Positions 1 to 64,000 of a stretch of 64,000 bases of DNA are shown here, one piece after another. Made by a program: the position numbers and the translations under genes. Below the pieces are notes generated by a model. That model had not been told where the DNA came from and ran no database searches. It saw nothing but the letters and a program-made list of their open reading frames with translations. The stretch covers positions 1-64,000 of the forward strand of contig PLNT01000028.1 in NCBI GenBank assembly GCA_003141895.1, given 5' to 3'. Numbering within the stretch: position 1 is the stretch's first letter; the number at the start of each line of letters is the position of its first letter. This DNA is from Bacteroidales bacterium (GTDB lineage: Bacteria > Bacteroidota > Bacteroidia > Bacteroidales > VadinHA17).

Positions 1-925
1 CCTGAATATGACCATGTATAACTAGTCGCTCCTGCTATCGCTCCAACCGAGTAAGCTACTCCATTCTGTCCCTGGCATACAGGACTTACTCCTGTGATAG
101 CGCCTGCTGCTGCCGGTAACTGGTTAACAGTTATAGAATAATTGGCCGAGACAGTACCACTTCCACAACCATTGGTCCCTCTGACCGTAAGGTTACCGCT
201 TGTCGCTGCTGCTGAAAAATCTATTGTAACTGCATTGGAATTTCCATTAATAGTGACTCCTGTCCCAGAATAAGACCAGGTATAACTCGTTACATTGGTT
301 ATTATCGGTACGCTGTAGGGTCCCAATGTTTCTCCCTGGCATACCGTTGCGGTTCCGGTGATAGCGCCTGCTGCTCCTGGTAACGGATTGACAGAAATTG
401 CATAATTGGCTGAAACTGTACCATTTCCACAAGCATTGGTCCCTCTGACCGTAAGGTTACCGCTTGTTGCTGCTGCTGAAAAATCTATTGTAACCGGATT
501 GGTCGTACCATTAATAGTAGCTCCGCCGCCTGAATATGACCATGTATAACTTGTCGCTCCTGCTATCGCTCCTACCGAGTAAGCTACTCCATTCTGTCCC
601 TGGCATATAGGACTTACTCCTGTGATAGCGCCTGCTGCTGCCGGAAACGGGTTAACAGTTATAGAATAATTGGCCGAGACTGTACCACTTCCACAAGCAT
701 TGGTCCCTCTGACCGTTAAATTACCTGATGCCGCATTTGTCGCAAAATCTAAAGTGATGGCATTAGTATTTCCATTGATAGTGACGCCTCCTCCTGAATA
801 AGACCATGTATAACTTGTTGCTCCTGCTATAGCTCCTACTGAGTATGATATTCCTGCTAGACCCTGGCATACAGGACTTACTCCTGTGATAGCGCCTGCT
901 GCTGCCGGCAACGGGTTAACAGTTA
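1..925 (-). repeat. Tandem 264-bp (88-codon) repeats inside the giant surface protein gene
   Basis: Landmarks recur at exactly 264-bp spacing: the CCTGAATATGACC-like start at 1, 265, 529 and 793, and the GGTAACTGG/GGAAACGGG-like site at 115, 379, 643 and 907. Each unit codes for one PKD/Ig-like repeat containing ITG...CQG, SYTWSYSG, SGNLTVRGTN.CG and NPLP motifs. The units starting at 1 and 529 match almost base for base over about 180 bp. The array continues past the left edge. Conservation at DNA level points to recent duplication or gene conversion. Confidence 0.9.
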
Positions 926-3900
926 CATTATAAGTCGTTGGAAAAGCTGCAGTGCAACCGCCAACATCCTGATAGTTTACGCTTATTGTCTGAAGACCAG
1001 ATGTGTTCCATGTTACGGTAGCAGTATTATTTGTTCCTAATCCTCCTGAAGTAACAAAACCTCCGACTACTGTCCAAATATAATTGGATTTGCCAGGTTC
1101 TGTTGTGTAAACATTTACTGTAGAACCTATACATAATGAACTTGGACCAGTTAATCCAGGTGCAGGTATTGCATTTATTGTAACTACAACAGCAGTTCTT
1201 GTTAAGCTTTTGCAAATACCTGAACCCTCTGATTCGGCATAATACGTAGAACCTGACACTAATGCTGTTCCATTTCCTAGAGCTCCACCACCTGAAGGAG
1301 CAGTGAACCAACTAACTGTATAGCCTCCCGGAGGCGTAGCTACAAGATCTCCTATAGTTTTAGGGCCACAGAAACTCTGCGAGGGTGAAGCACCCGGAGC
1401 ATCAGGAATCGTGAAATTAATAATTACATCATCCGATGATATACAGGTTCCATTAGTTATTGTCCATCTAAGTGTGTATGAAACACCATTATCGCCAGTA
1501 AATTGACTACCATTGCTTGTCGGTGTATAAATGTTTCCGCCAGACCCTCCTACTTTACTCCATATTCCAGTACCTGAAGTCGGATTATTCCCAGCCAGAA
1601 AAGTGGTAGTAGCACCACACAAAGGCTGATCCGGTCCGGCATTAGCGAGTGTAGGAGTAGCATATACTGTAACTGCACTTGCATCAACCACTCCTGCTTT
1701 TGGTGAAACACCCACATTGTATGTAAAGTCTGTAAGTTTATAAACCCATGGACCAACTCCGACACCGGGCGTAGGAAGTATATAAGAAGCAGGCGGAGTT
1801 GCCGAAGTAATAGTAATAGGTACCTGAGCTAATCCATTAATAGTATAATTTATTACATAGTTGAAGGGGATACTATACGGTGCCGTGAATGAGACAGGTA
1901 TCCCGGAAGCACCACAAACAGGTCCGGCAGGAGTCAGTTGTGCCCTGGGTTTAAGATCAGTTACAGAACCCAGAGTATAATCATCTGAACCGGATGATGT
2001 TACCTGACCTGTTGAAGATGCGGTTCCGTTAGAATTATCTCCTGCTGAGAATGTCGATATCTGAGCCCAACTGCTTGTCCCGGTATTATATTTCGCTAAT
2101 CTGATGTTTGGCATTCCACCCGTAATAACTGGCGTAACATCACTGGATGGTGTCCAGTTAATATTTATAATTGAATTACTTCCTGCTGTAGTTTTAACTG
2201 TAAAATACTCTTGTGTACTCACACCTAAAAGAGGAGGTGTAACACTTGCAGATGTACTATTTGGGGTAAAATACTCAGCAGACCATAATAATGGCCCGGT
2301 TTGAGTATTAGAAATCATGAGCTTGTTTCCTAAAATATTCGGTGCTCCACTTTTACCTATCGGAAAAACAAAATAATCATATTGGCTGATGTCTTTAATA
2401 AGCGGACCATCGACAAAAGAAGCTGCACTTCCTCCAGATACACAAGTATTTGAGGAATTTGTTACCGTCAGCTGCCTGCTTGAGCTTGTATTTATTAAGC
2501 CATTGGTCAAAAGCAGATTACCAGTCACTTCAATAGCTCCAGCATTATTTATCCTGAGTCCTGCACTATTATTGATTTCAAGATTATTAAATGCGCTTGT
2601 ACCTGTAAAGTCTCCCAAAACGGCTCCACCAACCGTTTGAGGTGCTGTCCCGGCAAATGAAACCACAGCTCCTGCTCCGCTTCCACTTCTAAAGGTACCC
2701 GATAAACGACTCATTGTACCTAGAATTGTAAGCTTTTTGTTATGAACACTGTTATCGAGGACCGGGCCGTTTATTTGCAGCAGATTGCAGATAGTAAGAT
2801 CTCTGTTTGGCAAAACACGTGTTCCAGTTCCGGAAAAGATAATATTGGGTATATTGTCATAAAGGTCCGCAACAACAGTGTATGTTCCTGACCCTCCATA
2901 TTCAACAGTTCCATTATTGGCACAACTTAAGAAAGAAGTAAAAACGCCGGCAGGGAAAGAACCACTTTCAAGATATATGGTTCCACTTCCATCGACAGTT
3001 CCCAGATTATGACCGTATGAAGGAGATTTTATTTCCAACCTGTTATTAATGGTAGTCTTATATGCGTAACAATAATTAGTATTAATTGTAACAACATCCT
3101 TTATAATAACAATAAATCCATTAGGTCCACCAACAGGACATGAATACGTAGTCCCTGCAGTCTGATCCCATATTGTATTATCTGTCCAATTACCATCATT
3201 ATTACTTGTATAAGTCGGCACATTGGCAAAGAAAGATGCTGCAATACCAGCAGTATATTCTCCGCTAATGCTGTTCTGACCGGCATAAGTAGATGAGATA
3301 GTATTAAAATCAGCATCTACCCCCGGATAAATATTCCAGGTTGTCGCCGGCACCATTAGTCTTGCAACCAGATAATCTGGTTCATCACCTACAACGTCTC
3401 CCTGCAAATAATTAAGCACTAAACTTCCGTTAAATCCGCTAAAACCAGAGCTCTCAACCGCCCAATAGTAATCAAGAGCATTCGCTGAACTGAAAAGAGC
3501 AGGATGCTGGCTGTTTATATTATTTATACGAACAAATGCCGGATTAAGATTGGCATCAATTTTCAGTGTGGCCGGTGTATATTTTCCAGATGTACCAATT
3601 GGATAAAGGAACAAAGGTTGAACACCCGGGCTAAAGAATTTTCTTAAACCCCCATTACTAAAAACTCCTTCGGAGGTTATCATTTTTGCAGCACCAAATG
3701 TCGCCACCGGAGATGAAACCACAACACTATTTGCTCCAAGGGTAACCAGGTTTCTCTTGATATCGAAAATGCCTTGCGCCAATGTCAAATCTTCAGTCAG
3801 TGTCAAATCATTACCAACCTGGGCTCCTGCGGCATTATTCAAAGTTATCCTTGCGTATGAACCTGATCCGGTAATATGCTGAAGAGTAGTTCCGCTCAGT

Positions 3901-6900
3901 GTTATCCCATTGCCAACTAAATTATTATCAGAAAATGTTGCATCATTCTCAAGATCTCCATTTAAATTTACGACATTGTTGCCAAGTATGAAATTGCCTG
4001 CACTTAGCGTCAGGTTATGGGCAACTGTTGATGGACTACCAAGAGTCAGTGATGTACCTGGATTTACCACCAGATCATTGAAATTGGTGGCACCTGTTAT
4101 AGATTGTGCGCCTGCATATGACGATGCATTTGTTGCACTAAAAGTAGTAAGGTTTGTACCTGCAGCATATCCTAATACTCCCGGAGTATTTGTCAGATTA
4201 CCATTAAAAGTTACATTAATATTATTTGAATTTAAAAAACTATTAGCGCTGATAATCATGTTCCCGTTCAAAACAAGTGGACTCTCCAAAAGTCTGACAG
4301 TAGCCGGGTTTCCTACATTTATACCTGTAATTGTCAGATTATTTAAAGGGATATTGGCATCCAGGAAATAATTCTGAGGTGCATTTACGGCAATTCCAAC
4401 CTGGGAGAAAATAATTGTGCCTCCCGTAACGGAACCCGTCCCCGGTCTAAGATACAAGTCACCAAATGGAGAAGATGTTGTGGTCGTTCCACCATTACCC
4501 CTCACAATGGTCAGAGTACCATTTGACATAGTAAATGTACTACCGGCATTTAAAACTTCCAGTTTGGCATTAGTGGTATTTGAATTCTGTCCATAAATTT
4601 GAACCGAACCATTGCTTTGAGAATACTGTAAAACACCACCGGCATTTGATGGATTTCGGCGTATCTGACCATTCACAAACAAGTTACCACCCTGAATGTC
4701 TATAGCCGAAGCGCCACTGCTAGTATACTCGATATCATTATTATTATTATTTGTCCCGGCAGTACTCCCTACATACACATTCCCATTTACAATTGTCAGC
4801 CTTCCACTTAATAATAAATCGCCATTGTCGTCAGGTGCATTCCCTATAAGTATATTCCTGTTACCTGTATTACTTGGTAGATTGATATTTAAACCTGCAG
4901 TTGCAGGAATACTAAAAGGTGTAATTGTTGAGATGGTAAAATCAGAATTAGGATTTGTTCGTGCAAATATGAAGGTACCATTTTGCACTGTCAACCAATT
5001 ATCGGCAGGGGTACTTAAGGTTCCACCAATATCACATGTAAGAGTAGTAACTTGAGAGTTGCCCTTATTTAAAGTCACTTTATTAAAAATAGTAGTAGGA
5101 CTTGTTCCTGATATATATGCATTATTGGACCCTTGAAATGTCAAATTACAGTAATAACCACTGTTAAGTAATCTTACATATGGGTTTCCATTGGAATTAT
5201 TAGTAAAATTACCACCAACAGCTATAGTATTTGCCAGTGGTGGACCCGGAGGAACACCATAAATAGCAGGCTGAACATCAATATAACCGTTTGCATCGAC
5301 CATAATATTTCCATCTATAACCAGATGTTGGGGGACTATTTCAGGTATAAATATTAAGGTACCTGTATTAACATTAAGATTGCCAGTAACATGTAAAGTT
5401 TTTTCAATGGTGGGATCATAAACGCCTGAATAATATGGTGCAATATTTGTGTTCCAACTCACAGCAATCCATGCATTTGGATTATCTCCTCCACAAGTTA
5501 AATCACCCTGAATAGTCGTTAAACTATTATTTGGTAAGACAAGGTTATCACCACCCTTGGCTGTAAGTATTAGGTTACCATACGATGTAACATTCGGGGG
5601 TAAAATGTATAATGCCCCCGTAGCACCATCAATATCATAATATTCTGTAGTACCGTGGTTATTATTGAAACCTGAAAAATCGCTATTCAGCGGGAATGAA
5701 AATAATTTTGGAACATTACCTCCAGTCACTGTGGTCGTGAGACGGAATAATCCATTACCAAAAGGATTGTTCATAACCATACTAAATGTACTTCCTGTCC
5801 AGGTGTAAATATCAAGAATAGAACCAGACTGAATCTGTAAACTGGCGCATCTCTGATTTGCCGTTAAATTAACAGTATGATTGTTTTCAATAAACACAAT
5901 ACTGTTTGGGCCAGGGAAATTAGTACCTTCAACTGCACCGGCAGGTACAGCAGCACCTCCAGACGTATATGACCATGTAGTATTTAAATTCCATGCGGTA
6001 CTTGCAATACTGTAAAATTTCAGAGGGGCTCCGAAAGATGCATCACCGGCAGTAAAATCAGCATCAATATAATTTGTACTGACCGCCCAATCTGATATTG
6101 TATTAGTTACAGTATTAATGTTTGCGGCAGCTCCATTATTCCATGTGCTTGTTGTTCTGTTATAAAGTGAAGGAATATAACTCGTTTCAGTACCAACTAC
6201 ATCTGTCTCATCATATACAAATGTATGAGTAACTGAATTTGCTGCAATCCCTGCAAAACCCGATGATTCAACACGCCAGAAATAGGTCAGGCTTTGTCCG
6301 TGCACTGTTGTGGCAGGATGCTCATAACCTACCGGAATAACAGTTATTGAGCCATAAGTGGTTGGAGCAGAGGTAAATCCTATAGTAGCCGGTGTATATT
6401 TAACTGGTCTGACCGGAACCAAAGTAGGTGCTCCCACCGGAAAAACAAAAGCTGCCGTCGATGAATATACTTTTGTAAGTCCCCCATCACCGGCGTTTCC
6501 TGCAGTTTGAATATATCTTAATGCACTCCCGTTAACAATAGAAGCACCTGCATCAAGTTTTAAATTAAAGGTTTCGATATTAAAAAGTCTGTCCCTTGAA
6601 AATGTAAGTAATCCATCTACTGTTGTATTGGCAATCAAGGAAACAGGTGCTGACCCCGCAGCGCCACTATTATTATTTAGTTCGACATTATTGAAGATAC
6701 CATTCCCGTCAATCGTCTGTGCGACTGTTCCTATAAAAGCAATTTTACCTGTACCGGTATGGACCCCTGAGTTAAATGCGTTACCCGATAGATTAATTAT
6801 ATTTCCATTATCATTAAGAGTGCCTAGAACAAGCCTGAAGTTGCCAGCCACATTTATTGAAGTACCAGAGGTTCCTGCAAAATTCATAGCAATTCCGGCA

Positions 6901-9900
6901 GGCTTATCAATTGTGAAATTATTCAACGCCTGAGCCGCAAAAACTGAGAATGTCTGAACTCCTGTTCCATTCAGATCCGTTGTATTAGTCCCGGAAGTAT
7001 AGGTAGTTCCACTGGCGATTGTAAAATCTCCGCCAATCGTTACGTTAAGATCATTTGCCTGAAATACTCCTGAAGAAAGAGTAAGGTTGTTAAGTATTGT
7101 AATCGGATTGATATTCAACTGAACAAGTCTCACTCCGCTTGTCCGGTTAATTGTAAGATTACCAAAAGGAGCCGTACTGTTTACATAATAATCTGCATCC
7201 GCGGCTACCGTTCCGGTTGTAGGAATCAACTGAACAGTGCCTCCTGTTACATTATTATACGTGACAGGAGAATTGACAAGAAAGGCCAGTGGTGTAGCAG
7301 TAATATTACAAACATCATATATTGAAAGTGTACCACCTGCCATGGCAAACCCATTTGCCGGATTGGCGTCAATATTGAAGGTTCCAGCCCCTATGGCTGG
7401 GTCAATGCCGTTATTGGCTCTGGCTGTATTAATTATTGCATTGGACAGATCGGCAGGATTCACATAATTGATTGTATTTGTGAACCGTCCTCTGAGATTT
7501 AAGCTTCCACCGTTTTGAACATACGATATCAGACCGCTGGCGCCACCCTCAGGATTATGGAACTGTTTGGCATCCACTTTACCACCATTCAGAATAAACT
7601 GTCCCGAAGCATAACTCCAATATAGTAACCCTGATGATTCACGAGTAGACAAATAACCATTGTCGATTTGGAGCTTACCAAGGATGGAAAGACCGCTGTT
7701 TCCTCCGGCGCTAATACCATAGGTACCATTTGAGCCACCCGCTAATCCATATGCTGCATTTACTTCTGTAAAATCATCTGCAGTAGATAGAACAATAACC
7801 CCTGCACCTTCTAAAAACAGAGCTCCGTTTAAAGGTATAAAAAAGTCGCTTGAAGGTGGTCCTGCTGTTGCTCCTTCTGAAAGAGAGGGTATTGCGACCA
7901 ATCCCTGCAAAACGAGTGACCCGTTTTTAATCCACAAAGCTTTTTTCAGGTTCGGGTTAGCTGCTGGTGTCACTGGGTTAGTGAGATCACCTGCTGATGT
8001 GTTTGCACCAAACAATCTGAAATTACTATATGCAGAAGAATTAACAGTAAGCTTAAAGGTCTGGTCATTCCCTTTATCAACTACAAGGTTATAAAAATCA
8101 GTTTGTCCATTACAGTTTAATGACTTGTCACTTAATCCCTGAAAATAGACAGTCGCAAATCCATTTGCGGGCAATTGATTATAGACAGGATAGGTCAGAT
8201 TGGAAAACCTGACTATTCCATTGTTAGTTAAATCTCCGTTAATCTGTACCCTGTGTGATTCAAGCTCATAATAATCAAGGAATGGAGGCATACTGCTTCC
8301 TGTAATACCTAAAGGTGAAGCCTGAGTGTTGGTGGTCCCTGTTCCAACAGTTATTGAACATGAATTATCTACAGTAACATCGCCTTTTATTATAAGTTTC
8401 AGTTTTCTGGTTGTCCCGTCATTAATCTGAAAAGTTCCCTGCTTTACGTTTAAATTACCATTAAGTGTAATGTCCCTAACCTGAATAACTGCACCGGAGG
8501 ACCTGATAACGAGATGATAATAGGTTGCCTGCGTAGCTGACATAGTGCCGGCGTTATTATACTCTGTGATACCACCATCAGTACTGACAAATGAATTTAT
8601 TGTGGCAGCAGGAAAACTCGAAGAAGAAAGCTTAAGGGAACCGTTCCCCCTGAGCGCTGCTAATGTGTTCGAAAAATTATAAATTGATTGATCAAGAATT
8701 CCCCCGTTATTAATTGTAATATCAAGGTTTTGGGTCGAATTATTAGCTTGTAGAGATACCGTTCGCGTAGTTAGAATAACCACCTTATCATTTGGCCCGG
8801 GAACCAGCGTTCCAGTTCCGGCGGTTGTTCCACCCGGATCAAAAGTCCAGGTACTTGCCTGATCCCAAAAGCCTGTCTGATACGAATAAAAAGTGCTTGA
8901 TGACCCAACAGTCCAGAAACCATCAATCGTTAAGCTTCCTGTGGATGTTGCAGGATTGGAACCAGCGAAGGATGGCCCGGTGGCAACTGCCCAACTTCCG
9001 GAAGTATTTGTGTAAGGCTCAAATAATAAAGGATTACCGACTACTTCACCGGCATTATACTGAATTGAAACTATTGTAGTGTTGTCAGATATAATCCCAG
9101 ATGTCACTATATCCCAGTATTTATTCAGGCCATTTGTCAGAATACCAGGATTTGCAGGAACCGCTCTTACTGAAACACTTCTCGCCATTGATGCACCGGC
9201 TGGTAAGGTTAAAATAAGGGGGTTATAATAGCCGTTGCTGCCAATCGGATAGGTCCCGCTAAAGAGGGGATTTATGGCATTTGCCGAGCGAATAAAACGA
9301 CCTGTACTATTCGTTTCGATCATATTAGTGCTGCTAAATATTGCGCCGGCAACAGCAGTGGTATTTGTTAGTGTCAAATTGAATGTACCAAGCCTTAGCA
9401 CACCTGAAGTAAGGGTTAAAGTACCTCCAACTGCAGCAGAGGAGGAAAGAGTTTTTGTATTACCACCCGAAATAGTCAGATTGTTATAGGTAAGACCTGC
9501 TGCATTCTGAGCAGCTCCGTTGTAATTTACTGTCCCTGTACCACATGTAAAAGTTCCTGAAAGAGTATTATTACCAGCAATATTCAATGTCCCGGTTGTA
9601 AATGTTAAAGTGCCGTTACCTGTAAGGTCACCAGTCATAGTAAGAGCATTTGCCCCTATGGCTAAGGTTGGTATTGCTCCAGATTGATTAATTGCTACGT
9701 TCGAAACACTTTGGGTAATACTTACATCAAGTGTTAAAGTACTGGCTGCAGTTCCGTTAATAACAACAATATCAGTCTCGCCTCCTACCTGTCCGGGATA
9801 GGTTGCAGCAGTTGCAGTACCGGTTTTTACCCAACCGGCGGCAGTCCAATTAGAGTTCGCTCCTAAAGTTAGAGTGAATGTTGTTTGCCCCTTTAAGATA

Positions 9901-10058
9901 ATTCCAAAAGCAAATAAAACAACTAACATCATCCCTATTCGCCTCAATAATAAAGGCAATGGTAATAAGCTAACCTTCCTTTCTTGTGGGACTGATGGAA
10001 AAGATAGCAGAGATAATTTTGGATAAGTCAGATCGCAAATTGGGTAAATATGCTTCAT
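1..10058 (-). CDS. Giant modular exported surface protein, probable T9SS cargo (C-terminus beyond left edge)
   Basis: The minus-strand frame is open from ATG at 10058 to the window edge, at least 3,352 codons with no stop. The N-terminus has a hydrophobic export segment (residues 43-58). ATG codons at 9932 and 9929 (residues 43-44) would give a more conventional signal peptide, so the true start is uncertain. The protein is rich in Thr, Asn, Gly and Ser with short beta-strand-like repeats (patterns such as NLTLSSG, GNGTL, NNLTI). A YPIG/FPVG...YTP segment followed by a W-x-VESSGF-like motif recurs near residues 270, 1,205, 2,150 and 2,563, marking large internal duplications. The part coded by about 1-925 is a tandem array of 88-residue PKD/Ig-like repeats. 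Such architecture is typical of very large Bacteroidota adhesin-like proteins exported by T9SS. The expected C-terminal sorting domain is not visible, so cargo status is inferred. No enzymatic domain was recognised. Confidence 0.85.
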   Translation of the reverse strand, partial: MKHIYPICDLTYPKLSLLSFPSVPQERKVSLLPLPLLLRRIGMMLVVLFAFGIILKGQTTFTLTLGANSNWTAAGWVKTGTATAATYPGQVGGETDIVVINGTAASTLTLDVSITQSVSNVAINQSGAIPTLAIGANALTMTGDLTGNGTLTFTTGTLNIAGNNTLSGTFTCGTGTVNYNGAAQNAAGLTYNNLTISGGNTKTLSSSAAVGGTLTLTSGVLRLGTFNLTLTNTTAVAGAIFSSTNMIETNSTGRFIRSANAINPLFSGTYPIGSNGYYNPLILTLPAGASMARSVSVRAVPANPGILTNGLNKYWDIVTSGIISDNTTIVSIQYNAGEVVGNPLLFEPYTNTSGSWAVATGPSFAGSNPATSTGSLTIDGFWTVGSSSTFYSYQTGFWDQASTWTFDPGGTTAGTGTLVPGPNDKVVILTTRTVSLQANNSTQNLDITINNGGILDQSIYNFSNTLAALRGNGSLKLSSSSFPAATINSFVSTDGGITEYNNAGTMSATQATYYHLVIRSSGAVIQVRDITLNGNLNVKQGTFQINDGTTRKLKLIIKGDVTVDNSCSITVGTGTTNTQASPLGITGSSMPPFLDYYELESHRVQINGDLTNNGIVRFSNLTYPVYNQLPANGFATVYFQGLSDKSLNCNGQTDFYNLVVDKGNDQTFKLTVNSSAYSNFRLFGANTSAGDLTNPVTPAANPNLKKALWIKNGSLVLQGLVAIPSLSEGATAGPPSSDFFIPLNGALFLEGAGVIVLSTADDFTEVNAAYGLAGGSNGTYGISAGGNSGLSILGKLQIDNGYLSTRESSGLLYWSYASGQFILNGGKVDAKQFHNPEGGASGLISYVQNGGSLNLRGRFTNTINYVNPADLSNAIINTARANNGIDPAIGAGTFNIDANPANGFAMAGGTLSIYDVCNITATPLAFLVNSPVTYNNVTGGTVQLIPTTGTVAADADYYVNSTAPFGNLTINRTSGVRLVQLNINPITILNNLTLSSGVFQANDLNVTIGGDFTIASGTTYTSGTNTTDLNGTGVQTFSVFAAQALNNFTIDKPAGIAMNFAGTSGTSINVAGNFRLVLGTLNDNGNIINLSGNAFNSGVHTGTGKIAFIGTVAQTIDGNGIFNNVELNNNSGAAGSAPVSLIANTTVDGLLTFSRDRLFNIETFNLKLDAGASIVNGSALRYIQTAGNAGDGGLTKVYSSTAAFVFPVGAPTLVPVRPVKYTPATIGFTSAPTTYGSITVIPVGYEHPATTVHGQSLTYFWRVESSGFAGIAANSVTHTFVYDETDVVGTETSYIPSLYNRTTSTWNNGAAANINTVTNTISDWAVSTNYIDADFTAGDASFGAPLKFYSIASTAWNLNTTWSYTSGGAAVPAGAVEGTNFPGPNSIVFIENNHTVNLTANQRCASLQIQSGSILDIYTWTGSTFSMVMNNPFGNGLFRLTTTVTGGNVPKLFSFPLNSDFSGFNNNHGTTEYYDIDGATGALYILPPNVTSYGNLILTAKGGDNLVLPNNSLTTIQGDLTCGGDNPNAWIAVSWNTNIAPYYSGVYDPTIEKTLHVTGNLNVNTGTLIFIPEIVPQHLVIDGNIMVDANGYIDVQPAIYGVPPGPPLANTIAVGGNFTNNSNGNPYVRLLNSGYYCNLTFQGSNNAYISGTSPTTIFNKVTLNKGNSQVTTLTCDIGGTLSTPADNWLTVQNGTFIFARTNPNSDFTISTITPFSIPATAGLNINLPSNTGNRNILIGNAPDDNGDLLLSGRLTIVNGNVYVGSTAGTNNNNNDIEYTSSGASAIDIQGGNLFVNGQIRRNPSNAGGVLQYSQSNGSVQIYGQNSNTTNAKLEVLNAGSTFTMSNGTLTIVRGNGGTTTTSSPFGDLYLRPGTGSVTGGTIIFSQVGIAVNAPQNYFLDANIPLNNLTITGINVGNPATVRLLESPLVLNGNMIISANSFLNSNNINVTFNGNLTNTPGVLGYAAGTNLTTFSATNASSYAGAQSITGATNFNDLVVNPGTSLTLGSPSTVAHNLTLSAGNFILGNNVVNLNGDLENDATFSDNNLVGNGITLSGTTLQHITGSGSYARITLNNAAGAQVGNDLTLTEDLTLAQGIFDIKRNLVTLGANSVVVSSPVATFGAAKMITSEGVFSNGGLRKFFSPGVQPLFLYPIGTSGKYTPATLKIDANLNPAFVRINNINSQHPALFSSANALDYYWAVESSGFSGFNGSLVLNYLQGDVVGDEPDYLVARLMVPATTWNIYPGVDADFNTISSTYAGQNSISGEYTAGIAASFFANVPTYTSNNDGNWTDNTIWDQTAGTTYSCPVGGPNGFIVIIKDVVTINTNYCYAYKTTINNRLEIKSPSYGHNLGTVDGSGTIYLESGSFPAGVFTSFLSCANNGTVEYGGSGTYTVVADLYDNIPNIIFSGTGTRVLPNRDLTICNLLQINGPVLDNSVHNKKLTILGTMSRLSGTFRSGSGAGAVVSFAGTAPQTVGGAVLGDFTGTSAFNNLEINNSAGLRINNAGAIEVTGNLLLTNGLINTSSSRQLTVTNSSNTCVSGGSAASFVDGPLIKDISQYDYFVFPIGKSGAPNILGNKLMISNTQTGPLLWSAEYFTPNSTSASVTPPLLGVSTQEYFTVKTTAGSNSIININWTPSSDVTPVITGGMPNIRLAKYNTGTSSWAQISTFSAGDNSNGTASSTGQVTSSGSDDYTLGSVTDLKPRAQLTPAGPVCGASGIPVSFTAPYSIPFNYVINYTINGLAQVPITITSATPPASYILPTPGVGVGPWVYKLTDFTYNVGVSPKAGVVDASAVTVYATPTLANAGPDQPLCGATTTFLAGNNPTSGTGIWSKVGGSGGNIYTPTSNGSQFTGDNGVSYTLRWTITNGTCISSDDVIINFTIPDAPGASPSQSFCGPKTIGDLVATPPGGYTVSWFTAPSGGGALGNGTALVSGSTYYAESEGSGICKSLTRTAVVVTINAIPAPGLTGPSSLCIGSTVNVYTTEPGKSNYIWTVVGGFVTSGGLGTNNTATVTWNTSGLQTISVNYQDVGGCTAAFPTTYNVTVNPLPAAAGAITGVSPVCQGLAGISYSVGAIAGATSYTWSYSGGGVTINGNTNAITLDFATNAASGNLTVRGTNACGSGTVSANYSITVNPFPAAAGAITGVSPICQGQNGVAYSVGAIAGATSYTWSYSGGGATINGTTNPVTIDFSAAATSGNLTVRGTNACGNGTVSANYAISVNPLPGAAGAITGTATVCQGETLGPYSVPIITNVTSYTWSYSGTGVTINGNSNAVTIDFSAAATSGNLTVRGTNGCGSGTVSANYSITVNQLPAAAGAITGVSPVCQGQNGVAYSVGAIAGATSYTWSYS

Positions 10059-10450
10059 ACAGGTCAGGTTCAAATTATTTCAATCAAAGTAATGTACAAC
10101 ATATCAAGTAAATACGACTTTCAGGGCTATAGCACACCCTTACCAAGTCACTTAAAGGTTAACTCAAAATCTTAATCTAGCGAATGTAATCATTTTTTGT
10201 TCACTTGTATACGCTCTGAAAAAATGTATTTTAAACATATTAACATGACTTATTAAGGAACTCAAAATGTTTAGCAATCTCATTTAGAAGACCTGAATAT
10301 TTGTCTGAAAGTTGCATGAAGGTTTTTCTTGATTAACTTGCATTACTATTTTTTGATCAATGAAGATTAAAGCTATGCCAACGGCTAAATATAATTGACT
10401 AAATGACTCTTCACAAAGAATATTTTAATGTTGGAGATCCTATACAAACT
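10059..10450. other. Gene-free AT-rich stretch upstream of the giant gene
   Basis: This is about 390 bp between the start of the giant surface protein gene and the terminator of tRNA-Val. I see no credible coding frame, no structured RNA and no clear repeat. It must contain the promoter of the giant gene. Weak TAATTTG- and TACTTTG-like boxes occur on the minus strand near 10070-10095, but none fits the Bacteroidota consensus well. Confidence 0.5.
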
Positions 10451-10473
10451 AAAAACCCCGCATAACGGGGCTT
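10451..10473 (-). terminator. Rho-independent terminator after tRNA-Val
   Basis: On the minus strand a CCCCG/CGGGG stem with a five-base loop is followed by a run of five T. It lies 10 nt beyond the 3' end of the tRNA. Confidence 0.75.
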
Positions 10474-10482
10474 TGAATTCTG

Positions 10483-10557
10483 TGGGGGTTGAGGGATTCG
10501 AACCCCCGACCCTCTGCTTGTAAGGCAGATGCTCTGAACCAGCTGAGCTAAACCCCC
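10483..10557 (-). tRNA. tRNA-Val (anticodon TAC)
   Basis: The minus-strand sequence folds as a 75-nt cloverleaf. The acceptor stem GGGGGTT pairs with AACCCCC. The D arm contains TAGCTCAGCTGG, the anticodon loop is CTTACAA (anticodon TAC, reading GTA), and the T loop is GGTTCGAATCC. The 3' CCA is not fully encoded (discriminator A is followed by CA) and would be completed by nucleotidyltransferase. It stands alone with its own terminator. Confidence 0.95.
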
Positions 10558-10640
10558 TGAAATAAGAGTGCAAATATAAATTACATTTTCTTTTCTGCAA
10601 AGATTATGCTGAAATAAATATTTAGAACTATATAAAACAC

Positions 10641-10668
10641 AAAAAGTCAGGCATTAACCTGACTTTTC
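10641..10668 (-). terminator. Terminator after the first peroxiredoxin gene
   Basis: An AAGTCAGG/CCTGACTT stem with a six-base loop ends in a T run on the minus strand, about 40 nt after the stop codon at 10706. The flanking A and T runs make it close to symmetric. Confidence 0.8.
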
Positions 10669-10705
10669 TTTAATAAAAATATTTATTGAATTTTACACTC
10701 TAACC

Positions 10706-11455
10706 TTAGTTTGCTTTCTTATACCACATGAACCAGGCAAGATTATAGAGCCCTTCTGATGCTAATTCTTCACGAGAGGCGGTTGAACTGGGGATAGTAC
10801 GAACAAGAACATCATCCCCGGCTTTCCAGTTGGCTGGCGTCATCACCTGTTCAGACTTTGTTTTCTCCAACGCTGTAACCATTCTCAACAGTTCGTCGGT
10901 ATTTCTTCCAACTGTCATCGGATAAAAATAAACCGCCTGGATAACATTATCAGGATCAATAATAAACACTCCCCTTACATCTTTCGTTGTTTCAGAGGTA
11001 GTGGGAATCATCCCATACTGCTTGGAAATAGTCAGATCTTCATCGGCGACTAATGGAAATTCAATACTAACAGGTTCCCTGTCTTTATACCGTAAACCCT
11101 CCATTGCTTTTTTCCACTGTTCATGCGTGCTTAAACGATCCGTGGAAATGGCCAAAACCTTCACGCCAAGTTTATCAAACTGATCCTGCAAATTTGCGAG
11201 TTCAAGAAGTTCAGTAGTACAAACAGGTGTAAAGTCCTGTGGATGACTAAACAAAATTTTCCAGCTCCTGCCATAATCGCCTGGAAATTTTATTTCCCCG
11301 TTTGTCGATTGCGCAATGAATGCTGGAGCTTTATCTCCTATAAGAGGAATGTTCCTGGATTCCGTTGTTTTTGGTCCTTCAAATAAAAACGGATCCTGCG
11401 ACCATAATTTTGTCACTGTAAAAGTGACCAAAATGAATAATATTAACTTTTTCAT
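10706..11455 (-). CDS. Exported 1-Cys peroxiredoxin (AhpC/TSA, Prx6-like)
   Basis: The 249-residue protein starts with a signal peptide (about residues 1-20, ending LWSQ), so it should act in the periplasm or at the envelope, reducing peroxides. The peroxidatic site is HPQDFTPVCTTE with Cys79. This is the only cysteine in the protein, so it must be a 1-Cys type without a resolving cysteine of its own. Other Prx6-like signatures are the STD segment, DVRGVFIIDP and YPMTVGRNTDELLR. The Prx6 subfamily is usually cytoplasmic, so the leader is notable. It is a tandem paralog of the gene at 11634-12416, with matching leaders and an FMWYKKAN-type C-terminus. Each copy has its own terminator, so they may be transcribed separately. 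Confidence 0.9.
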   Translation of the reverse strand: MKKLILFILVTFTVTKLWSQDPFLFEGPKTTESRNIPLIGDKAPAFIAQSTNGEIKFPGDYGRSWKILFSHPQDFTPVCTTELLELANLQDQFDKLGVKVLAISTDRLSTHEQWKKAMEGLRYKDREPVSIEFPLVADEDLTISKQYGMIPTTSETTKDVRGVFIIDPDNVIQAVYFYPMTVGRNTDELLRMVTALEKTKSEQVMTPANWKAGDDVLVRTIPSSTASREELASEGLYNLAWFMWYKKAN

Positions 11456-11577
11456 GGCTTCTAAATTTATATTCTATACTAATTTAACTACTTAGCTTAA
11501 CATTTTTACTGTAAAATATGTTCAAAGAGATGCTTTATTTAACAAAACTTTAATATTTGTTAAAAATTTATAAGTGT

Positions 11578-11610
11578 AAAAAAAGCGCCCGGTTTATATT
11601 CCGGACGCTT
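11578..11610 (-). terminator. Terminator after the second peroxiredoxin gene
   Basis: On the minus strand an AGCGTCCGG/CCGGGCGCT stem (one G-T pair) with an eight-base loop is followed by a run of T. It lies within 60 nt downstream of the stop codon at 11634. Confidence 0.8.
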
Positions 11611-11633
11611 CACTAAAATATAATTTTCTGATT

Positions 11634-12416
11634 TTAAAATTCCGATTTAAAGGAGTTAGCTTTCTTAAACCAAAGGTACCATACAGGATTATAATAGCCC
11701 TCCGGTACAATTGGCTTTCCTTCACTGTCAGTTTTTGGCGGAATAGAGACAAGAACATCATTACCTGCCCTCCAGTTTACAGGCATCAGAAAGTTACCTG
11801 ATGCAGCTGTTTTAAGGGCAATCACCATCCTGAGCAATTCATCCGTACTTCTGCCAATGTTCGATGGATAAAAATAAATTGCCTGAATAATATTATTAGG
11901 ATCGATTATAAATACACCTCGAACATCTCTTGTTGTATTTGAGGCTGGATGAATCATTCCATACTCTTTGGCAATTATTCGCTTATCGTCGTCAACAAGT
12001 GGAAATTTAATTTTGACGGACTCTTTATTATTTAATTTCAGAGCTTCCATTGATTTCTTCCACTCAATATGAGTTTCAAGTTCATCAGTAGATACAACTA
12101 TAAGCTTTATTCCAAGTTTATCAAATTCATCCTGCATCTTTGCCAATTGTAGAATCTCTGTTGAACAAACCGGTGTGAAATCCTGGGGATGACTAAACAG
12201 GATTTTCCATTTCTCTCCAAAATCATCCGGGAAATTTATTGTACCATTTGTCGATTCTGCTATAAATGAAGGCGCACTCTCCCCAATTAAGGGAATTCGG
12301 AAGTTTCTGTCTTCGACCTTACCTTTTCCTTGTGTGGACGAAGACACATCATCATTTTGTGCCCATAATCGGGTGACAAAAAAAGTAATCAGCATTATTA
12401 AAAAAATCTTTTTCAT
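11634..12416 (-). CDS. Exported 1-Cys peroxiredoxin (AhpC/TSA, Prx6-like), paralog
   Basis: The protein has 260 residues with a signal peptide (1-20, ending LWAQ) and the peroxidatic motif HPQDFTPVCSTE with Cys84 as its only cysteine. It shares the family signatures DVRGVFIIDPNN and YPSNIGRSTDELLR with its neighbour at 10706-11455. The closest resemblance is in the catalytic half. A Ser/Gln/Gly/Lys-rich stretch (about 22-36) follows the leader and differs from the neighbour, and the C-terminus carries a short extra tail after KKAN. The pair is a clear tandem duplication. The electron donor that would recycle Cys84 in the periplasm is unknown. Confidence 0.9.
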   Translation of the reverse strand: MKKIFLIMLITFFVTRLWAQNDDVSSSTQGKGKVEDRNFRIPLIGESAPSFIAESTNGTINFPDDFGEKWKILFSHPQDFTPVCSTEILQLAKMQDEFDKLGIKLIVVSTDELETHIEWKKSMEALKLNNKESVKIKFPLVDDDKRIIAKEYGMIHPASNTTRDVRGVFIIDPNNIIQAIYFYPSNIGRSTDELLRMVIALKTAASGNFLMPVNWRAGNDVLVSIPPKTDSEGKPIVPEGYYNPVWYLWFKKANSFKSEF

Positions 12417-12682
12417 AAGGATACTGGTTTTATTAATAACTAGACTAATTAAACTTACCAGAAATGATTTAGTTCATCTGGAAAATTCTTTTAACATTTA
12501 TTTAACAAAATGGTAAGATATGATTGATCTTAATAGAATGACCTGCCCTAATTCAAACTTTAATAAAGGAAATTGCAAACGCAAATTGAGTACCTTTTTA
12601 CGGTTCCTGTTGCCAGTACCTCTTCCGGAATTCTCCACATTTCGACAGTTTTCTGATCGAATTGAACAATTTTCCAATCCTT
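12417..12682. other. Gap with possible decayed coding sequence
   Basis: This gap lies between the peroxiredoxin start and the small ORF behind terC. On the minus strand, in frame with that small ORF and directly after its TGA, 38 more codons are open (about 12682 to 12569, then TAA). They have a protein-like mix of Trp, Asp, Glu and Lys, for example DWKIVQFDQKTVEMWRIPEE. This may be a remnant of a longer gene or chance. The stretch nearest the peroxiredoxin presumably carries its promoter. Confidence 0.35.
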
Positions 12683-12814
12683 TCAGACCGCCATTGAGAA
12701 ATCTGACGTATTTTCAGATAATAGATAGTCTGATATTATTGAAAAGAGTGCAATAGCAATGAAAAGTAAAAGCAATGGTCCTGACGACGGGGGCCTTCTC
12801 TTTACCGTTCCCAT
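12683..12814 (-). CDS. Small single-span membrane protein, translationally coupled to terC
   Basis: A 43-codon ORF starts at ATG 12814, overlapping the terC stop as TAATG, the classic arrangement for translational coupling. The product begins MGTVKRRPPSSG, continues with a hydrophobic stretch of about 17 residues (PLLLLFIAIALFSIIS) and ends in a short acidic/polar tail. The basic N-terminus predicts N-in topology. I do not recognise a family. In the same frame the TGA at 12683-12685 is followed by 38 further open codons, so this could be an intact tiny protein or the front of a disrupted gene of about 80 codons. The coupling and the membrane segment are the only support. Confidence 0.45.
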   Translation of the reverse strand: MGTVKRRPPSSGPLLLLFIAIALFSIISDYLLSENTSDFSMAV

Positions 12815-13731
12815 TACTTTCCATTTTTAATAAATATTGAAGACAGGACTGAAACCAGAAGAATAAAAATTATTATTCCAAGTGAAAGTATTATAGGTAT
12901 CTCAAAATGAACAAAAGAAGAAAGCATCTTCAATCCTACAAATATTAAAACAAATGATAAACCCACTTTCAGAAATCGGAAGTAACTCATCATTCCCGAA
13001 ATAGCGAAATAAAGTGATCGTAAACCCAGTATTGCGAAAATGTTTGAAGTATAAACTATAAAAGTTGATTTACTGATTGCCAGAATTGCAGGAATACTAT
13101 CGACAGCAAATATCAGGTCAGATGATTCAATTATCACCAGCACCAGGAATAAAGGTGTGGCGAACAACTTCCTGTTTTCTACTATAAGCAGTCTATCACC
13201 ATGGAGTGTTTGGGTTACAGGTAGAATTCGTCTGAAAAATTTTATAACTGGATTTCTATCAGGATTAACTTCAGTTTCCTTCTGAAATAGCATTTTTATA
13301 CCGGTAAATAATAGAAAGCCTCCGAAGATGACTACAATCCACTCAAACCGGTTAATAAGAGCCACTCCTGCAAAGATAAATGTACCTCTCATAATAAGGG
13401 CGCCGAGGATACCCCAGAATAATATTTTATGCTGATACTGTTTATTAACAGCAAAAAAAGAAAATATCAGTATGAAGACAAAGATATTATCTACGCTCAA
13501 AGAATACTCAATTACATATCCTGTAATAAATTCCAGCGCTTTTGTCTTACCAAATTCAAAGAATACAAAAAGATCAAATAACAGGGCCAGCAATATCCAG
13601 ATAGAACTCCAGAGAATTGCTTCTTTTACAGGAACTTCATGAGTTTTTTTATGAAAGACCCCGAGGTCAAGCGCAAGCATTGCAAATACAAACAAATGAA
13701 ATCCAATCCAAAAGTAAATGCTTACACTCAT
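12814..13731 (-). CDS. TerC/Alx family integral membrane protein
   Basis: The 305-residue polytopic membrane protein has about eight or nine hydrophobic segments. Signature acidic motifs of the TerC family lie in the membrane: SLSVDNIFVF (Asp81) and ESSDLIFAVDSIPAI (Asp205, Asp211). Family members such as Alx and TerC act in manganese efflux, metal loading of exported proteins or tellurite resistance; which of these applies here is not visible. In other bacteria such genes often carry a yybP-ykoY manganese riboswitch, but the 117-bp gap upstream (13732-13848) shows no such structure. A small membrane ORF overlaps its stop codon. Confidence 0.9.
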   Translation of the reverse strand: MSVSIYFWIGFHLFVFAMLALDLGVFHKKTHEVPVKEAILWSSIWILLALLFDLFVFFEFGKTKALEFITGYVIEYSLSVDNIFVFILIFSFFAVNKQYQHKILFWGILGALIMRGTFIFAGVALINRFEWIVVIFGGFLLFTGIKMLFQKETEVNPDRNPVIKFFRRILPVTQTLHGDRLLIVENRKLFATPLFLVLVIIESSDLIFAVDSIPAILAISKSTFIVYTSNIFAILGLRSLYFAISGMMSYFRFLKVGLSFVLIFVGLKMLSSFVHFEIPIILSLGIIIFILLVSVLSSIFIKNGK

Positions 13732-13848
13732 TTAATTAACATTAGCTTGCAAACTTATGAAAATAAATCTTTAAATCTTGCTATGTCAAACTTTGAACAG
13801 GTTGATGAACATGTCCCTCTCCTAAAACAATCTGATCTTTCTTTTTAA

Positions 13849-15654
13849 CTATTTATAGGCTTTTACCTGTATAAAAGATTTTATCGGGACATTATATTTC
13901 TGCTCAATATCAGGAATTTTGTCTCCATCAGTATCCTGCATTGATGTCAGGTATTCTAATAAAGCAAGCCATTCTTTTCCTTCCTGAACTCCGGGGCGAT
14001 TTTCATCCATATCGATGACAGCAGTTTTCATATCTTTAATCTTATTACCCGCGGCATCCTTAGGGATCACCTTTATGAGACCAAAACTCATCTTCTTAAT
14101 TATTCCCATGAATTCAACCATATAAGAATTCGCAGTAACAGAATATAATGCTTTGTTTTTTTTCGAAAAGTCAACATTTATTACACTCCTATCAGAATGG
14201 ACAATCTCAATCTTCTTTATTTTTTTCAGTAGCCCTTTGTCAGGATTATATTCTACTCTTATACCTGAATAATAACAATAGTAATCGGGACTTGATTTAT
14301 ACGCTACCTGTAAGATTTCCAGAATACTCTTAAGTTCCTTGCCTGTAATATACATTCTTGAAAGCGCATAACCCGGAATATTATCATTGCCTGATCCAAG
14401 TGACATAACCCTGAAAATATCAGGTGCTGTCAGTTTTCCGACTAAAATTTTATCGCGTAATACACCTGCTGCTACCATACTGACATCTGTACCCTTGCCT
14501 CCGTGTTTATTTACATAATATTGTATTGCATCAGCAACCAGAGGACCCAGATTACTTGCCATAAAATTTCCCGATTCATTGCCTTCAAGAATAAACTGGG
14601 TTTCAGCAACTGGTTTATCATAATTCAAACCAAGTGGATTAAGAATTTCAGCAGTGATTCTTTCTTTTTGTTCCTGAACAAGCTGATTTATATTTTTGTC
14701 ACCCAATATCTTATCATCTATTGGTATTAGTTTATAATCATCAACTTTAAGATTTTTATTAGAATAAGTAAATGAGATCCGGCCGACAAACTCACCATAT
14801 TCCCCTGCCTGAACTATGGGAATTCCATTCACAATTATCGGTTGATCAAGTTTCGTATGAGTATGGCCTCCAATTATCAGGTCAATTCCCCTGACTTTTC
14901 TGGCAAGGTCAACATCCTCTCCACCCCATGCGCCGCTCTTGTTCTTAGCCAATCCTGAATGAGAAACACAAATTATAATATTGCATTTCTCATCTCTTAG
15001 TTCCTGCACCATTTTCTTTGCAAATGATGTTTGTTTTTCAAAGGTAAGCGGTACTGCCCTGGGTGAATCATTCACAGCATCTTTGCCAAGAATGGAGAAT
15101 ATACCGAATTTAATACCATCTTTAATCAGGATCAGTTTTCTGCAGACAATATTATCGGATAAAAGTTTTTCAAGTCCGTCATCTCTAATGTCTTTTCTGT
15201 TGAATTCAGTATTTCCGATGAGTATTGAAGGGATTTTTCCTTTATCGTGAGCGGTACTTATTGTTGAGGCCAGCCACTCCGGTCCAAAGTCAAATTCATG
15301 ATTTCCAAGGCACGTCACATCATACCCCATTGAATTCATTAAACGAAGCTGAAAACCGGTTTCTTTCTCAAGAGCCTGGAAAAGAGTACCCATCAAAAAA
15401 TCCCCTGCATCAATGACAAGGGTTGTACCTCCATTTCTTTCCTTTTCCTCTTTAATAATAGTGGCAATTCTGGCAAATCCCCCGATTGTTTTATCGTCAT
15501 TCACTGTTAAAGGAGTATAAGCAAGTTCCGGCCCGAATCCGATAACATGGGAATGAAGGTCATTTGTATGCAGGATGGTTATCTTTTTCTCAGTTTGACC
15601 ATTGAGTGCAATAATTGAAATAAAACTGAAAATAATTCCTAATAATCTTTTCAT
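13849..15654 (-). CDS. Exported 5'-nucleotidase / UshA-like metallophosphatase
   Basis: The protein has 601 residues with a signal peptide (1-20). The N-terminal calcineurin-like metallophosphatase domain shows the dimetal motifs HTNDLHSH (Asp32, His34), VIDAGDF (Asp85), GNHEFDFG (Asn118, His119) and GGHTHT. The C-terminal half (about 330-545) matches the 5'-nucleotidase C domain that binds the nucleotide base. UshA-like enzymes hydrolyse nucleotides, and sometimes UDP-sugars, to nucleosides and phosphate in the periplasm. A short C-terminal extension contains MQDTDGDKIPDIEQKY, an Asp-rich calcium-loop-like segment. It is not tightly linked to its neighbours. Confidence 0.9.
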   Translation of the reverse strand: MKRLLGIIFSFISIIALNGQTEKKITILHTNDLHSHVIGFGPELAYTPLTVNDDKTIGGFARIATIIKEEKERNGGTTLVIDAGDFLMGTLFQALEKETGFQLRLMNSMGYDVTCLGNHEFDFGPEWLASTISTAHDKGKIPSILIGNTEFNRKDIRDDGLEKLLSDNIVCRKLILIKDGIKFGIFSILGKDAVNDSPRAVPLTFEKQTSFAKKMVQELRDEKCNIIICVSHSGLAKNKSGAWGGEDVDLARKVRGIDLIIGGHTHTKLDQPIIVNGIPIVQAGEYGEFVGRISFTYSNKNLKVDDYKLIPIDDKILGDKNINQLVQEQKERITAEILNPLGLNYDKPVAETQFILEGNESGNFMASNLGPLVADAIQYYVNKHGGKGTDVSMVAAGVLRDKILVGKLTAPDIFRVMSLGSGNDNIPGYALSRMYITGKELKSILEILQVAYKSSPDYYCYYSGIRVEYNPDKGLLKKIKKIEIVHSDRSVINVDFSKKNKALYSVTANSYMVEFMGIIKKMSFGLIKVIPKDAAGNKIKDMKTAVIDMDENRPGVQEGKEWLALLEYLTSMQDTDGDKIPDIEQKYNVPIKSFIQVKAYK

Positions 15655-15769
15655 AAAAAGAAGGAATGGTTAGTTACAAATTTAATCAAATATCCGGTTT
15701 TATGGTCGTTTTTAATGTAGCCCGGTGTTTCTGTTGGATAAGTCGAAATCCATTGAATAAACAGTTTTA

Positions 15770-15810
15770 GTCCCCCTTTGGGGGGACGGCCGCGTAGCGG
15801 CCAGGGGGTC
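15770..15810. repeat. GC-rich intergenic palindrome element (copy 1)
   Basis: A GTCCCCC/GGGGGAC palindrome (15770-15787) is followed by GGCCGC-GTA-GCGGCC and AGGGGGTC. It is far more GC-rich than its surroundings and belongs to the element family also present at 24611, 36011, 36092, 38067, 38119 and 44386. It sits between the 3' end of folC and the start of the 5'-nucleotidase gene. Confidence 0.75.
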
Positions 15811-15836
15811 ACTTTCTTTAAACAGCCCCAGGAAGA

Positions 15837-17126
15837 CTATATCGCCTCCGCCACAACAAAAGTGCTCCCGCCAACAAAAATTAAATCTGTGGGTTTTGCG
15901 ATATTTCTGGCAGCATTTAGTGCACTTCGAACATCGGGGAAACTCTCTCCTGTAAGTCCGTATTTAGTGGCTCTTGATTTGAGAATTGCTTCATTTAGTG
16001 CCCGGGGAAGGGAGGCTTTTGTAAAGTAATATAATGCGTCTTTTGGGAAAAGAGGCAGAACATATCGCAGATCCTTATCATTAACAAAACCAATTACCAT
16101 GTGCAAGGCAGATTTTGGAATACTTTCAAGCTGACCAATCACGAACTCAAGTCCTTCCTTATTGTGTCCGGTATCACAAATGGTCAACGGGGATTTGTTA
16201 AGTATCTGCCATCGGCCGGCAAAACCAGTATTTAGGATTACTTTTCTGATTCCATCGGAAATATTCACATTTGAAATATTAAAAACATTATTCAATAATC
16301 TGAAGGCTGCTAATACGGCATTAAGATTTTTGGCCTGGTAATTACCGGGGAGTGTTGTTATGCCTTCAAAGTTATTACCTGTGGCCAGTTCAGTTATTAA
16401 AAAGTCTCTTTCACTACTTATCATGTCACTTTTTGAGAGCTCACATGAAAAGATCCTGTCAGCAAAATAGATTGGTGCATTAAGATCACCGGCCTTCTTA
16501 AGAAAAACATTTTCCGTTTCAGGATGTGTTTCACTAATGACTATAGGTATTTTCTCCTTAATGATTCCTGCTTTTTCGAAGGCAATTTTCTCAAGAGTAT
16601 CGCCAAGAATATCCATATGGTCATGGCCGATATTAGTAATGACCGACAGAACAGGATTAATAATATTTGTAGAATCCAGTCTCCCTCCCAGACCAACTTC
16701 TATAACCGCCACATCAACTTTGCATTCATCGAAATAATTAAAAGCCATAGCAACAGTCATTTCAAAAAATGATGGATTTACAGTCGAAATAATGTTTTTA
16801 TGCTCCGTAACAAATGTTATCACATTACTTTCAGGTATCATTTCTCCATTTACTCTGATTCTTTCCCTGAAATCTTTAAGATGTGGAGAAGTAAATAATC
16901 CTGTTTTATATCCGGCTTCCTGTAAAATAGAAGCAATCATGTGTGAAACTGAACCTTTGCCATTTGTACCTGCAACATGAACAGTAAGAAAACGGCTGTG
17001 CGGATTTTTAAAATAATTGTCAAGTAGTATTATATTTTTCAGATCATTCGTGTATGCAGCTTTTCCTATCCTGTGATACGAAGGAAGTTGACTGAACAGG
17101 AACTCAAGGGCTTCGGAATAATTCAT
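15837..17126 (-). CDS. folC: Folylpolyglutamate synthase / dihydrofolate synthase
   Basis: The 429-residue Mur-ligase-family enzyme adds glutamate to dihydropteroate and to folates in the cytoplasm. The ATP-binding loop is GTNGKGSVSH (residues 53-62), followed by the folate-site pattern GLFTSPHLKDFRERIRVNG. The central VAVIEVGLGGRLDSTNII and NIGHDHMDILG motifs are typical of FolC, and the C-terminal domain holds ICDTGHNKEG. Length is normal for the family. It is divergent from the PhoH gene at 17316. It is a single gene followed by a GC-rich palindrome element. Confidence 0.95.
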   Translation of the reverse strand: MNYSEALEFLFSQLPSYHRIGKAAYTNDLKNIILLDNYFKNPHSRFLTVHVAGTNGKGSVSHMIASILQEAGYKTGLFTSPHLKDFRERIRVNGEMIPESNVITFVTEHKNIISTVNPSFFEMTVAMAFNYFDECKVDVAVIEVGLGGRLDSTNIINPVLSVITNIGHDHMDILGDTLEKIAFEKAGIIKEKIPIVISETHPETENVFLKKAGDLNAPIYFADRIFSCELSKSDMISSERDFLITELATGNNFEGITTLPGNYQAKNLNAVLAAFRLLNNVFNISNVNISDGIRKVILNTGFAGRWQILNKSPLTICDTGHNKEGLEFVIGQLESIPKSALHMVIGFVNDKDLRYVLPLFPKDALYYFTKASLPRALNEAILKSRATKYGLTGESFPDVRSALNAARNIAKPTDLIFVGGSTFVVAEAI

Positions 17127-17251
17127 TGAGTGTTCTGGATTTATAATTCGGGCTTAAACTTTAAGTACTCTAGACACTTCAAACTCCAGGCACTTAATTT
17201 TACAAAATAACATACTTTGCGATCAGATAACAATTTCTGCCTTAAAATAGT

Positions 17252-17259
17252 TACTTTTG
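17252..17259 (+). promoter_or_regulatory. Possible TAnnTTTG -7 box for the PIN-PhoH gene
   Basis: TACTTTTG fits the Bacteroidota -7 consensus and lies 56 nt before the ATG. No TTG is found at the usual -33 distance, so support is moderate. Confidence 0.35.
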
Positions 17260-17315
17260 CAGAAATGATCATGCTGTGCAGCAATATGTATGTTATTGAT
17301 ATTAAATGATTAACG

Positions 17316-18650
17316 ATGAGAAAAAAACACAATAAAAAAATTTTCATAATTGATACTAACGTTCTGCTTCACGATTATAAGTGCATTTACAATTTTGAAG
17401 AAAACGATATTATCATCCCCATTGTTGTTCTTGAAGAACTTGACAAATTTAAAAGAGGAAATGACCTGATAAACTTTCATGCACGAGAGTTTACCAGGGA
17501 ACTTGATAAACTTTCAGGAGACATGCTGCTTACTGCCAATATTCCCCTTGGTGAAAACCTTGGAAATATGCATATTGAAACAGGGAAAGACTTTTCGGAA
17601 AAAGTAAACCAGTCATTTCCTGAAAGAACAGCAGACCACAGAATTCTGGCAATTTCCGAATATGTGTGCAGCACTAATAAAGACAAAACAGTTGTCCTGA
17701 TAACAAAAGATATCAACCTGCGCATGAAAGCCAAATCCCTTGGCATTATCGCGCAGGACTATGAAAACGACAAAGTTGCCAATATTGATGATCTTTATAA
17801 GGGGATAAGAATACTGGATAAGGTCAATCAGGAATCAATTTCAAAACTCTATGAAATACCTGAGGGAGTCAGTCCGACAGAATTCAATCTGGAACCAAAT
17901 ATGACAGGGCACCAGTTTTATATCATGAAAAATAATGGATCGAGTGCATTGGCTCACTACAATCCTATCAGTAAAACGCTGAACAGAGTAATTAAACAAA
18001 CAACATACGGCATTGATCCGAGGAACGCCGAGCAGACCTTTGCAATTGAAGCTCTTTCAAACCCCGATATTCAGCTTGTTTCCTTAACAGGCAAGGCTGG
18101 GACCGGAAAGACCCTGCTTGCCCTGGCAGCTGCTTTACAACAGCATAAGAGATATAAACAGATTTTTCTCGCACGGCCAATTGTTCCACTTGCAAACCGC
18201 GATCTGGGATTTTTACCCGGTGACGTTAAGGAGAAGATGGACCCCTACATGCAGCCGCTTTATGACAACCTTACTGTTATCAAGCATAAATTCAGTCATC
18301 AGAGTCCCGAGTTTCTGAGGATAAATGATATGATGAAAGAGGAAAAACTTGTGATTACTCCCCTTGCATACATACGAGGCAGAAGTCTTTCCAGTATTTT
18401 CTTCATTGTTGATGAAGCACAGAATCTTACACCTCATGAGATAAAAACCATTATAACCAGGGCCGGAGAAGGCACCAAGATGGTATTTACAGGAGATATT
18501 GAGCAGATTGATTCACCATATCTCGATATTGCATCAAACGGGTTAAGTTATCTTTCGGACAAAATGAAGGATCAGGATATCTTTGCGCATATAAACCTCG
18601 TGAAAGGGGAACGCAGCTTTCTGGCGGAACTCGCTAGTAAGGTCCTATAA
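17316..18650 (+). CDS. PIN-domain PhoH-family ATPase (YlaK-like)
   Basis: The 444-residue protein has two domains. The N-terminal PIN ribonuclease-like domain (about 8-150) has acidic residues in FIIDTNVLLHD (Asp13) and ERTADHRILA. The C-terminal PhoH helicase-like ATPase (about 230-444) has Walker A TGKAGTGKT (Gly259-Thr266) and Walker B FFIVDEAQNL. PIN-PhoH proteins act on RNA and are thought to couple unwinding to cleavage; the target here is unknown. It is divergent from folC and followed after about 40 bp by the DUF1080 gene. The start fits the onset of the PIN domain. Confidence 0.93.
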   Translation: MRKKHNKKIFIIDTNVLLHDYKCIYNFEENDIIIPIVVLEELDKFKRGNDLINFHAREFTRELDKLSGDMLLTANIPLGENLGNMHIETGKDFSEKVNQSFPERTADHRILAISEYVCSTNKDKTVVLITKDINLRMKAKSLGIIAQDYENDKVANIDDLYKGIRILDKVNQESISKLYEIPEGVSPTEFNLEPNMTGHQFYIMKNNGSSALAHYNPISKTLNRVIKQTTYGIDPRNAEQTFAIEALSNPDIQLVSLTGKAGTGKTLLALAAALQQHKRYKQIFLARPIVPLANRDLGFLPGDVKEKMDPYMQPLYDNLTVIKHKFSHQSPEFLRINDMMKEEKLVITPLAYIRGRSLSSIFFIVDEAQNLTPHEIKTIITRAGEGTKMVFTGDIEQIDSPYLDIASNGLSYLSDKMKDQDIFAHINLVKGERSFLAELASKVL

Positions 18651-18675
18651 GTAAAAAGTAAAAAGTAAAAAGTAA
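18651..18675 (+). repeat. Short AGTAAAA tandem repeat
   Basis: Three copies of a 7-bp AGTAAAA unit, plus a partial copy, follow directly after the PhoH stop codon and precede the DUF1080 gene. It is a possible slippage site with no evident function. Confidence 0.7.
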
Positions 18676-18692
18676 TAAATCTGGTAAATATT

Positions 18693-19361
18693 ATGAAAAT
18701 CAAGGCAATCCGGTTAGCTGCATTACTGGTAATTATTTTACTGGCAATTCCTGTAGTAGTCATGGCAGGTGATAAAAACAAAAACAAAAAAGAGGGTCAG
18801 ACTATCCAGCTTTTTAACGGAAAAGACCTTAATAACTGGGTCTTTAAACTAAAGGATCCTTCCGTTGATCCATCAACTGTATTTACTGTTCATGACGGAA
18901 TCATTCAAATAGCTGGTAATCCGTTCGGATACATGAGGACGAAAGATACTTATTCTGACTACAAACTTCATGTTGAATGGCGGTGGCCGTCGGAGCCAAC
19001 AAACAGCGGAGTTTTTATACATGCTCAGCAACCTGATTCAATATGGTTAAGATGCATTGAATGTCAGCTTCAGGCCGGCAATGCCGGTGACTTTGTTTGT
19101 ATGAACGGCTCAGATATGACTGAGAGAACTGATAAAACAAAACCATTTGTAAAAAAGCTTGCCGCTTCTTCAGAAAAGCCTGCAGGTGAATGGAATACTA
19201 TGGAAATTATCTGTAAATCAAATACTATAGAAGTACACGTGAATGGAGTACTCCAGAATAAAGGAACCAATATCAATCTTTCCAAAGGGTCTATCTGTTT
19301 GCAAAGTGAAGGAAAGTCTATTGAATTCAGAAATGTGTACCTCAATAAACTTAAAGAATAA
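18693..19361 (+). CDS. Exported DUF1080 (3-keto-disaccharide hydrolase-like) protein
   Basis: The 222-residue protein has an N-terminal signal peptide (about 1-25). It is followed by one DUF1080 jelly-roll domain: FNGKDLNNWVFK, a FTVHDGIIQI strand, YSDYKLHVEWRWP, NSGVFIHAQ and the closing SKGSICLQSEGKSIEFRNVYL. The family is related to concanavalin-like glucanases, and some members hydrolyse 3-keto-glycosides. Here the substrate is unknown and no partner oxidoreductase lies nearby. It probably acts in the periplasm. Length is typical for a single-domain member. Confidence 0.88.
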   Translation: MKIKAIRLAALLVIILLAIPVVVMAGDKNKNKKEGQTIQLFNGKDLNNWVFKLKDPSVDPSTVFTVHDGIIQIAGNPFGYMRTKDTYSDYKLHVEWRWPSEPTNSGVFIHAQQPDSIWLRCIECQLQAGNAGDFVCMNGSDMTERTDKTKPFVKKLAASSEKPAGEWNTMEIICKSNTIEVHVNGVLQNKGTNINLSKGSICLQSEGKSIEFRNVYLNKLKE

Positions 19362-19417
19362 CTTGAAGGTCGTCGATAATTTACTTTCTGCCAAAGTCGC
19401 CTGAAAATCAATTTTTA

Positions 19418-20722
19418 ATGGCCGAAAATAAAAGAAAAATTGCTTTCCATACGCTTGGCTGTAAGTTGAATTTTGCCGAGACATCAACTATTTCACGATC
19501 ATTTCCTGAGGAGTTGTTTGAAAGGGTTTCTGCGAACTCAAAGGCAGACGTATATGTGATTAACACATGTTCAGTTACTGATGCAGCCGATAAGAAGTGC
19601 AGGCAGGCAATAAAAAAATTTATAAGCCTTTCTCCCGATGCTTTCATTGCTGTAGTTGGCTGTTACGCGCAGTTGAACCCCAAGGAAATCTCTTCGATCC
19701 CCGGAGTAGATCTGGTGCTCGGCACTAATGAAAAGTTTGACATTACCGATTATTTAAAAAATTTTAATAAGAAACAAATTGCTGAGGTTCATTATTGCGA
19801 TCCTGCTGCAACAGACAGTTTTAATATCTCCTATTCGTTAAGTGACAGGACGCGTTCATTTTTGAAAGTACAGGATGGTTGCGATTACGGGTGTTCATAT
19901 TGCACCATCCCTATAGCACGCGGACGAAGCAGGAATCCGGATATCTTCACTATTATCATGGAAGCGAAGCTTATTGCCGGCAGAGGCATAAAAGAGATTG
20001 TCATAACCGGTGTCAATATTGGGGATTTTGGAAAATCAACCGGAGTATCTTTTACCGATCTGCTAAAAGAGCTCACTTCTGTAGAAGGTATCCTAAGATT
20101 AAGAATATCTTCAATTGAGCCGAACCTTTTAACTGATGAGCTGATCGGTCTGACAGCGACAAATGACAAGATCCTGCCACATTTCCATATACCTCTCCAA
20201 AGCGGAAATAATAAAATACTTGGTCTTATGAGGCGGAGATATACACGCGATGTATTTGCCTCAAGAGTAAGCAAGATTCTGGAAAAACTGCCATATGCCG
20301 GAATAGGAGCTGATGTAATAGTAGGTTTCCCGGGGGAATCAGATAATGATTTTGAGGACACTTGTTCATTTCTTGAAAATCTGCCTCTCTCCTATTTACA
20401 TGTTTTCACATTTTCAGAAAGACCCGGCACAATAGCAGAGAAATTGCCTTCGAAAGTTATGTTTAAGGACAAAGAAGCAAGAAGTAAAAGACTTATATCA
20501 CTTTCTAAAAAGAAAAACATTATATTTAATAAACTGAATATTGGTCAGGAAACAAATGTTCTTTTTGAAAATGCCCGTGATGATGGATCAATAACCGGTT
20601 TCACCTCCAATTACATAAGAGTTGAGTTCCCATGGGATTCCGGACTTGCAGGAAATATCAGAAAAGTCAGACTGACAGGTATATCATCTTCAGGAAGAAT
20701 GAATATTGAACTAATTAATTAA
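19418..20722 (+). CDS. mtaB: tRNA t6A37 methylthiotransferase, MtaB-like
   Basis: The 434-residue radical-SAM methylthiotransferase has an N-terminal UPF0004 domain with three iron-sulfur cysteines (Cys15, Cys51, Cys82). The radical SAM domain carries CDYGCSYC (Cys155, Cys159, Cys162), and a C-terminal TRAM-like beta domain follows. The family converts t6A37 to ms2t6A37 in tRNAs reading ANN codons (MtaB), or acts on related bases (MiaB, RimO). The motif CDYGCSYCTIPIARGRSR and the spacing suit MtaB. It is the first gene of a tight plus-strand run, with 2 nt before the next start. Confidence 0.9.
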   Translation: MAENKRKIAFHTLGCKLNFAETSTISRSFPEELFERVSANSKADVYVINTCSVTDAADKKCRQAIKKFISLSPDAFIAVVGCYAQLNPKEISSIPGVDLVLGTNEKFDITDYLKNFNKKQIAEVHYCDPAATDSFNISYSLSDRTRSFLKVQDGCDYGCSYCTIPIARGRSRNPDIFTIIMEAKLIAGRGIKEIVITGVNIGDFGKSTGVSFTDLLKELTSVEGILRLRISSIEPNLLTDELIGLTATNDKILPHFHIPLQSGNNKILGLMRRRYTRDVFASRVSKILEKLPYAGIGADVIVGFPGESDNDFEDTCSFLENLPLSYLHVFTFSERPGTIAEKLPSKVMFKDKEARSKRLISLSKKKNIIFNKLNIGQETNVLFENARDDGSITGFTSNYIRVEFPWDSGLAGNIRKVRLTGISSSGRMNIELIN

Positions 20723-20724
20723 TA

Positions 20725-21522
20725 ATGCTCAATCTTAAGAAAGTTTGCAGGGAAATCGAAATAGCTGCTCATGAAGCAGGCGTTTTTATTCAAAATGAAT
20801 CTGTGGGATTTGACATTAAAAGGACAGAAAAAAAAGGATTGAATGATTTTGTCAGTTATGTTGATAAAGGCTCCGAAAAATTGCTTGTAGAAAAGCTTGG
20901 GAATATTCTTCCGGAAGCCGGATTCCTTGCAGAAGAAGGTACTTCAAAAAAGGTCGGAATAAAATATTGCTGGGTTATTGATCCTCTTGATGGAACGACA
21001 AACTTTCTTCATGGGCTCCATCCCTATGCGATAAGCATCGGACTAAAAGAAGAAGACGAGATCGTTGCTGGTGTGGTTCATGAAATAAGCGGAAATGAAA
21101 CGTTCACAGCATGGAAAAATGGTGGGGCATGGCTTAATGGTTCTGCCATTCATGTCTCAGAAACTGCAAAGCTTGCTGACAGTCTTGTAGCTACCGGGTT
21201 TCCTTATAGCGATTTCAGCAGGTTAAATTCATATATGGCCTGTTTCACTCACTTCTGTAAAAATACTCATGGCGTAAGAAGGTTTGGTTCAGCAGCAATT
21301 GATCTTGCTTATATCGCATGCGGAAGATTTGAAGCATTCTATGAATATGGATTGCATCCGTGGGATATTGCAGCCGGAATATTGTTAGTGAAGGAAGCCG
21401 GCGGAAGGGTGAGCGATTTTTCAGGTAATGACAAAAATCTGACCGGTGAAGAATTTCTGGCATCTAACAGCCTTGTTTTTTCTGAAGTACTGAAAATAGT
21501 GAATAAATTTATGAAAAATTAA
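20725..21522 (+). CDS. Inositol monophosphatase family phosphatase
   Basis: The 265-residue cytoplasmic sugar-phosphate phosphatase has the lithium-sensitive phosphatase metal site: LAEEGTS (Glu70, Glu71), WVIDPLDGTTNFLHG (Asp86, Asp89) and the C-terminal WDIAAGILLVKEAGG. Members act on myo-inositol-1-phosphate, 3'-phosphoadenosine phosphate or fructose-1,6-bisphosphate. The sequence does not decide between these, though the length suits SuhB-type enzymes. It starts 2 nt after mtaB and is followed within 11 nt by the acyltransferase gene, so co-transcription is likely. Confidence 0.9.
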   Translation: MLNLKKVCREIEIAAHEAGVFIQNESVGFDIKRTEKKGLNDFVSYVDKGSEKLLVEKLGNILPEAGFLAEEGTSKKVGIKYCWVIDPLDGTTNFLHGLHPYAISIGLKEEDEIVAGVVHEISGNETFTAWKNGGAWLNGSAIHVSETAKLADSLVATGFPYSDFSRLNSYMACFTHFCKNTHGVRRFGSAAIDLAYIACGRFEAFYEYGLHPWDIAAGILLVKEAGGRVSDFSGNDKNLTGEEFLASNSLVFSEVLKIVNKFMKN

Positions 21523-21533
21523 TAATCCTGGTG

Positions 21534-22418
21534 ATGGGCGCTATAGCATACTATATTTTTTACGGAGTAAACTGGATTATAACTCTCTTGCCATTAAGCG
21601 TTTTATACGTTTTTGCTGACCTGCTTTACTATATACTTTATCATTTCCCTTCATATCGCAGGAAAGTTGTAGAGACTAATTTAAAAAATTCCTTTCCTGA
21701 TAAAACCAAAGAGGAACTTAAAATTATCGAAAGGAAATTTTACAGACATCTTGCTGATATTTTTGTTGAGACTCTTAAGCTCACGCATATGTCAGATAGT
21801 GAGCAAAGGAAACGCTTTACCTATACAAATCTTAATATAATTGACAAACTCAGGGAGGATAAAAGAGACATAATTGCTATTGTAGGACATTATAACAACT
21901 GGGAATGGCCAACCCTGCTTCCCTATTATCTCAAGTACAAGACTATAATAATTTATAAGCCATTGCAGAACAAATATTTTAACAATTTCGTTAATTCTTC
22001 GAGATCAAAACATGGGATAGTGCTTACTCCGACTTCTCAGATAATAAGAGAAATAATTAATTACAGACTAAATAAAATAAATACACTTTCAGTATTCATT
22101 TCCGACCAGATTCCTGCCAAGGGCGATATTAAGTACTGGACTACTTTTTTAAACCAGGATACTGCTGTATTTACCGGTGCAGGAAAAATTGCCTCGAAAT
22201 ACGATATGGCGATAGTATTTTTTCATGTTCAGAAAGTAAAAAGGGGTCATTATAATCTTGATATAGAACTTTTGATTGATCACACAAAAGGACTCTCAGA
22301 GAATGACATCACCGAAGTGCATGTCAGAAGACTTGAAGAGATCATAATGAATAAACCGGAATACTGGATCTGGAGTCATCGCCGCTGGAAGCATTCGAAG
22401 CCTGTTGAAAATGCATAA
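21534..22418 (+). CDS. Lipid A biosynthesis acyltransferase-like protein (LpxL/HtrB family)
   Basis: The 294-residue inner-membrane-associated protein has a hydrophobic N-terminus (about 1-35). The acyltransferase signature is HYNNWEW, matching the catalytic H-x4-E of the family, followed by a IIYKPLQNKYFNNF segment. The later ISDQIPAKGDIKYW and TGAGKIASKY segments are also family features. LpxL-like enzymes add secondary acyl chains to lipid A. In this phylum the family also includes acyltransferases for other lipids, so the acceptor is open. ATG 21534 was preferred over the in-frame GTG at 21531. The next gene overlaps its end by 8 nt. Confidence 0.88.
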   Translation: MGAIAYYIFYGVNWIITLLPLSVLYVFADLLYYILYHFPSYRRKVVETNLKNSFPDKTKEELKIIERKFYRHLADIFVETLKLTHMSDSEQRKRFTYTNLNIIDKLREDKRDIIAIVGHYNNWEWPTLLPYYLKYKTIIIYKPLQNKYFNNFVNSSRSKHGIVLTPTSQIIREIINYRLNKINTLSVFISDQIPAKGDIKYWTTFLNQDTAVFTGAGKIASKYDMAIVFFHVQKVKRGHYNLDIELLIDHTKGLSENDITEVHVRRLEEIIMNKPEYWIWSHRRWKHSKPVENA

Positions 22419-23433
22419 AACAGCTGTTGTTATATTAAACTGGAATGGTCTTGGCTATTTGAAAATGTTCCTTGGAACAGTTATTAAACATTCCGGCGAT
22501 AACGATACTCTTATATGTGTCGCTGATAATGGATCAACTGACGGATCGCCTGAGTGGGTTAAAGAGAACTTCAGCAATGTCAGACTTGTAATGCTTGATA
22601 AAAACTACGGATTTGCCGGGGGATATAATCAGGCAATAGCTCAGCTAGATGCAAAATACTTCATTTTATTAAATTCCGATATTGAAGTAACTGAAGGCTG
22701 GCTTCAACCCCTCGTCAGCTTCATGGATAACAATCAGGATGTTGCATCATGTCAGCCAAAAATACTTTCATATTATCAGAAAGATCATTTTGAACATGCG
22801 GGAGCAGCAGGTTGTTTTATTGACAAATATGGCTATCCCTTCTGTCGCGGAAGAATTTTAGATAAGATAGAAAAAGATACAGGGCAGTATGATTCTCAGA
22901 TCAATGTTTTCTGGTCAAGCGGTGCATGTATGATTGTAAGAGCTGATGCCTGGAAAAAATGCGGCGGGTTTGATCCTGATTTCTTTGCCCATATGGAAGA
23001 AATTGATCTGTGCTGGCGTTTCCACAAAGCAGGTTACCGGGTATGTTTTTTGCCTGACTCTGTCATTTATCATGTAGGTGGAGGCACTCTTCCATACAGT
23101 TCACCTATAAAAACTTACCTGAACTTCAGAAACAGTCTTTTTCTTCTGTATAAAAACCTTCCTGACAAAAGATTTTACAGAGTTTTATTTGTCAGGAAAA
23201 TTTTAGACGGAATGGCTGCAGTTTTTTTTCTTTTGAAGGGCAGTCTCGAAAGCGTAAATGCTGTATGGAAAGCTCATATGGATTATTACAAGGCATTGGC
23301 TGAACTCAGGAAGAAAAGAGAAAAGGTTAAGGAACTGGAAATAAGCGAAACTGAACCTGAAGTTTTGAACAAGAGTATTGTATTTGAGTTTTATGTAAAA
23401 GGAAATAAAACATATACAAGCCTGATACCATAA
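22411..23433 (+). CDS. Family 2 glycosyltransferase
   Basis: The 340-residue GT-A enzyme has VVILNWNG, the nucleotide-binding VADNGSTDGS, the LLNSDIEV segment in DxD position and HMEEIDLCWRFHKAGY near the catalytic site. The C-terminal part (about 235-340) is helical and basic, possibly membrane-associated. It resembles rhamnosyltransferase-type GT2 enzymes of surface polysaccharide or lipopolysaccharide synthesis; donor and acceptor are unknown. ATG 22411 gives an 8-nt overlap with the acyltransferase gene. An in-frame TTG at 22405 would add two residues. The linkage to a lipid A acyltransferase supports an envelope glycan role. Confidence 0.9.
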   Translation: MHKTAVVILNWNGLGYLKMFLGTVIKHSGDNDTLICVADNGSTDGSPEWVKENFSNVRLVMLDKNYGFAGGYNQAIAQLDAKYFILLNSDIEVTEGWLQPLVSFMDNNQDVASCQPKILSYYQKDHFEHAGAAGCFIDKYGYPFCRGRILDKIEKDTGQYDSQINVFWSSGACMIVRADAWKKCGGFDPDFFAHMEEIDLCWRFHKAGYRVCFLPDSVIYHVGGGTLPYSSPIKTYLNFRNSLFLLYKNLPDKRFYRVLFVRKILDGMAAVFFLLKGSLESVNAVWKAHMDYYKALAELRKKREKVKELEISETEPEVLNKSIVFEFYVKGNKTYTSLIP

Positions 23434-23442
23434 ACTGAACTA

Positions 23443-24597
23443 ATGAAAAAATATCAAATGATTATATTTTTTGCCATAGCACTTTCAATTTACTCACTGG
23501 TAAATATCTATTTATTTTATAAGGGATACCAGGCCATTCCTGTCCTTCAGAATAACAAGCTGGTCTACGCAATATCATTTTTTGTCCTGGCCGGCCTCTT
23601 TATTTTTGCCAAGATACTTGAGTCAAAACATTCATCGGTGATTACCGATGCTTTCAATATTATAGGAGGATTCTGGCTTGCATTTATGCTGTATGGTTTT
23701 TTATTCTTCCTTCTTTCAGACATAATTTTGCTGATAATCAGAATTCCGGGAATTGTAAAGGGAGATAGCATCGTGATCTTTAGAAAATGGTCCTTTATAA
23801 TTATTATTTCAATATCCGCATTGCTGATTATCGGAGGATTTATAAATGCAATAATTCCTTTTACCAGGGAATATAACTTAACAATAAACAAATCTGCCGG
23901 ACAGGTTAAAACCTTAAGAATAGTTGCTGTGTCTGATATTCATCTTGGCAGTATCATCAGAAAAAGAAGTTTAAAAAAAATGTCGGGTATTATAAAAGAT
24001 CTGAAGCCCGATCTTGTGTTGTTGCTGGGAGATATTGTAGATGGTGAAATTGGTCCGGTTATGAGAGGAGATCTTCTCCAGTATTTTTCTTACCCCGATT
24101 GTACCGATGGTCTGTATGCTATTACAGGTAATCATGAATTTATTGGTGGAGCTGCACGCACAATTCCATACATTGAAAGCAAAGGGATAAGGATTCTAAA
24201 GGATGAAATGGTTACTCTTCAAGGTGGAATTCAGCTTATTGGGCGGATCGACAGAGATTCATATCGATTTTACAGAAAAGAACGGTTATCCCTTGGTGAA
24301 TTAATGAAACAGGCAGATACAACTAAACCGGTCATTTTGCTTGATCATCAACCATTTCACCTGGATGAAACAGCAAAGTATGGTATTGATCTTCAACTTT
24401 CAGGACATACTCATAATGGACAGATGTGGCCGCTGAATTATGTAACTTCAATGATCTATGAATTGAGTACTGGCTATCTTAAAAAAAGGAATACTAATTT
24501 CATTGTCTCTTCAGGTTATGGCTTATGGGGACCAAGAGTCAGATCGGCAAGCAGATCAGAAGTTCTTTTGATTAACCTGACATTTGCGGGAAAGTAA
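23443..24597 (+). CDS. Membrane-anchored calcineurin-like metallophosphatase (YkuE-like)
   Basis: The 384-residue protein has four hydrophobic N-terminal segments (about 5-25, 39-56, 72-100 and 115-137). A C-terminal metallophosphatase domain follows, with VSDIHLGSI, LLGDIVDGE, GNHEF, LLDHQPF and LSGHTHNGQ as metal ligands. The arrangement matches YkuE/YaeI-type phosphoesterases, some of which act on lipid phosphates. The domain should face the periplasm or the membrane surface. It is the last gene of the mtaB run (9-nt gap to the glycosyltransferase) and converges on murF across a GC-rich palindrome element. Confidence 0.9.
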   Translation: MKKYQMIIFFAIALSIYSLVNIYLFYKGYQAIPVLQNNKLVYAISFFVLAGLFIFAKILESKHSSVITDAFNIIGGFWLAFMLYGFLFFLLSDIILLIIRIPGIVKGDSIVIFRKWSFIIIISISALLIIGGFINAIIPFTREYNLTINKSAGQVKTLRIVAVSDIHLGSIIRKRSLKKMSGIIKDLKPDLVLLLGDIVDGEIGPVMRGDLLQYFSYPDCTDGLYAITGNHEFIGGAARTIPYIESKGIRILKDEMVTLQGGIQLIGRIDRDSYRFYRKERLSLGELMKQADTTKPVILLDHQPFHLDETAKYGIDLQLSGHTHNGQMWPLNYVTSMIYELSTGYLKKRNTNFIVSSGYGLWGPRVRSASRSEVLLINLTFAGK

Positions 24598-24610
24598 CTA
24601 ACCAACCTCT

Positions 24611-24666
24611 CTGCCCCCTGCCGCTTCGCTCCCGATAGCTATCGGGATGTCCCCCTAAAAGGGGAC
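24611..24666. repeat. GC-rich intergenic palindrome element (copy 2)
   Basis: CTGCCCCCTGCCGCTTCGCT is followed by the perfect palindrome CCCGATAGCTATCGGG (24631-24646) and by GTCCCCCTAAAAGGGGAC (24649-24666). It lies between two convergent genes and could act as a bidirectional terminator. Confidence 0.75.
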
Positions 24667-24694
24667 TAAAAACGTTACGTAATAGAATTTAGAC

Positions 24695-25987
24695 TTAGAG
24701 GAGATCATAGATCTTCTCAAGACCCATGCCCCTTGAACCTTTAATAAGGATTGTGTTTCCTTTTAAGGGTTCTGATTTTAAGAACTCTATAAGTTTATCT
24801 GTATTCTGAAATGATTTACACCCCGATTTTGCAGATACTTTTTGAAATTCAGTACCCACCAGAAAAATATTCCTGACAAAATCTGATTGTACCAATTTTA
24901 GAATTTTCAGATGCTCTTCATTGCTCTTTTCGCCCAATTCAAGCATATCACCGAGGATTACAACTTTATTTTCAGCTTTTAATTTTATAAAAGAACTGAT
25001 GCTCAGGTACATACTTGTAGGGTTTGCATTATAGGAATCACAAATAAGAGTATTGTTTTTTGTGATTTTTATCTGAGATCTGTTATTGGCCGGCTGATAT
25101 TTCTCAACTGCATCAACAATATCTTTTATATCAACCCCAAGGAACAAACCGGTAGCTATTGCAGCTCTCACATTTTCAAGATTATAGCTGCCAAAAAGAT
25201 TGGTACTGAGACTATAGGTATGATGAAGGTAAGTTACAGATATTTTCAGATTAACGTCTGATGGAATCAGATCAACAATCAGATCCGTACCGGTAGGGTC
25301 AGAAAAAGGGACTGCTCTGTTTATGATTCTGAAAATCTTTTCAGTAAGTAATTGATCTTTTTCATTATAAAGAGCAATTCCGTTAACCTTCCTCAGGTGT
25401 TCATACAGCTCAGATTTCGCCCTTGTCACACCATCCATCGAACCAAATCCTTCAATATGTGCGGTTCCGATATTTGTAATTATACCATAATCAGGTTTTG
25501 CAATTACGCATAATGTCCGTATTTCACCAAGATGGCTGGCTCCCATCTCGATAATCAACATTTCTATATCGAGAGGAGCAGATAGAATTGTAAGGGGAAC
25601 ACCGATATGATTATTCAGGTTTCCCTGCGTATAATGAACTCTGAGTTTTTTTGACAGGATGCCTGCAAGAAGTTCCTTGGTAGTTGTCTTGCCATTTGTA
25701 CCGGTTATCGCCAGCACAGGTACACCTAGTTCTTTACGGTAGTGTGCTGCCAGAGCCTGGAGCTCAAACAAACAGTCATCAACCAGAATCGTGTTTTCAG
25801 TTTCAAAAAGAGGATCGTCAATAACAGCACATAAAGCTCCTCTTGCCAGAGCTTCTGATGCATATTTATTACCATTGTATTTGTCTCCCCATAGAGCAAA
25901 GAAAATCTGACCTTTACCAACTTTACGGGAGTCAGTAGCCACTCCGGTGGACTCTTTAAAAAGGCTGTATAGTTGTTCTGTTTTCAT
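24695..25987 (-). CDS. murF: UDP-N-acetylmuramoyl-tripeptide--D-alanyl-D-alanine ligase
   Basis: The 430-residue Mur ligase adds D-Ala-D-Ala to the UDP-MurNAc-tripeptide in the cytoplasm. The N-terminal domain has TDSRKVGKGQIFFAL. The ATP loop is ITGTNGKTTTKE, and the central NNHIGVPLTIL, IIEMGASHLGEI and NIGTAHIEGFGS motifs are typical of MurF, as is the C-terminal ICDSYNANPTSM. The start is set at ATG 25987 (MKTEQLYSLF). The longer frame from 26008 would begin inside the terminator hairpin of gldJ, which ends just upstream. The gldJ-murF order suggests linked envelope functions, but the strong terminator between them limits read-through. Confidence 0.95.
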   Translation of the reverse strand: MKTEQLYSLFKESTGVATDSRKVGKGQIFFALWGDKYNGNKYASEALARGALCAVIDDPLFETENTILVDDCLFELQALAAHYRKELGVPVLAITGTNGKTTTKELLAGILSKKLRVHYTQGNLNNHIGVPLTILSAPLDIEMLIIEMGASHLGEIRTLCVIAKPDYGIITNIGTAHIEGFGSMDGVTRAKSELYEHLRKVNGIALYNEKDQLLTEKIFRIINRAVPFSDPTGTDLIVDLIPSDVNLKISVTYLHHTYSLSTNLFGSYNLENVRAAIATGLFLGVDIKDIVDAVEKYQPANNRSQIKITKNNTLICDSYNANPTSMYLSISSFIKLKAENKVVILGDMLELGEKSNEEHLKILKLVQSDFVRNIFLVGTEFQKVSAKSGCKSFQNTDKLIEFLKSEPLKGNTILIKGSRGMGLEKIYDLL

Positions 25988-25993
25988 ATTGTT

Positions 25994-26027
25994 AAAAAAA
26001 TGCCTCATTATGATTGCATAATGAGGC
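25994..26027 (-). terminator. Rho-independent terminator between gldJ and murF
   Basis: On the minus strand a perfect 10-bp stem GCCTCATTAT/ATAATGAGGC (26002-26027, six-base loop) is followed by seven T. It lies 24 nt after the gldJ stop and 7 nt before the murF ATG. Confidence 0.9.
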
Positions 26028-26050
26028 TTATATTGTAAGGAAACCGTTTT

Positions 26051-27556
26051 TTACAATCCGGATGGACTTCCAACCCTTATCATAGCGCACCTGAAGCCAA
26101 TATCATCACGGGAGCTTTCCTGATCGAGGAATCTTCTTGTTGCCGGATTCAACCAGTAAGCTCTGTCTTTCCATGAGCCACCTTTATATACCCTGGCGTT
26201 ATCATTGATCAGAGTTACAAAATCGTTGGTTCCTGAATTAGCGTCCTGCGCGTACATCCTCAATGAAGCCTTTTTACCATCTTCAACAGTGAATTCGGAT
26301 CCTCCACCAGCTGGGATAGCTGACTGAAGATCACCGTCTCTGAAGTTCCTGTAATCAGCTTTCTGATAATTATATCTGTTTGCTACATCAGGATCTTTAA
26401 CCGTATCGACTATCAAACGGCCGAGTTTATCTTTAGCAACCACTGAACCATTGGCATCGCGACGCAGATCGGTATAAACATTGCCTCTGAAGGGATTAAA
26501 TCCATCAACATCTTCTGAAGTTAGTGGTCTGTATACATCCTGCACCCATTCATTCACATTACCTGCCATGCAATAAAGTCCATAATCATTTGGCCAGTAA
26601 GATTTTACATCTACTGTAATACTCCCGTTATCGTTCAGACTACCGGCAACTCCCATAAGGTCACCTCTTCCGCGTACGAAGTTAGCCATCATCTGTCCTC
26701 TGTTTTTCTTGTTTGAGTTTCTGACGTTATGACCATCCCATGGATAAATTCTTCTTTCATATACTCTTTCTTCAAAAGTATTGCCCCTGAGTGCATATGC
26801 AGCAAATTCCCATTCAGCTTCCGTAGGCAGCCTGTAACTGGGCAGAAGAACTCCATCTTCAAAGTTAGTCCTGCGCTCTGTTTGATTTGGATTCAGGCTG
26901 GGCCTTAACTGGTTTACAACTCCTTCATATTGTCCTGCCAGATATGCTTCAGTATTAAAATTCTTTTCATTTGTCTGATTTGGATCCGGGTTAAGCTCAC
27001 CCTCATCAATCAGCAATTGTTCATTCACCCTGTCTGTTCTCCAAAGGCAGAAGTCATTGGCCTTAATCCAGCTTACCCCAACAACAGGATAGTTGTTATA
27101 GGACGGGTGTCTGAAATAATACTCAACATAAGGATCATTAAATCCCATTGGACTTCTCCAGACTAAAGTGTCGGGAAGTGCTCTTCTATAAACTTCAGGA
27201 TAATCTTTGTAAACTCTGCGTAGCCAGAAAAGGTATTCACGGTAATCAATATTCTTCACTTCAGTTTCGTCCATATAAAATGATGATACTGTAACCGTCC
27301 TTGGTTTGTTATTCCAATCGAACATTACATCCTGCTGAATCTGTCCCATTGTAAAACGACCTCCTTCAATGAGTACCAGGCCAGGACCTGTTTTCTGCTC
27401 AGCTCCCAAAGTAACTTCAAATCCGCCATTGTCAGGATTATTATACGTCCAGCCTGTTGAAGTGGAAACATCATCTTTCCCCTTTTTCTTAAATATGCAG
27501 GATGTAAAAAGCAAGACAGCGATTAGAACAACTGGTAAGGCTCTGAATTTATACAT
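26051..27556 (-). CDS. gldJ: GldJ-type gliding motility / T9SS lipoprotein (SUMF1 fold)
   Basis: The 501-residue lipoprotein has a signal peptide with lipobox LLFTSC (Cys near residue 20). A sulfatase-modifying-factor-like domain follows: GGRFTMGQIQ, FYMDETEV.N.DYREYLFWL, PVVGVSWIKANDFCLWRTDRVN, YRLPTEAEWEFAAY, GLYCMAGNVNEWVQDV and KGGSWKDRAYWLNPATRRF. GldJ and GldK/PorK share this fold and form part of the outer-membrane-associated T9SS/gliding apparatus. The wording and the insertions fit GldJ best. ATG 27556 is preferred because an AAAGGAG ribosome site lies just upstream. A TTG at 27601 would add 15 residues. It sits between porP/sprF and murF on the minus strand, divergent from porU-porV. 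Confidence 0.88.
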   Translation of the reverse strand: MYKFRALPVVLIAVLLFTSCIFKKKGKDDVSTSTGWTYNNPDNGGFEVTLGAEQKTGPGLVLIEGGRFTMGQIQQDVMFDWNNKPRTVTVSSFYMDETEVKNIDYREYLFWLRRVYKDYPEVYRRALPDTLVWRSPMGFNDPYVEYYFRHPSYNNYPVVGVSWIKANDFCLWRTDRVNEQLLIDEGELNPDPNQTNEKNFNTEAYLAGQYEGVVNQLRPSLNPNQTERRTNFEDGVLLPSYRLPTEAEWEFAAYALRGNTFEERVYERRIYPWDGHNVRNSNKKNRGQMMANFVRGRGDLMGVAGSLNDNGSITVDVKSYWPNDYGLYCMAGNVNEWVQDVYRPLTSEDVDGFNPFRGNVYTDLRRDANGSVVAKDKLGRLIVDTVKDPDVANRYNYQKADYRNFRDGDLQSAIPAGGGSEFTVEDGKKASLRMYAQDANSGTNDFVTLINDNARVYKGGSWKDRAYWLNPATRRFLDQESSRDDIGFRCAMIRVGSPSGL

Positions 27557-27558
27557 AA

Positions 27559-27565
27559 CTCCTTT
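27559..27565 (-). promoter_or_regulatory. Shine-Dalgarno site that fixes the gldJ start
   Basis: AAAGGAG lies 2 nt before ATG 27556 on the minus strand. Most genes in this window lack a clear Shine-Dalgarno sequence, so it is informative for the start choice, although the spacing is short. Confidence 0.5.
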
Positions 27566-27638
27566 AGTTTTATGGCTTTTAAGAATACTCAAATATAACA
27601 AAATATTGTTGAACGATCTTTTTACTCACCAAATATAA

Positions 27639-28607
27639 CTACATTTTAGGAAAATTTATTGTTTTGATTGTATTTCTTTTTTCAACATTATTCAAACCGA
27701 AAGCTAGTCCTGTTTCGTGAAGAAGTGAGAACGGCAGAAATTTATTTCCGGATATTGCGTTAAAACGATAATTGTAATAAACTGATATTCTCCCGGCAGT
27801 CAAAGAAAATCCTGTCTGGATGTTCAGATTTCGTGAATTATCTTGCATTATTATTGCATTGACAGACAGATATCTGCTAGCCAAGGCGGCACCTGCCCCA
27901 TATACAAGATAACTCCTTTGTAGTTCCAAATATGTTAGTGGCTGAATTTTTAGATTCTGCGATTCATTAAGAAAAAAATCGCCTGATAAATGAACAAGAA
28001 CTTTTCTTTTTAATCTTTCGTTAGAGTTGCCTGTTGTGGATAAGTCTGGTTCAGCCAGATGACTAATGGAAAATCCTCCTGAAAACTTACCTGAAATGAA
28101 AAGGAACCCGGCACCTACATCAAATACCGTCCTGCCTGATAAGGCAAGAACCTCAGAGGAAGGAACAGTTGCGCCACCTAGAGGGTCAATCTGGTCAGGC
28201 AAAATGGCATTGTCAAAGTTAAACCCCCTGTGATAGAGTGAGGCCGAAAGTCCTGCATTAATAAACAGATCCTTCCCTGCCTGTAGAAAATATGCGTATG
28301 ACAAACCTCCCCTGAAATCATTAATAATACCTCCCAGATAATCATCAGCCAGATATATACCTGCACCGCCATGTAATATTTGAAAATATGAATCGTACGA
28401 AAAGTAGACTGAATGGAGATTATAGCCATTGCCAGGGAAAAAATTCAGGTACGACAGCCTTAGTTCACCATCACCTCCGCTCCCCACAAGTGATGGGTTA
28501 TTAATCATCATCATCTGATATCCTGGTCCCGGATCAGGTTCCTGTCCGAAACAATAGATCTGCAAAAAGCAGCTGAATATGAATATTATGATTAATTCCC
28601 TCAACAT
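27639..28607 (-). CDS. PorP/SprF family T9SS outer-membrane protein
   Basis: The 322-residue protein starts with a signal peptide (MLRELIIIFIFSCFLQ..., cleavage after about 22). It continues with MMMINNPSLVGSGGDGELRLSYLNFFP, the PorP/SprF opening motif where the N-terminal strand enters a beta-barrel. Alternating amphipathic strands run to the C-terminus, with GGLSYAYFL, LFINAGLSASLYHRG and SVYYNYRFNAIS as further signatures. Family members are outer-membrane components of T9SS; SprF-type members serve particular cargoes such as SprB, so a dedicated role for a nearby adhesin is possible. ATG 28607 is preferred over an upstream TTG (28628). Divergent from porU with a 114-bp gap. Confidence 0.88.
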   Translation of the reverse strand: MLRELIIIFIFSCFLQIYCFGQEPDPGPGYQMMMINNPSLVGSGGDGELRLSYLNFFPGNGYNLHSVYFSYDSYFQILHGGAGIYLADDYLGGIINDFRGGLSYAYFLQAGKDLFINAGLSASLYHRGFNFDNAILPDQIDPLGGATVPSSEVLALSGRTVFDVGAGFLFISGKFSGGFSISHLAEPDLSTTGNSNERLKRKVLVHLSGDFFLNESQNLKIQPLTYLELQRSYLVYGAGAALASRYLSVNAIIMQDNSRNLNIQTGFSLTAGRISVYYNYRFNAISGNKFLPFSLLHETGLAFGLNNVEKRNTIKTINFPKM

Positions 28608-28705
28608 ATAAAAATACTGCAATATCAACGTAATGAACTCGTTATTATTATGTTAAATTAAATAACAAAAAAACTAAATAAACTGGTATTCAAATTGCAC
28701 ATTTC

Positions 28706-28713
28706 TATCTTTG
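28706..28713 (+). promoter_or_regulatory. TAnnTTTG -7 box for porU
   Basis: TATCTTTG matches the Bacteroidota -7 consensus and ends 8 nt before the porU ATG (28722), implying a very short or absent leader. A TTG lies at 28695, closer than the usual -33 spacing. Confidence 0.4.
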
Positions 28714-28721
28714 TCGGTATA

Positions 28722-31700
28722 ATGAGAAGAATATTTCAAATAGTGCCTGTAGTTATGTTGCTTTTATCGGTAAATCTTTATGCGCAGAATATCAAAGATA
28801 GTTATTCTTCTTCTTCTAAACTTTCCCATGGATTATGGTTCCGTATTGCATTAACTAAAGATGGTGTATACAGAATAGATTTCTCAAAATTGAGGCAACT
28901 CGGATTACCGGACCCATCCCATCCTAGGATTTTTGGTAACAATTCCGGACAGATGTCATACTATAACGATAACTCACAACCAGACGATTTGAATGAAATT
29001 TCAATTCAAATTAATACCGGGAGTGATGGGATTTTCAATGAAGGAGATTATCTGCTTTTTTATGGGAAAGGTACCCGAAGATTGAAATTCAACCAGAGTA
29101 ATAAAAAATATGATTATCTGCCCCACAATTATTCAGATACGGCATTCTATTTTATAACATCGGATCCATCGCCTGGTAAAGAAATCATTGCATCTATTGA
29201 ACCCACGCAGCCAAATAATTATAGTTCATCCGAATCAGATGTTCTATTTGTCCATGATCAGGATGATGAAAACCTTATCAAATCAGGAAGAGAATGGTTT
29301 CAACCTGTTTCATCTATTCATATTGACCCTGGTTTTGCTGATCTTATCGCATCAGAAAACATAAATTATGACATAAGAGTAGCCGGAAGGGCCTCTGTTC
29401 CAACAATTTTCAGAATTTATGAAGGAAGCTCCCTTAAAAAAAGTATTGAGGTTCAGGGAGTTAATCTTTCCGATGACAACGGTATATATGCCCAGATAAG
29501 TGATTCTTCAGGTTCGATGCAAACCACATCCCAAAATCCAACTTACGATATCAATTTCTTTAACAATGGCGAAACCGGAGCTCATGGTTGGCTTGACCGG
29601 ATAACATTGCAGGGCAGAAGATTAAATTCATTTTCAGGATCGGAAGTGCAATATACCGATTCGAAATCAGCGGAAACAGGTAGAATAACGACATTTTCAA
29701 TCAGATCAACCAACACAGATCCGGTAATATGGGATGTAACGGACCCATTCAATTCTAAACTTATTCAATCTGTAAGAAACGGAGAGAATATTACATTTAA
29801 ACTCGCCACCGATACATTAAAAACATTTATCGCTTTTTCCCCTTCCGGTGCGCTTGCTCCTGTTATTAAACCTGCTGCAATTCCGAATCAGGATCTGCAT
29901 GGGTCTGAATCTGCAGATATGATTATTATCACTCACCCCCTCTTCAAAAGTTATGCAGAAAAACTGGCCGCAATTCATCTGAAAAATGATGGATTGATTA
30001 CTCAGATAGTCACTCCTGAACAAATATATAATGAGTTTTCCGGTGGGATACCGGATATAGTCGCTATCAGAAATTTTTTACGAATGAAGTACTTAAAGCA
30101 GAAAGAAAGTGACCATCCTTTAAAATATCTTCTCCTCTTTGGCGACGGTTCTTATGAGAATAAAACACCTCCACCAGATAATCCGGATTATATACCTACT
30201 TATCAGTCACAGAATTCAAATGATAAAGTATCTTCTTTTACATCTGATGACTTTTATGGTCTTTTAGAGGATGGAGAAGGGGAAGCGGATGGCACACTTG
30301 ATATTGGAATTGGTCGTCTGCCGGTATCGGATACAACCCAGGCCGGAATAGTTCTTTCAAAAATTAAAAAATATCTGGATCCGGCAAATTTGGGCGACTG
30401 GAAAAATGTTATATGCCTGACGGCGGATGACGAAGATGCTAATACCCACATGATTGATGCTGAAGGTCTTGCATCAATCCTGAAAGATAGCGTCCCTGAT
30501 TATAATATTGATAAAATTTACCTCGATGCTTTCAAACAAACAACGACAGTAAATGGACAGTCTTATCCTGAGGTAAATAAGGCTATTAATAATCGCATAA
30601 ATGCCGGATGCCTTATTTTTAATTATACGGGGCATGGTAATGAGAACGGTTTGGCTGCCGAAAGTGTTGTCACAACGAACGATATCAATTCATGGGATAA
30701 CGGCGGAAAACTGCCGCTTTTTATTACAGCAACTTGCGAATTCAGTCGTTTCGATGATATTGTGCTTAACGTGGCTACCAGGCAAATTACAGGTAACCAG
30801 TCTGGCGGTGAAAAGGTTCTTCTGAATAAGAATGGAGGAGGTATAGCACTTATGTCTACCACCAGGGTTGTCTATTCCGCCCCGAATTACGATCTTAACA
30901 GGAACATTTTCAGCGTCGCATTTAATCATGATGCATATGGTAATACAATGGCCTTTGGAGACATAATTAAAATGGCAAAAAATAACTCCGGAACCGGACC
31001 AAACAAACGGAATTTTACTCTGCTCGGTGATCCGGCTTTAAAACTTGCTTATCCTTATCATGGTAAAGTAGTAACTGATTCAATAAATAATGTGTCAGTA
31101 TACAATAATATTGACAGTCTGAAAGCACTTTCCTTTATTACAATCGCCGGGCATGTAGAAAACCTGACGGGTGATACATTACGCAATTTCAATGGTATAA
31201 TTTCTCCCATTGTTTTTGATAAACCAAATAAAATTAAAACTCTAGCTAATGATGGGGGACAAAACATGATTTTTGATCAAATGAACAACATTCTGTACAG
31301 TGGCAAGACGATGGCAAAGAATGGATCCTTCAGATTCTCTTTTATTGTGCCGCGGGATATTAATTACACATTCGGTTCAGGCAAAATCAGTTATTATGCA
31401 AGTAACAACAAAGAAGATATGAATGGTAGTTTTAGCAACATAACCGTTGGAGGGTTTTCAAAGACTATGATTTCCGATACTTTGGGCCCTGATATTAAGT
31501 TATACATGAATGATACTCTTTTCAGGAATGGAGGTCTGACAGACAGTAATCCCAGACTCCTTGCGGTAATAAACGATCCGGATGGTATAAATACTTCAGG
31601 ATCAGGTATTGGCCACGATTTAACTGGTTTTCTTGATAATAACTCCGATAATTCCTTTGTTCTGAATAATTATTTTAAAAATGACTTCAATAATTTCATG

Positions 31701-32132
31701 AAGGGGCGAATTAACTATGATATGTCCGGATTGACTGAAGGTTTTCATTATCTTACAGTTAAAGCCTGGGATAATTTTAATAACTCATCTGAAAAAACGA
31801 TTTCATTTCGGGTTGCAGAACAAAAATTCATGCTCAGAAACCTGATTAATTATCCGAATCCGTTTACTAACGAAACAAATATCATTCTGGAACACAACAG
31901 ACCTGATAACGAGTTAGATATAATTATAAAAATTTATAATATTGATGGGAAAATGATCAGGATTCTTCAAACAAAAATTATTCCCAATGGTTATACATTG
32001 CCACCTGTAACCTGGAATGGAAATGATGAGGACGGACAGAAAGCAGGAAAAGGATTATTTCCTTATACCATAACAATTACTACTGCAAATGGCGAGATGG
32101 CTGTGGCTTCAGGACGAATGATCATTTTGTGA
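28722..32132 (+). CDS. porU: Type IX secretion system sortase PorU
   Basis: The 1,136-residue exported protease belongs to family C25 (gingipain-like). PorU cuts the C-terminal signal from T9SS cargo and links the cargo to anionic lipopolysaccharide at the outer surface. A signal peptide (1-22, ending LYAQ) is followed by an N-terminal beta region beginning SHGLWFRIALTKDGVYRID. The C25 domain (about 390-790) has the catalytic His638 in YTGHGNENG and Cys672 in TATCEFSRFDD. The C-terminal domain (about 1,050-1,136) begins NYPNPFTNETNI and resembles a T9SS signal that PorU keeps uncleaved. ATG 28722 is chosen over a TTG at 28695 because it gives a clean signal peptide. porV follows 54 nt downstream. 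Confidence 0.95.
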   Translation: MRRIFQIVPVVMLLLSVNLYAQNIKDSYSSSSKLSHGLWFRIALTKDGVYRIDFSKLRQLGLPDPSHPRIFGNNSGQMSYYNDNSQPDDLNEISIQINTGSDGIFNEGDYLLFYGKGTRRLKFNQSNKKYDYLPHNYSDTAFYFITSDPSPGKEIIASIEPTQPNNYSSSESDVLFVHDQDDENLIKSGREWFQPVSSIHIDPGFADLIASENINYDIRVAGRASVPTIFRIYEGSSLKKSIEVQGVNLSDDNGIYAQISDSSGSMQTTSQNPTYDINFFNNGETGAHGWLDRITLQGRRLNSFSGSEVQYTDSKSAETGRITTFSIRSTNTDPVIWDVTDPFNSKLIQSVRNGENITFKLATDTLKTFIAFSPSGALAPVIKPAAIPNQDLHGSESADMIIITHPLFKSYAEKLAAIHLKNDGLITQIVTPEQIYNEFSGGIPDIVAIRNFLRMKYLKQKESDHPLKYLLLFGDGSYENKTPPPDNPDYIPTYQSQNSNDKVSSFTSDDFYGLLEDGEGEADGTLDIGIGRLPVSDTTQAGIVLSKIKKYLDPANLGDWKNVICLTADDEDANTHMIDAEGLASILKDSVPDYNIDKIYLDAFKQTTTVNGQSYPEVNKAINNRINAGCLIFNYTGHGNENGLAAESVVTTNDINSWDNGGKLPLFITATCEFSRFDDIVLNVATRQITGNQSGGEKVLLNKNGGGIALMSTTRVVYSAPNYDLNRNIFSVAFNHDAYGNTMAFGDIIKMAKNNSGTGPNKRNFTLLGDPALKLAYPYHGKVVTDSINNVSVYNNIDSLKALSFITIAGHVENLTGDTLRNFNGIISPIVFDKPNKIKTLANDGGQNMIFDQMNNILYSGKTMAKNGSFRFSFIVPRDINYTFGSGKISYYASNNKEDMNGSFSNITVGGFSKTMISDTLGPDIKLYMNDTLFRNGGLTDSNPRLLAVINDPDGINTSGSGIGHDLTGFLDNNSDNSFVLNNYFKNDFNNFMKGRINYDMSGLTEGFHYLTVKAWDNFNNSSEKTISFRVAEQKFMLRNLINYPNPFTNETNIILEHNRPDNELDIIIKIYNIDGKMIRILQTKIIPNGYTLPPVTWNGNDEDGQKAGKGLFPYTITITTANGEMAVASGRMIIL

Positions 32133-32165
32133 GATATACACAATATTAAGGATGAAAAATAGTTT

Positions 32166-32173
32166 TATATTTG
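32166..32173 (+). promoter_or_regulatory. TAnnTTTG -7 box for porV
   Basis: TATATTTG lies 13 nt before the porV ATG at 32187, within the short gap after porU. No TTG occurs at the usual -33 spacing, so porV may use this site in addition to read-through from porU. Confidence 0.35.
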
Positions 32174-32186
32174 TAAAATACCTAGA

Positions 32187-33380
32187 ATGATAAACCTGAA
32201 TATGAAGATAAAGAGAATTGCAATTGTCCTGATTATCATCGCTCTCTCCGGTAAAACATTACTTTTTTCTCAACAGAGTTCCGGAGGACTTAATGCAATT
32301 CAGACAGTTGTTCCGTTTCTTACCATTGCTCCCGACTCAAGAGCCGGTGCCATGGGTGATGCGGGAGTTGCTACCTCTCCGGATATTTATAGTATGCACT
32401 GGAATCCATCTAAATTTGCTTTTATAGATGGAAATGGCGGAATAGGAATCTCTTATTCTCCATGGCTCAGAAATCTGGTACCTGATATTAATATAGCATA
32501 CCTTACAGGATATAAGAGAATTGATACTAAACAGGTAATTGCAGCAAGCCTGCTTTATTCATCTCTTGGAGATGTTCCTTTCACCGATGAATTTGGTAAT
32601 CTTGAACGTACATTCAGCCCTAACGAATTTGCTATTGATGCAGCTTATGCAAGACTGTTCAGCGAAAATATATCCGGAAGTATAGCTTTCAGATTTATAT
32701 ATTCAAATTTGACCGGAGGATCATATTCGGGTGGAGTTGCTACAAGACCCGGAATTTCCTTTGCATCAGATATTTCAGGATATTACCAGAAGAAGATTAC
32801 GCTTTTCAGCAAGGACGCACAGCTGGGAGTGGGACTTAATTTTTCAAACATCGGAACAAAAATGAGTTATTCGCAATCTCAGACTTCTGATTTCATTCCG
32901 ATGAATATGCGTATTGGTGCTTCTGCAACTATTAATCTTGATACCTACAATAAAATTTCTCTTACTCTCGATCTTAATAAACTGCTCGTTCCCACTCCTC
33001 CAATCTACAGCAGTGCAAAACCCGATAGCATTATTAAAGGAAAAGACCCTAATGTTTCGGTTCCTGTTGCAATTTTTCAATCATTTTTTGATGCTCCCGG
33101 CGGATTTAAGGAAGAAATGCATGAAATTACCTATTCTACAGGTATTGAGTACTGGTATAATAATCAGTTTGCTCTCAGGGGAGGCTATTTTTATGAAGAT
33201 CCTTCAAAAGGAAACCGGAAATACTTTACAGCTGGCGCCGGATTCAGGCTCAAAGCCTTCACACTTGATTTCTCCTATCTTATGCCTCTCGCACAAAATC
33301 ATCCTCTTGCTCATACTCTCAGGTTTTCCCTCGCTTTTGATTTCAATGCACTAAGAAACGCAAACAGGTCAAAAGCATGA
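32187..33380 (+). CDS. porV: Type IX secretion system outer-membrane protein PorV
   Basis: The 397-residue outer-membrane beta-barrel protein of the FadL-like PorV family carries T9SS cargo from the translocon to PorU. A signal peptide (about 1-28) is followed by the family opening AIQTVVPFLTIAPDSRAGAMGDAGVATSPDIYSMHWNPSK. Later features are RGGYFYEDPSKGNRKYFTAGAGFRLKAFTLDFSYLMP and a final aromatic strand. An in-frame ATG at 32202 (MKIKRIAIV) would give a shorter leader. It is flanked by porU and overlaps ispF by 4 nt (ATGA), so porU-porV-ispF may be one transcript. Confidence 0.95.
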   Translation: MINLNMKIKRIAIVLIIIALSGKTLLFSQQSSGGLNAIQTVVPFLTIAPDSRAGAMGDAGVATSPDIYSMHWNPSKFAFIDGNGGIGISYSPWLRNLVPDINIAYLTGYKRIDTKQVIAASLLYSSLGDVPFTDEFGNLERTFSPNEFAIDAAYARLFSENISGSIAFRFIYSNLTGGSYSGGVATRPGISFASDISGYYQKKITLFSKDAQLGVGLNFSNIGTKMSYSQSQTSDFIPMNMRIGASATINLDTYNKISLTLDLNKLLVPTPPIYSSAKPDSIIKGKDPNVSVPVAIFQSFFDAPGGFKEEMHEITYSTGIEYWYNNQFALRGGYFYEDPSKGNRKYFTAGAGFRLKAFTLDFSYLMPLAQNHPLAHTLRFSLAFDFNALRNANRSKA

Positions 33381-33859
33381 ACATCAGAATTGGCCAGGGA
33401 ATTGATTTTCACAGACTCGAAGCAGGTTTAGATTTATTGCTGGGCGGAATAAAAATACCTTATAAAAAGGGTTGTGTAGCTCACTCAGATGGAGATATTC
33501 TGATTCACGCAATATGTGATGCTCTTCTTGGAGCAGCAGGTTTAAGAGATATCGGACATTATTTTCCTGATACAGATGCCAGTTTTAAAGACATCGATAG
33601 CAAAATTCTGCTCAAAAGCACTTTTGAACTAATAAAGGAAAAGGGATACTCAATAGGTAATTTAGATAGTACTATTTGCCTGGAAGAACCTAAAATATCA
33701 TCTTTCATCCAGGAAATGAAAAATGCAATTTCAATCATTCTTGAAACACAACCTGAAAATGTAGCAATCAAAGCAACCACCACTGAGAAACTCGGATTTA
33801 CCGGCAGAGGTGAGGGAATTGTCGCTTTCGCAGTGGTTCTGCTAATTAAGAAGGAATAA
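33377..33859 (+). CDS. ispF: 2-C-methyl-D-erythritol 2,4-cyclodiphosphate synthase
   Basis: The 160-residue enzyme of the non-mevalonate isoprenoid pathway makes MEcPP in the cytoplasm. Zinc ligands are Asp10 and His12 in GIDFHRLE and His44 in ILIHAICDALLGAAG. HSDGD, ISSFIQEM and the C-terminal KATTTEKLGFTGRGEGI complete the family pattern. Length is normal. The start overlaps the porV stop by 4 nt. Confidence 0.97.
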   Translation: MNIRIGQGIDFHRLEAGLDLLLGGIKIPYKKGCVAHSDGDILIHAICDALLGAAGLRDIGHYFPDTDASFKDIDSKILLKSTFELIKEKGYSIGNLDSTICLEEPKISSFIQEMKNAISIILETQPENVAIKATTTEKLGFTGRGEGIVAFAVVLLIKKE

Positions 33860-33943
33860 AATCCAAAGACTACTAAATGGGGAAAAATAGAATATAAAGT
33901 TTGTCACAGATTGCATGCTGGTAATGCTGGCTTGCAGACAATT

Positions 33944-35956
33944 CTATGAGGACAACGCGTCATCAATTATTTTATCATCAGCAATATAAGGAATTGTAAC
34001 TTTGAGACCAGGAGTTCTTGCCATTTCTCTATTAAGAGTGAACATCGCTTCTTTATTCCTGGCCCAGCTACGGCGGGCAATTCCATTGTTGACATCCCAG
34101 TGCAGCATGTTCCGCAATTTAGTTTCAGATTCGGAAGTTCCATCAAGTACCATACCAAATCCGCCATTTATAACCTCTCCCCATCCTACTCCACCTCCAT
34201 TATGCAATGATACCCAGGTAGCTCCGCGGAAGGAATCACCAATTACATTCTGAACCGCCATATCGGCTGTGAATTTAGATCCGTCGTATATATTTGAAGT
34301 CTCACGGTAAGGAGAATCTGTGCCCGAAACATCGTGATGATCGCGACCAATAACTACCGGCGCTGAAACTATGCCATCAGCAATGGCCTTATTGAAAGCT
34401 GAGGCAATCTCCATCCTTCCTGTTGCATCAGCATAAAGAATACGTGCCTGCGATCCCACTACAAGATTATTCTTTCCTGCTTCACGAATCCATTGTATAT
34501 TGTCGTTCAGTTGCTGAGTTATTTCAACAGGTGATTCATTGATCAATTTCAGGAGAACGTTAAGTGCGATATTATCAGTTACCTCCAGGTCAGATGCTTT
34601 ATTTGAACAACACACCCATCTGAAAGGGCCGAAACCATAGTCAAAACACATCGGCCCGATAATATCCTGAACATATGACGGATATTTGAAATCACCATTT
34701 GTTTTAAGGATATCTGCTCCGGCTCTTGAAGCTTCCAGTAAAAATGCATTGCCATAATCGAAAAAATAAGTTCCCTGAGAAGTATGTTTGTTTATTGCTT
34801 CCACCTGCCGTCTTAATGATTTTCGAACCTCATCTTTAAACCTTTCAGGGTTCTCAGACAACATCCTGTTCGATTCATCAAAACTTAATCCGGCAGGATA
34901 ATATCCACCCGACCATGGATTATGAAGTGAGGTCTGGTCAGAACCGAGATCAACATAAATATTTTCATCTCCTAACTTCTCCCACAGATCAACGACGTTA
35001 CCTTCATAAGCAATCGACGTAACAGTATCATTTTCTATCAATTGTCTAAGTCTTATTACAAGCTTATTTAAATCCTGGAACATCTCGTCCACCCATCCCT
35101 GCGAATGCCTTGTTTTTAAAGCTTTTGGATTCACTTCGGCAGTTACTGAAATCAGACCTGCAATACTTGCAGCTTTAGGTTGAGCTCCCGACATTCCACC
35201 CAGACCTGATGATACGAATAATTTAATTCCCGGTTTCGATGCCGATTTGCTGATTATCCTTTCTGCATTCAGAATTGTAATGGTAGTGCCATGTACGATT
35301 CCCTGGGGTCCGATATACATATATGATCCTGCAGTCATCTGGCCGTACTGGGATACTCCTAATGCATTGAATTTCTCCCAGTTATCCTGTGAGGAATAAT
35401 TTGGTATTACCATCCCATTTGTCACCACCAATCTCGGAGCATTCTTTTGCGAGGGGAAAATACCCATAGGATGACCCGAATATATAACAAGAGTTTGCTC
35501 ATCAGTCATCTCCGAAAGATATTTCATTGTCAGTCTGTACTGGGCCCAGTTCTGGAAAACTGCTCCATTTCCTCCGTAAGTAATGAGCTCATGTGGATGC
35601 TGTGCTACAGTTATATCGAGGTTATTGGATATCATTAGCATTATGGCCGCTGCACTCCTCGACTTATAAGGAAAATCATCTATGTGACGTGCTTTTACCT
35701 CGTAATCAGGTCTGAATCGATACATGTAAATCCTCCCATAAGTTTTCAATTCCTGGACAAACTCCATGGCAAGGATGGAATGAAATCTTTCAGGAAAATA
35801 TCTCAGGGCATTCTTTATAGCAAGGCGCTTTTCGCTATCGTTCAGTATATCTTTTCGTTTAGGTGCATGATTAAGATTTTTATCGTACGCCTTAATTGCA
35901 GGAAGTTCCGATGGAATTCCTTCTGCGACTTGTTTTTTGAATTCAGAGGTTGTCAT
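33944..35956 (-). CDS. hutU: Urocanate hydratase
   Basis: The 670-residue enzyme of histidine degradation converts urocanate to imidazolone propionate using bound NAD+. Recognisable segments are LITYGGNGAVFQNWAQYRLTM, LVIYSGHPMGIFPS, the nucleotide-binding FVSSGLGGMSGAQPKA, QTSLHNPWSGGYYPAGL, RWVCCSNKASDLE, VGRDHHDVSGTDSPYRET and SLHNGGGVGWGEVINGG. It is longer than the roughly 560-residue proteobacterial enzymes because of extra sequence at the N-terminus and centre; I believe this long form is usual in Bacteroidota. No other hut gene lies in the window. It converges on ispF. Confidence 0.95.
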   Translation of the reverse strand: MTTSEFKKQVAEGIPSELPAIKAYDKNLNHAPKRKDILNDSEKRLAIKNALRYFPERFHSILAMEFVQELKTYGRIYMYRFRPDYEVKARHIDDFPYKSRSAAAIMLMISNNLDITVAQHPHELITYGGNGAVFQNWAQYRLTMKYLSEMTDEQTLVIYSGHPMGIFPSQKNAPRLVVTNGMVIPNYSSQDNWEKFNALGVSQYGQMTAGSYMYIGPQGIVHGTTITILNAERIISKSASKPGIKLFVSSGLGGMSGAQPKAASIAGLISVTAEVNPKALKTRHSQGWVDEMFQDLNKLVIRLRQLIENDTVTSIAYEGNVVDLWEKLGDENIYVDLGSDQTSLHNPWSGGYYPAGLSFDESNRMLSENPERFKDEVRKSLRRQVEAINKHTSQGTYFFDYGNAFLLEASRAGADILKTNGDFKYPSYVQDIIGPMCFDYGFGPFRWVCCSNKASDLEVTDNIALNVLLKLINESPVEITQQLNDNIQWIREAGKNNLVVGSQARILYADATGRMEIASAFNKAIADGIVSAPVVIGRDHHDVSGTDSPYRETSNIYDGSKFTADMAVQNVIGDSFRGATWVSLHNGGGVGWGEVINGGFGMVLDGTSESETKLRNMLHWDVNNGIARRSWARNKEAMFTLNREMARTPGLKVTIPYIADDKIIDDALSS

Positions 35957-36010
35957 GAAATCTGATTGTGAAATATAATGTAAAGTTAACGTATTTTCGG
36001 GAGAGGGAAA

Positions 36011-36049
36011 CCCCTCTGCCGCTTCGCTGGATCTCCCCCAAAGGGGAGA
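36011..36049. repeat. GC-rich intergenic palindrome element (copy 3)
   Basis: CCCCTCTGCCGCTTCGCTGG is followed by ATCTCCCCCAAAGGGGAGA. The CTGCCGCTTCGCT core is shared with the element at 24611. It lies upstream of hutU. Confidence 0.7.
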
Positions 36050-36091
36050 AAAATCTCAGTCTTTATGAAAATTGTGATTACATCAAGAATT

Positions 36092-36133
36092 TTTCCCCCC
36101 TGTCAGGGGGAGTGCCCGTAAGGCGAGGGGTCC
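36092..36133. repeat. GC-rich intergenic palindrome element (copy 4)
   Basis: A CCCCCTGTCAGGGGG palindrome is followed by AGTGCCCGTAAGGCGAGGGG. It is about 45 bp from copy 3, so two elements lie in the same gap between hutU and the zinc-ribbon gene. Confidence 0.7.
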
Positions 36134-36138
36134 AAAAA

Positions 36139-36172
36139 CAAAAAAGCTGACTCCTTTCAGAGTCAGCTTTCT
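36139..36172 (-). terminator. Terminator after the zinc-ribbon gene
   Basis: On the minus strand AAGCTGACTC/GAGTCAGCTT forms a 10-bp stem with a six-base loop followed by a T run, about 20 nt after the stop at 36191. Confidence 0.88.
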
Positions 36173-36190
36173 TTAATATTTTATGGTCGC

Positions 36191-36955
36191 CTACAGGTGA
36201 CCTTCCTTTATAATTTCATCATCCACGAGAATCCGCCCGCAATATTCGCATACTATAATTTTCTTTCTCGATTTTATATCAAGTTGTCTCTGAGGAGGTA
36301 TCTGATTAAAACAGCCGCCACAGGCATCCCTCTGAACAGGTACTACTGCGAGACCATTTCTGGCATTTGATCTTATTCTTTTGTAGGCGGTAAGGAGTCT
36401 TTCCTCGATAATCGCTTCTACTTTTTCAGATTTTTTATATAGTCCTTCTTCCTCCTTCTGGGTATCGGATATAATTTCATCCAATTCTGATTTTTTATTT
36501 TCCAGATCAGTCTTACGATCAGTCAGAGTAGTTTCTGAATCAACAATGACCAGTTTCTTTTCGTCGATCAGAAAGTTAAATTCCTTAATTTTTTTGTTGA
36601 ACAATTCAATCTCCAGGTTTTGATATTCTATCTCTTTGGAAAGAGAGTCAAATTCCCTGTTATTTCTAACGTTTTTTTGCTGTTCCTCATATTTTTTTAT
36701 CAGACCTTCAGCATCAGTAATCTCATTATTCTTCTTTAAAACCGACTTTTCAAGGTTCGATACTTCATCTTTCAGGTTACCAAGTCTTGTTTCCAAACCT
36801 GCTATCTCGTCTTCCAGGTCCTGTACTTCAAGGGGTAGCTCACCTCTCAGTGTTTTAATCTTATCTATTTCTGAATCAACTAATTGTAAACCAAATAATG
36901 CTCTTAATCTTTCTTCAACAGAAATTTCAGATTCATGTGATTTTGCTTTTTCCAT
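36191..36955 (-). CDS. Coiled-coil protein with C4 zinc ribbon (DUF164/zf-RING_7 type)
   Basis: In the 254-residue cytoplasmic protein, about residues 25-195 form a long charged coiled coil rich in Glu, Lys and Leu. The C-terminus has a four-cysteine zinc ribbon, CGGCFNQIPP...CEYCGR. This is the widespread family often found beside nif3, as here, where the gap to the Nif3 gene is 2 nt. Its biochemical role is not established; members have been proposed to bind nucleic acid or to act in cell envelope processes. Transcription ends at the terminator at 36139-36172. Confidence 0.88.
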   Translation of the reverse strand: MEKAKSHESEISVEERLRALFGLQLVDSEIDKIKTLRGELPLEVQDLEDEIAGLETRLGNLKDEVSNLEKSVLKKNNEITDAEGLIKKYEEQQKNVRNNREFDSLSKEIEYQNLEIELFNKKIKEFNFLIDEKKLVIVDSETTLTDRKTDLENKKSELDEIISDTQKEEEGLYKKSEKVEAIIEERLLTAYKRIRSNARNGLAVVPVQRDACGGCFNQIPPQRQLDIKSRKKIIVCEYCGRILVDDEIIKEGHL

Positions 36956-36957
36956 TT

Positions 36958-38052
36958 TTAAAAATAATTTATCGGATTCGTATTTGTTTCTGAAAACCGG
37001 ACTGCAAATTTAGGGAATTTTTTAATAATTAGGCCTTTTAATATTTCAGTTGAGAATTTTTCACTTTCATAATGACCAGTATCAATAAGAAGTATTTTGT
37101 TTTCCGTGTTAAAAAAATCATGATATTTAATATCAGCTGTCAAAAATACATCTGCTCCTGAACTGATCGCCAGATTTAAAAGTGACACTCCCGAACCTCC
37201 ACAAAGCGCAACTTTTCTGACAGGTTTACCTGTCAGCTTTGAATATCTAAGGCCCTTCGCATCAAAAACAGATGAAACAATTTTCAGAAATTCCTTTTCC
37301 GAAACCTGATCATGCAACTTTCCGACACATCCTAAGCCAATTTCTGCATTTTTATTTTTGAGGGCATAAAAATCATAAGCGACTTCCTCATAAGGATGGG
37401 TCTCAAGCAGGGCCCTGGTAACTTTATCCTGCAGGTTGGAAAACAAGATGGTTTCAAAGCGTATTTCATTTTCAAGGTGAAGTTTCCCTTTCTCACCAAC
37501 AAAAGGGTTGGCTTTTTCGTTTGCTCGGAAACTCCCGGTTCCTGATACCGAGAATCCGCACTGATCATAATTGCCTATCTCCCCTGCTCCTGCTTCAAAG
37601 ATCTTGTTCCTGACTTTTTCAAAATGAGATTCCGGAATATAAGTTACAAGTTTCACCAGGGTATTTTCTGAAGGAGATAAAACAACAATATCCTCCAGAC
37701 CAAGTTTTTCTGCCATTTTCCTGCTTACGCCGTCCTTGAAAACATCAAGATTTGTATGCGAAGAATAAATTGCCAGATCATTTTTTATAGCAGAATGAAT
37801 GATCCTCTCGACATAGGATCTGCCTGTCAGGCTTTTTATTCCTCTAAAAATCAGAGGATGATGAGAAACTACGACATCACATTTATGTGCTATGGCTTCT
37901 TCTATTACCTCCCCGGTGACATCAATTGTCACCAGAGCCGAAGATATTTCCGCTTCGGGTATACCGACCTGCAATCCGCAATTATCGTAGTCTTCCTGAA
38001 ATGATAGCGGAACCGCGGTATCGAGATATGAGCAAAGTTCTTTAAGTTTCAT
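36958..38052 (-). CDS. Nif3-like dinuclear metal-centre protein
   Basis: The 364-residue protein of the Nif3/YbgI family (also named GTP cyclohydrolase 1 type 2 homolog) has metal-binding motifs in both halves. These are VVSHHPLIFRGIKSL and IYSSHTNLDVFKDGVSRKMAEKLGL in the N-terminal half, and GGSGVSLLNLAISSGADVFLTADIKYHDFF and LIDTGHYESE in the C-terminal half. Between them (about 125-235) lies the PII-like insert seen in longer members. The family forms hexameric toroids, and the in vivo substrate is unsettled. It is co-transcribed with the zinc-ribbon gene. Confidence 0.9.
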   Translation of the reverse strand: MKLKELCSYLDTAVPLSFQEDYDNCGLQVGIPEAEISSALVTIDVTGEVIEEAIAHKCDVVVSHHPLIFRGIKSLTGRSYVERIIHSAIKNDLAIYSSHTNLDVFKDGVSRKMAEKLGLEDIVVLSPSENTLVKLVTYIPESHFEKVRNKIFEAGAGEIGNYDQCGFSVSGTGSFRANEKANPFVGEKGKLHLENEIRFETILFSNLQDKVTRALLETHPYEEVAYDFYALKNKNAEIGLGCVGKLHDQVSEKEFLKIVSSVFDAKGLRYSKLTGKPVRKVALCGGSGVSLLNLAISSGADVFLTADIKYHDFFNTENKILLIDTGHYESEKFSTEILKGLIIKKFPKFAVRFSETNTNPINYF

Positions 38053-38066
38053 AGCTTTTAATTTTG

Positions 38067-38102
38067 CCTCTCCCTGAATCCCTCCCCCAAGGGGGAGGGA
38101 CT
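38067..38102. repeat. GC-rich intergenic palindrome element (copy 5)
   Basis: CCTCTCCCTGAATCC is followed by CTCCCCCAAGGGGGAG and GGACT. A very similar pattern (CCCTAAATCCCTC...GGGAGGGACT) occurs at 44386. Confidence 0.75.
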
Positions 38103-38118
38103 TAAAATCCTCTGTTAG

Positions 38119-38160
38119 TTCCCCCTTCTCCCCTGGGAGAAGGGGGTCAGGGGGATGAGG
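38119..38160. repeat. GC-rich intergenic palindrome element (copy 6)
   Basis: The palindrome CCCCCTTCTCCC/GGGAGAAGGGGG is followed by TCAGGGGGATGAGG. It lies 16 bp from copy 5 and touches the 3' end of the MerR gene. Confidence 0.75.
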
Positions 38161-38162
38161 TA

Positions 38163-38504
38163 TCAGATGCCATCCCGTATATCGAGAAGCAAAGTTTTAA
38201 TTTTCTGAAGGGATTCATTAATCTCGTACTTATATTCGGTGTCACCCCACTTTTCAGAGAGTTTCTTTTTAGCACCCGAAAGAGTCATCCCTTCTTCCTT
38301 TACAAGATGATGGAGAATTTTAAGGTTCTTGATATCTGCCGGAGTAAACATCCTGTTCCCTTTCTTGTTTTTCATCGGTTTGAGAATATCAAACTCATTT
38401 TCCCAAAAACGGATTGTTGAAACCGGAACATCCAGCATTTCAGCCACTTCCCCTATCGGGTAATAGAGTTTTTCGACTTTCTTTTCTTTATAAGGCATAT
38501 CCAT
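38163..38504 (-). CDS. MerR family transcriptional regulator
   Basis: The 113-residue protein is an N-terminal MerR winged helix-turn-helix (about 14-85): YYPIGEVAEMLDVPVSTIRFWENEF, KKGNRMFTPADIKNLKILHHLV and GMTLSGAKKKLSEKW. A short tail of about 25 residues replaces any effector domain, and no metal-binding cysteines are present. Short MerR proteins of this kind are common in Bacteroidota; their targets are unknown. Its start overlaps the stop of the CapA-like gene by 1 nt, so it is likely co-expressed with it. Confidence 0.9.
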   Translation of the reverse strand: MDMPYKEKKVEKLYYPIGEVAEMLDVPVSTIRFWENEFDILKPMKNKKGNRMFTPADIKNLKILHHLVKEEGMTLSGAKKKLSEKWGDTEYKYEINESLQKIKTLLLDIRDGI

Positions 38505-39589
38505 TATTTATACGTGATTTCACCATCTTCTGATAAATTTACCACACCGTCAGGAAAATCCTGCTCATCCAACTCTCTTATTTTATATATGACCTGCCGT
38601 GCACTATCGATTCTTACACCACCAGGCCATGGCTGGTAAATAGGAATTATTCTTCCTGACAAAAATTTACCTTCCCTGTCGACATTGATTTTAACAATTG
38701 GTGCTATTCCATTTGGTCCAGCCAGGTTAAACCTCCCATAAGTGCAAAAATTACCCATGCTGTAACTTATGAATCGTTCTTTATAAACTTCGATGGCCCT
38801 GGTAACATGGGGCCCGCTGCCAAGTACAACATCGGCACCATTGTCAATCATAGTGTGTGCAAAATTATAAACATCACCGCGATCCTCACCATGAAATATT
38901 TCGTTGGTCTTTGGAACATTCTGAAAATCTGCTCCTTCTGCGCCTCCATGAAAATAAACTATCACAATATCGCAGGTATTAGCAAGCTTTCTGACTATCG
39001 CCGTTGCAGTATCAAGTTCATTAATATTAACTGCACCTGCATTTGGTGCGAAGGCACAGAAACCATATAAAACCGAATCTTTTCTGAAGATTGATGATGG
39101 ATGTTCAATAAGTCCTCCATAGTTTATCCCGACCGAGTCCAGAATCGTTTTTGTCCGGATTCGTGCGGGTAGACCAAAGTCACCAAAATGGTTATTCGCA
39201 AGACTGAGTATGTTGAAGCCGGAAGAAGTAAGAGCAGAAACATATCTCTCAGGCATCCTGAATAAATAACATAATGTTGTATCCTTACATTTCTTTACCG
39301 GCTCACCGTTATTAAGAAATGAGCCTTCAAGATTGCCAAAAGTAATATCTGACGCTTTAAGTGTATCGGCTACACTTTCAAGAAGTAAATATGGGTTATC
39401 GTGGGGAGGCAGAAATTCAGCAGAAGGAAATACGGAACCAAGCATAATGTCGCCTACAGCCGTTATAACTATTTTTTTTGGAGCTAAGACAATTGTAGAA
39501 TCATGAGTCAGGGATATACTATCCGGAGATTGAGCATAACTATTTAGCAGGGATAATAAAATTATCAGCAGAACTACCAGTCTCTTCAT
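38504..39589 (-). CDS. CapA-family (PGA_cap) metallophosphatase-like exported protein
   Basis: The 361-residue protein has a signal peptide (1-19, ending SYAQ) and a CapA/PgsA domain (about 40-320). Its motifs are VGDIMLGS, ITFGNLEGSF, FNILSLANNHFGDFG, CDIVIVYFHGGAE, GADVVLGSGPHV and SYSMGNFC. The family is related to metallophosphatases and is named after poly-gamma-glutamate capsule synthesis, but most members have no proven role. No capB or capC homolog is nearby, so capsule synthesis should not be assumed. It lies 20 nt downstream of an M23 peptidase gene. Confidence 0.9.
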   Translation of the reverse strand: MKRLVVLLIILLSLLNSYAQSPDSISLTHDSTIVLAPKKIVITAVGDIMLGSVFPSAEFLPPHDNPYLLLESVADTLKASDITFGNLEGSFLNNGEPVKKCKDTTLCYLFRMPERYVSALTSSGFNILSLANNHFGDFGLPARIRTKTILDSVGINYGGLIEHPSSIFRKDSVLYGFCAFAPNAGAVNINELDTATAIVRKLANTCDIVIVYFHGGAEGADFQNVPKTNEIFHGEDRGDVYNFAHTMIDNGADVVLGSGPHVTRAIEVYKERFISYSMGNFCTYGRFNLAGPNGIAPIVKINVDREGKFLSGRIIPIYQPWPGGVRIDSARQVIYKIRELDEQDFPDGVVNLSEDGEITYK

Positions 39590-39609
39590 AATAAGTTTTA
39601 AGAAAATAT

Positions 39610-40581
39610 CTAATCGAAAGACTGCCCGGTTTTTGAAGCAATTTCAACCATTTTTTCATATTCTTCTGAACTGAGATCTTCAAAATAGTAGTTGACCGGA
39701 TCAACATTTTGCCCGTTCAGTTTTATTTCATAGTGAAGATGGTTAGCAACAGAAGTACCCGTATTGCCCACATAGCCAATGATATCACCTCTTTTTACTT
39801 TCTGTCCAACCCTGACATTAAAATTGCTGAGATGTGCATATACGCTCGAATAACCGAAACCATGATCAATAATAATATGTTTACCAAAGCCTCTCTGAGA
39901 AGAAACCATACCCACGACTGTTCCATTTCCGGTCGCGTATACGTCAGTACCCAGGGGGGCAGTAAAGTCCATACCATAATGAAACTTACTTATCTTATAA
40001 ATAGGGTGTATCCGCCAACCGTAACCTGAAGCTGTTCTTGTCAGATCTTTATTAGATATGGGAATAATGGCAGGGACAGATTTGAGCATCTCCTCTTTGT
40101 CTTTTGCCAACTTGATAAGTTCATCGTATGATTTGGATTGTATATATACCTTTTTTCTGATCTTATCAAGCCTGTTAGCAGTTTCTATTACCAGTTTGGA
40201 GTTATTGTACCCCTCAAGAGCCTCATATCTGTTTACTCCTCCGATACCACCGTCTCGTAGTGTGGAGGGAATTGGTTCAGCTTCGAAAATAGTTCTGTAA
40301 AGATTATCGTCGGTTTTCTGGAGGTCTTCAAGAACATTTTCCACATCAGCCATCTCTCTGTGAATAAGATCATACTGGATGGTCATCTGTTCAACTTCAC
40401 GTTTAAGTGCTTTTTCTTTTGGAGAATCAAAGAAGGATGCAAAAGCAACCCAATAAACCATAGCAATCAACACAGATCCCGCAAAGAATGCCAGAGAACG
40501 TAGAAATAACGTCCTTAATCCAAGTCTTATTTTATCAAAGCTCAGTGAATCGGGATCGAATTTATATTTTGTTGGTGGCAT
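39610..40581 (-). CDS. Membrane-anchored M23 family metallopeptidase
   Basis: The 323-residue protein has one N-terminal membrane span (about 28-50), a coiled-coil region (about 55-90) and a C-terminal LytM/M23 domain (about 185-310). Metal and catalytic motifs are complete: HYGMDF (His and Asp ligands), YAHL and HLHYEI. M23 enzymes cut peptidoglycan crosslinks or serve as envelope organisers. The anchored coiled-coil form resembles MepM/NlpD-type cell-wall hydrolases of this phylum. It is a paralog of the gene at 40669-41637, with the same layout and sequence at the membrane boundary (SPKEK). Confidence 0.92.
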   Translation of the reverse strand: MPPTKYKFDPDSLSFDKIRLGLRTLFLRSLAFFAGSVLIAMVYWVAFASFFDSPKEKALKREVEQMTIQYDLIHREMADVENVLEDLQKTDDNLYRTIFEAEPIPSTLRDGGIGGVNRYEALEGYNNSKLVIETANRLDKIRKKVYIQSKSYDELIKLAKDKEEMLKSVPAIIPISNKDLTRTASGYGWRIHPIYKISKFHYGMDFTAPLGTDVYATGNGTVVGMVSSQRGFGKHIIIDHGFGYSSVYAHLSNFNVRVGQKVKRGDIIGYVGNTGTSVANHLHYEIKLNGQNVDPVNYYFEDLSSEEYEKMVEIASKTGQSFD

Positions 40582-40668
40582 AATTTGGCAAAGATAATCA
40601 ATTCTTAAAAAATAAGAAATTCATATCTTATTTGAATAAAACTGAAACTAAACTGTTGAGGGGGAAGA

Positions 40669-41637
40669 TTATCTTAATTTTGTTCTTGATTCGAATGCCT
40701 GGATCATATCATTATATTCATCGACATTGACATCATTATTAAAGAAATTGACTGGATTCTCGTGTTTACCAAACTGTTCAACCTGATAGTGAAGGTGAGG
40801 TCCGGAGGATAAACCGGTACTTCCGCTTATCCCAATCAGGTCACCTCTTTTGACATTTTGTCCTTTAGATACTTTTATGTCACTGAGGTGTCCATAAACT
40901 GTCTGATAACCGTAGCTGTGATCAATTACAATACAATTTCCAAAACCACCTGAATTCCAGCCTGATTCGACAATTGTACCATCGCCCGTTGCATATACTT
41001 CTGTTCCGTATGGAACTTCAAAATCCTGGCCGTTATGCATTCGCGCAGTTCCCAGAACAGGATGAATAGCGCGCCACTTGTAACCGTCGCCAAGTCTGAA
41101 TTTAACATTTACCGGACTTATACCGGGAAAATGATCTATCTCACGTTTCCATTCTACACTTCGTTCAGCAATAGTCTTAAATGATTCCTTCTGGACCGTC
41201 GACATACTTTTTATCTCATCGATTTTACTCTTATACTCAATAAGCATATCTGAGTTCTGATACCCGGTAAGATCACTATACCTGTCGACCCCACCAAATC
41301 CTGCTTTCCTGTATGTTTCAGGAACATTTTCCATGTGAAGAATTGGCCTGTAACGTTTATCATCTGAGAGTCTGAAACTATTCAGTGACTCTAAAGAATT
41401 ATCAAGTTCCCTGCCAATAAGAGTATACTGTAATTTGAGATTTTCGATCTGCTGGGTAAGAATTTTTTCTTTAGGTGATCCGAAGATATTGGAAATAAAT
41501 GCTCCATACAGGAATGCAACAGCAAGTGATCCGGCAAACCATAGTAGAAAATGAAACAGTTTCATTTTCCATGGCAACCTGACCTGCTTATATTGCAGAT
41601 CTGATAAGTCGAGAACGTATTTCCGGCTTCGTAACAA
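40669..41637 (-). CDS. Membrane-anchored M23 family metallopeptidase, paralog
   Basis: The 322-residue protein has the same architecture as its neighbour: N-terminal span (about 27-48), FGSPKEK, a coiled coil, and an M23 domain with HNGQDF, YGHL and GPHLHYQV. All active-site ligands are present. The pair follows one another with an 87-bp gap and probably arose by duplication. One copy is in a tight run with capA and merR. It is divergent from alaS. Confidence 0.92.
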   Translation of the reverse strand: MLRSRKYVLDLSDLQYKQVRLPWKMKLFHFLLWFAGSLAVAFLYGAFISNIFGSPKEKILTQQIENLKLQYTLIGRELDNSLESLNSFRLSDDKRYRPILHMENVPETYRKAGFGGVDRYSDLTGYQNSDMLIEYKSKIDEIKSMSTVQKESFKTIAERSVEWKREIDHFPGISPVNVKFRLGDGYKWRAIHPVLGTARMHNGQDFEVPYGTEVYATGDGTIVESGWNSGGFGNCIVIDHSYGYQTVYGHLSDIKVSKGQNVKRGDLIGISGSTGLSSGPHLHYQVEQFGKHENPVNFFNNDVNVDEYNDMIQAFESRTKLR

Positions 41638-41748
41638 CAGGTAGAGGTTTTTTAAAATATATTACGCTATTTGACAAATCTAAATCAAAAAAATTAATTT
41701 TACAAGCTAAAATTTGACTAATTCTAATTTAACACTATTCTAAATAAG

Positions 41749-44376
41749 ATGAAGGCGCAGGAACTGAGGCAATTGTTTTTTGATTTTTTTGAATCCAGAG
41801 GTCATCTTATTGTGCCTTCTGCTCCAATGGTTATCAAAAATGATCCTACTCTAATGTTTACCAATGCCGGCATGAATCAATTCAAGGACATTTTCCTTGG
41901 AAACAGGCTGGCAGTAAACAAAAGAGTTGCAAATTCCCAGAAATGTCTTAGGGTATCGGGTAAACATAATGATCTCGAAGAAGTCGGGCAGGATACTTAT
42001 CACCATACAATGTTTGAGATGCTCGGCAACTGGTCATTCGGTGATTATTTTAAAAAAGAGGCGATCGAATGGGCTTGGGAATTGCTTGTAAATGAACTCG
42101 GGATTCCGCAGGATCGTCTGTATACAACAATATTTGAAGGAAGTAAAGAAGACAAGGTACCCTGTGATAATGAAGCTTATGAGATCTGGGAAAAATGTTT
42201 TGCATACCCTGAAGGCAGAATTCTTGAAGGTTCGAAAAAAGATAATTTCTGGGAAATGGGAGAAAGCGGGCCCTGCGGACCATGTTCGGAGATACACGTT
42301 GATATTCGTGATGATGCAGAAAGGAAAAAGATTCCGGGAAAAGAACTGGTAAATAAAGGTCATCCCCAGGTAATTGAAATATGGAACCTTGTCTTTATAC
42401 AATATAATCGACGGACAGACGGAATACTTGAGCAACTCCCTGCCAGGCATGTAGATACAGGCATGGGATTTGAGAGGCTCTGTATGATTGTTCAGGGTAA
42501 AAAATCAAATTATGAAACAGATATCTTTCAGGATATCATCAGGGAAATATCAGAAATTACCGGTAAGGCTTACGGAATAAACGAAAAATGGGATGTTGCC
42601 CTCCGCGTGGTAGCCGATCATCTCAGAGCTGTCTCCTTTTCAATTGCTGATGGTCAGCTTCCATCTAATAATAAGGCCGGTTACGTAATAAGAAGGATTC
42701 TTCGTCGTGCAGTAAGATATGGATATACTAATTTAGGCGTTGAAGAACCTTTTATGTACAAACTGGTTCCAGTTCTTGTCTCAACAATGGGAAATCATTA
42801 CCCTGAACTTCAGGTTGGTAAAGAGCAGATAGCTAAAATCATTTTTGAAGAAGAAACTGCGTTTCTAAAAACACTTGGGAAGGGTTTAAAAATGATTGAA
42901 AAAATGATTGCTGATCTAAGAACCTCCAAAAAAAATATGCTTCCCGGAAAAGTAGCTTTTGAGATGTATGATACTTTTGGATTTCCTGTAGACCTCACAC
43001 AACTTATTCTTAAAGAAAATAATATGCAACTCGACATGACGGGTTTTGATGAGGAGATGAAAAATCAGAAGGACCGATCAAGGGAAGATGCATCTGTTGA
43101 GGCAGCTGACTGGATGATTCTAAAGGAAATAGAAGGTACTAAATTTACCGGTTATCAAAAGACTGAAGATGATGTTTCTGTTACAAAATACAGGAAAGTC
43201 AAGAATAAAGGAAAAGTGAATTTTCAACTTGTTTTTGACAAAACTCCTTTCTATGCTGAATCGGGTGGTCAGGTAGGCGACACAGGATATTTAGAATCAG
43301 AAAAGGAAAAAATTTATATTACTGACACTATAAAAGAGAATAATCTTATTATTCACCTTTCTGAAAAATTACCATCCGATTTATCAGTGTATTTCAGGGC
43401 AAGTGTAGATCAGGAAAAACGTCAGATGATAGCAAATAATCATACAGCTACTCATCTGATTCATTTTGCATTACGTTCAGTTCTCGGCAACCATGTTGAA
43501 CAAAAAGGCTCCCTGGTAACTTCCGATCGTCTTCGTTTCGACTTCAGTCATTTCGCTAAAATGAGTAAGGAAGAATTATCAAAAGTCGAAGAACAGGTTA
43601 ACCGGATGGTTCGTGAAAATTATTCTGGTAAGATCGCCGAGGTTTCAATGGACAAAGCAAAAACAATGGGTGCCATGGCACTTTTTGGTGAAAAATATGG
43701 TGATCTTGTACGCGTTGTCCAATTTGGAAAATCAATGGAACTTTGCGGTGGGACTCATGTACAAGCTACCGGGAACATCGGTATTGTGAAAATTGTGTCT
43801 GAAGGTGGCATTGCTGCCGGCATCAGGAGAATAGAAGCAGTAACTGCTTCAAAAGCTGAGGAATATATTAATGAAAAATTAAAGATCAACGACGAAATTG
43901 CATCGATTCTGGATAGTAAAGGCAGTATATCCGAAAGCATCGAAAAATTACTAACTGAAAATAAAACACTCAGGAAAAGCGTTGAAAAATTTCAGATTCA
44001 GTCAACAACCGCAATGGTTAGAGAGATAATGGAAAGAGGAACAAAAATCAATACCATTAATTTTGTGTCTGGAGTTATTGATTCCGATTCACCTGAGATA
44101 TTGAAGAATGTTGCCTGCCATATCAGAACCTCTTCGGTAAATACAGTAATGGTTATCGGTTCAAAAAACGCCGGAAAGGCCAATATCCTGGTAACTGTCA
44201 CTGACGATCTCGTTAAGGAAAAAAACATTAATGCTATAAGCATAATAAAGGAAATTTCGGGTGAAATTAACGGAGGCGGAGGCGGTCAACCATTTCTGGC
44301 TACTGCAGGAGGGAAAAATCCGAACGGGATAACCAACGCCATTGCAAAAGCAGCAGAATTCATTAAGAAATCTTGA
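41749..44376 (+). CDS. alaS: Alanine--tRNA ligase
   Basis: The 875-residue class II synthetase starts MKAQELRQLFFDFFESRGH. The aminoacylation core has APMVIKNDPTLMFTNAGMNQFK and GCGPCSEIH-type signatures. The editing domain has HTATHLIHFAL (His565, His569) and CGGTH (Cys666, His670), and the C-terminal DHHA1-type domain includes GGGGGQPFLATAGG. Length is normal. The gene stands alone, divergent from the M23 pair, and ends at a GC-rich palindrome element. Confidence 0.98.
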   Translation: MKAQELRQLFFDFFESRGHLIVPSAPMVIKNDPTLMFTNAGMNQFKDIFLGNRLAVNKRVANSQKCLRVSGKHNDLEEVGQDTYHHTMFEMLGNWSFGDYFKKEAIEWAWELLVNELGIPQDRLYTTIFEGSKEDKVPCDNEAYEIWEKCFAYPEGRILEGSKKDNFWEMGESGPCGPCSEIHVDIRDDAERKKIPGKELVNKGHPQVIEIWNLVFIQYNRRTDGILEQLPARHVDTGMGFERLCMIVQGKKSNYETDIFQDIIREISEITGKAYGINEKWDVALRVVADHLRAVSFSIADGQLPSNNKAGYVIRRILRRAVRYGYTNLGVEEPFMYKLVPVLVSTMGNHYPELQVGKEQIAKIIFEEETAFLKTLGKGLKMIEKMIADLRTSKKNMLPGKVAFEMYDTFGFPVDLTQLILKENNMQLDMTGFDEEMKNQKDRSREDASVEAADWMILKEIEGTKFTGYQKTEDDVSVTKYRKVKNKGKVNFQLVFDKTPFYAESGGQVGDTGYLESEKEKIYITDTIKENNLIIHLSEKLPSDLSVYFRASVDQEKRQMIANNHTATHLIHFALRSVLGNHVEQKGSLVTSDRLRFDFSHFAKMSKEELSKVEEQVNRMVRENYSGKIAEVSMDKAKTMGAMALFGEKYGDLVRVVQFGKSMELCGGTHVQATGNIGIVKIVSEGGIAAGIRRIEAVTASKAEEYINEKLKINDEIASILDSKGSISESIEKLLTENKTLRKSVEKFQIQSTTAMVREIMERGTKINTINFVSGVIDSDSPEILKNVACHIRTSSVNTVMVIGSKNAGKANILVTVTDDLVKEKNINAISIIKEISGEINGGGGGQPFLATAGGKNPNGITNAIAKAAEFIKKS

Positions 44377-44385
44377 ATTATTTAA

Positions 44386-44427
44386 CCCCCTGCCTCCCTA
44401 AATCCCTCTCACCGGGGGGGAGGGACT
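44386..44427. repeat. GC-rich intergenic palindrome element (copy 7)
   Basis: CCCCCTGCCTCCCTAAATCC is followed by CTCTCACCGGGGGGGAG and GGACT, closely like copy 5 at 38067. It lies 9 nt after the alaS stop. Confidence 0.75.
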
Positions 44428-44493
44428 TATCAAGACTATCCAAGATGCCATGCCATGGTAGGGTTTGGAAGGTACGACCTTGCCAATGTTTTC

Positions 44494-44526
44494 TTGACCT
44501 TAATGCAGATCACACCAATATTTTTG
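44494..44526 (+). promoter_or_regulatory. Bacteroidota-type promoter upstream of the DUF6452 gene
   Basis: TTG at 44494-44496 is separated by 22 nt from TATTTTTG at 44519-44526, matching the -33/-7 consensus. The ATG follows at 44551. Confidence 0.55.
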
Positions 44527-44550
44527 TAATTTTGAGTTTTTAAATTAGTA

Positions 44551-45018
44551 ATGAGAAAAATTGTCCCGCAAAGCCTGATTCCTGTTCTGTCTGGTTTAAT
44601 TATTATTTTATTTTCATGTGCTCAGGGTTCCTGCTTTGACGAAACAGAATCATATCTGAAAGCTTCCTTATATAATACATCTTTCAGTAAAATCCTTGCT
44701 CCTGATAGTCTCACACTTTACGGAATGAATCGTGATTCAATCATTTATAATAAAGTTGCCGATTTAACGATTGCTCTTATCCCTCTGAATGACACTGCTC
44801 AAAGCTCATCATTTGTTATTAAAATAAACGGAATAACCGATACAATTGAATTCCTTTACAGCAGTTATCCGCATCTGATTTCGAAGGAGTGCGGTTATAC
44901 TTATTATCATCATCTTGACACATTACCAATATTTACAAAACACATAATCACTGATATATCAATAGAAAACTCAACAATTACGAATTTGAAAATTGAGAAC
45001 ATTCAAATATCTTACTAG
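44551..45018 (+). CDS. DUF6452 family lipoprotein
   Basis: The 155-residue protein has a signal peptide ending in a lipobox-like LFSC (Cys near residue 23), so it is probably an envelope lipoprotein. The mature part starts CFDETESYLKASLYN and carries conserved Cys and Tyr residues (KECGYTYYH). It matches the DUF6452 pattern as I know it: a short family found in Bacteroidota next to DUF6048 genes, as here. Function is unknown. It overlaps the next gene by 26 nt. Confidence 0.75.
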   Translation: MRKIVPQSLIPVLSGLIIILFSCAQGSCFDETESYLKASLYNTSFSKILAPDSLTLYGMNRDSIIYNKVADLTIALIPLNDTAQSSSFVIKINGITDTIEFLYSSYPHLISKECGYTYYHHLDTLPIFTKHIITDISIENSTITNLKIENIQISY

Positions 45019-45760
45019 TCTTCTTGGTTTCCTGGTCCTTAACATAATTCAGGTTCATGCTCAGGATACAATACCTATTCCTCTTAAAATAAAGGTCGGG
45101 ATTGATGTACTGGGTCCGGCAACTTATTATTCTGATAAAAATGTTCTTAATATGGAGGCGTATATATCTTTCGATCTGGATGAATCGAAAGCTGTTATAG
45201 TTTCTGCAGGTTCTTCAAATTACAAATTCAGTCAATATAACTACTCTTATATGAGTAGTGGAAAATTTATCCGTTTTGGAATGGATTTTAACCTTCTGAA
45301 ACCCGACAAATCGCGGGGCAAATATTGGTTCGGAGTTGGATTAAGATATGGTTTGAGCAGTTTTAATTCTGAAGTACCTTTTTTTGATAAAACAGGGTAT
45401 TGGGGCACTATTGTGTCATCTATTCCTTCAAGGAAAACCCTGGCACAATTTGTTGAAATTTCTCCAGGTGTTCGGGCTGAAATTTTCAAGAATTTCAGCA
45501 TGGGATGGTCTATTGGTATGAGGCTTTTGGTAAGTTCAGGTTCTGATAAGGATGTCAGGCCCATTTATTTACCCGGATTTGGAAGTGCTGCAAAGGTTAT
45601 TACTGCCGGTATAAACTATTTTCTGGTATGGAACATCCCGTTTAAAACGAAAAATGTTATAATGAAAAAACCAGCTCCCGAAGAGAATGAGGATAATAAT
45701 ACAGAAAACGGGAATAAAGAAAACACAGGTACCACTGACGGTTCAATTATCAGACAGTAA
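44993..45760 (+). CDS. DUF6048 family outer-membrane-like protein
   Basis: The 255-residue protein is read from a TTG start at 44993, which gives a complete signal peptide (MRTFKYLTSLLGFLVLNIIQ, then VHAQ). There is no usable ATG before the domain. The body (about 30-220) shows alternating strands such as KIKVGIDVLGPATYYSD, FIRFGMDFNLL and YWFGVGLRYGLS, as in small outer-membrane barrels. A charged Glu/Asn-rich tail (about 225-255) follows. Pairing with DUF6452 by a 26-nt overlap suggests an outer-membrane protein plus lipoprotein unit. Function is unknown. It ends 5 nt before the convergent symporter gene. Confidence 0.75.
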   Translation: MRTFKYLTSLLGFLVLNIIQVHAQDTIPIPLKIKVGIDVLGPATYYSDKNVLNMEAYISFDLDESKAVIVSAGSSNYKFSQYNYSYMSSGKFIRFGMDFNLLKPDKSRGKYWFGVGLRYGLSSFNSEVPFFDKTGYWGTIVSSIPSRKTLAQFVEISPGVRAEIFKNFSMGWSIGMRLLVSSGSDKDVRPIYLPGFGSAAKVITAGINYFLVWNIPFKTKNVIMKKPAPEENEDNNTENGNKENTGTTDGSIIRQ

Positions 45761-45765
45761 AAATT

Positions 45766-47208
45766 TTAATCCTTTCTGCTGAAAATATATAAACCTGCAA
45801 AAGTCAGTAATCCGTTCAGAAGAAGCAATTCAAACCCGAACTTATAGCCATTAAACAATTCTACGGAATATTTGCTAAGGAAGAAACACGCAAGAGGTGA
45901 AAAAACAGCAATCGCTGGCGTAATTTTATCATTTACCACTCGTCTCGTAAACAACCCAAAGGAATATAAACCCAGTAGCGGACCATAAGTATATCCTGCA
46001 ATTGTGAAAAGTTTGTCAATTACCGCTTTGTCATTCAGAACACTGAACATCATTACACTTACAAAAAATACCAGGGCTATCGACAGGTGTACAACGTAGC
46101 GTATCCTGGTCTTTGCTTTTTCCGAGATAGGCCTTTGTTCGAGACCTAAAAAATCGATGCTCACCGATGTAGTGAGTGAGGTTAATGCACCATCGGCACT
46201 GGGGAACGCTGCTGAAATAAGTCCGATAAGAAACACAACTCCTGCAACCGGACCAAGATATCGTATTGCAATTGTTGGAAATATATCATCACTTGACAAT
46301 ATTGACAACCCCTTTTCTTTAACAAAGATCAATAATATGGCACCAAGAAAAAGGAACAGCAGGTTTACAAAAACAAGGGTACCACTGAACGTGAACATAT
46401 TTTTCTGTGCTTCCCTGATATTCTTGCAGCTAAGATTTTTTTGCATCATTTCCTGATCCAGTCCCGTCATTGCTATAGTGATGAACATCCCGCTGAAAAA
46501 CTGTTTGACAAAAAATCGCGGATGATGCCAGTCAGTAATAAAAATCTGAGAGGCATGACTTTCCCTGACTATTGACACCAACCTGACCAGGGGCATATGC
46601 AGATTTTTTCCAATATAAATCACTGATAATACTACGGCAAGTAGCATAAACGTTGTTTGCAAAGTGTCGGTCCAGATAATTGTCCTTATCCCTCCTTTCA
46701 ACGTATACAATATGATCAAAGTAATGAATATCAAAACATTGATCCAAAAGGGCACATTCCAGGCATCAAATACAAAAATCTGAAGAACATTTATTACAAG
46801 AAACATACGCAGGGAAGCGCCAAGTGTTCTTGACAGGATGAAAAAACCGGCACCTGTTTTATATGACCAGAATCCGAACCGTTGTCCGAGGTAAGAGTAA
46901 ATAGAAGTAAGTTTTAATCTGTAATACATGGGAAGAAGAACAAGTGCGATCACCAGGTAACCGAAAAGGTATCCCAAAACAACAACCATATAACTGAACT
47001 GGGTATCTTTTACCCAACCGGGCACCGACATAAAAGTCACTCCGGAGAGTGAAGCTCCAATCATTCCGTATGCAACCACAAACCAGGGAGAAACTTTATT
47101 CCCGATGAAAAATGACTGGTTGTCAGCTTTCCTTGCAGTTAACCACGTAACTGAAAATAAGACTATTGTATAAATAAGGAAAATTCCGAGTATGAGGAAT
47201 GGTGACAT
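45766..47208 (-). CDS. Sodium:solute symporter family protein
   Basis: The 480-residue protein is almost wholly hydrophobic, with about 13 membrane spans of the SSS/LeuT fold. Typical segments are WFVVAYGMIGASLSGVTFMSVPGW (SSS N-terminal signature), GGIRTIIWTDTLQTTFML, MTGLDQEMMQKNLSC and LISAAFPSADGALTSLTTSVSIDFL. Bacteroidota members transport sugars, sialic acid, amino acids or other solutes. The substrate cannot be read from sequence, and no catabolic genes are adjacent. ATG 47208 (MSPFLILGIF) was preferred; the frame extends to a GTG at 47280 but adds a second hydrophobic leader. It converges on the DUF6048 gene. Confidence 0.92.
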   Translation of the reverse strand: MSPFLILGIFLIYTIVLFSVTWLTARKADNQSFFIGNKVSPWFVVAYGMIGASLSGVTFMSVPGWVKDTQFSYMVVVLGYLFGYLVIALVLLPMYYRLKLTSIYSYLGQRFGFWSYKTGAGFFILSRTLGASLRMFLVINVLQIFVFDAWNVPFWINVLIFITLIILYTLKGGIRTIIWTDTLQTTFMLLAVVLSVIYIGKNLHMPLVRLVSIVRESHASQIFITDWHHPRFFVKQFFSGMFITIAMTGLDQEMMQKNLSCKNIREAQKNMFTFSGTLVFVNLLFLFLGAILLIFVKEKGLSILSSDDIFPTIAIRYLGPVAGVVFLIGLISAAFPSADGALTSLTTSVSIDFLGLEQRPISEKAKTRIRYVVHLSIALVFFVSVMMFSVLNDKAVIDKLFTIAGYTYGPLLGLYSFGLFTRRVVNDKITPAIAVFSPLACFFLSKYSVELFNGYKFGFELLLLNGLLTFAGLYIFSRKD

Positions 47209-47318
47209 ATAAAAACTATTAAGACACAAGAATAACAAAAAGAATGCAGGACAAAAAATTCCGTGCCGTTTAAATAACACCGGAAAATTGAACTAATTTT
47301 GTGTGAAATATTTACAAC

Positions 47319-47933
47319 ATGAGTTTTACTGAATTTCCGTCGAGGCTTTTAGAAAATGCCGTAAATGAATTTGCTTCACTCCCGGGTGTTGGCAGAAAAA
47401 CAGCATTCCGTCTGGTTATGAATTTATTAAGAAGAGATTCAGAAGAGGTGAAAAAGTTTGGCGAGAGTATTATAAGACTTCATGAAGAAATTCATTACTG
47501 CAAGATCTGTAATAATATTTCCGATACCGAAATATGCAATATCTGTAATGATGATAAAAGGGAGAAATCTGTAATATGTGTGGTTGAGAACATTCAGGAT
47601 GTAATGGCTATTGAAAATACCCGGCAGTTCAGGGGAGCATATCATGTTCTGGGAGGAATCATATCGCCGATTGACGGGATAGGTCCTTCCGATCTGAAAA
47701 TCGACAATCTCGAAGAAAAGGTGAAATCAGGAGGAATAACCGAACTAATACTTGCGCTCAGCACAACAATGGAAGGTGATACGACAAATTACTATCTTTA
47801 TAAAAGACTCAATAAGTATAACGTACAAATGACAACACTTGCAAGAGGAGTTGCTATCGGCGATGAACTTGAATATACTGATGAGATAACATTAGGACGG
47901 GCCATTAATAACAGAAATCCTTACCAGCAATAA
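47319..47933 (+). CDS. recR: Recombination protein RecR
   Basis: The 204-residue protein has an N-terminal helix-hairpin-helix ([17 protein letters not shown]), a C4 zinc finger ([16 protein letters not shown]) and a Toprim domain ([34 protein letters not shown]). RecR acts with RecO and RecF to load RecA at gaps. Length matches the family. TAATTTTG at 47294-47301, 17 nt before the ATG, is a possible -7 box. It is divergent from the symporter. Confidence 0.97.
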
Positions 47934-48130
47934 TAAAATTAATTAATCATTTACTCTCCGATTTGGGTAAGAAATTTATTGTTTCAACATGTAACGATAA
48001 CCTGAAACATTTTTTCAATCCGCTTGTTTATTATATATGAAATTTCTACCTGTTAAGTGGTAGTCTCTGTGTATACGGCAAAAATCATTTACAACCGTTG
48101 AAAAAATAATAATACTCAAAATAATAAAAT

Positions 48131-49510
48131 ATGGCAAGACTGAATATCACATTACCTGCAATGGGAGAAGGCGTAATAGAAGCAACTATCAATAAATGGC
48201 TTGTTTCAGAAGGTTCCCAGGTTAAGGAAGATGATCCGCTTGTAGAAGTAGCTACTGATAAAGTGGATTCTGAAGTCCCGGCTCCGGTAGCAGGTACCCT
48301 TGTATCAATAAACGTAAAAGAAGGCTCGATCGCTAAAATAGGTGAGATCCTGGCCGTAATTGAAAATGATAATACTCCAACAAAAGAAGATTTGAAAAAG
48401 GTTGATAAGGAGGTTGAAAGAGTCCGTGAAACTATAAAAGCTTCAAAACAGGAAAAAGCTGAGACAGAGAACTTGTCGCATGACATGAAAAGCCGGACAC
48501 CTTCCGGTAAATTCATTTCTCCATTGGTCAGGAGTATTGCTTCAAGTGAAGGAATAAGTTATGACGACCTTGATAAAATTACCGGAACAGGAATGGATGG
48601 CCGGATTACAAAGGATGATATCTTAAAAATACTTGATGAGAGGAATACCGGAAAAGAATCAGCGGAGTCTGTAAAAACGGCTGCAACCAGGGAAATTCAT
48701 GATTCAGAAAGGGCACCTAAAGAGTTAAAACGGGTTGCTGGAGCCGAAGCAGCTCCTGCAGTGGAAAAAGGCGAAAAGAAGGAAAATCTGGTAACAAAAT
48801 CTGCAGGTGATGAAGTTATTCCTATGGACCGAATCCGCAAAATAATTGCAGAGCATATGGTTATGTCAAAAAGAACATCTCCACATGTCACATCTTTTAT
48901 TGATGCTGATGTTACTGGTCTTGTAAACTGGAGAAACGCTAACAAGGATCGTTTTCTGACGTCAGAGGGTCAAAAACTTACACTCACTCCCATTTTTATT
49001 GACGCAGTAGCAAAAGCTCTGCATGAATTTCCAATGGTCAATATATCAGTTGATGGAGAAAATATAATCAAAAAGAAGAATATTAATATCGGGATGGCCA
49101 CTGCACTCCCCGATGGCAACCTGATTGTGCCGGTCATAAAAAATGCTAACGAAAAGAGCCTTACTGGTCTGGCAAAAACAGTCAACGATCTGGCTGAAAG
49201 GGCAAGGATCAATAAATTAAAACCCGATGAAATTACAGGCGGTACATTTACAATTACGAATTTTGGAAGTTATAATAATCTTGCAGGAACACCTATAATA
49301 AATCAGCCGCAGGCTGCAATTCTGGGTACCGGTGTTGTAAGAAAAACTCCCGTGGTTATTGAAACAAAAGAAGGGGATATGATTGGCATAAGGCAAATAA
49401 TGATTCTGTCGTTAAGTTACGACCACAGAGTTATTGATGGGGCCCTCGCTGGAAAATTCCTTCATAAAGTAAAAGAAATCCTTGAGAATTATACGCCAGA
49501 CTATATTTGA
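48131..49510 (+). CDS. 2-oxo acid dehydrogenase complex E2 acyltransferase
   Basis: The 459-residue E2 has a lipoyl domain (1-78; lipoylated Lys44 in VATDKVDSEVP) and an E3-binding domain (about 125-170; SPLVRSIASSEGISYDDLDKI, GRITKDDIL). The C-terminal catalytic domain (about 230-459) has SYDHRVIDGALAG, with His432 and Asp436. Whether it serves pyruvate, 2-oxoglutarate or branched-chain 2-oxo acids is not certain; the layout is most like branched-chain or pyruvate types in this phylum. No E1 or E3 gene is adjacent. A strong terminator follows. Confidence 0.93.
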   Translation: MARLNITLPAMGEGVIEATINKWLVSEGSQVKEDDPLVEVATDKVDSEVPAPVAGTLVSINVKEGSIAKIGEILAVIENDNTPTKEDLKKVDKEVERVRETIKASKQEKAETENLSHDMKSRTPSGKFISPLVRSIASSEGISYDDLDKITGTGMDGRITKDDILKILDERNTGKESAESVKTAATREIHDSERAPKELKRVAGAEAAPAVEKGEKKENLVTKSAGDEVIPMDRIRKIIAEHMVMSKRTSPHVTSFIDADVTGLVNWRNANKDRFLTSEGQKLTLTPIFIDAVAKALHEFPMVNISVDGENIIKKKNINIGMATALPDGNLIVPVIKNANEKSLTGLAKTVNDLAERARINKLKPDEITGGTFTITNFGSYNNLAGTPIINQPQAAILGTGVVRKTPVVIETKEGDMIGIRQIMILSLSYDHRVIDGALAGKFLHKVKEILENYTPDYI

Positions 49511-49580
49511 TTTGCGGTTCAGATTAGTTATTGGGTCTGAATTTCATCAGCAAATAATCGTGGTTTGAAAGAAAAAGGTA

Positions 49581-49609
49581 AAAAGGACTACTTCAAATAG
49601 TCCTTTTTT
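49581..49609 (+). terminator. Terminator after the E2 gene
   Basis: An AAAAGGACTA/TAGTCCTTTT stem is followed by further T. It separates the E2 gene from the TPR-PD40 cluster. Confidence 0.9.
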
Positions 49610-49745
49610 CTAATATTTATCCTATATTAGTAGCCTTGAGTAGAGAAATAACAGATTGACTTCCTCTATTCTTAAAATAGAACCTAAGGATCTTAATTTT
49701 CACATATGATTTATGTGCCCTCATTCCATTTAGATTAATTATACT

Positions 49746-52598
49746 ATGATGAAAAGATTAGTTATCATAACGTGGCTGCTGGCTACATTTATCAATCCTG
49801 AGTTACGCTCCCAATCGAAAGAAGAGAGCAGGCAAAATTTTTTCGAAGCTGAGAGTTGGATCTTATTTGAATCGTATCAGGATGCTCTGCCATTATATCT
49901 GCAACTACTGAAAAGATACCCTAAAAATTCAAATTACAAATACAGGATTGGTCAATGTTATATTAATATACCGGGTGAGAAAATTAAAGCCGTCAGTTAT
50001 CTTGAGGACGCTATTGCAGATATTGACCCGAAATACAGAGAAGGAAAATTCAGTGAATCCGGAGCTCCATATGACGCTCTCTACTATCTTGCAAATGCAT
50101 ACCGTATAAATAATCAGATAGATAAAGCACTTAAAACATATGAACTGTTCAGATTAAATCTGAATCCTGCGGTCTATGATACAACAGTTGTGAATCTCCA
50201 GATACAGAGTTGCCGGAATGCCAAGGAGCTCATGAGGATGCCTCTCTATCTCAAAGTGAAAAACCTCGGGAATGTAATAAACAGCAGTAATAATGATTAC
50301 AATCCTGTGGTTTCAGATAATGAGGATATGATTGTATTTTCAAGAAGCCAGGCATTTTATGATGCCATTCTGTACTCGACAAAAGTCAATGGGGTATGGA
50401 CTGAACCTCTGAATATGAATGAGCTGTTAAAAGTAGACCGTGATCTTTTTCCTACTTCAATCTCGAAGGACGGAAAGGATCTTTATTTATACAGTTCAGC
50501 TGATTACGATGGTATAATATATACTTCCCGGTTTGAGAATGGGAAATGGTCTCCTATCGTAAAGCTAAATGATAACATAAATACCAAATACTGGGAGTCA
50601 CATGCAACTATTTCTCACGATAACAAAAAACTATATTTCACCAGTAACAGGAAAGGCACGTATGGCGGACTAGATATATATGTATCAACTCGAGACAGCA
50701 CAGGGGATTGGGGCCCGGCAGTTAATCTTGGACCCACTATAAACACCCCTTATAATGAAGAATCACCTTTTCTCAGTCAGGATGACAAAACATTGTTTTT
50801 TAGTTCAAGAGGCCACTTTAACATGGGTGGCTATGATATCTTCTACTCAACATTGCTCGATAACGGAGAATGGTCCGTACCACTGAATGTTGGTTTCCCC
50901 CTCAATACAACAGACGATGATGTATTCTTCAGACCGTTAAATCAGGGCTACGAAGGGTATGTTTCGAAAGAACTTCCCGGGGGGTTTGGTAAACAGGATA
51001 TATATCGTGTTGAGATTTTTTCAAATGATCATCCCAGAAAATTCTTCGTAAGAGGGATGGTAAAGGTTGCCGATTTAATAAATAATATGAATGATAGCGT
51101 TAAGGTAAGCGCTATGAATATAAAGAATCCTGATCAGACAATGATTGTGTATTCAAATCCTCAGACAGGTCAATATGAATTTCAGCTTCCTCAGGGGGAT
51201 TATCAAATCATATATCAAGGAGATGGAGGTCAAACAGTTGTTAAAAATCTTAATCTGCCTCTGCTGAATCCCTCCGACAGCTTTATTCTTCCGGGAACTG
51301 TTTTGCCAAGAACTGATTTTACGGCTGACTTAAATGTAGAATCCAATAAAAGCATATCTGTTACAGGGGGCGATTCGATAATATTTCCAATGAAGATTGA
51401 ACCGAAATCGTTCCTTACTGTTGAGAATTGGGTAGGTGATTCATTGGTGTCGGTAAAACACTACACAATCCTCGATTCAGTCTTTGTTTATAAGATGGCA
51501 CCGGCGAACGGGAATAACAGAGTTGTATTTAAACTTACCGACAGATTTAATAACCAAACTAAAACGGAAGTCCAGGTTACCCGCGAAAGAAATCTTACAG
51601 ATCAACCGGTTAAACGACCGGAATATGACAGGATCATTTCTCAGAAACAAATTGCCATCCTTGCCGAGTTGCTTAAAAGCCGGGCCAAGGATAAGCTTCT
51701 TGACCTTGTCACAAATGCAAATATCAAGGATAAAGAATTCGGAAAAGTCGATGACTATATTTCATTCCTGGAAGAAGAGGCTGTTAAAAAAGGCATTAAC
51801 GCTGAGGACGTTGACAGACTGGCACTTACTGTTGCAGCTATGGATAATATTCTCACCCAGGCTGCAGTCGATTTAATGGCAAAATATTCTGATGGTGAAC
51901 TTAAAAAGCTTCTTTCAGAACTTGATATCTATGCATCCAATTTAAAAACATGGACTGATTTACAGCAATATATTTCAGAAAAAACCGGAGGAAGGATAAG
52001 TCCGCAGGACCTGAACAGGATCGCCGCAGCAATCTTAAACGGGATTGACCCGGCTATAGATATTCTGAGATCTAAAATTCTGTCCTTCAGCGAAAACTCA
52101 TCAATTGGATCGCTCATCAAACAAGCTGTATCATCTGCTGATAACAGTGACTCTAAAACAACCGGGAAATGGCTGCAGTCATTTTATAATGAATCTCTCA
52201 AGCTAGAACTTACACAGGATCAGCTTGTTGAACTACTTGTAAGGATGAGCTCTTTGCCTGATACTAAAACAGACCAATATCTTAATGATCTGATCGGACA
52301 ATCTGATGAACAATTCCTTTCAACATTGAAATCTGTTGATCTGAAGAAAGCAAAAATCAAAACACCCAATGACCTGATTAAATATCTTTTAACAAATAAA
52401 GAAAAGTATCCTCAGGAGTTTGTTTTTGGAAGTATAGCTGACCTTATAGTTTCAAAGAACATTTCCCCGGAAGATTTTAAATCAAAAGTACCTTCCGGAA
52501 ATAAAAATGAACTGTGGATATTATGGCTACTGATACTTGCCGGAATAATTAGCTTATTCCTTATTCTATGGAGAAGAAGAAACAAAAACAAAAAATAA
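49746..52598 (+). CDS. Exported TPR and WD40-like (PD40) protein with C-terminal membrane helix (paralog 1)
   Basis: This 950-residue protein has a signal peptide (1-22). TPR-like helices (about 25-165; FFEAESWILFESYQDALPLY, RIGQCYINIPGEK) are followed by PD40 repeats (about 180-425; signature ESHATISHDNKKLYFTSNRK, then GGYDIFYST). A carboxypeptidase-regulatory-like strand segment lies at about 440-520. A long region that is mainly helical (about 630-915) ends in one membrane span (about 922-943) and a basic tail, RRRNKNKK. A signal peptide plus this tail predicts an inner-membrane anchor with the propeller in the periplasm, unlike its relatives. It shares the TPR-PD40 core with the next three genes. 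Related to PorE-type T9SS proteins; precise role unknown. Confidence 0.85.
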   Translation: MMKRLVIITWLLATFINPELRSQSKEESRQNFFEAESWILFESYQDALPLYLQLLKRYPKNSNYKYRIGQCYINIPGEKIKAVSYLEDAIADIDPKYREGKFSESGAPYDALYYLANAYRINNQIDKALKTYELFRLNLNPAVYDTTVVNLQIQSCRNAKELMRMPLYLKVKNLGNVINSSNNDYNPVVSDNEDMIVFSRSQAFYDAILYSTKVNGVWTEPLNMNELLKVDRDLFPTSISKDGKDLYLYSSADYDGIIYTSRFENGKWSPIVKLNDNINTKYWESHATISHDNKKLYFTSNRKGTYGGLDIYVSTRDSTGDWGPAVNLGPTINTPYNEESPFLSQDDKTLFFSSRGHFNMGGYDIFYSTLLDNGEWSVPLNVGFPLNTTDDDVFFRPLNQGYEGYVSKELPGGFGKQDIYRVEIFSNDHPRKFFVRGMVKVADLINNMNDSVKVSAMNIKNPDQTMIVYSNPQTGQYEFQLPQGDYQIIYQGDGGQTVVKNLNLPLLNPSDSFILPGTVLPRTDFTADLNVESNKSISVTGGDSIIFPMKIEPKSFLTVENWVGDSLVSVKHYTILDSVFVYKMAPANGNNRVVFKLTDRFNNQTKTEVQVTRERNLTDQPVKRPEYDRIISQKQIAILAELLKSRAKDKLLDLVTNANIKDKEFGKVDDYISFLEEEAVKKGINAEDVDRLALTVAAMDNILTQAAVDLMAKYSDGELKKLLSELDIYASNLKTWTDLQQYISEKTGGRISPQDLNRIAAAILNGIDPAIDILRSKILSFSENSSIGSLIKQAVSSADNSDSKTTGKWLQSFYNESLKLELTQDQLVELLVRMSSLPDTKTDQYLNDLIGQSDEQFLSTLKSVDLKKAKIKTPNDLIKYLLTNKEKYPQEFVFGSIADLIVSKNISPEDFKSKVPSGNKNELWILWLLILAGIISLFLILWRRRNKNKK

Positions 52599-52603
52599 AT
52601 GAA

Positions 52604-52634
52604 TGAAAATGACCGGCCGCGCCGGTCATTTTCA
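52604..52634 (+). terminator. Long hairpin after paralog 1
   Basis: A perfect 14-bp stem (TGAAAATGACCGGC/GCCGGTCATTTTCA) with a 3-nt loop lies 5 nt after the stop. No long T run follows, but a stem this strong should stop or pause transcription or protect the mRNA end. Confidence 0.65.
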
Positions 52635-52675
52635 TAAAATAATACAGGTTTAACATTCTTTTGCCGATTTTTTAA

Positions 52676-52683
52676 TAAATTTG
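52676..52683 (+). promoter_or_regulatory. TAnnTTTG -7 box for paralog 2
   Basis: TAAATTTG lies 19 nt before the ATG at 52703 and just after the hairpin closing paralog 1. The -33 element is weak. Confidence 0.4.
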
Positions 52684-52702
52684 ACTAACAAAATCTCAGG
52701 CT

Positions 52703-53977
52703 ATGAGCAAAAGAGCAATGTGTCTGTTTGTTACATTTGTTTTCATCATTCCGCTACGTGCACAGGTAAATAAAGAGCTTCAGGACGCTTTTCTTGAAGC
52801 TGAATATTTTATGATGAATGGTGATTATTCTGATGCTCTCACATATTATCTACCTTTATATGAGAAACTGCCTGATAATTCGAACCTTGCATACCGAATA
52901 GGAGTATGCTATCTCAATATTCCTTCAAAAAAGAATCTATCGGTAGATTTTCTCAGTATTGCATCAAAGAATATGTCAGCCAAACGTAAAGAAGGAAGCA
53001 TTAGTCAGGTAGCAGCTCCATATGATGCATTATTTGAGCTTGGAAAAGCTTATCGCATTAATTTCAAGTTCGATCAGGCAAAAGAGACTTTCACTAAATA
53101 TCTTGCTACACTTCTGCCTGACGATCAGGAGAATGTGGAGTTCGTAAAACATGAAATTGAGGTTTGCGATAAGGCTAAAGATTTTATAGCCAAACCTGTA
53201 TCATATACTGAAGAAAACATAGGAGAGCTGTTTAATGATGAAAAATCTCAATTTAATCCCTTGATATCAGCAGATGACAAATCTTTTGCTTATATGGTTT
53301 CTCTCAAATTCTATGATGCCGTTATGTTTTCCAAACTTATAAATGGAAAATGGTCGGCTCCCATTAATATAACCCCTGACCTCCAGACCGATGGAGATTT
53401 TTATATATCATGTCTTTCTGCCGATGGAAAATTACTATTTCTTTCCAAAGAAGATAACGATAACAGCGATATTTATGTAAGCTCTTATGTCGGAGAAACC
53501 TGGACAAAGATTGTCAGGCTAAACAAAAATATTAATACAAAATACTGGGAATCACACGGATTTATTTCTGAAGACGGGAATCAGTTGGTTTTCGCGTCAG
53601 ACAGACCAGGCGGATTTGGCGGACTTGATCTGTATATTTCCCAAAAAGTAAATGGCGACTGGGGTCCGCCAGTCAATCTCGGCCCGGAAATTAATACACA
53701 ATTCAATGAGGACAGACCATTTCTGATTAATAATGGAAAAACTATTTTTTTCAGTTCCCAGGGACATGAAACAATAGGAGGTTATGACATATTCAGATCT
53801 GATCTTCAATCAAACGGTTTGTGGAGTAAGCCAAAAAACCTTGGATACCCAATAAATACACCAGATGATGATGTTTTCTTTATGCCTGTGGGTGATGGCA
53901 AATCCGGCTATTATTCAAGATATAAAGAAACGGGCGGATATGGGAAAGAAGATATATACAAAATAACTTTTAAATAA
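52703..53977 (+). CDS. Exported TPR and PD40 protein without C-terminal module (paralog 2)
   Basis: The 424-residue protein has a signal peptide (1-21, ending LRAQ), TPR-like helices (about 24-165; AFLEAEYFMMNGDYSDALTY, RIGVCYLNIPSKK) and a PD40 propeller (about 180-424; ESHGFISEDGNQLVFASDRP, GGLDLYIS, GGYDIFRSD). It stops where its relatives continue into further domains, so it is the minimal form of this family rather than a truncation with a visible scar. Its last residues (GGYGKEDIYKITFK) match the propeller end of paralog 1 (GGFGKQDIYRVE). It is probably periplasmic. A 49-nt gap with its own promoter separates it from paralog 3. Confidence 0.85.
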   Translation: MSKRAMCLFVTFVFIIPLRAQVNKELQDAFLEAEYFMMNGDYSDALTYYLPLYEKLPDNSNLAYRIGVCYLNIPSKKNLSVDFLSIASKNMSAKRKEGSISQVAAPYDALFELGKAYRINFKFDQAKETFTKYLATLLPDDQENVEFVKHEIEVCDKAKDFIAKPVSYTEENIGELFNDEKSQFNPLISADDKSFAYMVSLKFYDAVMFSKLINGKWSAPINITPDLQTDGDFYISCLSADGKLLFLSKEDNDNSDIYVSSYVGETWTKIVRLNKNINTKYWESHGFISEDGNQLVFASDRPGGFGGLDLYISQKVNGDWGPPVNLGPEINTQFNEDRPFLINNGKTIFFSSQGHETIGGYDIFRSDLQSNGLWSKPKNLGYPINTPDDDVFFMPVGDGKSGYYSRYKETGGYGKEDIYKITFK

Positions 53978-53989
53978 AAATTAACCTGA

Positions 53990-54021
53990 TTGCTAAATCC
54001 TTTATAAATACACTATATTTG
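53990..54021 (+). promoter_or_regulatory. Bacteroidota-type promoter of paralog 3, near-leaderless
   Basis: TTG at 53990-53992, a 21-nt spacer and TATATTTG at 54014-54021 form a textbook -33/-7 pair. The ATG at 54027 begins only 5 nt after the -7 box, so the transcript would start at or within a few bases of the start codon. Confidence 0.6.
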
Positions 54022-54026
54022 TTTTA

Positions 54027-55979
54027 ATGGATAACTTCAGAGTAAAAATCGTAAGTGGCCTCCTTCAGCTAATAGCTGTGGTACTAATTCCTTTTACGGT
54101 TTCTGCACAATCTTCAAGCGAGATGAAGAAGATATTTGAGAAAGCCGAGTCATATTATCTGTACGAAGAATATGAGCTGGCAAATCAATTATATCTTATT
54201 ATCGATAGCACAGGTAACGGTAACATTCAATATAAAATAGGCAATTGTTATGTTAATATTCCCGGGGAAAAAGAAAAATCAATTCCATATCTCGAGAGTG
54301 CTATCAAATCTGCATCTTATGAGTCAAAAACCGAATCTTTTAAGGAAAAGAGGGCACCACTTGATTCATACTTCTCGCTATCCAAAGCATACCTTATTAA
54401 TAATCAGTTAGATAAAGCCCTAAATACACTTCAGACATTTAATAAGCTTGCCAGGGAAACATCTTCCAAGGGAGGCATGAAGAATCTTGAGTACATTGAA
54501 CAGCAGATACAGGCATGTAAGAACGCTATTGATTATAAAAATAATCCTGTTATCTTCAGTAAAAAGACAATGGGAAGTGACTTCAGTCAGGGCTCGATAA
54601 ATGATAATCCGGCTGTTAGCTTCGATGGTAACACAATAGTATATACCGAACGCAGAGGTGTAGTTAATGCCATATTCTATTCAAAAAAGGAAAGAGGCAA
54701 ATGGCAGACTCCAATTGAAATAACAGCTGAATTAAATGCCGGTGAAGATTGCTCATCCAGTTCACTTAACAATGATGGAACTGAGCTTTTCCTGTACAAA
54801 ACGGATAACTACGATGGGGCTATATATTCCTCGAATTTCGTTGATGGAGCATGGATGCCGATTAAGAAATTAAATAAGAATATAAATACAAAATTTTATG
54901 AATCACACGCCTCTATTTCTGCAGATTCGAAAAGACTTTATTTTTCGAGCAACAGAGACGGTGGTCAGGGTAACCTCGACATTTATGTTTCTGAAAAAGA
55001 TGAATCTGGTGATTGGGGTCCGGCTGTAAACCTTGGCGCAGCTATCAATACTCCATTTAATGAAGATACACCTTTCATAACCCAGAATGATTCAGTTCTT
55101 TATTTTTCTTCTGAAGGACATAGTTCAATGGGCGGATTTGATAATTTCAAGAGTCAGAAAATAGGATCAGTCTGGAAAACGCCAACAAATTTAGGTTATC
55201 CCATTAATACAACTGACGATGACAAATTCTTTCAACCTGTAAATAATGGGAAAAATGCCTATTATTCGATGACAACAGATTATAAAAAGAAAGAAATATT
55301 TTATCTCGGTTTGGGTAATACAGACGTAAATCAATCTTTTGAAATAAAAGGTAAATTCAGTCTCAAAGATACAATAGTGACGTTTGATAAAAATTACTCC
55401 ATTAATCTTATAAATAAAACATCAGGAGATACTCTCGATGTGGGGTTCCCGAATAAATTAACAGGACTCTATAATTTTATAGTTGCTCCAGGGGAATTCA
55501 GAATCTATTATAAAGGGTATGGCTATAAAACCAAGATAATTGATACTGCCATTTTACAGAATAACCCTAATCTCTTTATAAATATAGATGTGTCTCTTGA
55601 AAGAGATACAACTGTAAAAAAAATTATTGCTGAGCCTGCTGTTGTTTATGATAAAATAAACCTCTCTTTAATACCTACCATCGCTGCAGCTGATACAAGT
55701 ACACTGATAAGAAACCTCAACGTTAGTGATGTGAGTGACGTTAATGTAAAGGACTCGGACGTTCTCTATTATACGGTACAGGTGATGGCTCTGCACAAAC
55801 CTGTTGATGTAACATACTTCAAATATATATCTGACATGAAAGTATTGTATAACGATGCAGATAAGTTTTACAGATATACCACAGGTAGGTTTCCGACCAG
55901 GGAAGAAGCTTATTCATTAAGATTGGAGTTGATAAGGAAAGGTTATCCTGAGGTCTTTATCAAGAAAGTATCAAAATAA
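54027..55979 (+). CDS. Exported TPR and PD40 protein with C-terminal SPOR domain (paralog 3)
   Basis: The 650-residue protein has a signal peptide (about 1-27, ending VSAQ), TPR-like helices (about 30-165) and a PD40 propeller (about 180-425; ESHASISADSKRLYFSSNRD, GNLDIYVSEK). A regulatory beta-sandwich-like segment (about 437-525) and a linker follow. The C-terminal SPOR domain (about 578-650) has YYTVQVMALHKP, YRYTTGRFPTREEAYSLR and GYPEVFIKK. SPOR domains bind peptidoglycan strands stripped of stem peptides, typically at division sites, so this protein should contact the cell wall. Its stop overlaps the start of paralog 4 by 1 nt (TAATG), so the two are coupled. Confidence 0.85.
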   Translation: MDNFRVKIVSGLLQLIAVVLIPFTVSAQSSSEMKKIFEKAESYYLYEEYELANQLYLIIDSTGNGNIQYKIGNCYVNIPGEKEKSIPYLESAIKSASYESKTESFKEKRAPLDSYFSLSKAYLINNQLDKALNTLQTFNKLARETSSKGGMKNLEYIEQQIQACKNAIDYKNNPVIFSKKTMGSDFSQGSINDNPAVSFDGNTIVYTERRGVVNAIFYSKKERGKWQTPIEITAELNAGEDCSSSSLNNDGTELFLYKTDNYDGAIYSSNFVDGAWMPIKKLNKNINTKFYESHASISADSKRLYFSSNRDGGQGNLDIYVSEKDESGDWGPAVNLGAAINTPFNEDTPFITQNDSVLYFSSEGHSSMGGFDNFKSQKIGSVWKTPTNLGYPINTTDDDKFFQPVNNGKNAYYSMTTDYKKKEIFYLGLGNTDVNQSFEIKGKFSLKDTIVTFDKNYSINLINKTSGDTLDVGFPNKLTGLYNFIVAPGEFRIYYKGYGYKTKIIDTAILQNNPNLFINIDVSLERDTTVKKIIAEPAVVYDKINLSLIPTIAAADTSTLIRNLNVSDVSDVNVKDSDVLYYTVQVMALHKPVDVTYFKYISDMKVLYNDADKFYRYTTGRFPTREEAYSLRLELIRKGYPEVFIKKVSK

Positions 55980-58489
55980 TGAAAACTGCACTCAGAAGGA
56001 CAGTTATTCTTTCTCTGTTGTTTATCTTGTACCTGCCTTCTTTCTCTCAAGCACTTTCCAAAAGAGGATTCATCAAAGCCGTTCAGGCAGCTGATATATA
56101 TTATTACTACGATCAGAATTACGAAAAAGCTGCAGGTCAGTATGAATCTCTTTTAAAGATTTATCCTGAGAACTCTAACCTTTCGGCAAAACTTGGCATA
56201 TGCTATTTGAATCTCGATGGAAAAAACTCTGAAGCGCTGAGGCTTCTTTCAAAGGCGATTTTGAATGTAGTAGGTACTGACAAGGAATATATTGAATTTG
56301 GTGAAAAAGCCCCGCTTGATACATACCTATACCTTGCAATTGCATATCATCAGAACGACAGTCTTCAAAAAGCAATTACACTTTATTCTGATGCCAGGAA
56401 ACGGTTAAGCGGAACAAAAATCTTCAGGGATGAGTACATTGATAATCAGATAAAAGATTGCAGGTATGCGATTGAGATGGAGAAAAAACCTGTAAAAGTA
56501 TCCTCAGAATTATTCGCAGGATGGCTAAGTGATTATCCAGGAGCATGCAATCCGGTTCTGTCAAAAAATGATTCTGTATTTATTTTTACCCAGAAAGAAA
56601 ACGGCAAAACTCATATTTTCTGCTCTTACAAAACAGGAACATGGAAAAAGCCGGTTGATATCTCCAGGCAACTTGGAGGATCTGACAGATTATATTCGAA
56701 CTCAATAACAGGAGACGGAAAGTTTTTGGTCATTTATCTGGAAGAAAGCGGAAATGGAAATCTATTTTATTCACAGAGAAAAGATTCTACCTGGACTAAG
56801 ATCAAAAGTTTCCCAAAACCAGTTAATTCCATTTATTGGCAGTCCTTTGGTTTCATAACACCTGATGGTAAATCTATATACTTTTCGAGTAACAGACCTG
56901 GCGGTTATGGTGAGCTTGATATCTGGTTTTCTGAAAAAAATGATGCAGGCAAATGGACTGAACCAGTCAATTGCGGTAATATCATTAATACTCCATATAA
57001 TGAAGATACACCTTTCTTCGATCAGGAAAAGGAAATCTTACTTTTCAGTTCAATCGGTCACATAAGCATGGGAGGATATGATGTATTCAGATCTCAGAAG
57101 AAAAATGGAACATGGTCTAATCCTGTGGGGTTGCCTTATTCACTAAATAATACCACCGGCAACAGCTTCTTTATTCAGAATAACCAAAAATATAGCTATA
57201 TAACCAGCCTTTATGACGAAAAATCACGCTCACGGAATATATATACGCTCACTACTGAAATACCTGTTGACAGAGTTATAAAATTAAAAGGAGATATTGA
57301 ACTTCAGGATGGAATAACGGCAGATCCCAAACAAACAAAAATACTGCTTGTTGACCAAAAAGAAACAAAGAGAATTGATTTACTCGATTCAGCTATATAT
57401 TCATTTGATATTAAACCGGGTGAATATCAGCTATATATAAGCCATACCGGGTATAAAACCGATTCAATTAATCTCAGTATCCCGTTAAATTTCGGAGGCA
57501 ACTATGTTTTTGTCAGTTCCTCCCTTGTGCCAGATAAAGTATTTGACGGCGAGTTTCTGACATTAAACAATGTCCTTTTTGACTTTAATAGTTTTAAACT
57601 GAACGATCAGGCTCTACCAGTTCTCGAGATGTTAAGGTCCGTTCTCATCAGTTATCCTGAATTAAAAGTGGAGGTTGCAGGATATACCGATGCAAAAGGA
57701 ACCAAAGAGTATAATGAAATGCTCGCTGATAAAAGAGCTCAGGCAGTAATTGAATACCTTTCATTGAAGGGAGTATCGACTGAAAGGTTTATTAAAAAAT
57801 CATATGGAAAATCCGATTATGTAGCTTTAAACTACAACCGCGATGGTTCAGATAATCCGGAAGGGAGAAAGTATAACCGGCGTGTTACATTTGGGATAGT
57901 TGATCCTAAAACAGGTATTATAATCCGTCAGGAAACTTACACTCCCGAGCAACTCCGACAGCCTTTTTCATTAAGATATAGTATTGTTTTACTAAAATCA
58001 GCCAGGAAACTATTACCAGATTACTTTGCTTCATTGACAAGTGATAAACTATTCTTTATAAGAACGATTAAAGCCGATACACTTTCTATGTACGTTCTTG
58101 GAGTATTCTACAATAAGACAGATGCCTTGAAATATCTTGGATATGCCCGCGATAATGGATTTAAAAGTGCCTATATATTGAACCAGTATGACCTGGAAAA
58201 TGAATCAAATGCAATATTAAACCCAGGTGGAAAAAACTCTTTTCTAAGTCATCTCGATCAAAAGAAATATACAATTCAACTGGGAGCTACAAGAAATCCG
58301 ATAAATGCCGATAAAATATTCAGCGGACTACATAGCGTTTCTGAGGTAAAAGCCAACGATGGATATTATAAATATTACTATGGCGAATATCCGACTCTTA
58401 CAGATGCTAAGAATGCACTTTTAATAGTCCACAAAGCAGGATATGATGATGCTTATATCAGAAATCTTTACGAATTGGTGACCCAATAG
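55979..58489 (+). CDS. PorE-like exported TPR, PD40, OmpA protein with two SPOR-like segments (paralog 4)
   Basis: The 836-residue protein has a signal peptide (about 1-23), TPR-like helices (about 25-165) and a PD40 propeller (about 175-425; QSFGFITPDGKSIYFSSNRP). A regulatory-like beta domain (about 433-520) precedes an OmpA C-terminal peptidoglycan-binding domain (about 527-640; NNVLFDFNSFKLND, AGYTDAKGTKEYNEMLADKR, NRRVTFGIV). Two SPOR-like segments follow (about 660-735 and 762-836; YTIQLGATRNP, YYYGEYPTLTDAKNAL, GYDDAYIRNL). TPR, propeller, CRD and OmpA in this order is the architecture of PorE, which links T9SS to peptidoglycan. The added SPOR-like tail is unusual. It is coupled to paralog 3. 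Confidence 0.88.
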   Translation: MKTALRRTVILSLLFILYLPSFSQALSKRGFIKAVQAADIYYYYDQNYEKAAGQYESLLKIYPENSNLSAKLGICYLNLDGKNSEALRLLSKAILNVVGTDKEYIEFGEKAPLDTYLYLAIAYHQNDSLQKAITLYSDARKRLSGTKIFRDEYIDNQIKDCRYAIEMEKKPVKVSSELFAGWLSDYPGACNPVLSKNDSVFIFTQKENGKTHIFCSYKTGTWKKPVDISRQLGGSDRLYSNSITGDGKFLVIYLEESGNGNLFYSQRKDSTWTKIKSFPKPVNSIYWQSFGFITPDGKSIYFSSNRPGGYGELDIWFSEKNDAGKWTEPVNCGNIINTPYNEDTPFFDQEKEILLFSSIGHISMGGYDVFRSQKKNGTWSNPVGLPYSLNNTTGNSFFIQNNQKYSYITSLYDEKSRSRNIYTLTTEIPVDRVIKLKGDIELQDGITADPKQTKILLVDQKETKRIDLLDSAIYSFDIKPGEYQLYISHTGYKTDSINLSIPLNFGGNYVFVSSSLVPDKVFDGEFLTLNNVLFDFNSFKLNDQALPVLEMLRSVLISYPELKVEVAGYTDAKGTKEYNEMLADKRAQAVIEYLSLKGVSTERFIKKSYGKSDYVALNYNRDGSDNPEGRKYNRRVTFGIVDPKTGIIIRQETYTPEQLRQPFSLRYSIVLLKSARKLLPDYFASLTSDKLFFIRTIKADTLSMYVLGVFYNKTDALKYLGYARDNGFKSAYILNQYDLENESNAILNPGGKNSFLSHLDQKKYTIQLGATRNPINADKIFSGLHSVSEVKANDGYYKYYYGEYPTLTDAKNALLIVHKAGYDDAYIRNLYELVTQ

Positions 58490-58497
58490 GAAATGCC

Positions 58498-59016
58498 GTG
58501 AAGTATAAAAACATCAAACTCAGGGCGTTGGAGCCTGAAGACCTGGAGTTGCTCTATGAGTGGGAGAACAATCAGAGTTACTGGTCAATAAGCAATACCA
58601 TTACTCCTTTTTCAAGATATAATCTCAAACAGTACATTGAAAATTCTCATAAAAATATCTTTGAAACTGGACAACTCAGGCTCATGATTGACCATATTGA
58701 TGATAAAAAGACCATCGGGACTATCGATATATTTGAATTCGATCCCTTTCATAAAAGAGCAGGAATTGGTATACTAATTGCTGACGGATCCTACAGGAAA
58801 AAAGGGTTTGCTACGATGGCACTCACTTGTATTATAAATTATTGTTTTAAAACTCTGAAGTTGCACCAGCTATACTGCAACATAATTTCAAATAACGTTG
58901 AAAGCATTGATCTGTTCATGAAGCATGGATTTGTGCAAACCGGAACCAAAAAAGACTGGATCAAAACAGGTAATGGCTACCTCGATGAGTTTATATTTCA
59001 GCTGGTTAACGAATAG
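58498..59016 (+). CDS. GNAT family N-acetyltransferase
   Basis: The 172-residue RimJ/RimL-like acetyltransferase starts IKLRALEPEDLELLYEWENNQ, with the acetyl-CoA loop region GIGILIADGSYRKKGFATMAL and the closing SNNVESIDLFMKHGFVQTGTKKDW. The family transfers acetyl groups to protein N-termini, polyamines or small amines; the substrate is unknown. A GTG start at 58498 is required, since the nearby ATG at 58493 is out of frame. It starts 8 nt after paralog 4 and overlaps the convergent rlmN end by 11 nt. Confidence 0.88.
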   Translation: MKYKNIKLRALEPEDLELLYEWENNQSYWSISNTITPFSRYNLKQYIENSHKNIFETGQLRLMIDHIDDKKTIGTIDIFEFDPFHKRAGIGILIADGSYRKKGFATMALTCIINYCFKTLKLHQLYCNIISNNVESIDLFMKHGFVQTGTKKDWIKTGNGYLDEFIFQLVNE

Positions 59017-60034
59017 GAGAACCTGTGGCAAGTAGTCCGCACGCTGCAGCAATATCCGATCCTCTCGATTTTCTGATTGAAGCGGATATTCCTGAAATTA
59101 CCAGGTTATGTTTAAAATACTGCATCCTCTCTTTAGACGATGAGAAGTTCTGCCATCGAAAATGAGGATGATAAGGTATTAAATTAACCCGTATTGAGGA
59201 CCCTTTAACGATCGATATCAGTTCTCTGAGATGGGAATCTGTATCATTGACATTTTGTGTCATCATATAGGCCACGCTTAATCTCCTCCCCTTCCTGACA
59301 TTAAATTGTTTCATAAGATCCAATATCTTTTGAAAAGGATATATCTTTTCCATAGGGACGCCCTTAACCCGTTCATCAGTAAATGGAGAAAAAAGACTAA
59401 ATGTCATATTACAGTCAGAAGCTTTAAGAAATTCTTCAATCCCGGGCAAAATTCCGACAGTTGATACAGTTACATTTCTTGGACTTAATGCCAGGCCCCA
59501 TTCTGCAGTAATGATTTTACATGCCTTCAGAACATTTTCCAGATTATCCATTGGCTCGCCCATGCCCATGAAAACGACATGAGTAACCTTGTCAGCTTGT
59601 GGAATGGCAATGATTTGATTCACAATTTCTGCAGAAGTAAGATTGCCTTTGAAACCGTATTGCCCGGTTGCACAAAATGCACACCCCATTCTGCATCCTG
59701 ATTGCGTTGAAACACATACGGTATGCCTCCTCCCTTCTGGAATGTAAACAGTTTCGAACTCTTTCCCCGATTCTGAGCTGAACAAATACTTAACTGATTT
59801 GTCTTCCGAAACTATTTCATTTTTCGGAAAAAAGATTCCGCTTACTGCAGCAGTAGAAAGCATTACTTTGAGCATCTTCGGAATTTTTTCAAACAATGAA
59901 ATATCTGATCTGTGTTTTTTATAAACATTATTTGCCACTGATACAGCATGCGAGATAGTGAATCCATCCGGTCTGATAAGATCAAATATTTCATCAGAAG
60001 TCAACCCGCAAACTCTCTTCTTAACCATATTCAT
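59006..60034 (-). CDS. rlmN: 23S rRNA (adenine-2503-C2)-methyltransferase
   Basis: The 342-residue radical SAM enzyme methylates A2503 of 23S rRNA and A37 of some tRNAs through a Cys-linked intermediate. The iron-sulfur motif is CRMGCAFC (Cys114, Cys118, Cys121), and the catalytic cysteine is Cys332 near the C-terminus (AAACGLLATG). GEPMDNL and RNVTVSTVGI are further RlmN signatures. The N-terminal HhH-like domain is slightly short. The family includes Cfr, but the sequence looks like chromosomal RlmN. The end overlaps the GNAT gene by 11 nt. Confidence 0.93.
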   Translation of the reverse strand: MNMVKKRVCGLTSDEIFDLIRPDGFTISHAVSVANNVYKKHRSDISLFEKIPKMLKVMLSTAAVSGIFFPKNEIVSEDKSVKYLFSSESGKEFETVYIPEGRRHTVCVSTQSGCRMGCAFCATGQYGFKGNLTSAEIVNQIIAIPQADKVTHVVFMGMGEPMDNLENVLKACKIITAEWGLALSPRNVTVSTVGILPGIEEFLKASDCNMTFSLFSPFTDERVKGVPMEKIYPFQKILDLMKQFNVRKGRRLSVAYMMTQNVNDTDSHLRELISIVKGSSIRVNLIPYHPHFRWQNFSSSKERMQYFKHNLVISGISASIRKSRGSDIAAACGLLATGSPIR

Positions 60035-60183
60035 CAGATATTTGCAAAAATAGAACGATTATCAATATCTTAGTAATAATTATATGGTAACATGTGGTAA
60101 TTGTTTTGAATTCAATTAATGGTTAGGTGGACTCCTTTATCCAAGGCTCATACAAACCTGTTTAATGTCAATTAACATAAAAA

Positions 60184-61425
60184 ATGAAAAAGACAATAAT
60201 TCTTCTTATCAGCTTAATTCTGGTAACATCATGCACTTTCCCCGATCATGCAAAAAAAATTAACTTAAATAGTAAAGCCATGATATCTGACAGCACAAAA
60301 CAATATGGAAATAATAGGGATTTCCTGAAACGACACGTAGACATAATAGAGCTTAAGAATGCAGGTTCAGCTATCACTATTGTACCGGCATGGCAGGCAA
60401 GAGTAATGACAAGTACTGCTGAAGGCGACTCAGGTTATAGCTTTGGATGGATAAACAGGAATCTGATTTCTTCGGGTAAAATACTGCCTCATATAAATGC
60501 ATTTGGTGGTGAAGAACGTTTATGGCTTGGACCAGAAGGTGGTCAGTTTTCTATTTTCTTCAGTAAAGAAAAATCATTTGTTTATGAAAACTGGCATACC
60601 CCTGCATTTCTCGATACTACACCATTTAAACTCATTTCATCAAATGATTCGTCTGCGCTATTCGCAAATGATATTACAACAGTAAATTATAGCGGTACTT
60701 CATTTAAGTTCCGAATCGCTAGAGACATTAATTTATTATCAGAGAAGGAGATCCTCAAACTCATTTCATCAGATGTGAAAGACCTGAAATGTGTTGCCTA
60801 TCGTTCTGAGAACAAAATTATAAACCAGGGGAATAATGCCTGGAAAAAAGAGACAGGTCTTTTATCAATTTGGATGCTGGGAATGTTTAACCCCTCTCCT
60901 GCCATTGTCATAACTATACCTGTCAAATCAGGTGATGAGAAGGTTTTAGGTCCGAAAGTGAATGACGCCTATTTTGGTAAAATACCTGCCGATCGATTGA
61001 AAATCTCCGGTGATCACATCTTCTTTAAAGCAGATGGAAAGAGCCGTGGGAAAATTGGTATTCCTCCATTAAGAGCAACAGGGGTTATGGGAAGTTATGA
61101 TTCTGATAATAAAATTCTTACACTTCTTATCTGCAGACTACCTGATGGGAAAAAAGATTACGTTAACTCATCATGGCAGATCCAGGAAAATCCTTTCTCA
61201 GGTGATGCCCTCAATTCATATAATGACGGTCCGCTTGAAGATGGTTCGCAGATGGGTCCGTTTTATGAACTGGAAACTTCCTCACCGGCTGCTGATCTTA
61301 AGCCGGGAGAAAGTCTCAGTCATATTCAATACACGATGCATTTAACAGGTGACACTTTGGAACTCGACAAGGTTTCCCGAAAAGTTCTTGGTGTCGGACT
61401 TGAAGAAATCAGTAAAGCGTTCTAG
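60184..61425 (+). CDS. DUF6786 family lipoprotein
   Basis: The 413-residue protein has a lipoprotein signal peptide (LVTSC, Cys near residue 17). The mature part is all-beta, with AGSAITIVPAWQARVMTSTAEG, NAFGGEERLWLGPEGGQFSIFF, PLRATGVMGSYD and DGPLEDGSQMGPFYELETSSPAA. The last segments resemble DUF6786, a family with a galactose-mutarotase-like fold seen in Bacteroidota. A sugar-binding or lyase-type function is possible but not shown. It is probably anchored in the envelope. The stop overlaps the convergent M3 peptidase gene by 4 nt. Confidence 0.75.
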   Translation: MKKTIILLISLILVTSCTFPDHAKKINLNSKAMISDSTKQYGNNRDFLKRHVDIIELKNAGSAITIVPAWQARVMTSTAEGDSGYSFGWINRNLISSGKILPHINAFGGEERLWLGPEGGQFSIFFSKEKSFVYENWHTPAFLDTTPFKLISSNDSSALFANDITTVNYSGTSFKFRIARDINLLSEKEILKLISSDVKDLKCVAYRSENKIINQGNNAWKKETGLLSIWMLGMFNPSPAIVITIPVKSGDEKVLGPKVNDAYFGKIPADRLKISGDHIFFKADGKSRGKIGIPPLRATGVMGSYDSDNKILTLLICRLPDGKKDYVNSSWQIQENPFSGDALNSYNDGPLEDGSQMGPFYELETSSPAADLKPGESLSHIQYTMHLTGDTLELDKVSRKVLGVGLEEISKAF

Positions 61426-63536
61426 AGAAGCCCCCTGTTTTTAAGCAATGGTTCAATAATTGGTTTACGTCCTCTGAAATTGATATAGCTTTGTTCAGCA
61501 TCCATTATTCCCATTGGAGCCAATACATTTTTCCTGAATGATTCAGCTGTTGTTTTATCGAAAATACCTTTTTCCTTAAATGCTTCAAATGCATCATTAT
61601 CCAGCACTGCAGCCCATGTGTAACAGTAATATCCTGCGGCATATCCATCACCTGCAATATGCAGAAAATATGTACTTCTGTATCGTGGTACGATTTCTTT
61701 AATAAGCCCCATTTTCTCAAGATGTTCTTTCTCAAATTTTTGAATATCAATACTTACCGGAGCCTCCAAGGTGTGATAGTCCATATCCAGAAGCGAAGCA
61801 GCAAGCAATTCTACATTATCAAAACCGGTATTGAAGTATCTGCTTTTTTGAATTTTACTTATCAGAGCTTCAGGCATGATTTCCCCGGTTTTGTAATTCT
61901 TTGCATACATTTTAAGCACTTCAGGTTCTATAGCCCAATGCTCATCTATCTGAGAAGGTAATTCAACAATATCCTGTGCGGTTGTTGTCATGCTATATTT
62001 ATTTATTGAGAAAAGTCCCTGAAGTCCATGACCAAATTCGTGAAAGAGCGTTTTGACATCATCGAGACTGAGTAAAGAGGGAGTACTATTAGATGGATTT
62101 GTGAAGTTGCACACAATCGTAACTACTGGTTTTACTTCCTTACCATCAACCCATTTATGATCACGATATGAACCGCACCATGCACCCTGGCTTTTGCTTG
62201 CCCTTGTGTAAAAATCCATATATAGAACACCAACCGGACTGCCATCAGCCTCTTTAACTTCAAAAGCTTTCGCATCGGGATGTGGAAGAGGAATATTTGA
62301 AATCGGCGTGAATGTTATACCATAAAGTTTATTGGCAACAGAAAAAGCACCTTCTCTCACATTATCAAGTTGAAAATATGGTCTGAGCTCATTATCATCA
62401 AGATTATATTTTTCTTTACGGAGTTTTTCTGCGTAATACCACCAGTCAGAAGGTTCAATTTTAAATTTAGCACCTTCTTTGTCAGCAATTTTTTGCATTT
62501 CTTTAAGTTCATCTCCTGCTACTTTTAGCGCCGGCGTCCATAACTGATTAAGAAGTGCATATACATTGGCTGGGGTTTTAGCCATTCTGTCGTCGAGGTT
62601 CAGGTCAGCAAATGTCTTAAAACCAAGTAGTTTTGCTCGTTTAGCCCTGAGTGTTACCAGATCAGTCAGGATTTTATTATTATCCAGATTATCGCCATGA
62701 TTACATTTTGTGGTATATCCATCATAAAGCTTTTTACGTAATTCCTTCTTTTCATCATAAGTCAGGAAAGGGAGCATACTGGGCTTTTGAATTGTAAAAA
62801 CCCATTTCCCTGTAAGGCTGTCTTTTTCAGCACGGTTAGCTGCTCCAATTATTACACTTTCAGGTAACCCTTTCAGATCATCTTTATTATCTATTACAAG
62901 TTTAAATTTGTTATTTTCTCCCAGAATATTCTGACCGAATTTAACAGAAAGTACTGATAATTGTCCATTAAGTTTTTTTAAAGTATCCTGATCTGCACCT
63001 TTAAGAAGTGCACCATTACGAACAAAACTTTTATAAAGGTTTACGAGCATATAATCCTGTTCAGGATTAAGTGAAAGCTTATCTTTGCCATCATACAAAG
63101 TTTTGATCCTTCTGAAAAGCGCTGAATCAAGCAGGATTTCATCACGATATGCAGACATTAATGGAGATATATCAACCTCAATCTTTTGAAGAGAGTCATT
63201 TGTATTTGCAGATGTCTGTGAGAAGAAAACTGAAGACACTTTAGTCAAAAGCTCTCCGGCCTTGTCTAATGCTTCAATCGTATTCTGAAAAGTCGGAGTA
63301 CTGTTATTATTAGAAATACTCTTTATTTCTTCCCTTCCTTCTGCCATTCCTTTTGTAAAAGCAGGCATATAATGTTTCGTCATGATCTTTTCAAAAGGAG
63401 GAACGTCGAAAGGAGTATTATATGCAGCAAAAAACGGATTTGTATTTTTCACTTCAGTAACTGGTTTTGATTTACAACCGGCAAGAGCCATGCAGATGAA
63501 TCCGCAAATTAATAATGTTTTATAAAGCTTTTTCAT
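61422..63536 (-). CDS. M3 family oligopeptidase lipoprotein (Dcp-like)
   Basis: The 704-residue zinc oligopeptidase has a lipoprotein signal peptide (ALAGC, Cys near residue 21), so it is envelope-anchored rather than cytoplasmic as in the E. coli enzymes. The metal site HEFGHGLQG (near residue 498) with a following Glu (DIVELPSQIDEHW) gives the thermolysin-like ligand set. FFAAYNTPFDVPPFEKI and MDFYTRASKSQGAWCGSY fit dipeptidyl carboxypeptidase Dcp. Expected substrates are short peptides. Length is normal. It converges on the DUF6786 gene. Confidence 0.93.
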   Translation of the reverse strand: MKKLYKTLLICGFICMALAGCKSKPVTEVKNTNPFFAAYNTPFDVPPFEKIMTKHYMPAFTKGMAEGREEIKSISNNNSTPTFQNTIEALDKAGELLTKVSSVFFSQTSANTNDSLQKIEVDISPLMSAYRDEILLDSALFRRIKTLYDGKDKLSLNPEQDYMLVNLYKSFVRNGALLKGADQDTLKKLNGQLSVLSVKFGQNILGENNKFKLVIDNKDDLKGLPESVIIGAANRAEKDSLTGKWVFTIQKPSMLPFLTYDEKKELRKKLYDGYTTKCNHGDNLDNNKILTDLVTLRAKRAKLLGFKTFADLNLDDRMAKTPANVYALLNQLWTPALKVAGDELKEMQKIADKEGAKFKIEPSDWWYYAEKLRKEKYNLDDNELRPYFQLDNVREGAFSVANKLYGITFTPISNIPLPHPDAKAFEVKEADGSPVGVLYMDFYTRASKSQGAWCGSYRDHKWVDGKEVKPVVTIVCNFTNPSNSTPSLLSLDDVKTLFHEFGHGLQGLFSINKYSMTTTAQDIVELPSQIDEHWAIEPEVLKMYAKNYKTGEIMPEALISKIQKSRYFNTGFDNVELLAASLLDMDYHTLEAPVSIDIQKFEKEHLEKMGLIKEIVPRYRSTYFLHIAGDGYAAGYYCYTWAAVLDNDAFEAFKEKGIFDKTTAESFRKNVLAPMGIMDAEQSYINFRGRKPIIEPLLKNRGLL

Positions 63537-63719
63537 AACTCGAACACTTAATTATTTTTAACTATAATGAAGAAAACACAAATTAAAGATATTCAAATCT
63601 GGAATCAAAAGAAACTTAACGAATTCAACAGAATGAATTACGGAATAAGTCGATAAAGCTACACCCTGCATTAAATGTATCAAAGTTATTCATGCATTGC
63701 CATAGTTTATTTGAATCTA
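63537..63719. other. Gap upstream of the M3 peptidase gene
   Basis: This gap is AT-rich with no coding frame, RNA or repeat that I can support. It should include the promoter of the M3 peptidase gene. Confidence 0.4.
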
Positions 63720-63736
63720 GCGGAGAGAGGGGGATT
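63720..63736. repeat. 17-nt direct copy of the tRNA-Ser 3' end
   Basis: Bases 63720-63736 are identical to 63888-63904, which cover the discriminator, the acceptor 3' strand and part of the T arm of tRNA-Ser. The copies are 168 bp apart in the same orientation, like an att-site duplication. Confidence 0.7.
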
Positions 63737-63765
63737 ATTTTCAATGATCCATGGGGGAGAACCTT

Positions 63766-63889
63766 GCAGCACTTAAATGAACCCTTCGGGTTTTATTTAT
63801 TTTACCTCACCTCCTTCAGAAAGCAAGCTTTCTTCGGAGTTTCGGGAAAATAAATTACTCCGCTGACGCGGGGTTCATTTAAGTGTTGC
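63766..63889. repeat. Inverted repeat cassette beside tRNA-Ser
   Basis: 19-nt arms (63766-63784 and 63871-63889) are inverted copies with one mismatch. Inside them lie further nested inverted stretches (for example TTATTTATTTT against AAAATAAATTA, and AGAAAGC/GCTTTCT). It could be a long hairpin terminator for the tRNA or a small mobile or degenerate element. Confidence 0.7.
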
Positions 63890-63977
63890 GGAGAGAGGGG
63901 GATTCGAACCCCCGGTTCGCCGGAAGGCGAACAACGGTTTTCGAGACCGCCGCATTCGACCACTCTGCCATCTCTCC
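63889..63977 (-). tRNA. tRNA-Ser (anticodon CGA)
   Basis: The minus-strand 89-nt cloverleaf has a long variable arm (TTCGCC/GGCGAA) typical of serine tRNAs. The acceptor is GGAGAGA/TCTCTCC with discriminator G. The anticodon loop is CTCGAAA (anticodon CGA, reading TCG), and the T loop is GGTTCGAATCC. CCA is not encoded. The 3' end abuts the inverted repeat cassette. Confidence 0.95.
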
Positions 63978-64000
63978 TTATTTAGCTCTATTTATATCCC

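Follow-up and report, generated by a model that had tools for sequence, protein, structure and literature searches.

The window analysed here, a 64,000-nucleotide stretch of DNA from a Bacteroidales bacterium, carries four adjacent open reading frames (P1-P4), all on the plus strand, as are the domains and the E2 and GNAT genes given with coordinates below, and all where an earlier note on this DNA had placed them. Their translations share a hydrophobic, signal-like N-terminal stretch and the ESH/QSF and FSSNR..G..DI-type motifs, and PD40 repeats score above the Pfam cut-off in all four proteins. Of the TPR matches in Pfam, a single one, in P4, passes the cut-off, and P3 shows no TPR match at all. 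The heads, composed of the TPR region and the propeller, are 30-43% identical in pairs across 414-539 common columns (E <= 2e-63), a similarity that, judged by sequence comparison, is far beyond chance. The earlier description of four TPR-PD40 paralogues with a common signal-like start and propeller motif is thus borne out, as is the statement that they end in four different ways: P1 in a transmembrane (TM) helix with a basic tail, P2 without any further module, P3 in a SPOR-like domain, and P4 in OmpA followed by two SPOR-like segments.

P1 (49746..52598, 950 aa) was modelled with a mean pLDDT of 77 and a pTM of 0.45. In the model, TPR-like helices (aa 18-163, 49797..50234, where all Pfam TPR matches are below cut-off) are followed by the PD40 propeller (aa 168-425, 50247..51020, found by Pfam and in the model), two beta domains, an all-helical stalk (aa 626-912, 51621..52481) and a hydrophobic C-terminal helix (aa 920-949, 52503..52592), which is the TM segment with its basic tail, RRRNKNKK. 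The signal-like N-terminus, the C-terminal TM segment and the basic tail together predict a periplasmic body with a cytoplasmic tail. P2 (52703..53977, 424 aa) is a bare TPR-propeller protein that ends where the propeller ends. P3 (54027..55979, 650 aa) carries a C-terminal SPOR-like domain (aa 582-645, 55770..55961), which was recognised with a local profile; the Pfam SPOR model (PF05036) misses the copy in the window but, at E 0.01, recognises 9 of the 32 proteins in the P3 set. P4 (55979..58489, 836 aa) overlaps P3 by one base. Its model (pLDDT 80, pTM 0.57) has a P1-like head, with TPR, propeller and a beta domain, followed by OmpA and two SPOR-like folds. The OmpA domain (aa 529-640, 57563..57898; found by Pfam, profile and alignment) is above the Pfam cut-off at 533-618 and is absent from P1-P3 according to Pfam. 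The first SPOR-like segment (aa 667-733, 57977..58177) was found by the local profile and is folded as beta-alpha-beta-beta-alpha-beta in the model, and the second (aa 764-827, 58268..58459; local profile and model) is also matched by Pfam (761-827, 35.5 bits against a gathering score of 21). Seeded with P3, the local profile joins the P3 tail to both SPOR segments of P4; this profile and the local OmpA profile were iterated on the same proteins that they were used to classify.

Upstream of P1 lies a gene for a 2-oxoacid dehydrogenase E2 (48131..49510, Pfam), a frequent upstream neighbour of such arrays, and the interval from E2 to P1 contains a hairpin that resembles a terminator on either strand (49580..49608). 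P4 is followed by a GNAT acetyltransferase gene (58498..59016, Pfam), a near-constant neighbour. A perfect 15-pair hairpin (52603..52635) directly follows the P1 stop codon. Neighbouring same-strand genes within such arrays are closely spaced, with a median gap of 53 bases at 197 junctions. At junctions of 30-400 bases downstream of genes for TM-tailed members, stems of at least 9 pairs were found in 54 of 79 cases against 35.5 expected from dinucleotide shuffles, and at other junctions in 27 of 96 against 29.3 expected. The hairpin after P1 and the enrichment of stems after the TM gene argue against simple co-expression from a single-dose operon, and P1 may form a separate or more abundant transcript.

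The array is widespread among relatives. In the window's family, all 117 of the genomes searched contain a protein that matches P1 with an E value of 1e-10 or less, a threshold that lets in other heads too. Twenty regions from this family hold 2-6 heads each, some being truncated by contig ends, with a P1-type gene first in 19 of them; the region L074, which has no P1-type gene, is a real exception within the window's own family. Across the order, P3 was matched at E 1e-25 in 187 of 247 genomes and not in the other 60. From the matches listed, 40 order-level loci were picked by hand: 20 stronger ones, for the most part from genomes in which a single contig carries several neighbouring matches, and 20 weaker ones, including some from contigs of less than 10 kb. 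A TM-tailed member occurs in 18 of the 20 stronger loci versus none of the weaker ones, which comprise 11 single genes, seven pairs and two sets of three heads. The 18 TM-bearing loci span nine family codes, making ten families of the order with the window's own. Outside the order, the 16 fetched stretches have one head, with two in L210, L211 and L212 (one of them cut in L212), and none of the 16 holds a TM tail.

After removal of duplicates, 108 arrays with at least two heads were available, and 27 that touch the ends of their stretches were set aside. The other 81, in which members with OmpA or SPOR were never labelled TM, have exactly one TM tail in 69 cases, none in 12 and two or more in no case, most arrays having been retrieved with P1-type queries, which biases the sample towards TM-bearing arrays. 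The TM gene opens the array in 63 cases and takes second place in 6. Tail hydropathy is bimodal, with just three values between 1.25 and 1.75. The 12 arrays without a TM tail are L146 (broken by masked bases), L074, L228 and L229 (both among the stronger order-level picks), and eight weaker-locus arrays, each of them either an OmpA or OmpA-SPOR pair or a longer set without TM. The spacer varies from 132 to 1022 residues in the 69 TM members, and the stalk is shorter or absent in some genera with the TM segment retained (L075, L079, L080). In the same 69 members, the residues after the TM segment include a median of 6 K/R and 1 D/E. A sortase-type C-terminal sorting signal was considered for the P1 tail and rejected, since no conserved motif precedes the TM segment in 95 TM members; the commonest residue at any position is a leucine at the TM start, found in 36 of 95. 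The remaining composition is more variable: OmpA-only members number 0-2 per array, P4 is absent in 15 arrays of the type TM-b-S1, and several complete arrays lack a SPOR member (types TM-O-b, 6, and TM-O-O-b, 5). Tail types nevertheless persist, most clearly the presence of a single inner-membrane tail in each array. The earlier note had set scattered, non-conserved occurrence of the members against its own proposal; on inspection, both their order and their genomic position are conserved.

This position can be described by three neighbours. Near the 69 complete TM arrays, in stretches of differing length, GNAT was found in 67, RecR in 49 and E2 in 43, and none of the 69 lacks all three. When the neighbours of 40 loci from the order and the family were clustered, GNAT recurred in 35 of the loci, with a glycosyltransferase present in 31 and E2 present in 24. 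Judged by one representative each, other recurring neighbours are an HSDR_N protein, DNA polymerase III delta, a rhomboid protein, an AlgH-like protein, a phosphorylase-family protein, an aminotransferase, a polysaccharide export protein, a decarboxylase and a TPR protein. In L240, L245 and L247 this site is taken by the array in its paired form, OmpA / OmpA-SPOR, and in L197, from a genome of another order, a single TPR-PD40 gene adjoins E2 and RecR. GNAT was considered as a part of the module, given its presence near 67 of the 69 arrays, but it also occurs without them. Among 24 genomes chosen mostly for an absent P3 match, 18 have a GNAT match, and none of the 17 GNAT loci fetched from these contains a TPR-PD40 gene; GNAT is therefore not tied to the array and is probably not part of the module. 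RecR lies near GNAT in 12 of these 17 loci, one of which (L279) has the order RecR-E2-GNAT with 33 bases between the E2 and GNAT matches. This proximity in array-free loci points to a conserved block within which the array was acquired or lost.

The mutual identity of the heads and the trees built from them agree with the earlier claim that the set was built by duplication. In a tree of 92 heads under a mixture model, the TM tail needs two changes, which is compatible with a single TM origin, and in a tree of 49 chosen rows the 12 TM rows fall on one branch (SH-aLRT 88); a single origin of the TM members, as far as these alignments go, is not proven. Nine SPOR-only rows from the family form one starred clade in the 92-row tree, bare tails change 6 times and OmpA tails 8 times, and the neighbours of P2 include OmpA-tailed proteins (neighbouring clades from other genera). 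A starred branch separates the PorE of this genome, taken as outgroup, and the PorE-like L214 from the remaining 90 rows, but both have long branches, and the tree program warns of such joins; in a FastTree tree with midpoint root they stand beside some non-TM heads. A derivation of the P4 head from a TM-type member appeared in FastTree, was absent with the mixture model and was dropped.

The closest characterised relatives of these proteins are PorE and CHU_0125. The PorE model (NF052230) gives 125, 145, 115 and 151 bits for P1-P4 against a curated cut-off of 600, and the model of the CHU_0125 family outer-membrane integrity protein of Cytophaga hutchinsonii (NF053607) gives 184, 150, 115 and 174 bits against 620. 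The latter is thus the best-scoring NCBIfam family for P1, P2 and P4 and ties with PorE for P3. It has TPR, PD40 and OmpA domains like the array, whose scores stay far below its cut-off, and its description, in the part available, names neither TM nor SPOR. According to the earlier note, P4 matched PorE, the peptidoglycan anchor of the type IX secretion system (T9SS). This identification fails: the layout is alike, but P4 reaches 151 bits where 600 are required, and the PorE of the genome, with 686 bits, sits on another contig (G000:C35). P4 alone has TPR, propeller, CRD (the beta domain of the model) and OmpA in one chain, as does PorE of the T9SS of Porphyromonas gingivalis, and the OmpA residues D571, N579 and R586, invariant in 26 sequences, have the same spacing of 8 and 7 residues as D576, N584 and R591 of PorE, which contact a peptidoglycan fragment (excerpt of PMC7192894). 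In Foldseek, the P4 model retrieved the PorE CTD first, then OmpA/Pal domains and TolB. Unlike PorE, P4 has additional SPOR domains, and it is accompanied by TM-tailed, SPOR-only and bare sisters. No lipobox was found in the translations of P1-P4, and none that convinced among 178 proteins, of which seven fit a loose pattern (five with the match lying within the TPR region, and L222 and L233, which are doubtful); the genome's own PorE also has none.

The array also shares elements with the Tol-Pal system (TolB, Pal, CpoB, TolA), namely the TolB-like propeller fold, a Pal-like OmpA domain and TPRs that parallel those of CpoB (excerpt of PMC12204202). TolB chains are among the propeller matches of both the P1 and the P4 models in Foldseek, for P1 among other propellers from rank 8 on, with TM-scores by target length of 0.41 at most; no separate fold match was singled out for the P1 stalk in the whole-chain list. 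No protein of the genome exceeds the 343-bit cut-off of the TolB model, the best of nine weak matches having 53 bits, and within the array the best score is that of P2 (31.5 bits). The array differs from Tol-Pal in that it fuses these elements in one family, has no convincing lipobox, and has no TolA or motor in the ten neighbour clusters scanned. The absence of a motor- or TolA/TonB-like protein from these ten recurring clusters (Pfam, one representative each) leaves force transduction unsupported.

Because one membrane-anchored copy is kept in most arrays, the four genes may form an envelope tether. The best explanation, which we hold tentatively and at a little short of an even chance, is that a single protein family, duplicated in place, has given rise to a modular tether in the periplasm that would do the work of Tol-Pal. 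In favour of it are the single TM tail of most arrays, the retention of this tail where the stalk is lost, the PorE-like residue triad of P4, the TolB chains among the fold matches and the lack of a TolB above cut-off in the genome; against it are the 12 arrays without a TM tail, the low TolB TM-scores, the hairpin between P1 and P2, the lack of a convincing lipobox and the 60 order genomes without a P3 match. The common head would be exported and would pair with sister heads and/or with an outer-membrane partner, and the tails would set the depth of each member. P1 would be held in the inner membrane by its C-terminal helix, with a helical stalk of variable length, and P3 and P4 on peptidoglycan, where SPOR would bind denuded, typically septal, strands and OmpA the meso-DAP stems. 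P2, as a free head, could exchange with or cap the others. The tether, perhaps reaching the outer membrane as well, might in this way hold or draw the outer envelope to the wall and the inner membrane, especially at division. Deletion of chu_0125, a relative, increased vesicle release sixfold (excerpt of PMC5891637).

A rather unlikely alternative is that the four proteins are an accessory set of the T9SS, whose heads, like PorE, would attach to PorP/SprF-type barrels or to the PorK/N ring and so fix secretion complexes or adhesins to both the wall and the inner membrane. PorE binds PorP (excerpt of PMC9143113), and Flavobacterium johnsoniae has five operons that combine a PorE homologue with a type B substrate and an SprF-like shuttle (excerpt of PMC12618676). 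Three other PorE-like genes of the present genome (contigs C1, C20 and C31) adjoin PorP-family genes in a similar arrangement. Like these operons, the array consists of several PorE-like copies, but it usually lacks the shuttle barrel and substrate with which the F. johnsoniae homologues are paired; the PorP-paired relatives are other genes than the array, just as the genome's PorE is a separate one. Searched with three PorP-family queries, only one of 120 array loci (duplicates included; 118 hold at least two heads) had such a neighbour in the fetched flanks, in L236, directly downstream of the TM gene. PorP matches were found in seven comparison loci, two of which had supplied queries and four of which match the window's own PorP-family protein, so that only L198 is independent. 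The window itself carries gldJ, a PorP-family gene, porU and porV, the last two 16-21 kb upstream of the array, and PorU was found in 7 of 20 flank stretches (18 genomes), four from the window's genus and three from two other families. The genomic linkage of the array to the T9SS is thus loose. Strong P3 homologues (E 1e-60) are rarer in PorU-less genomes (3 of 24, a group that includes G718, for which the PorU match list has no entry) than in PorU-bearing ones (75 of 223), with a Fisher p of 0.038 that takes no account of kinship. PorU may have been missed in the three PorU-less carriers, whose genomes are 80-92% complete, and the other 148 PorU-bearing genomes of the order have no strong P3 homologue. 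As PorU was detected in 223 of the 247 order genomes, its co-occurrence with the array says little, and the association by co-occurrence is weak.

The SPOR-like domains, one in P3 and two in P4, suggest another function. SPOR domains are established binders of denuded glycan, and the set might be a scaffold for division or wall remodelling in which SPOR tails bring the heads to the septum, P1 links them to the divisome in the inner membrane, and the TPR and propeller regions recruit wall enzymes in the manner of CpoB. We regard this as quite improbable, given that no division gene was identified by Pfam among the ten recurring neighbour clusters and that several complete arrays, those of the types TM-O-b and TM-O-O-b, do without any SPOR member. 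Such a scaffold overlaps in part with the envelope tether.

It is very unlikely that the paralogues have separate duties and are merely still neighbours after tandem duplication: members come and go, the heads are at most 43% identical and a hairpin follows P1, as separate duties would allow, but the TM member is single-copy, the gaps between genes are short, and the arrangement persists over ten families beside GNAT, E2 or RecR in every complete TM array.

The envelope tether can be extended, though doubtfully, to a trans-envelope machine made from one TolB-like head, with one inner-membrane, several peptidoglycan-bound and one free copy, which would replace Tol-Pal in Bacteroidota and in which the P1 stalk would serve as an adjustable ruler or spring. 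A 2025 paper had already proposed PorE alone as a compact Tol-Pal-like tether and guessed at a TolA/TonB-like partner, unnamed in the part of the paper available (PMC12204202); the membrane-anchored and SPOR members are new. No description of a tandem set of this kind was recognised among the matches listed in the open-licence PMC literature, and the available part of a paper on the BAM complex (PMC12611786) contains nothing on such proteins. The array addresses the question of how the outer membrane is held and constricted in Bacteroidota without a recognisable Tol-Pal system, and since candidate partners, both an inner-membrane one and ones with SPOR, lie together here in a single conserved cassette, this question becomes testable.

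A perfect hairpin (52603-52635 of the window) lies immediately 3' of the stop codon of P1, the member of the tandem TPR-PD40 gene array that ends in a C-terminal membrane helix with a basic tail, and a comparison across arrays revealed that stems are enriched downstream of such TM-tailed genes. A terminator-like hairpin fitting both strands (49580-49608) is located between E2 on one side and P1 on the other. Two loci fetched from related genomes (L219, 8535-13001; L183, 2618-7099) each encode a TM-tailed member about 1490 aa long, with a spacer of more than 1000 residues.

The window also encodes the T9SS-related proteins GldJ, a PorP-family protein, the sortase PorU and PorV (26051-33380). 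PorU/PorV are likewise present in array flanks from the genus of the window and from two further families. With three query proteins, a PorP-family match was detected in the fetched flanks of only one of 120 array loci (L236, 9414-10340), directly downstream of the TM-tailed gene and on the opposite strand. An adjoining ORF of 2375 aa might, at a guess, encode an adhesin.

The GNAT acetyltransferase gene is flanked by TPR-PD40 genes in L228 (9564-10073) and L245 (3267-3767). In L279, RecR, E2 and GNAT are located side by side without any array (7556-10016), and this block is an empty site.
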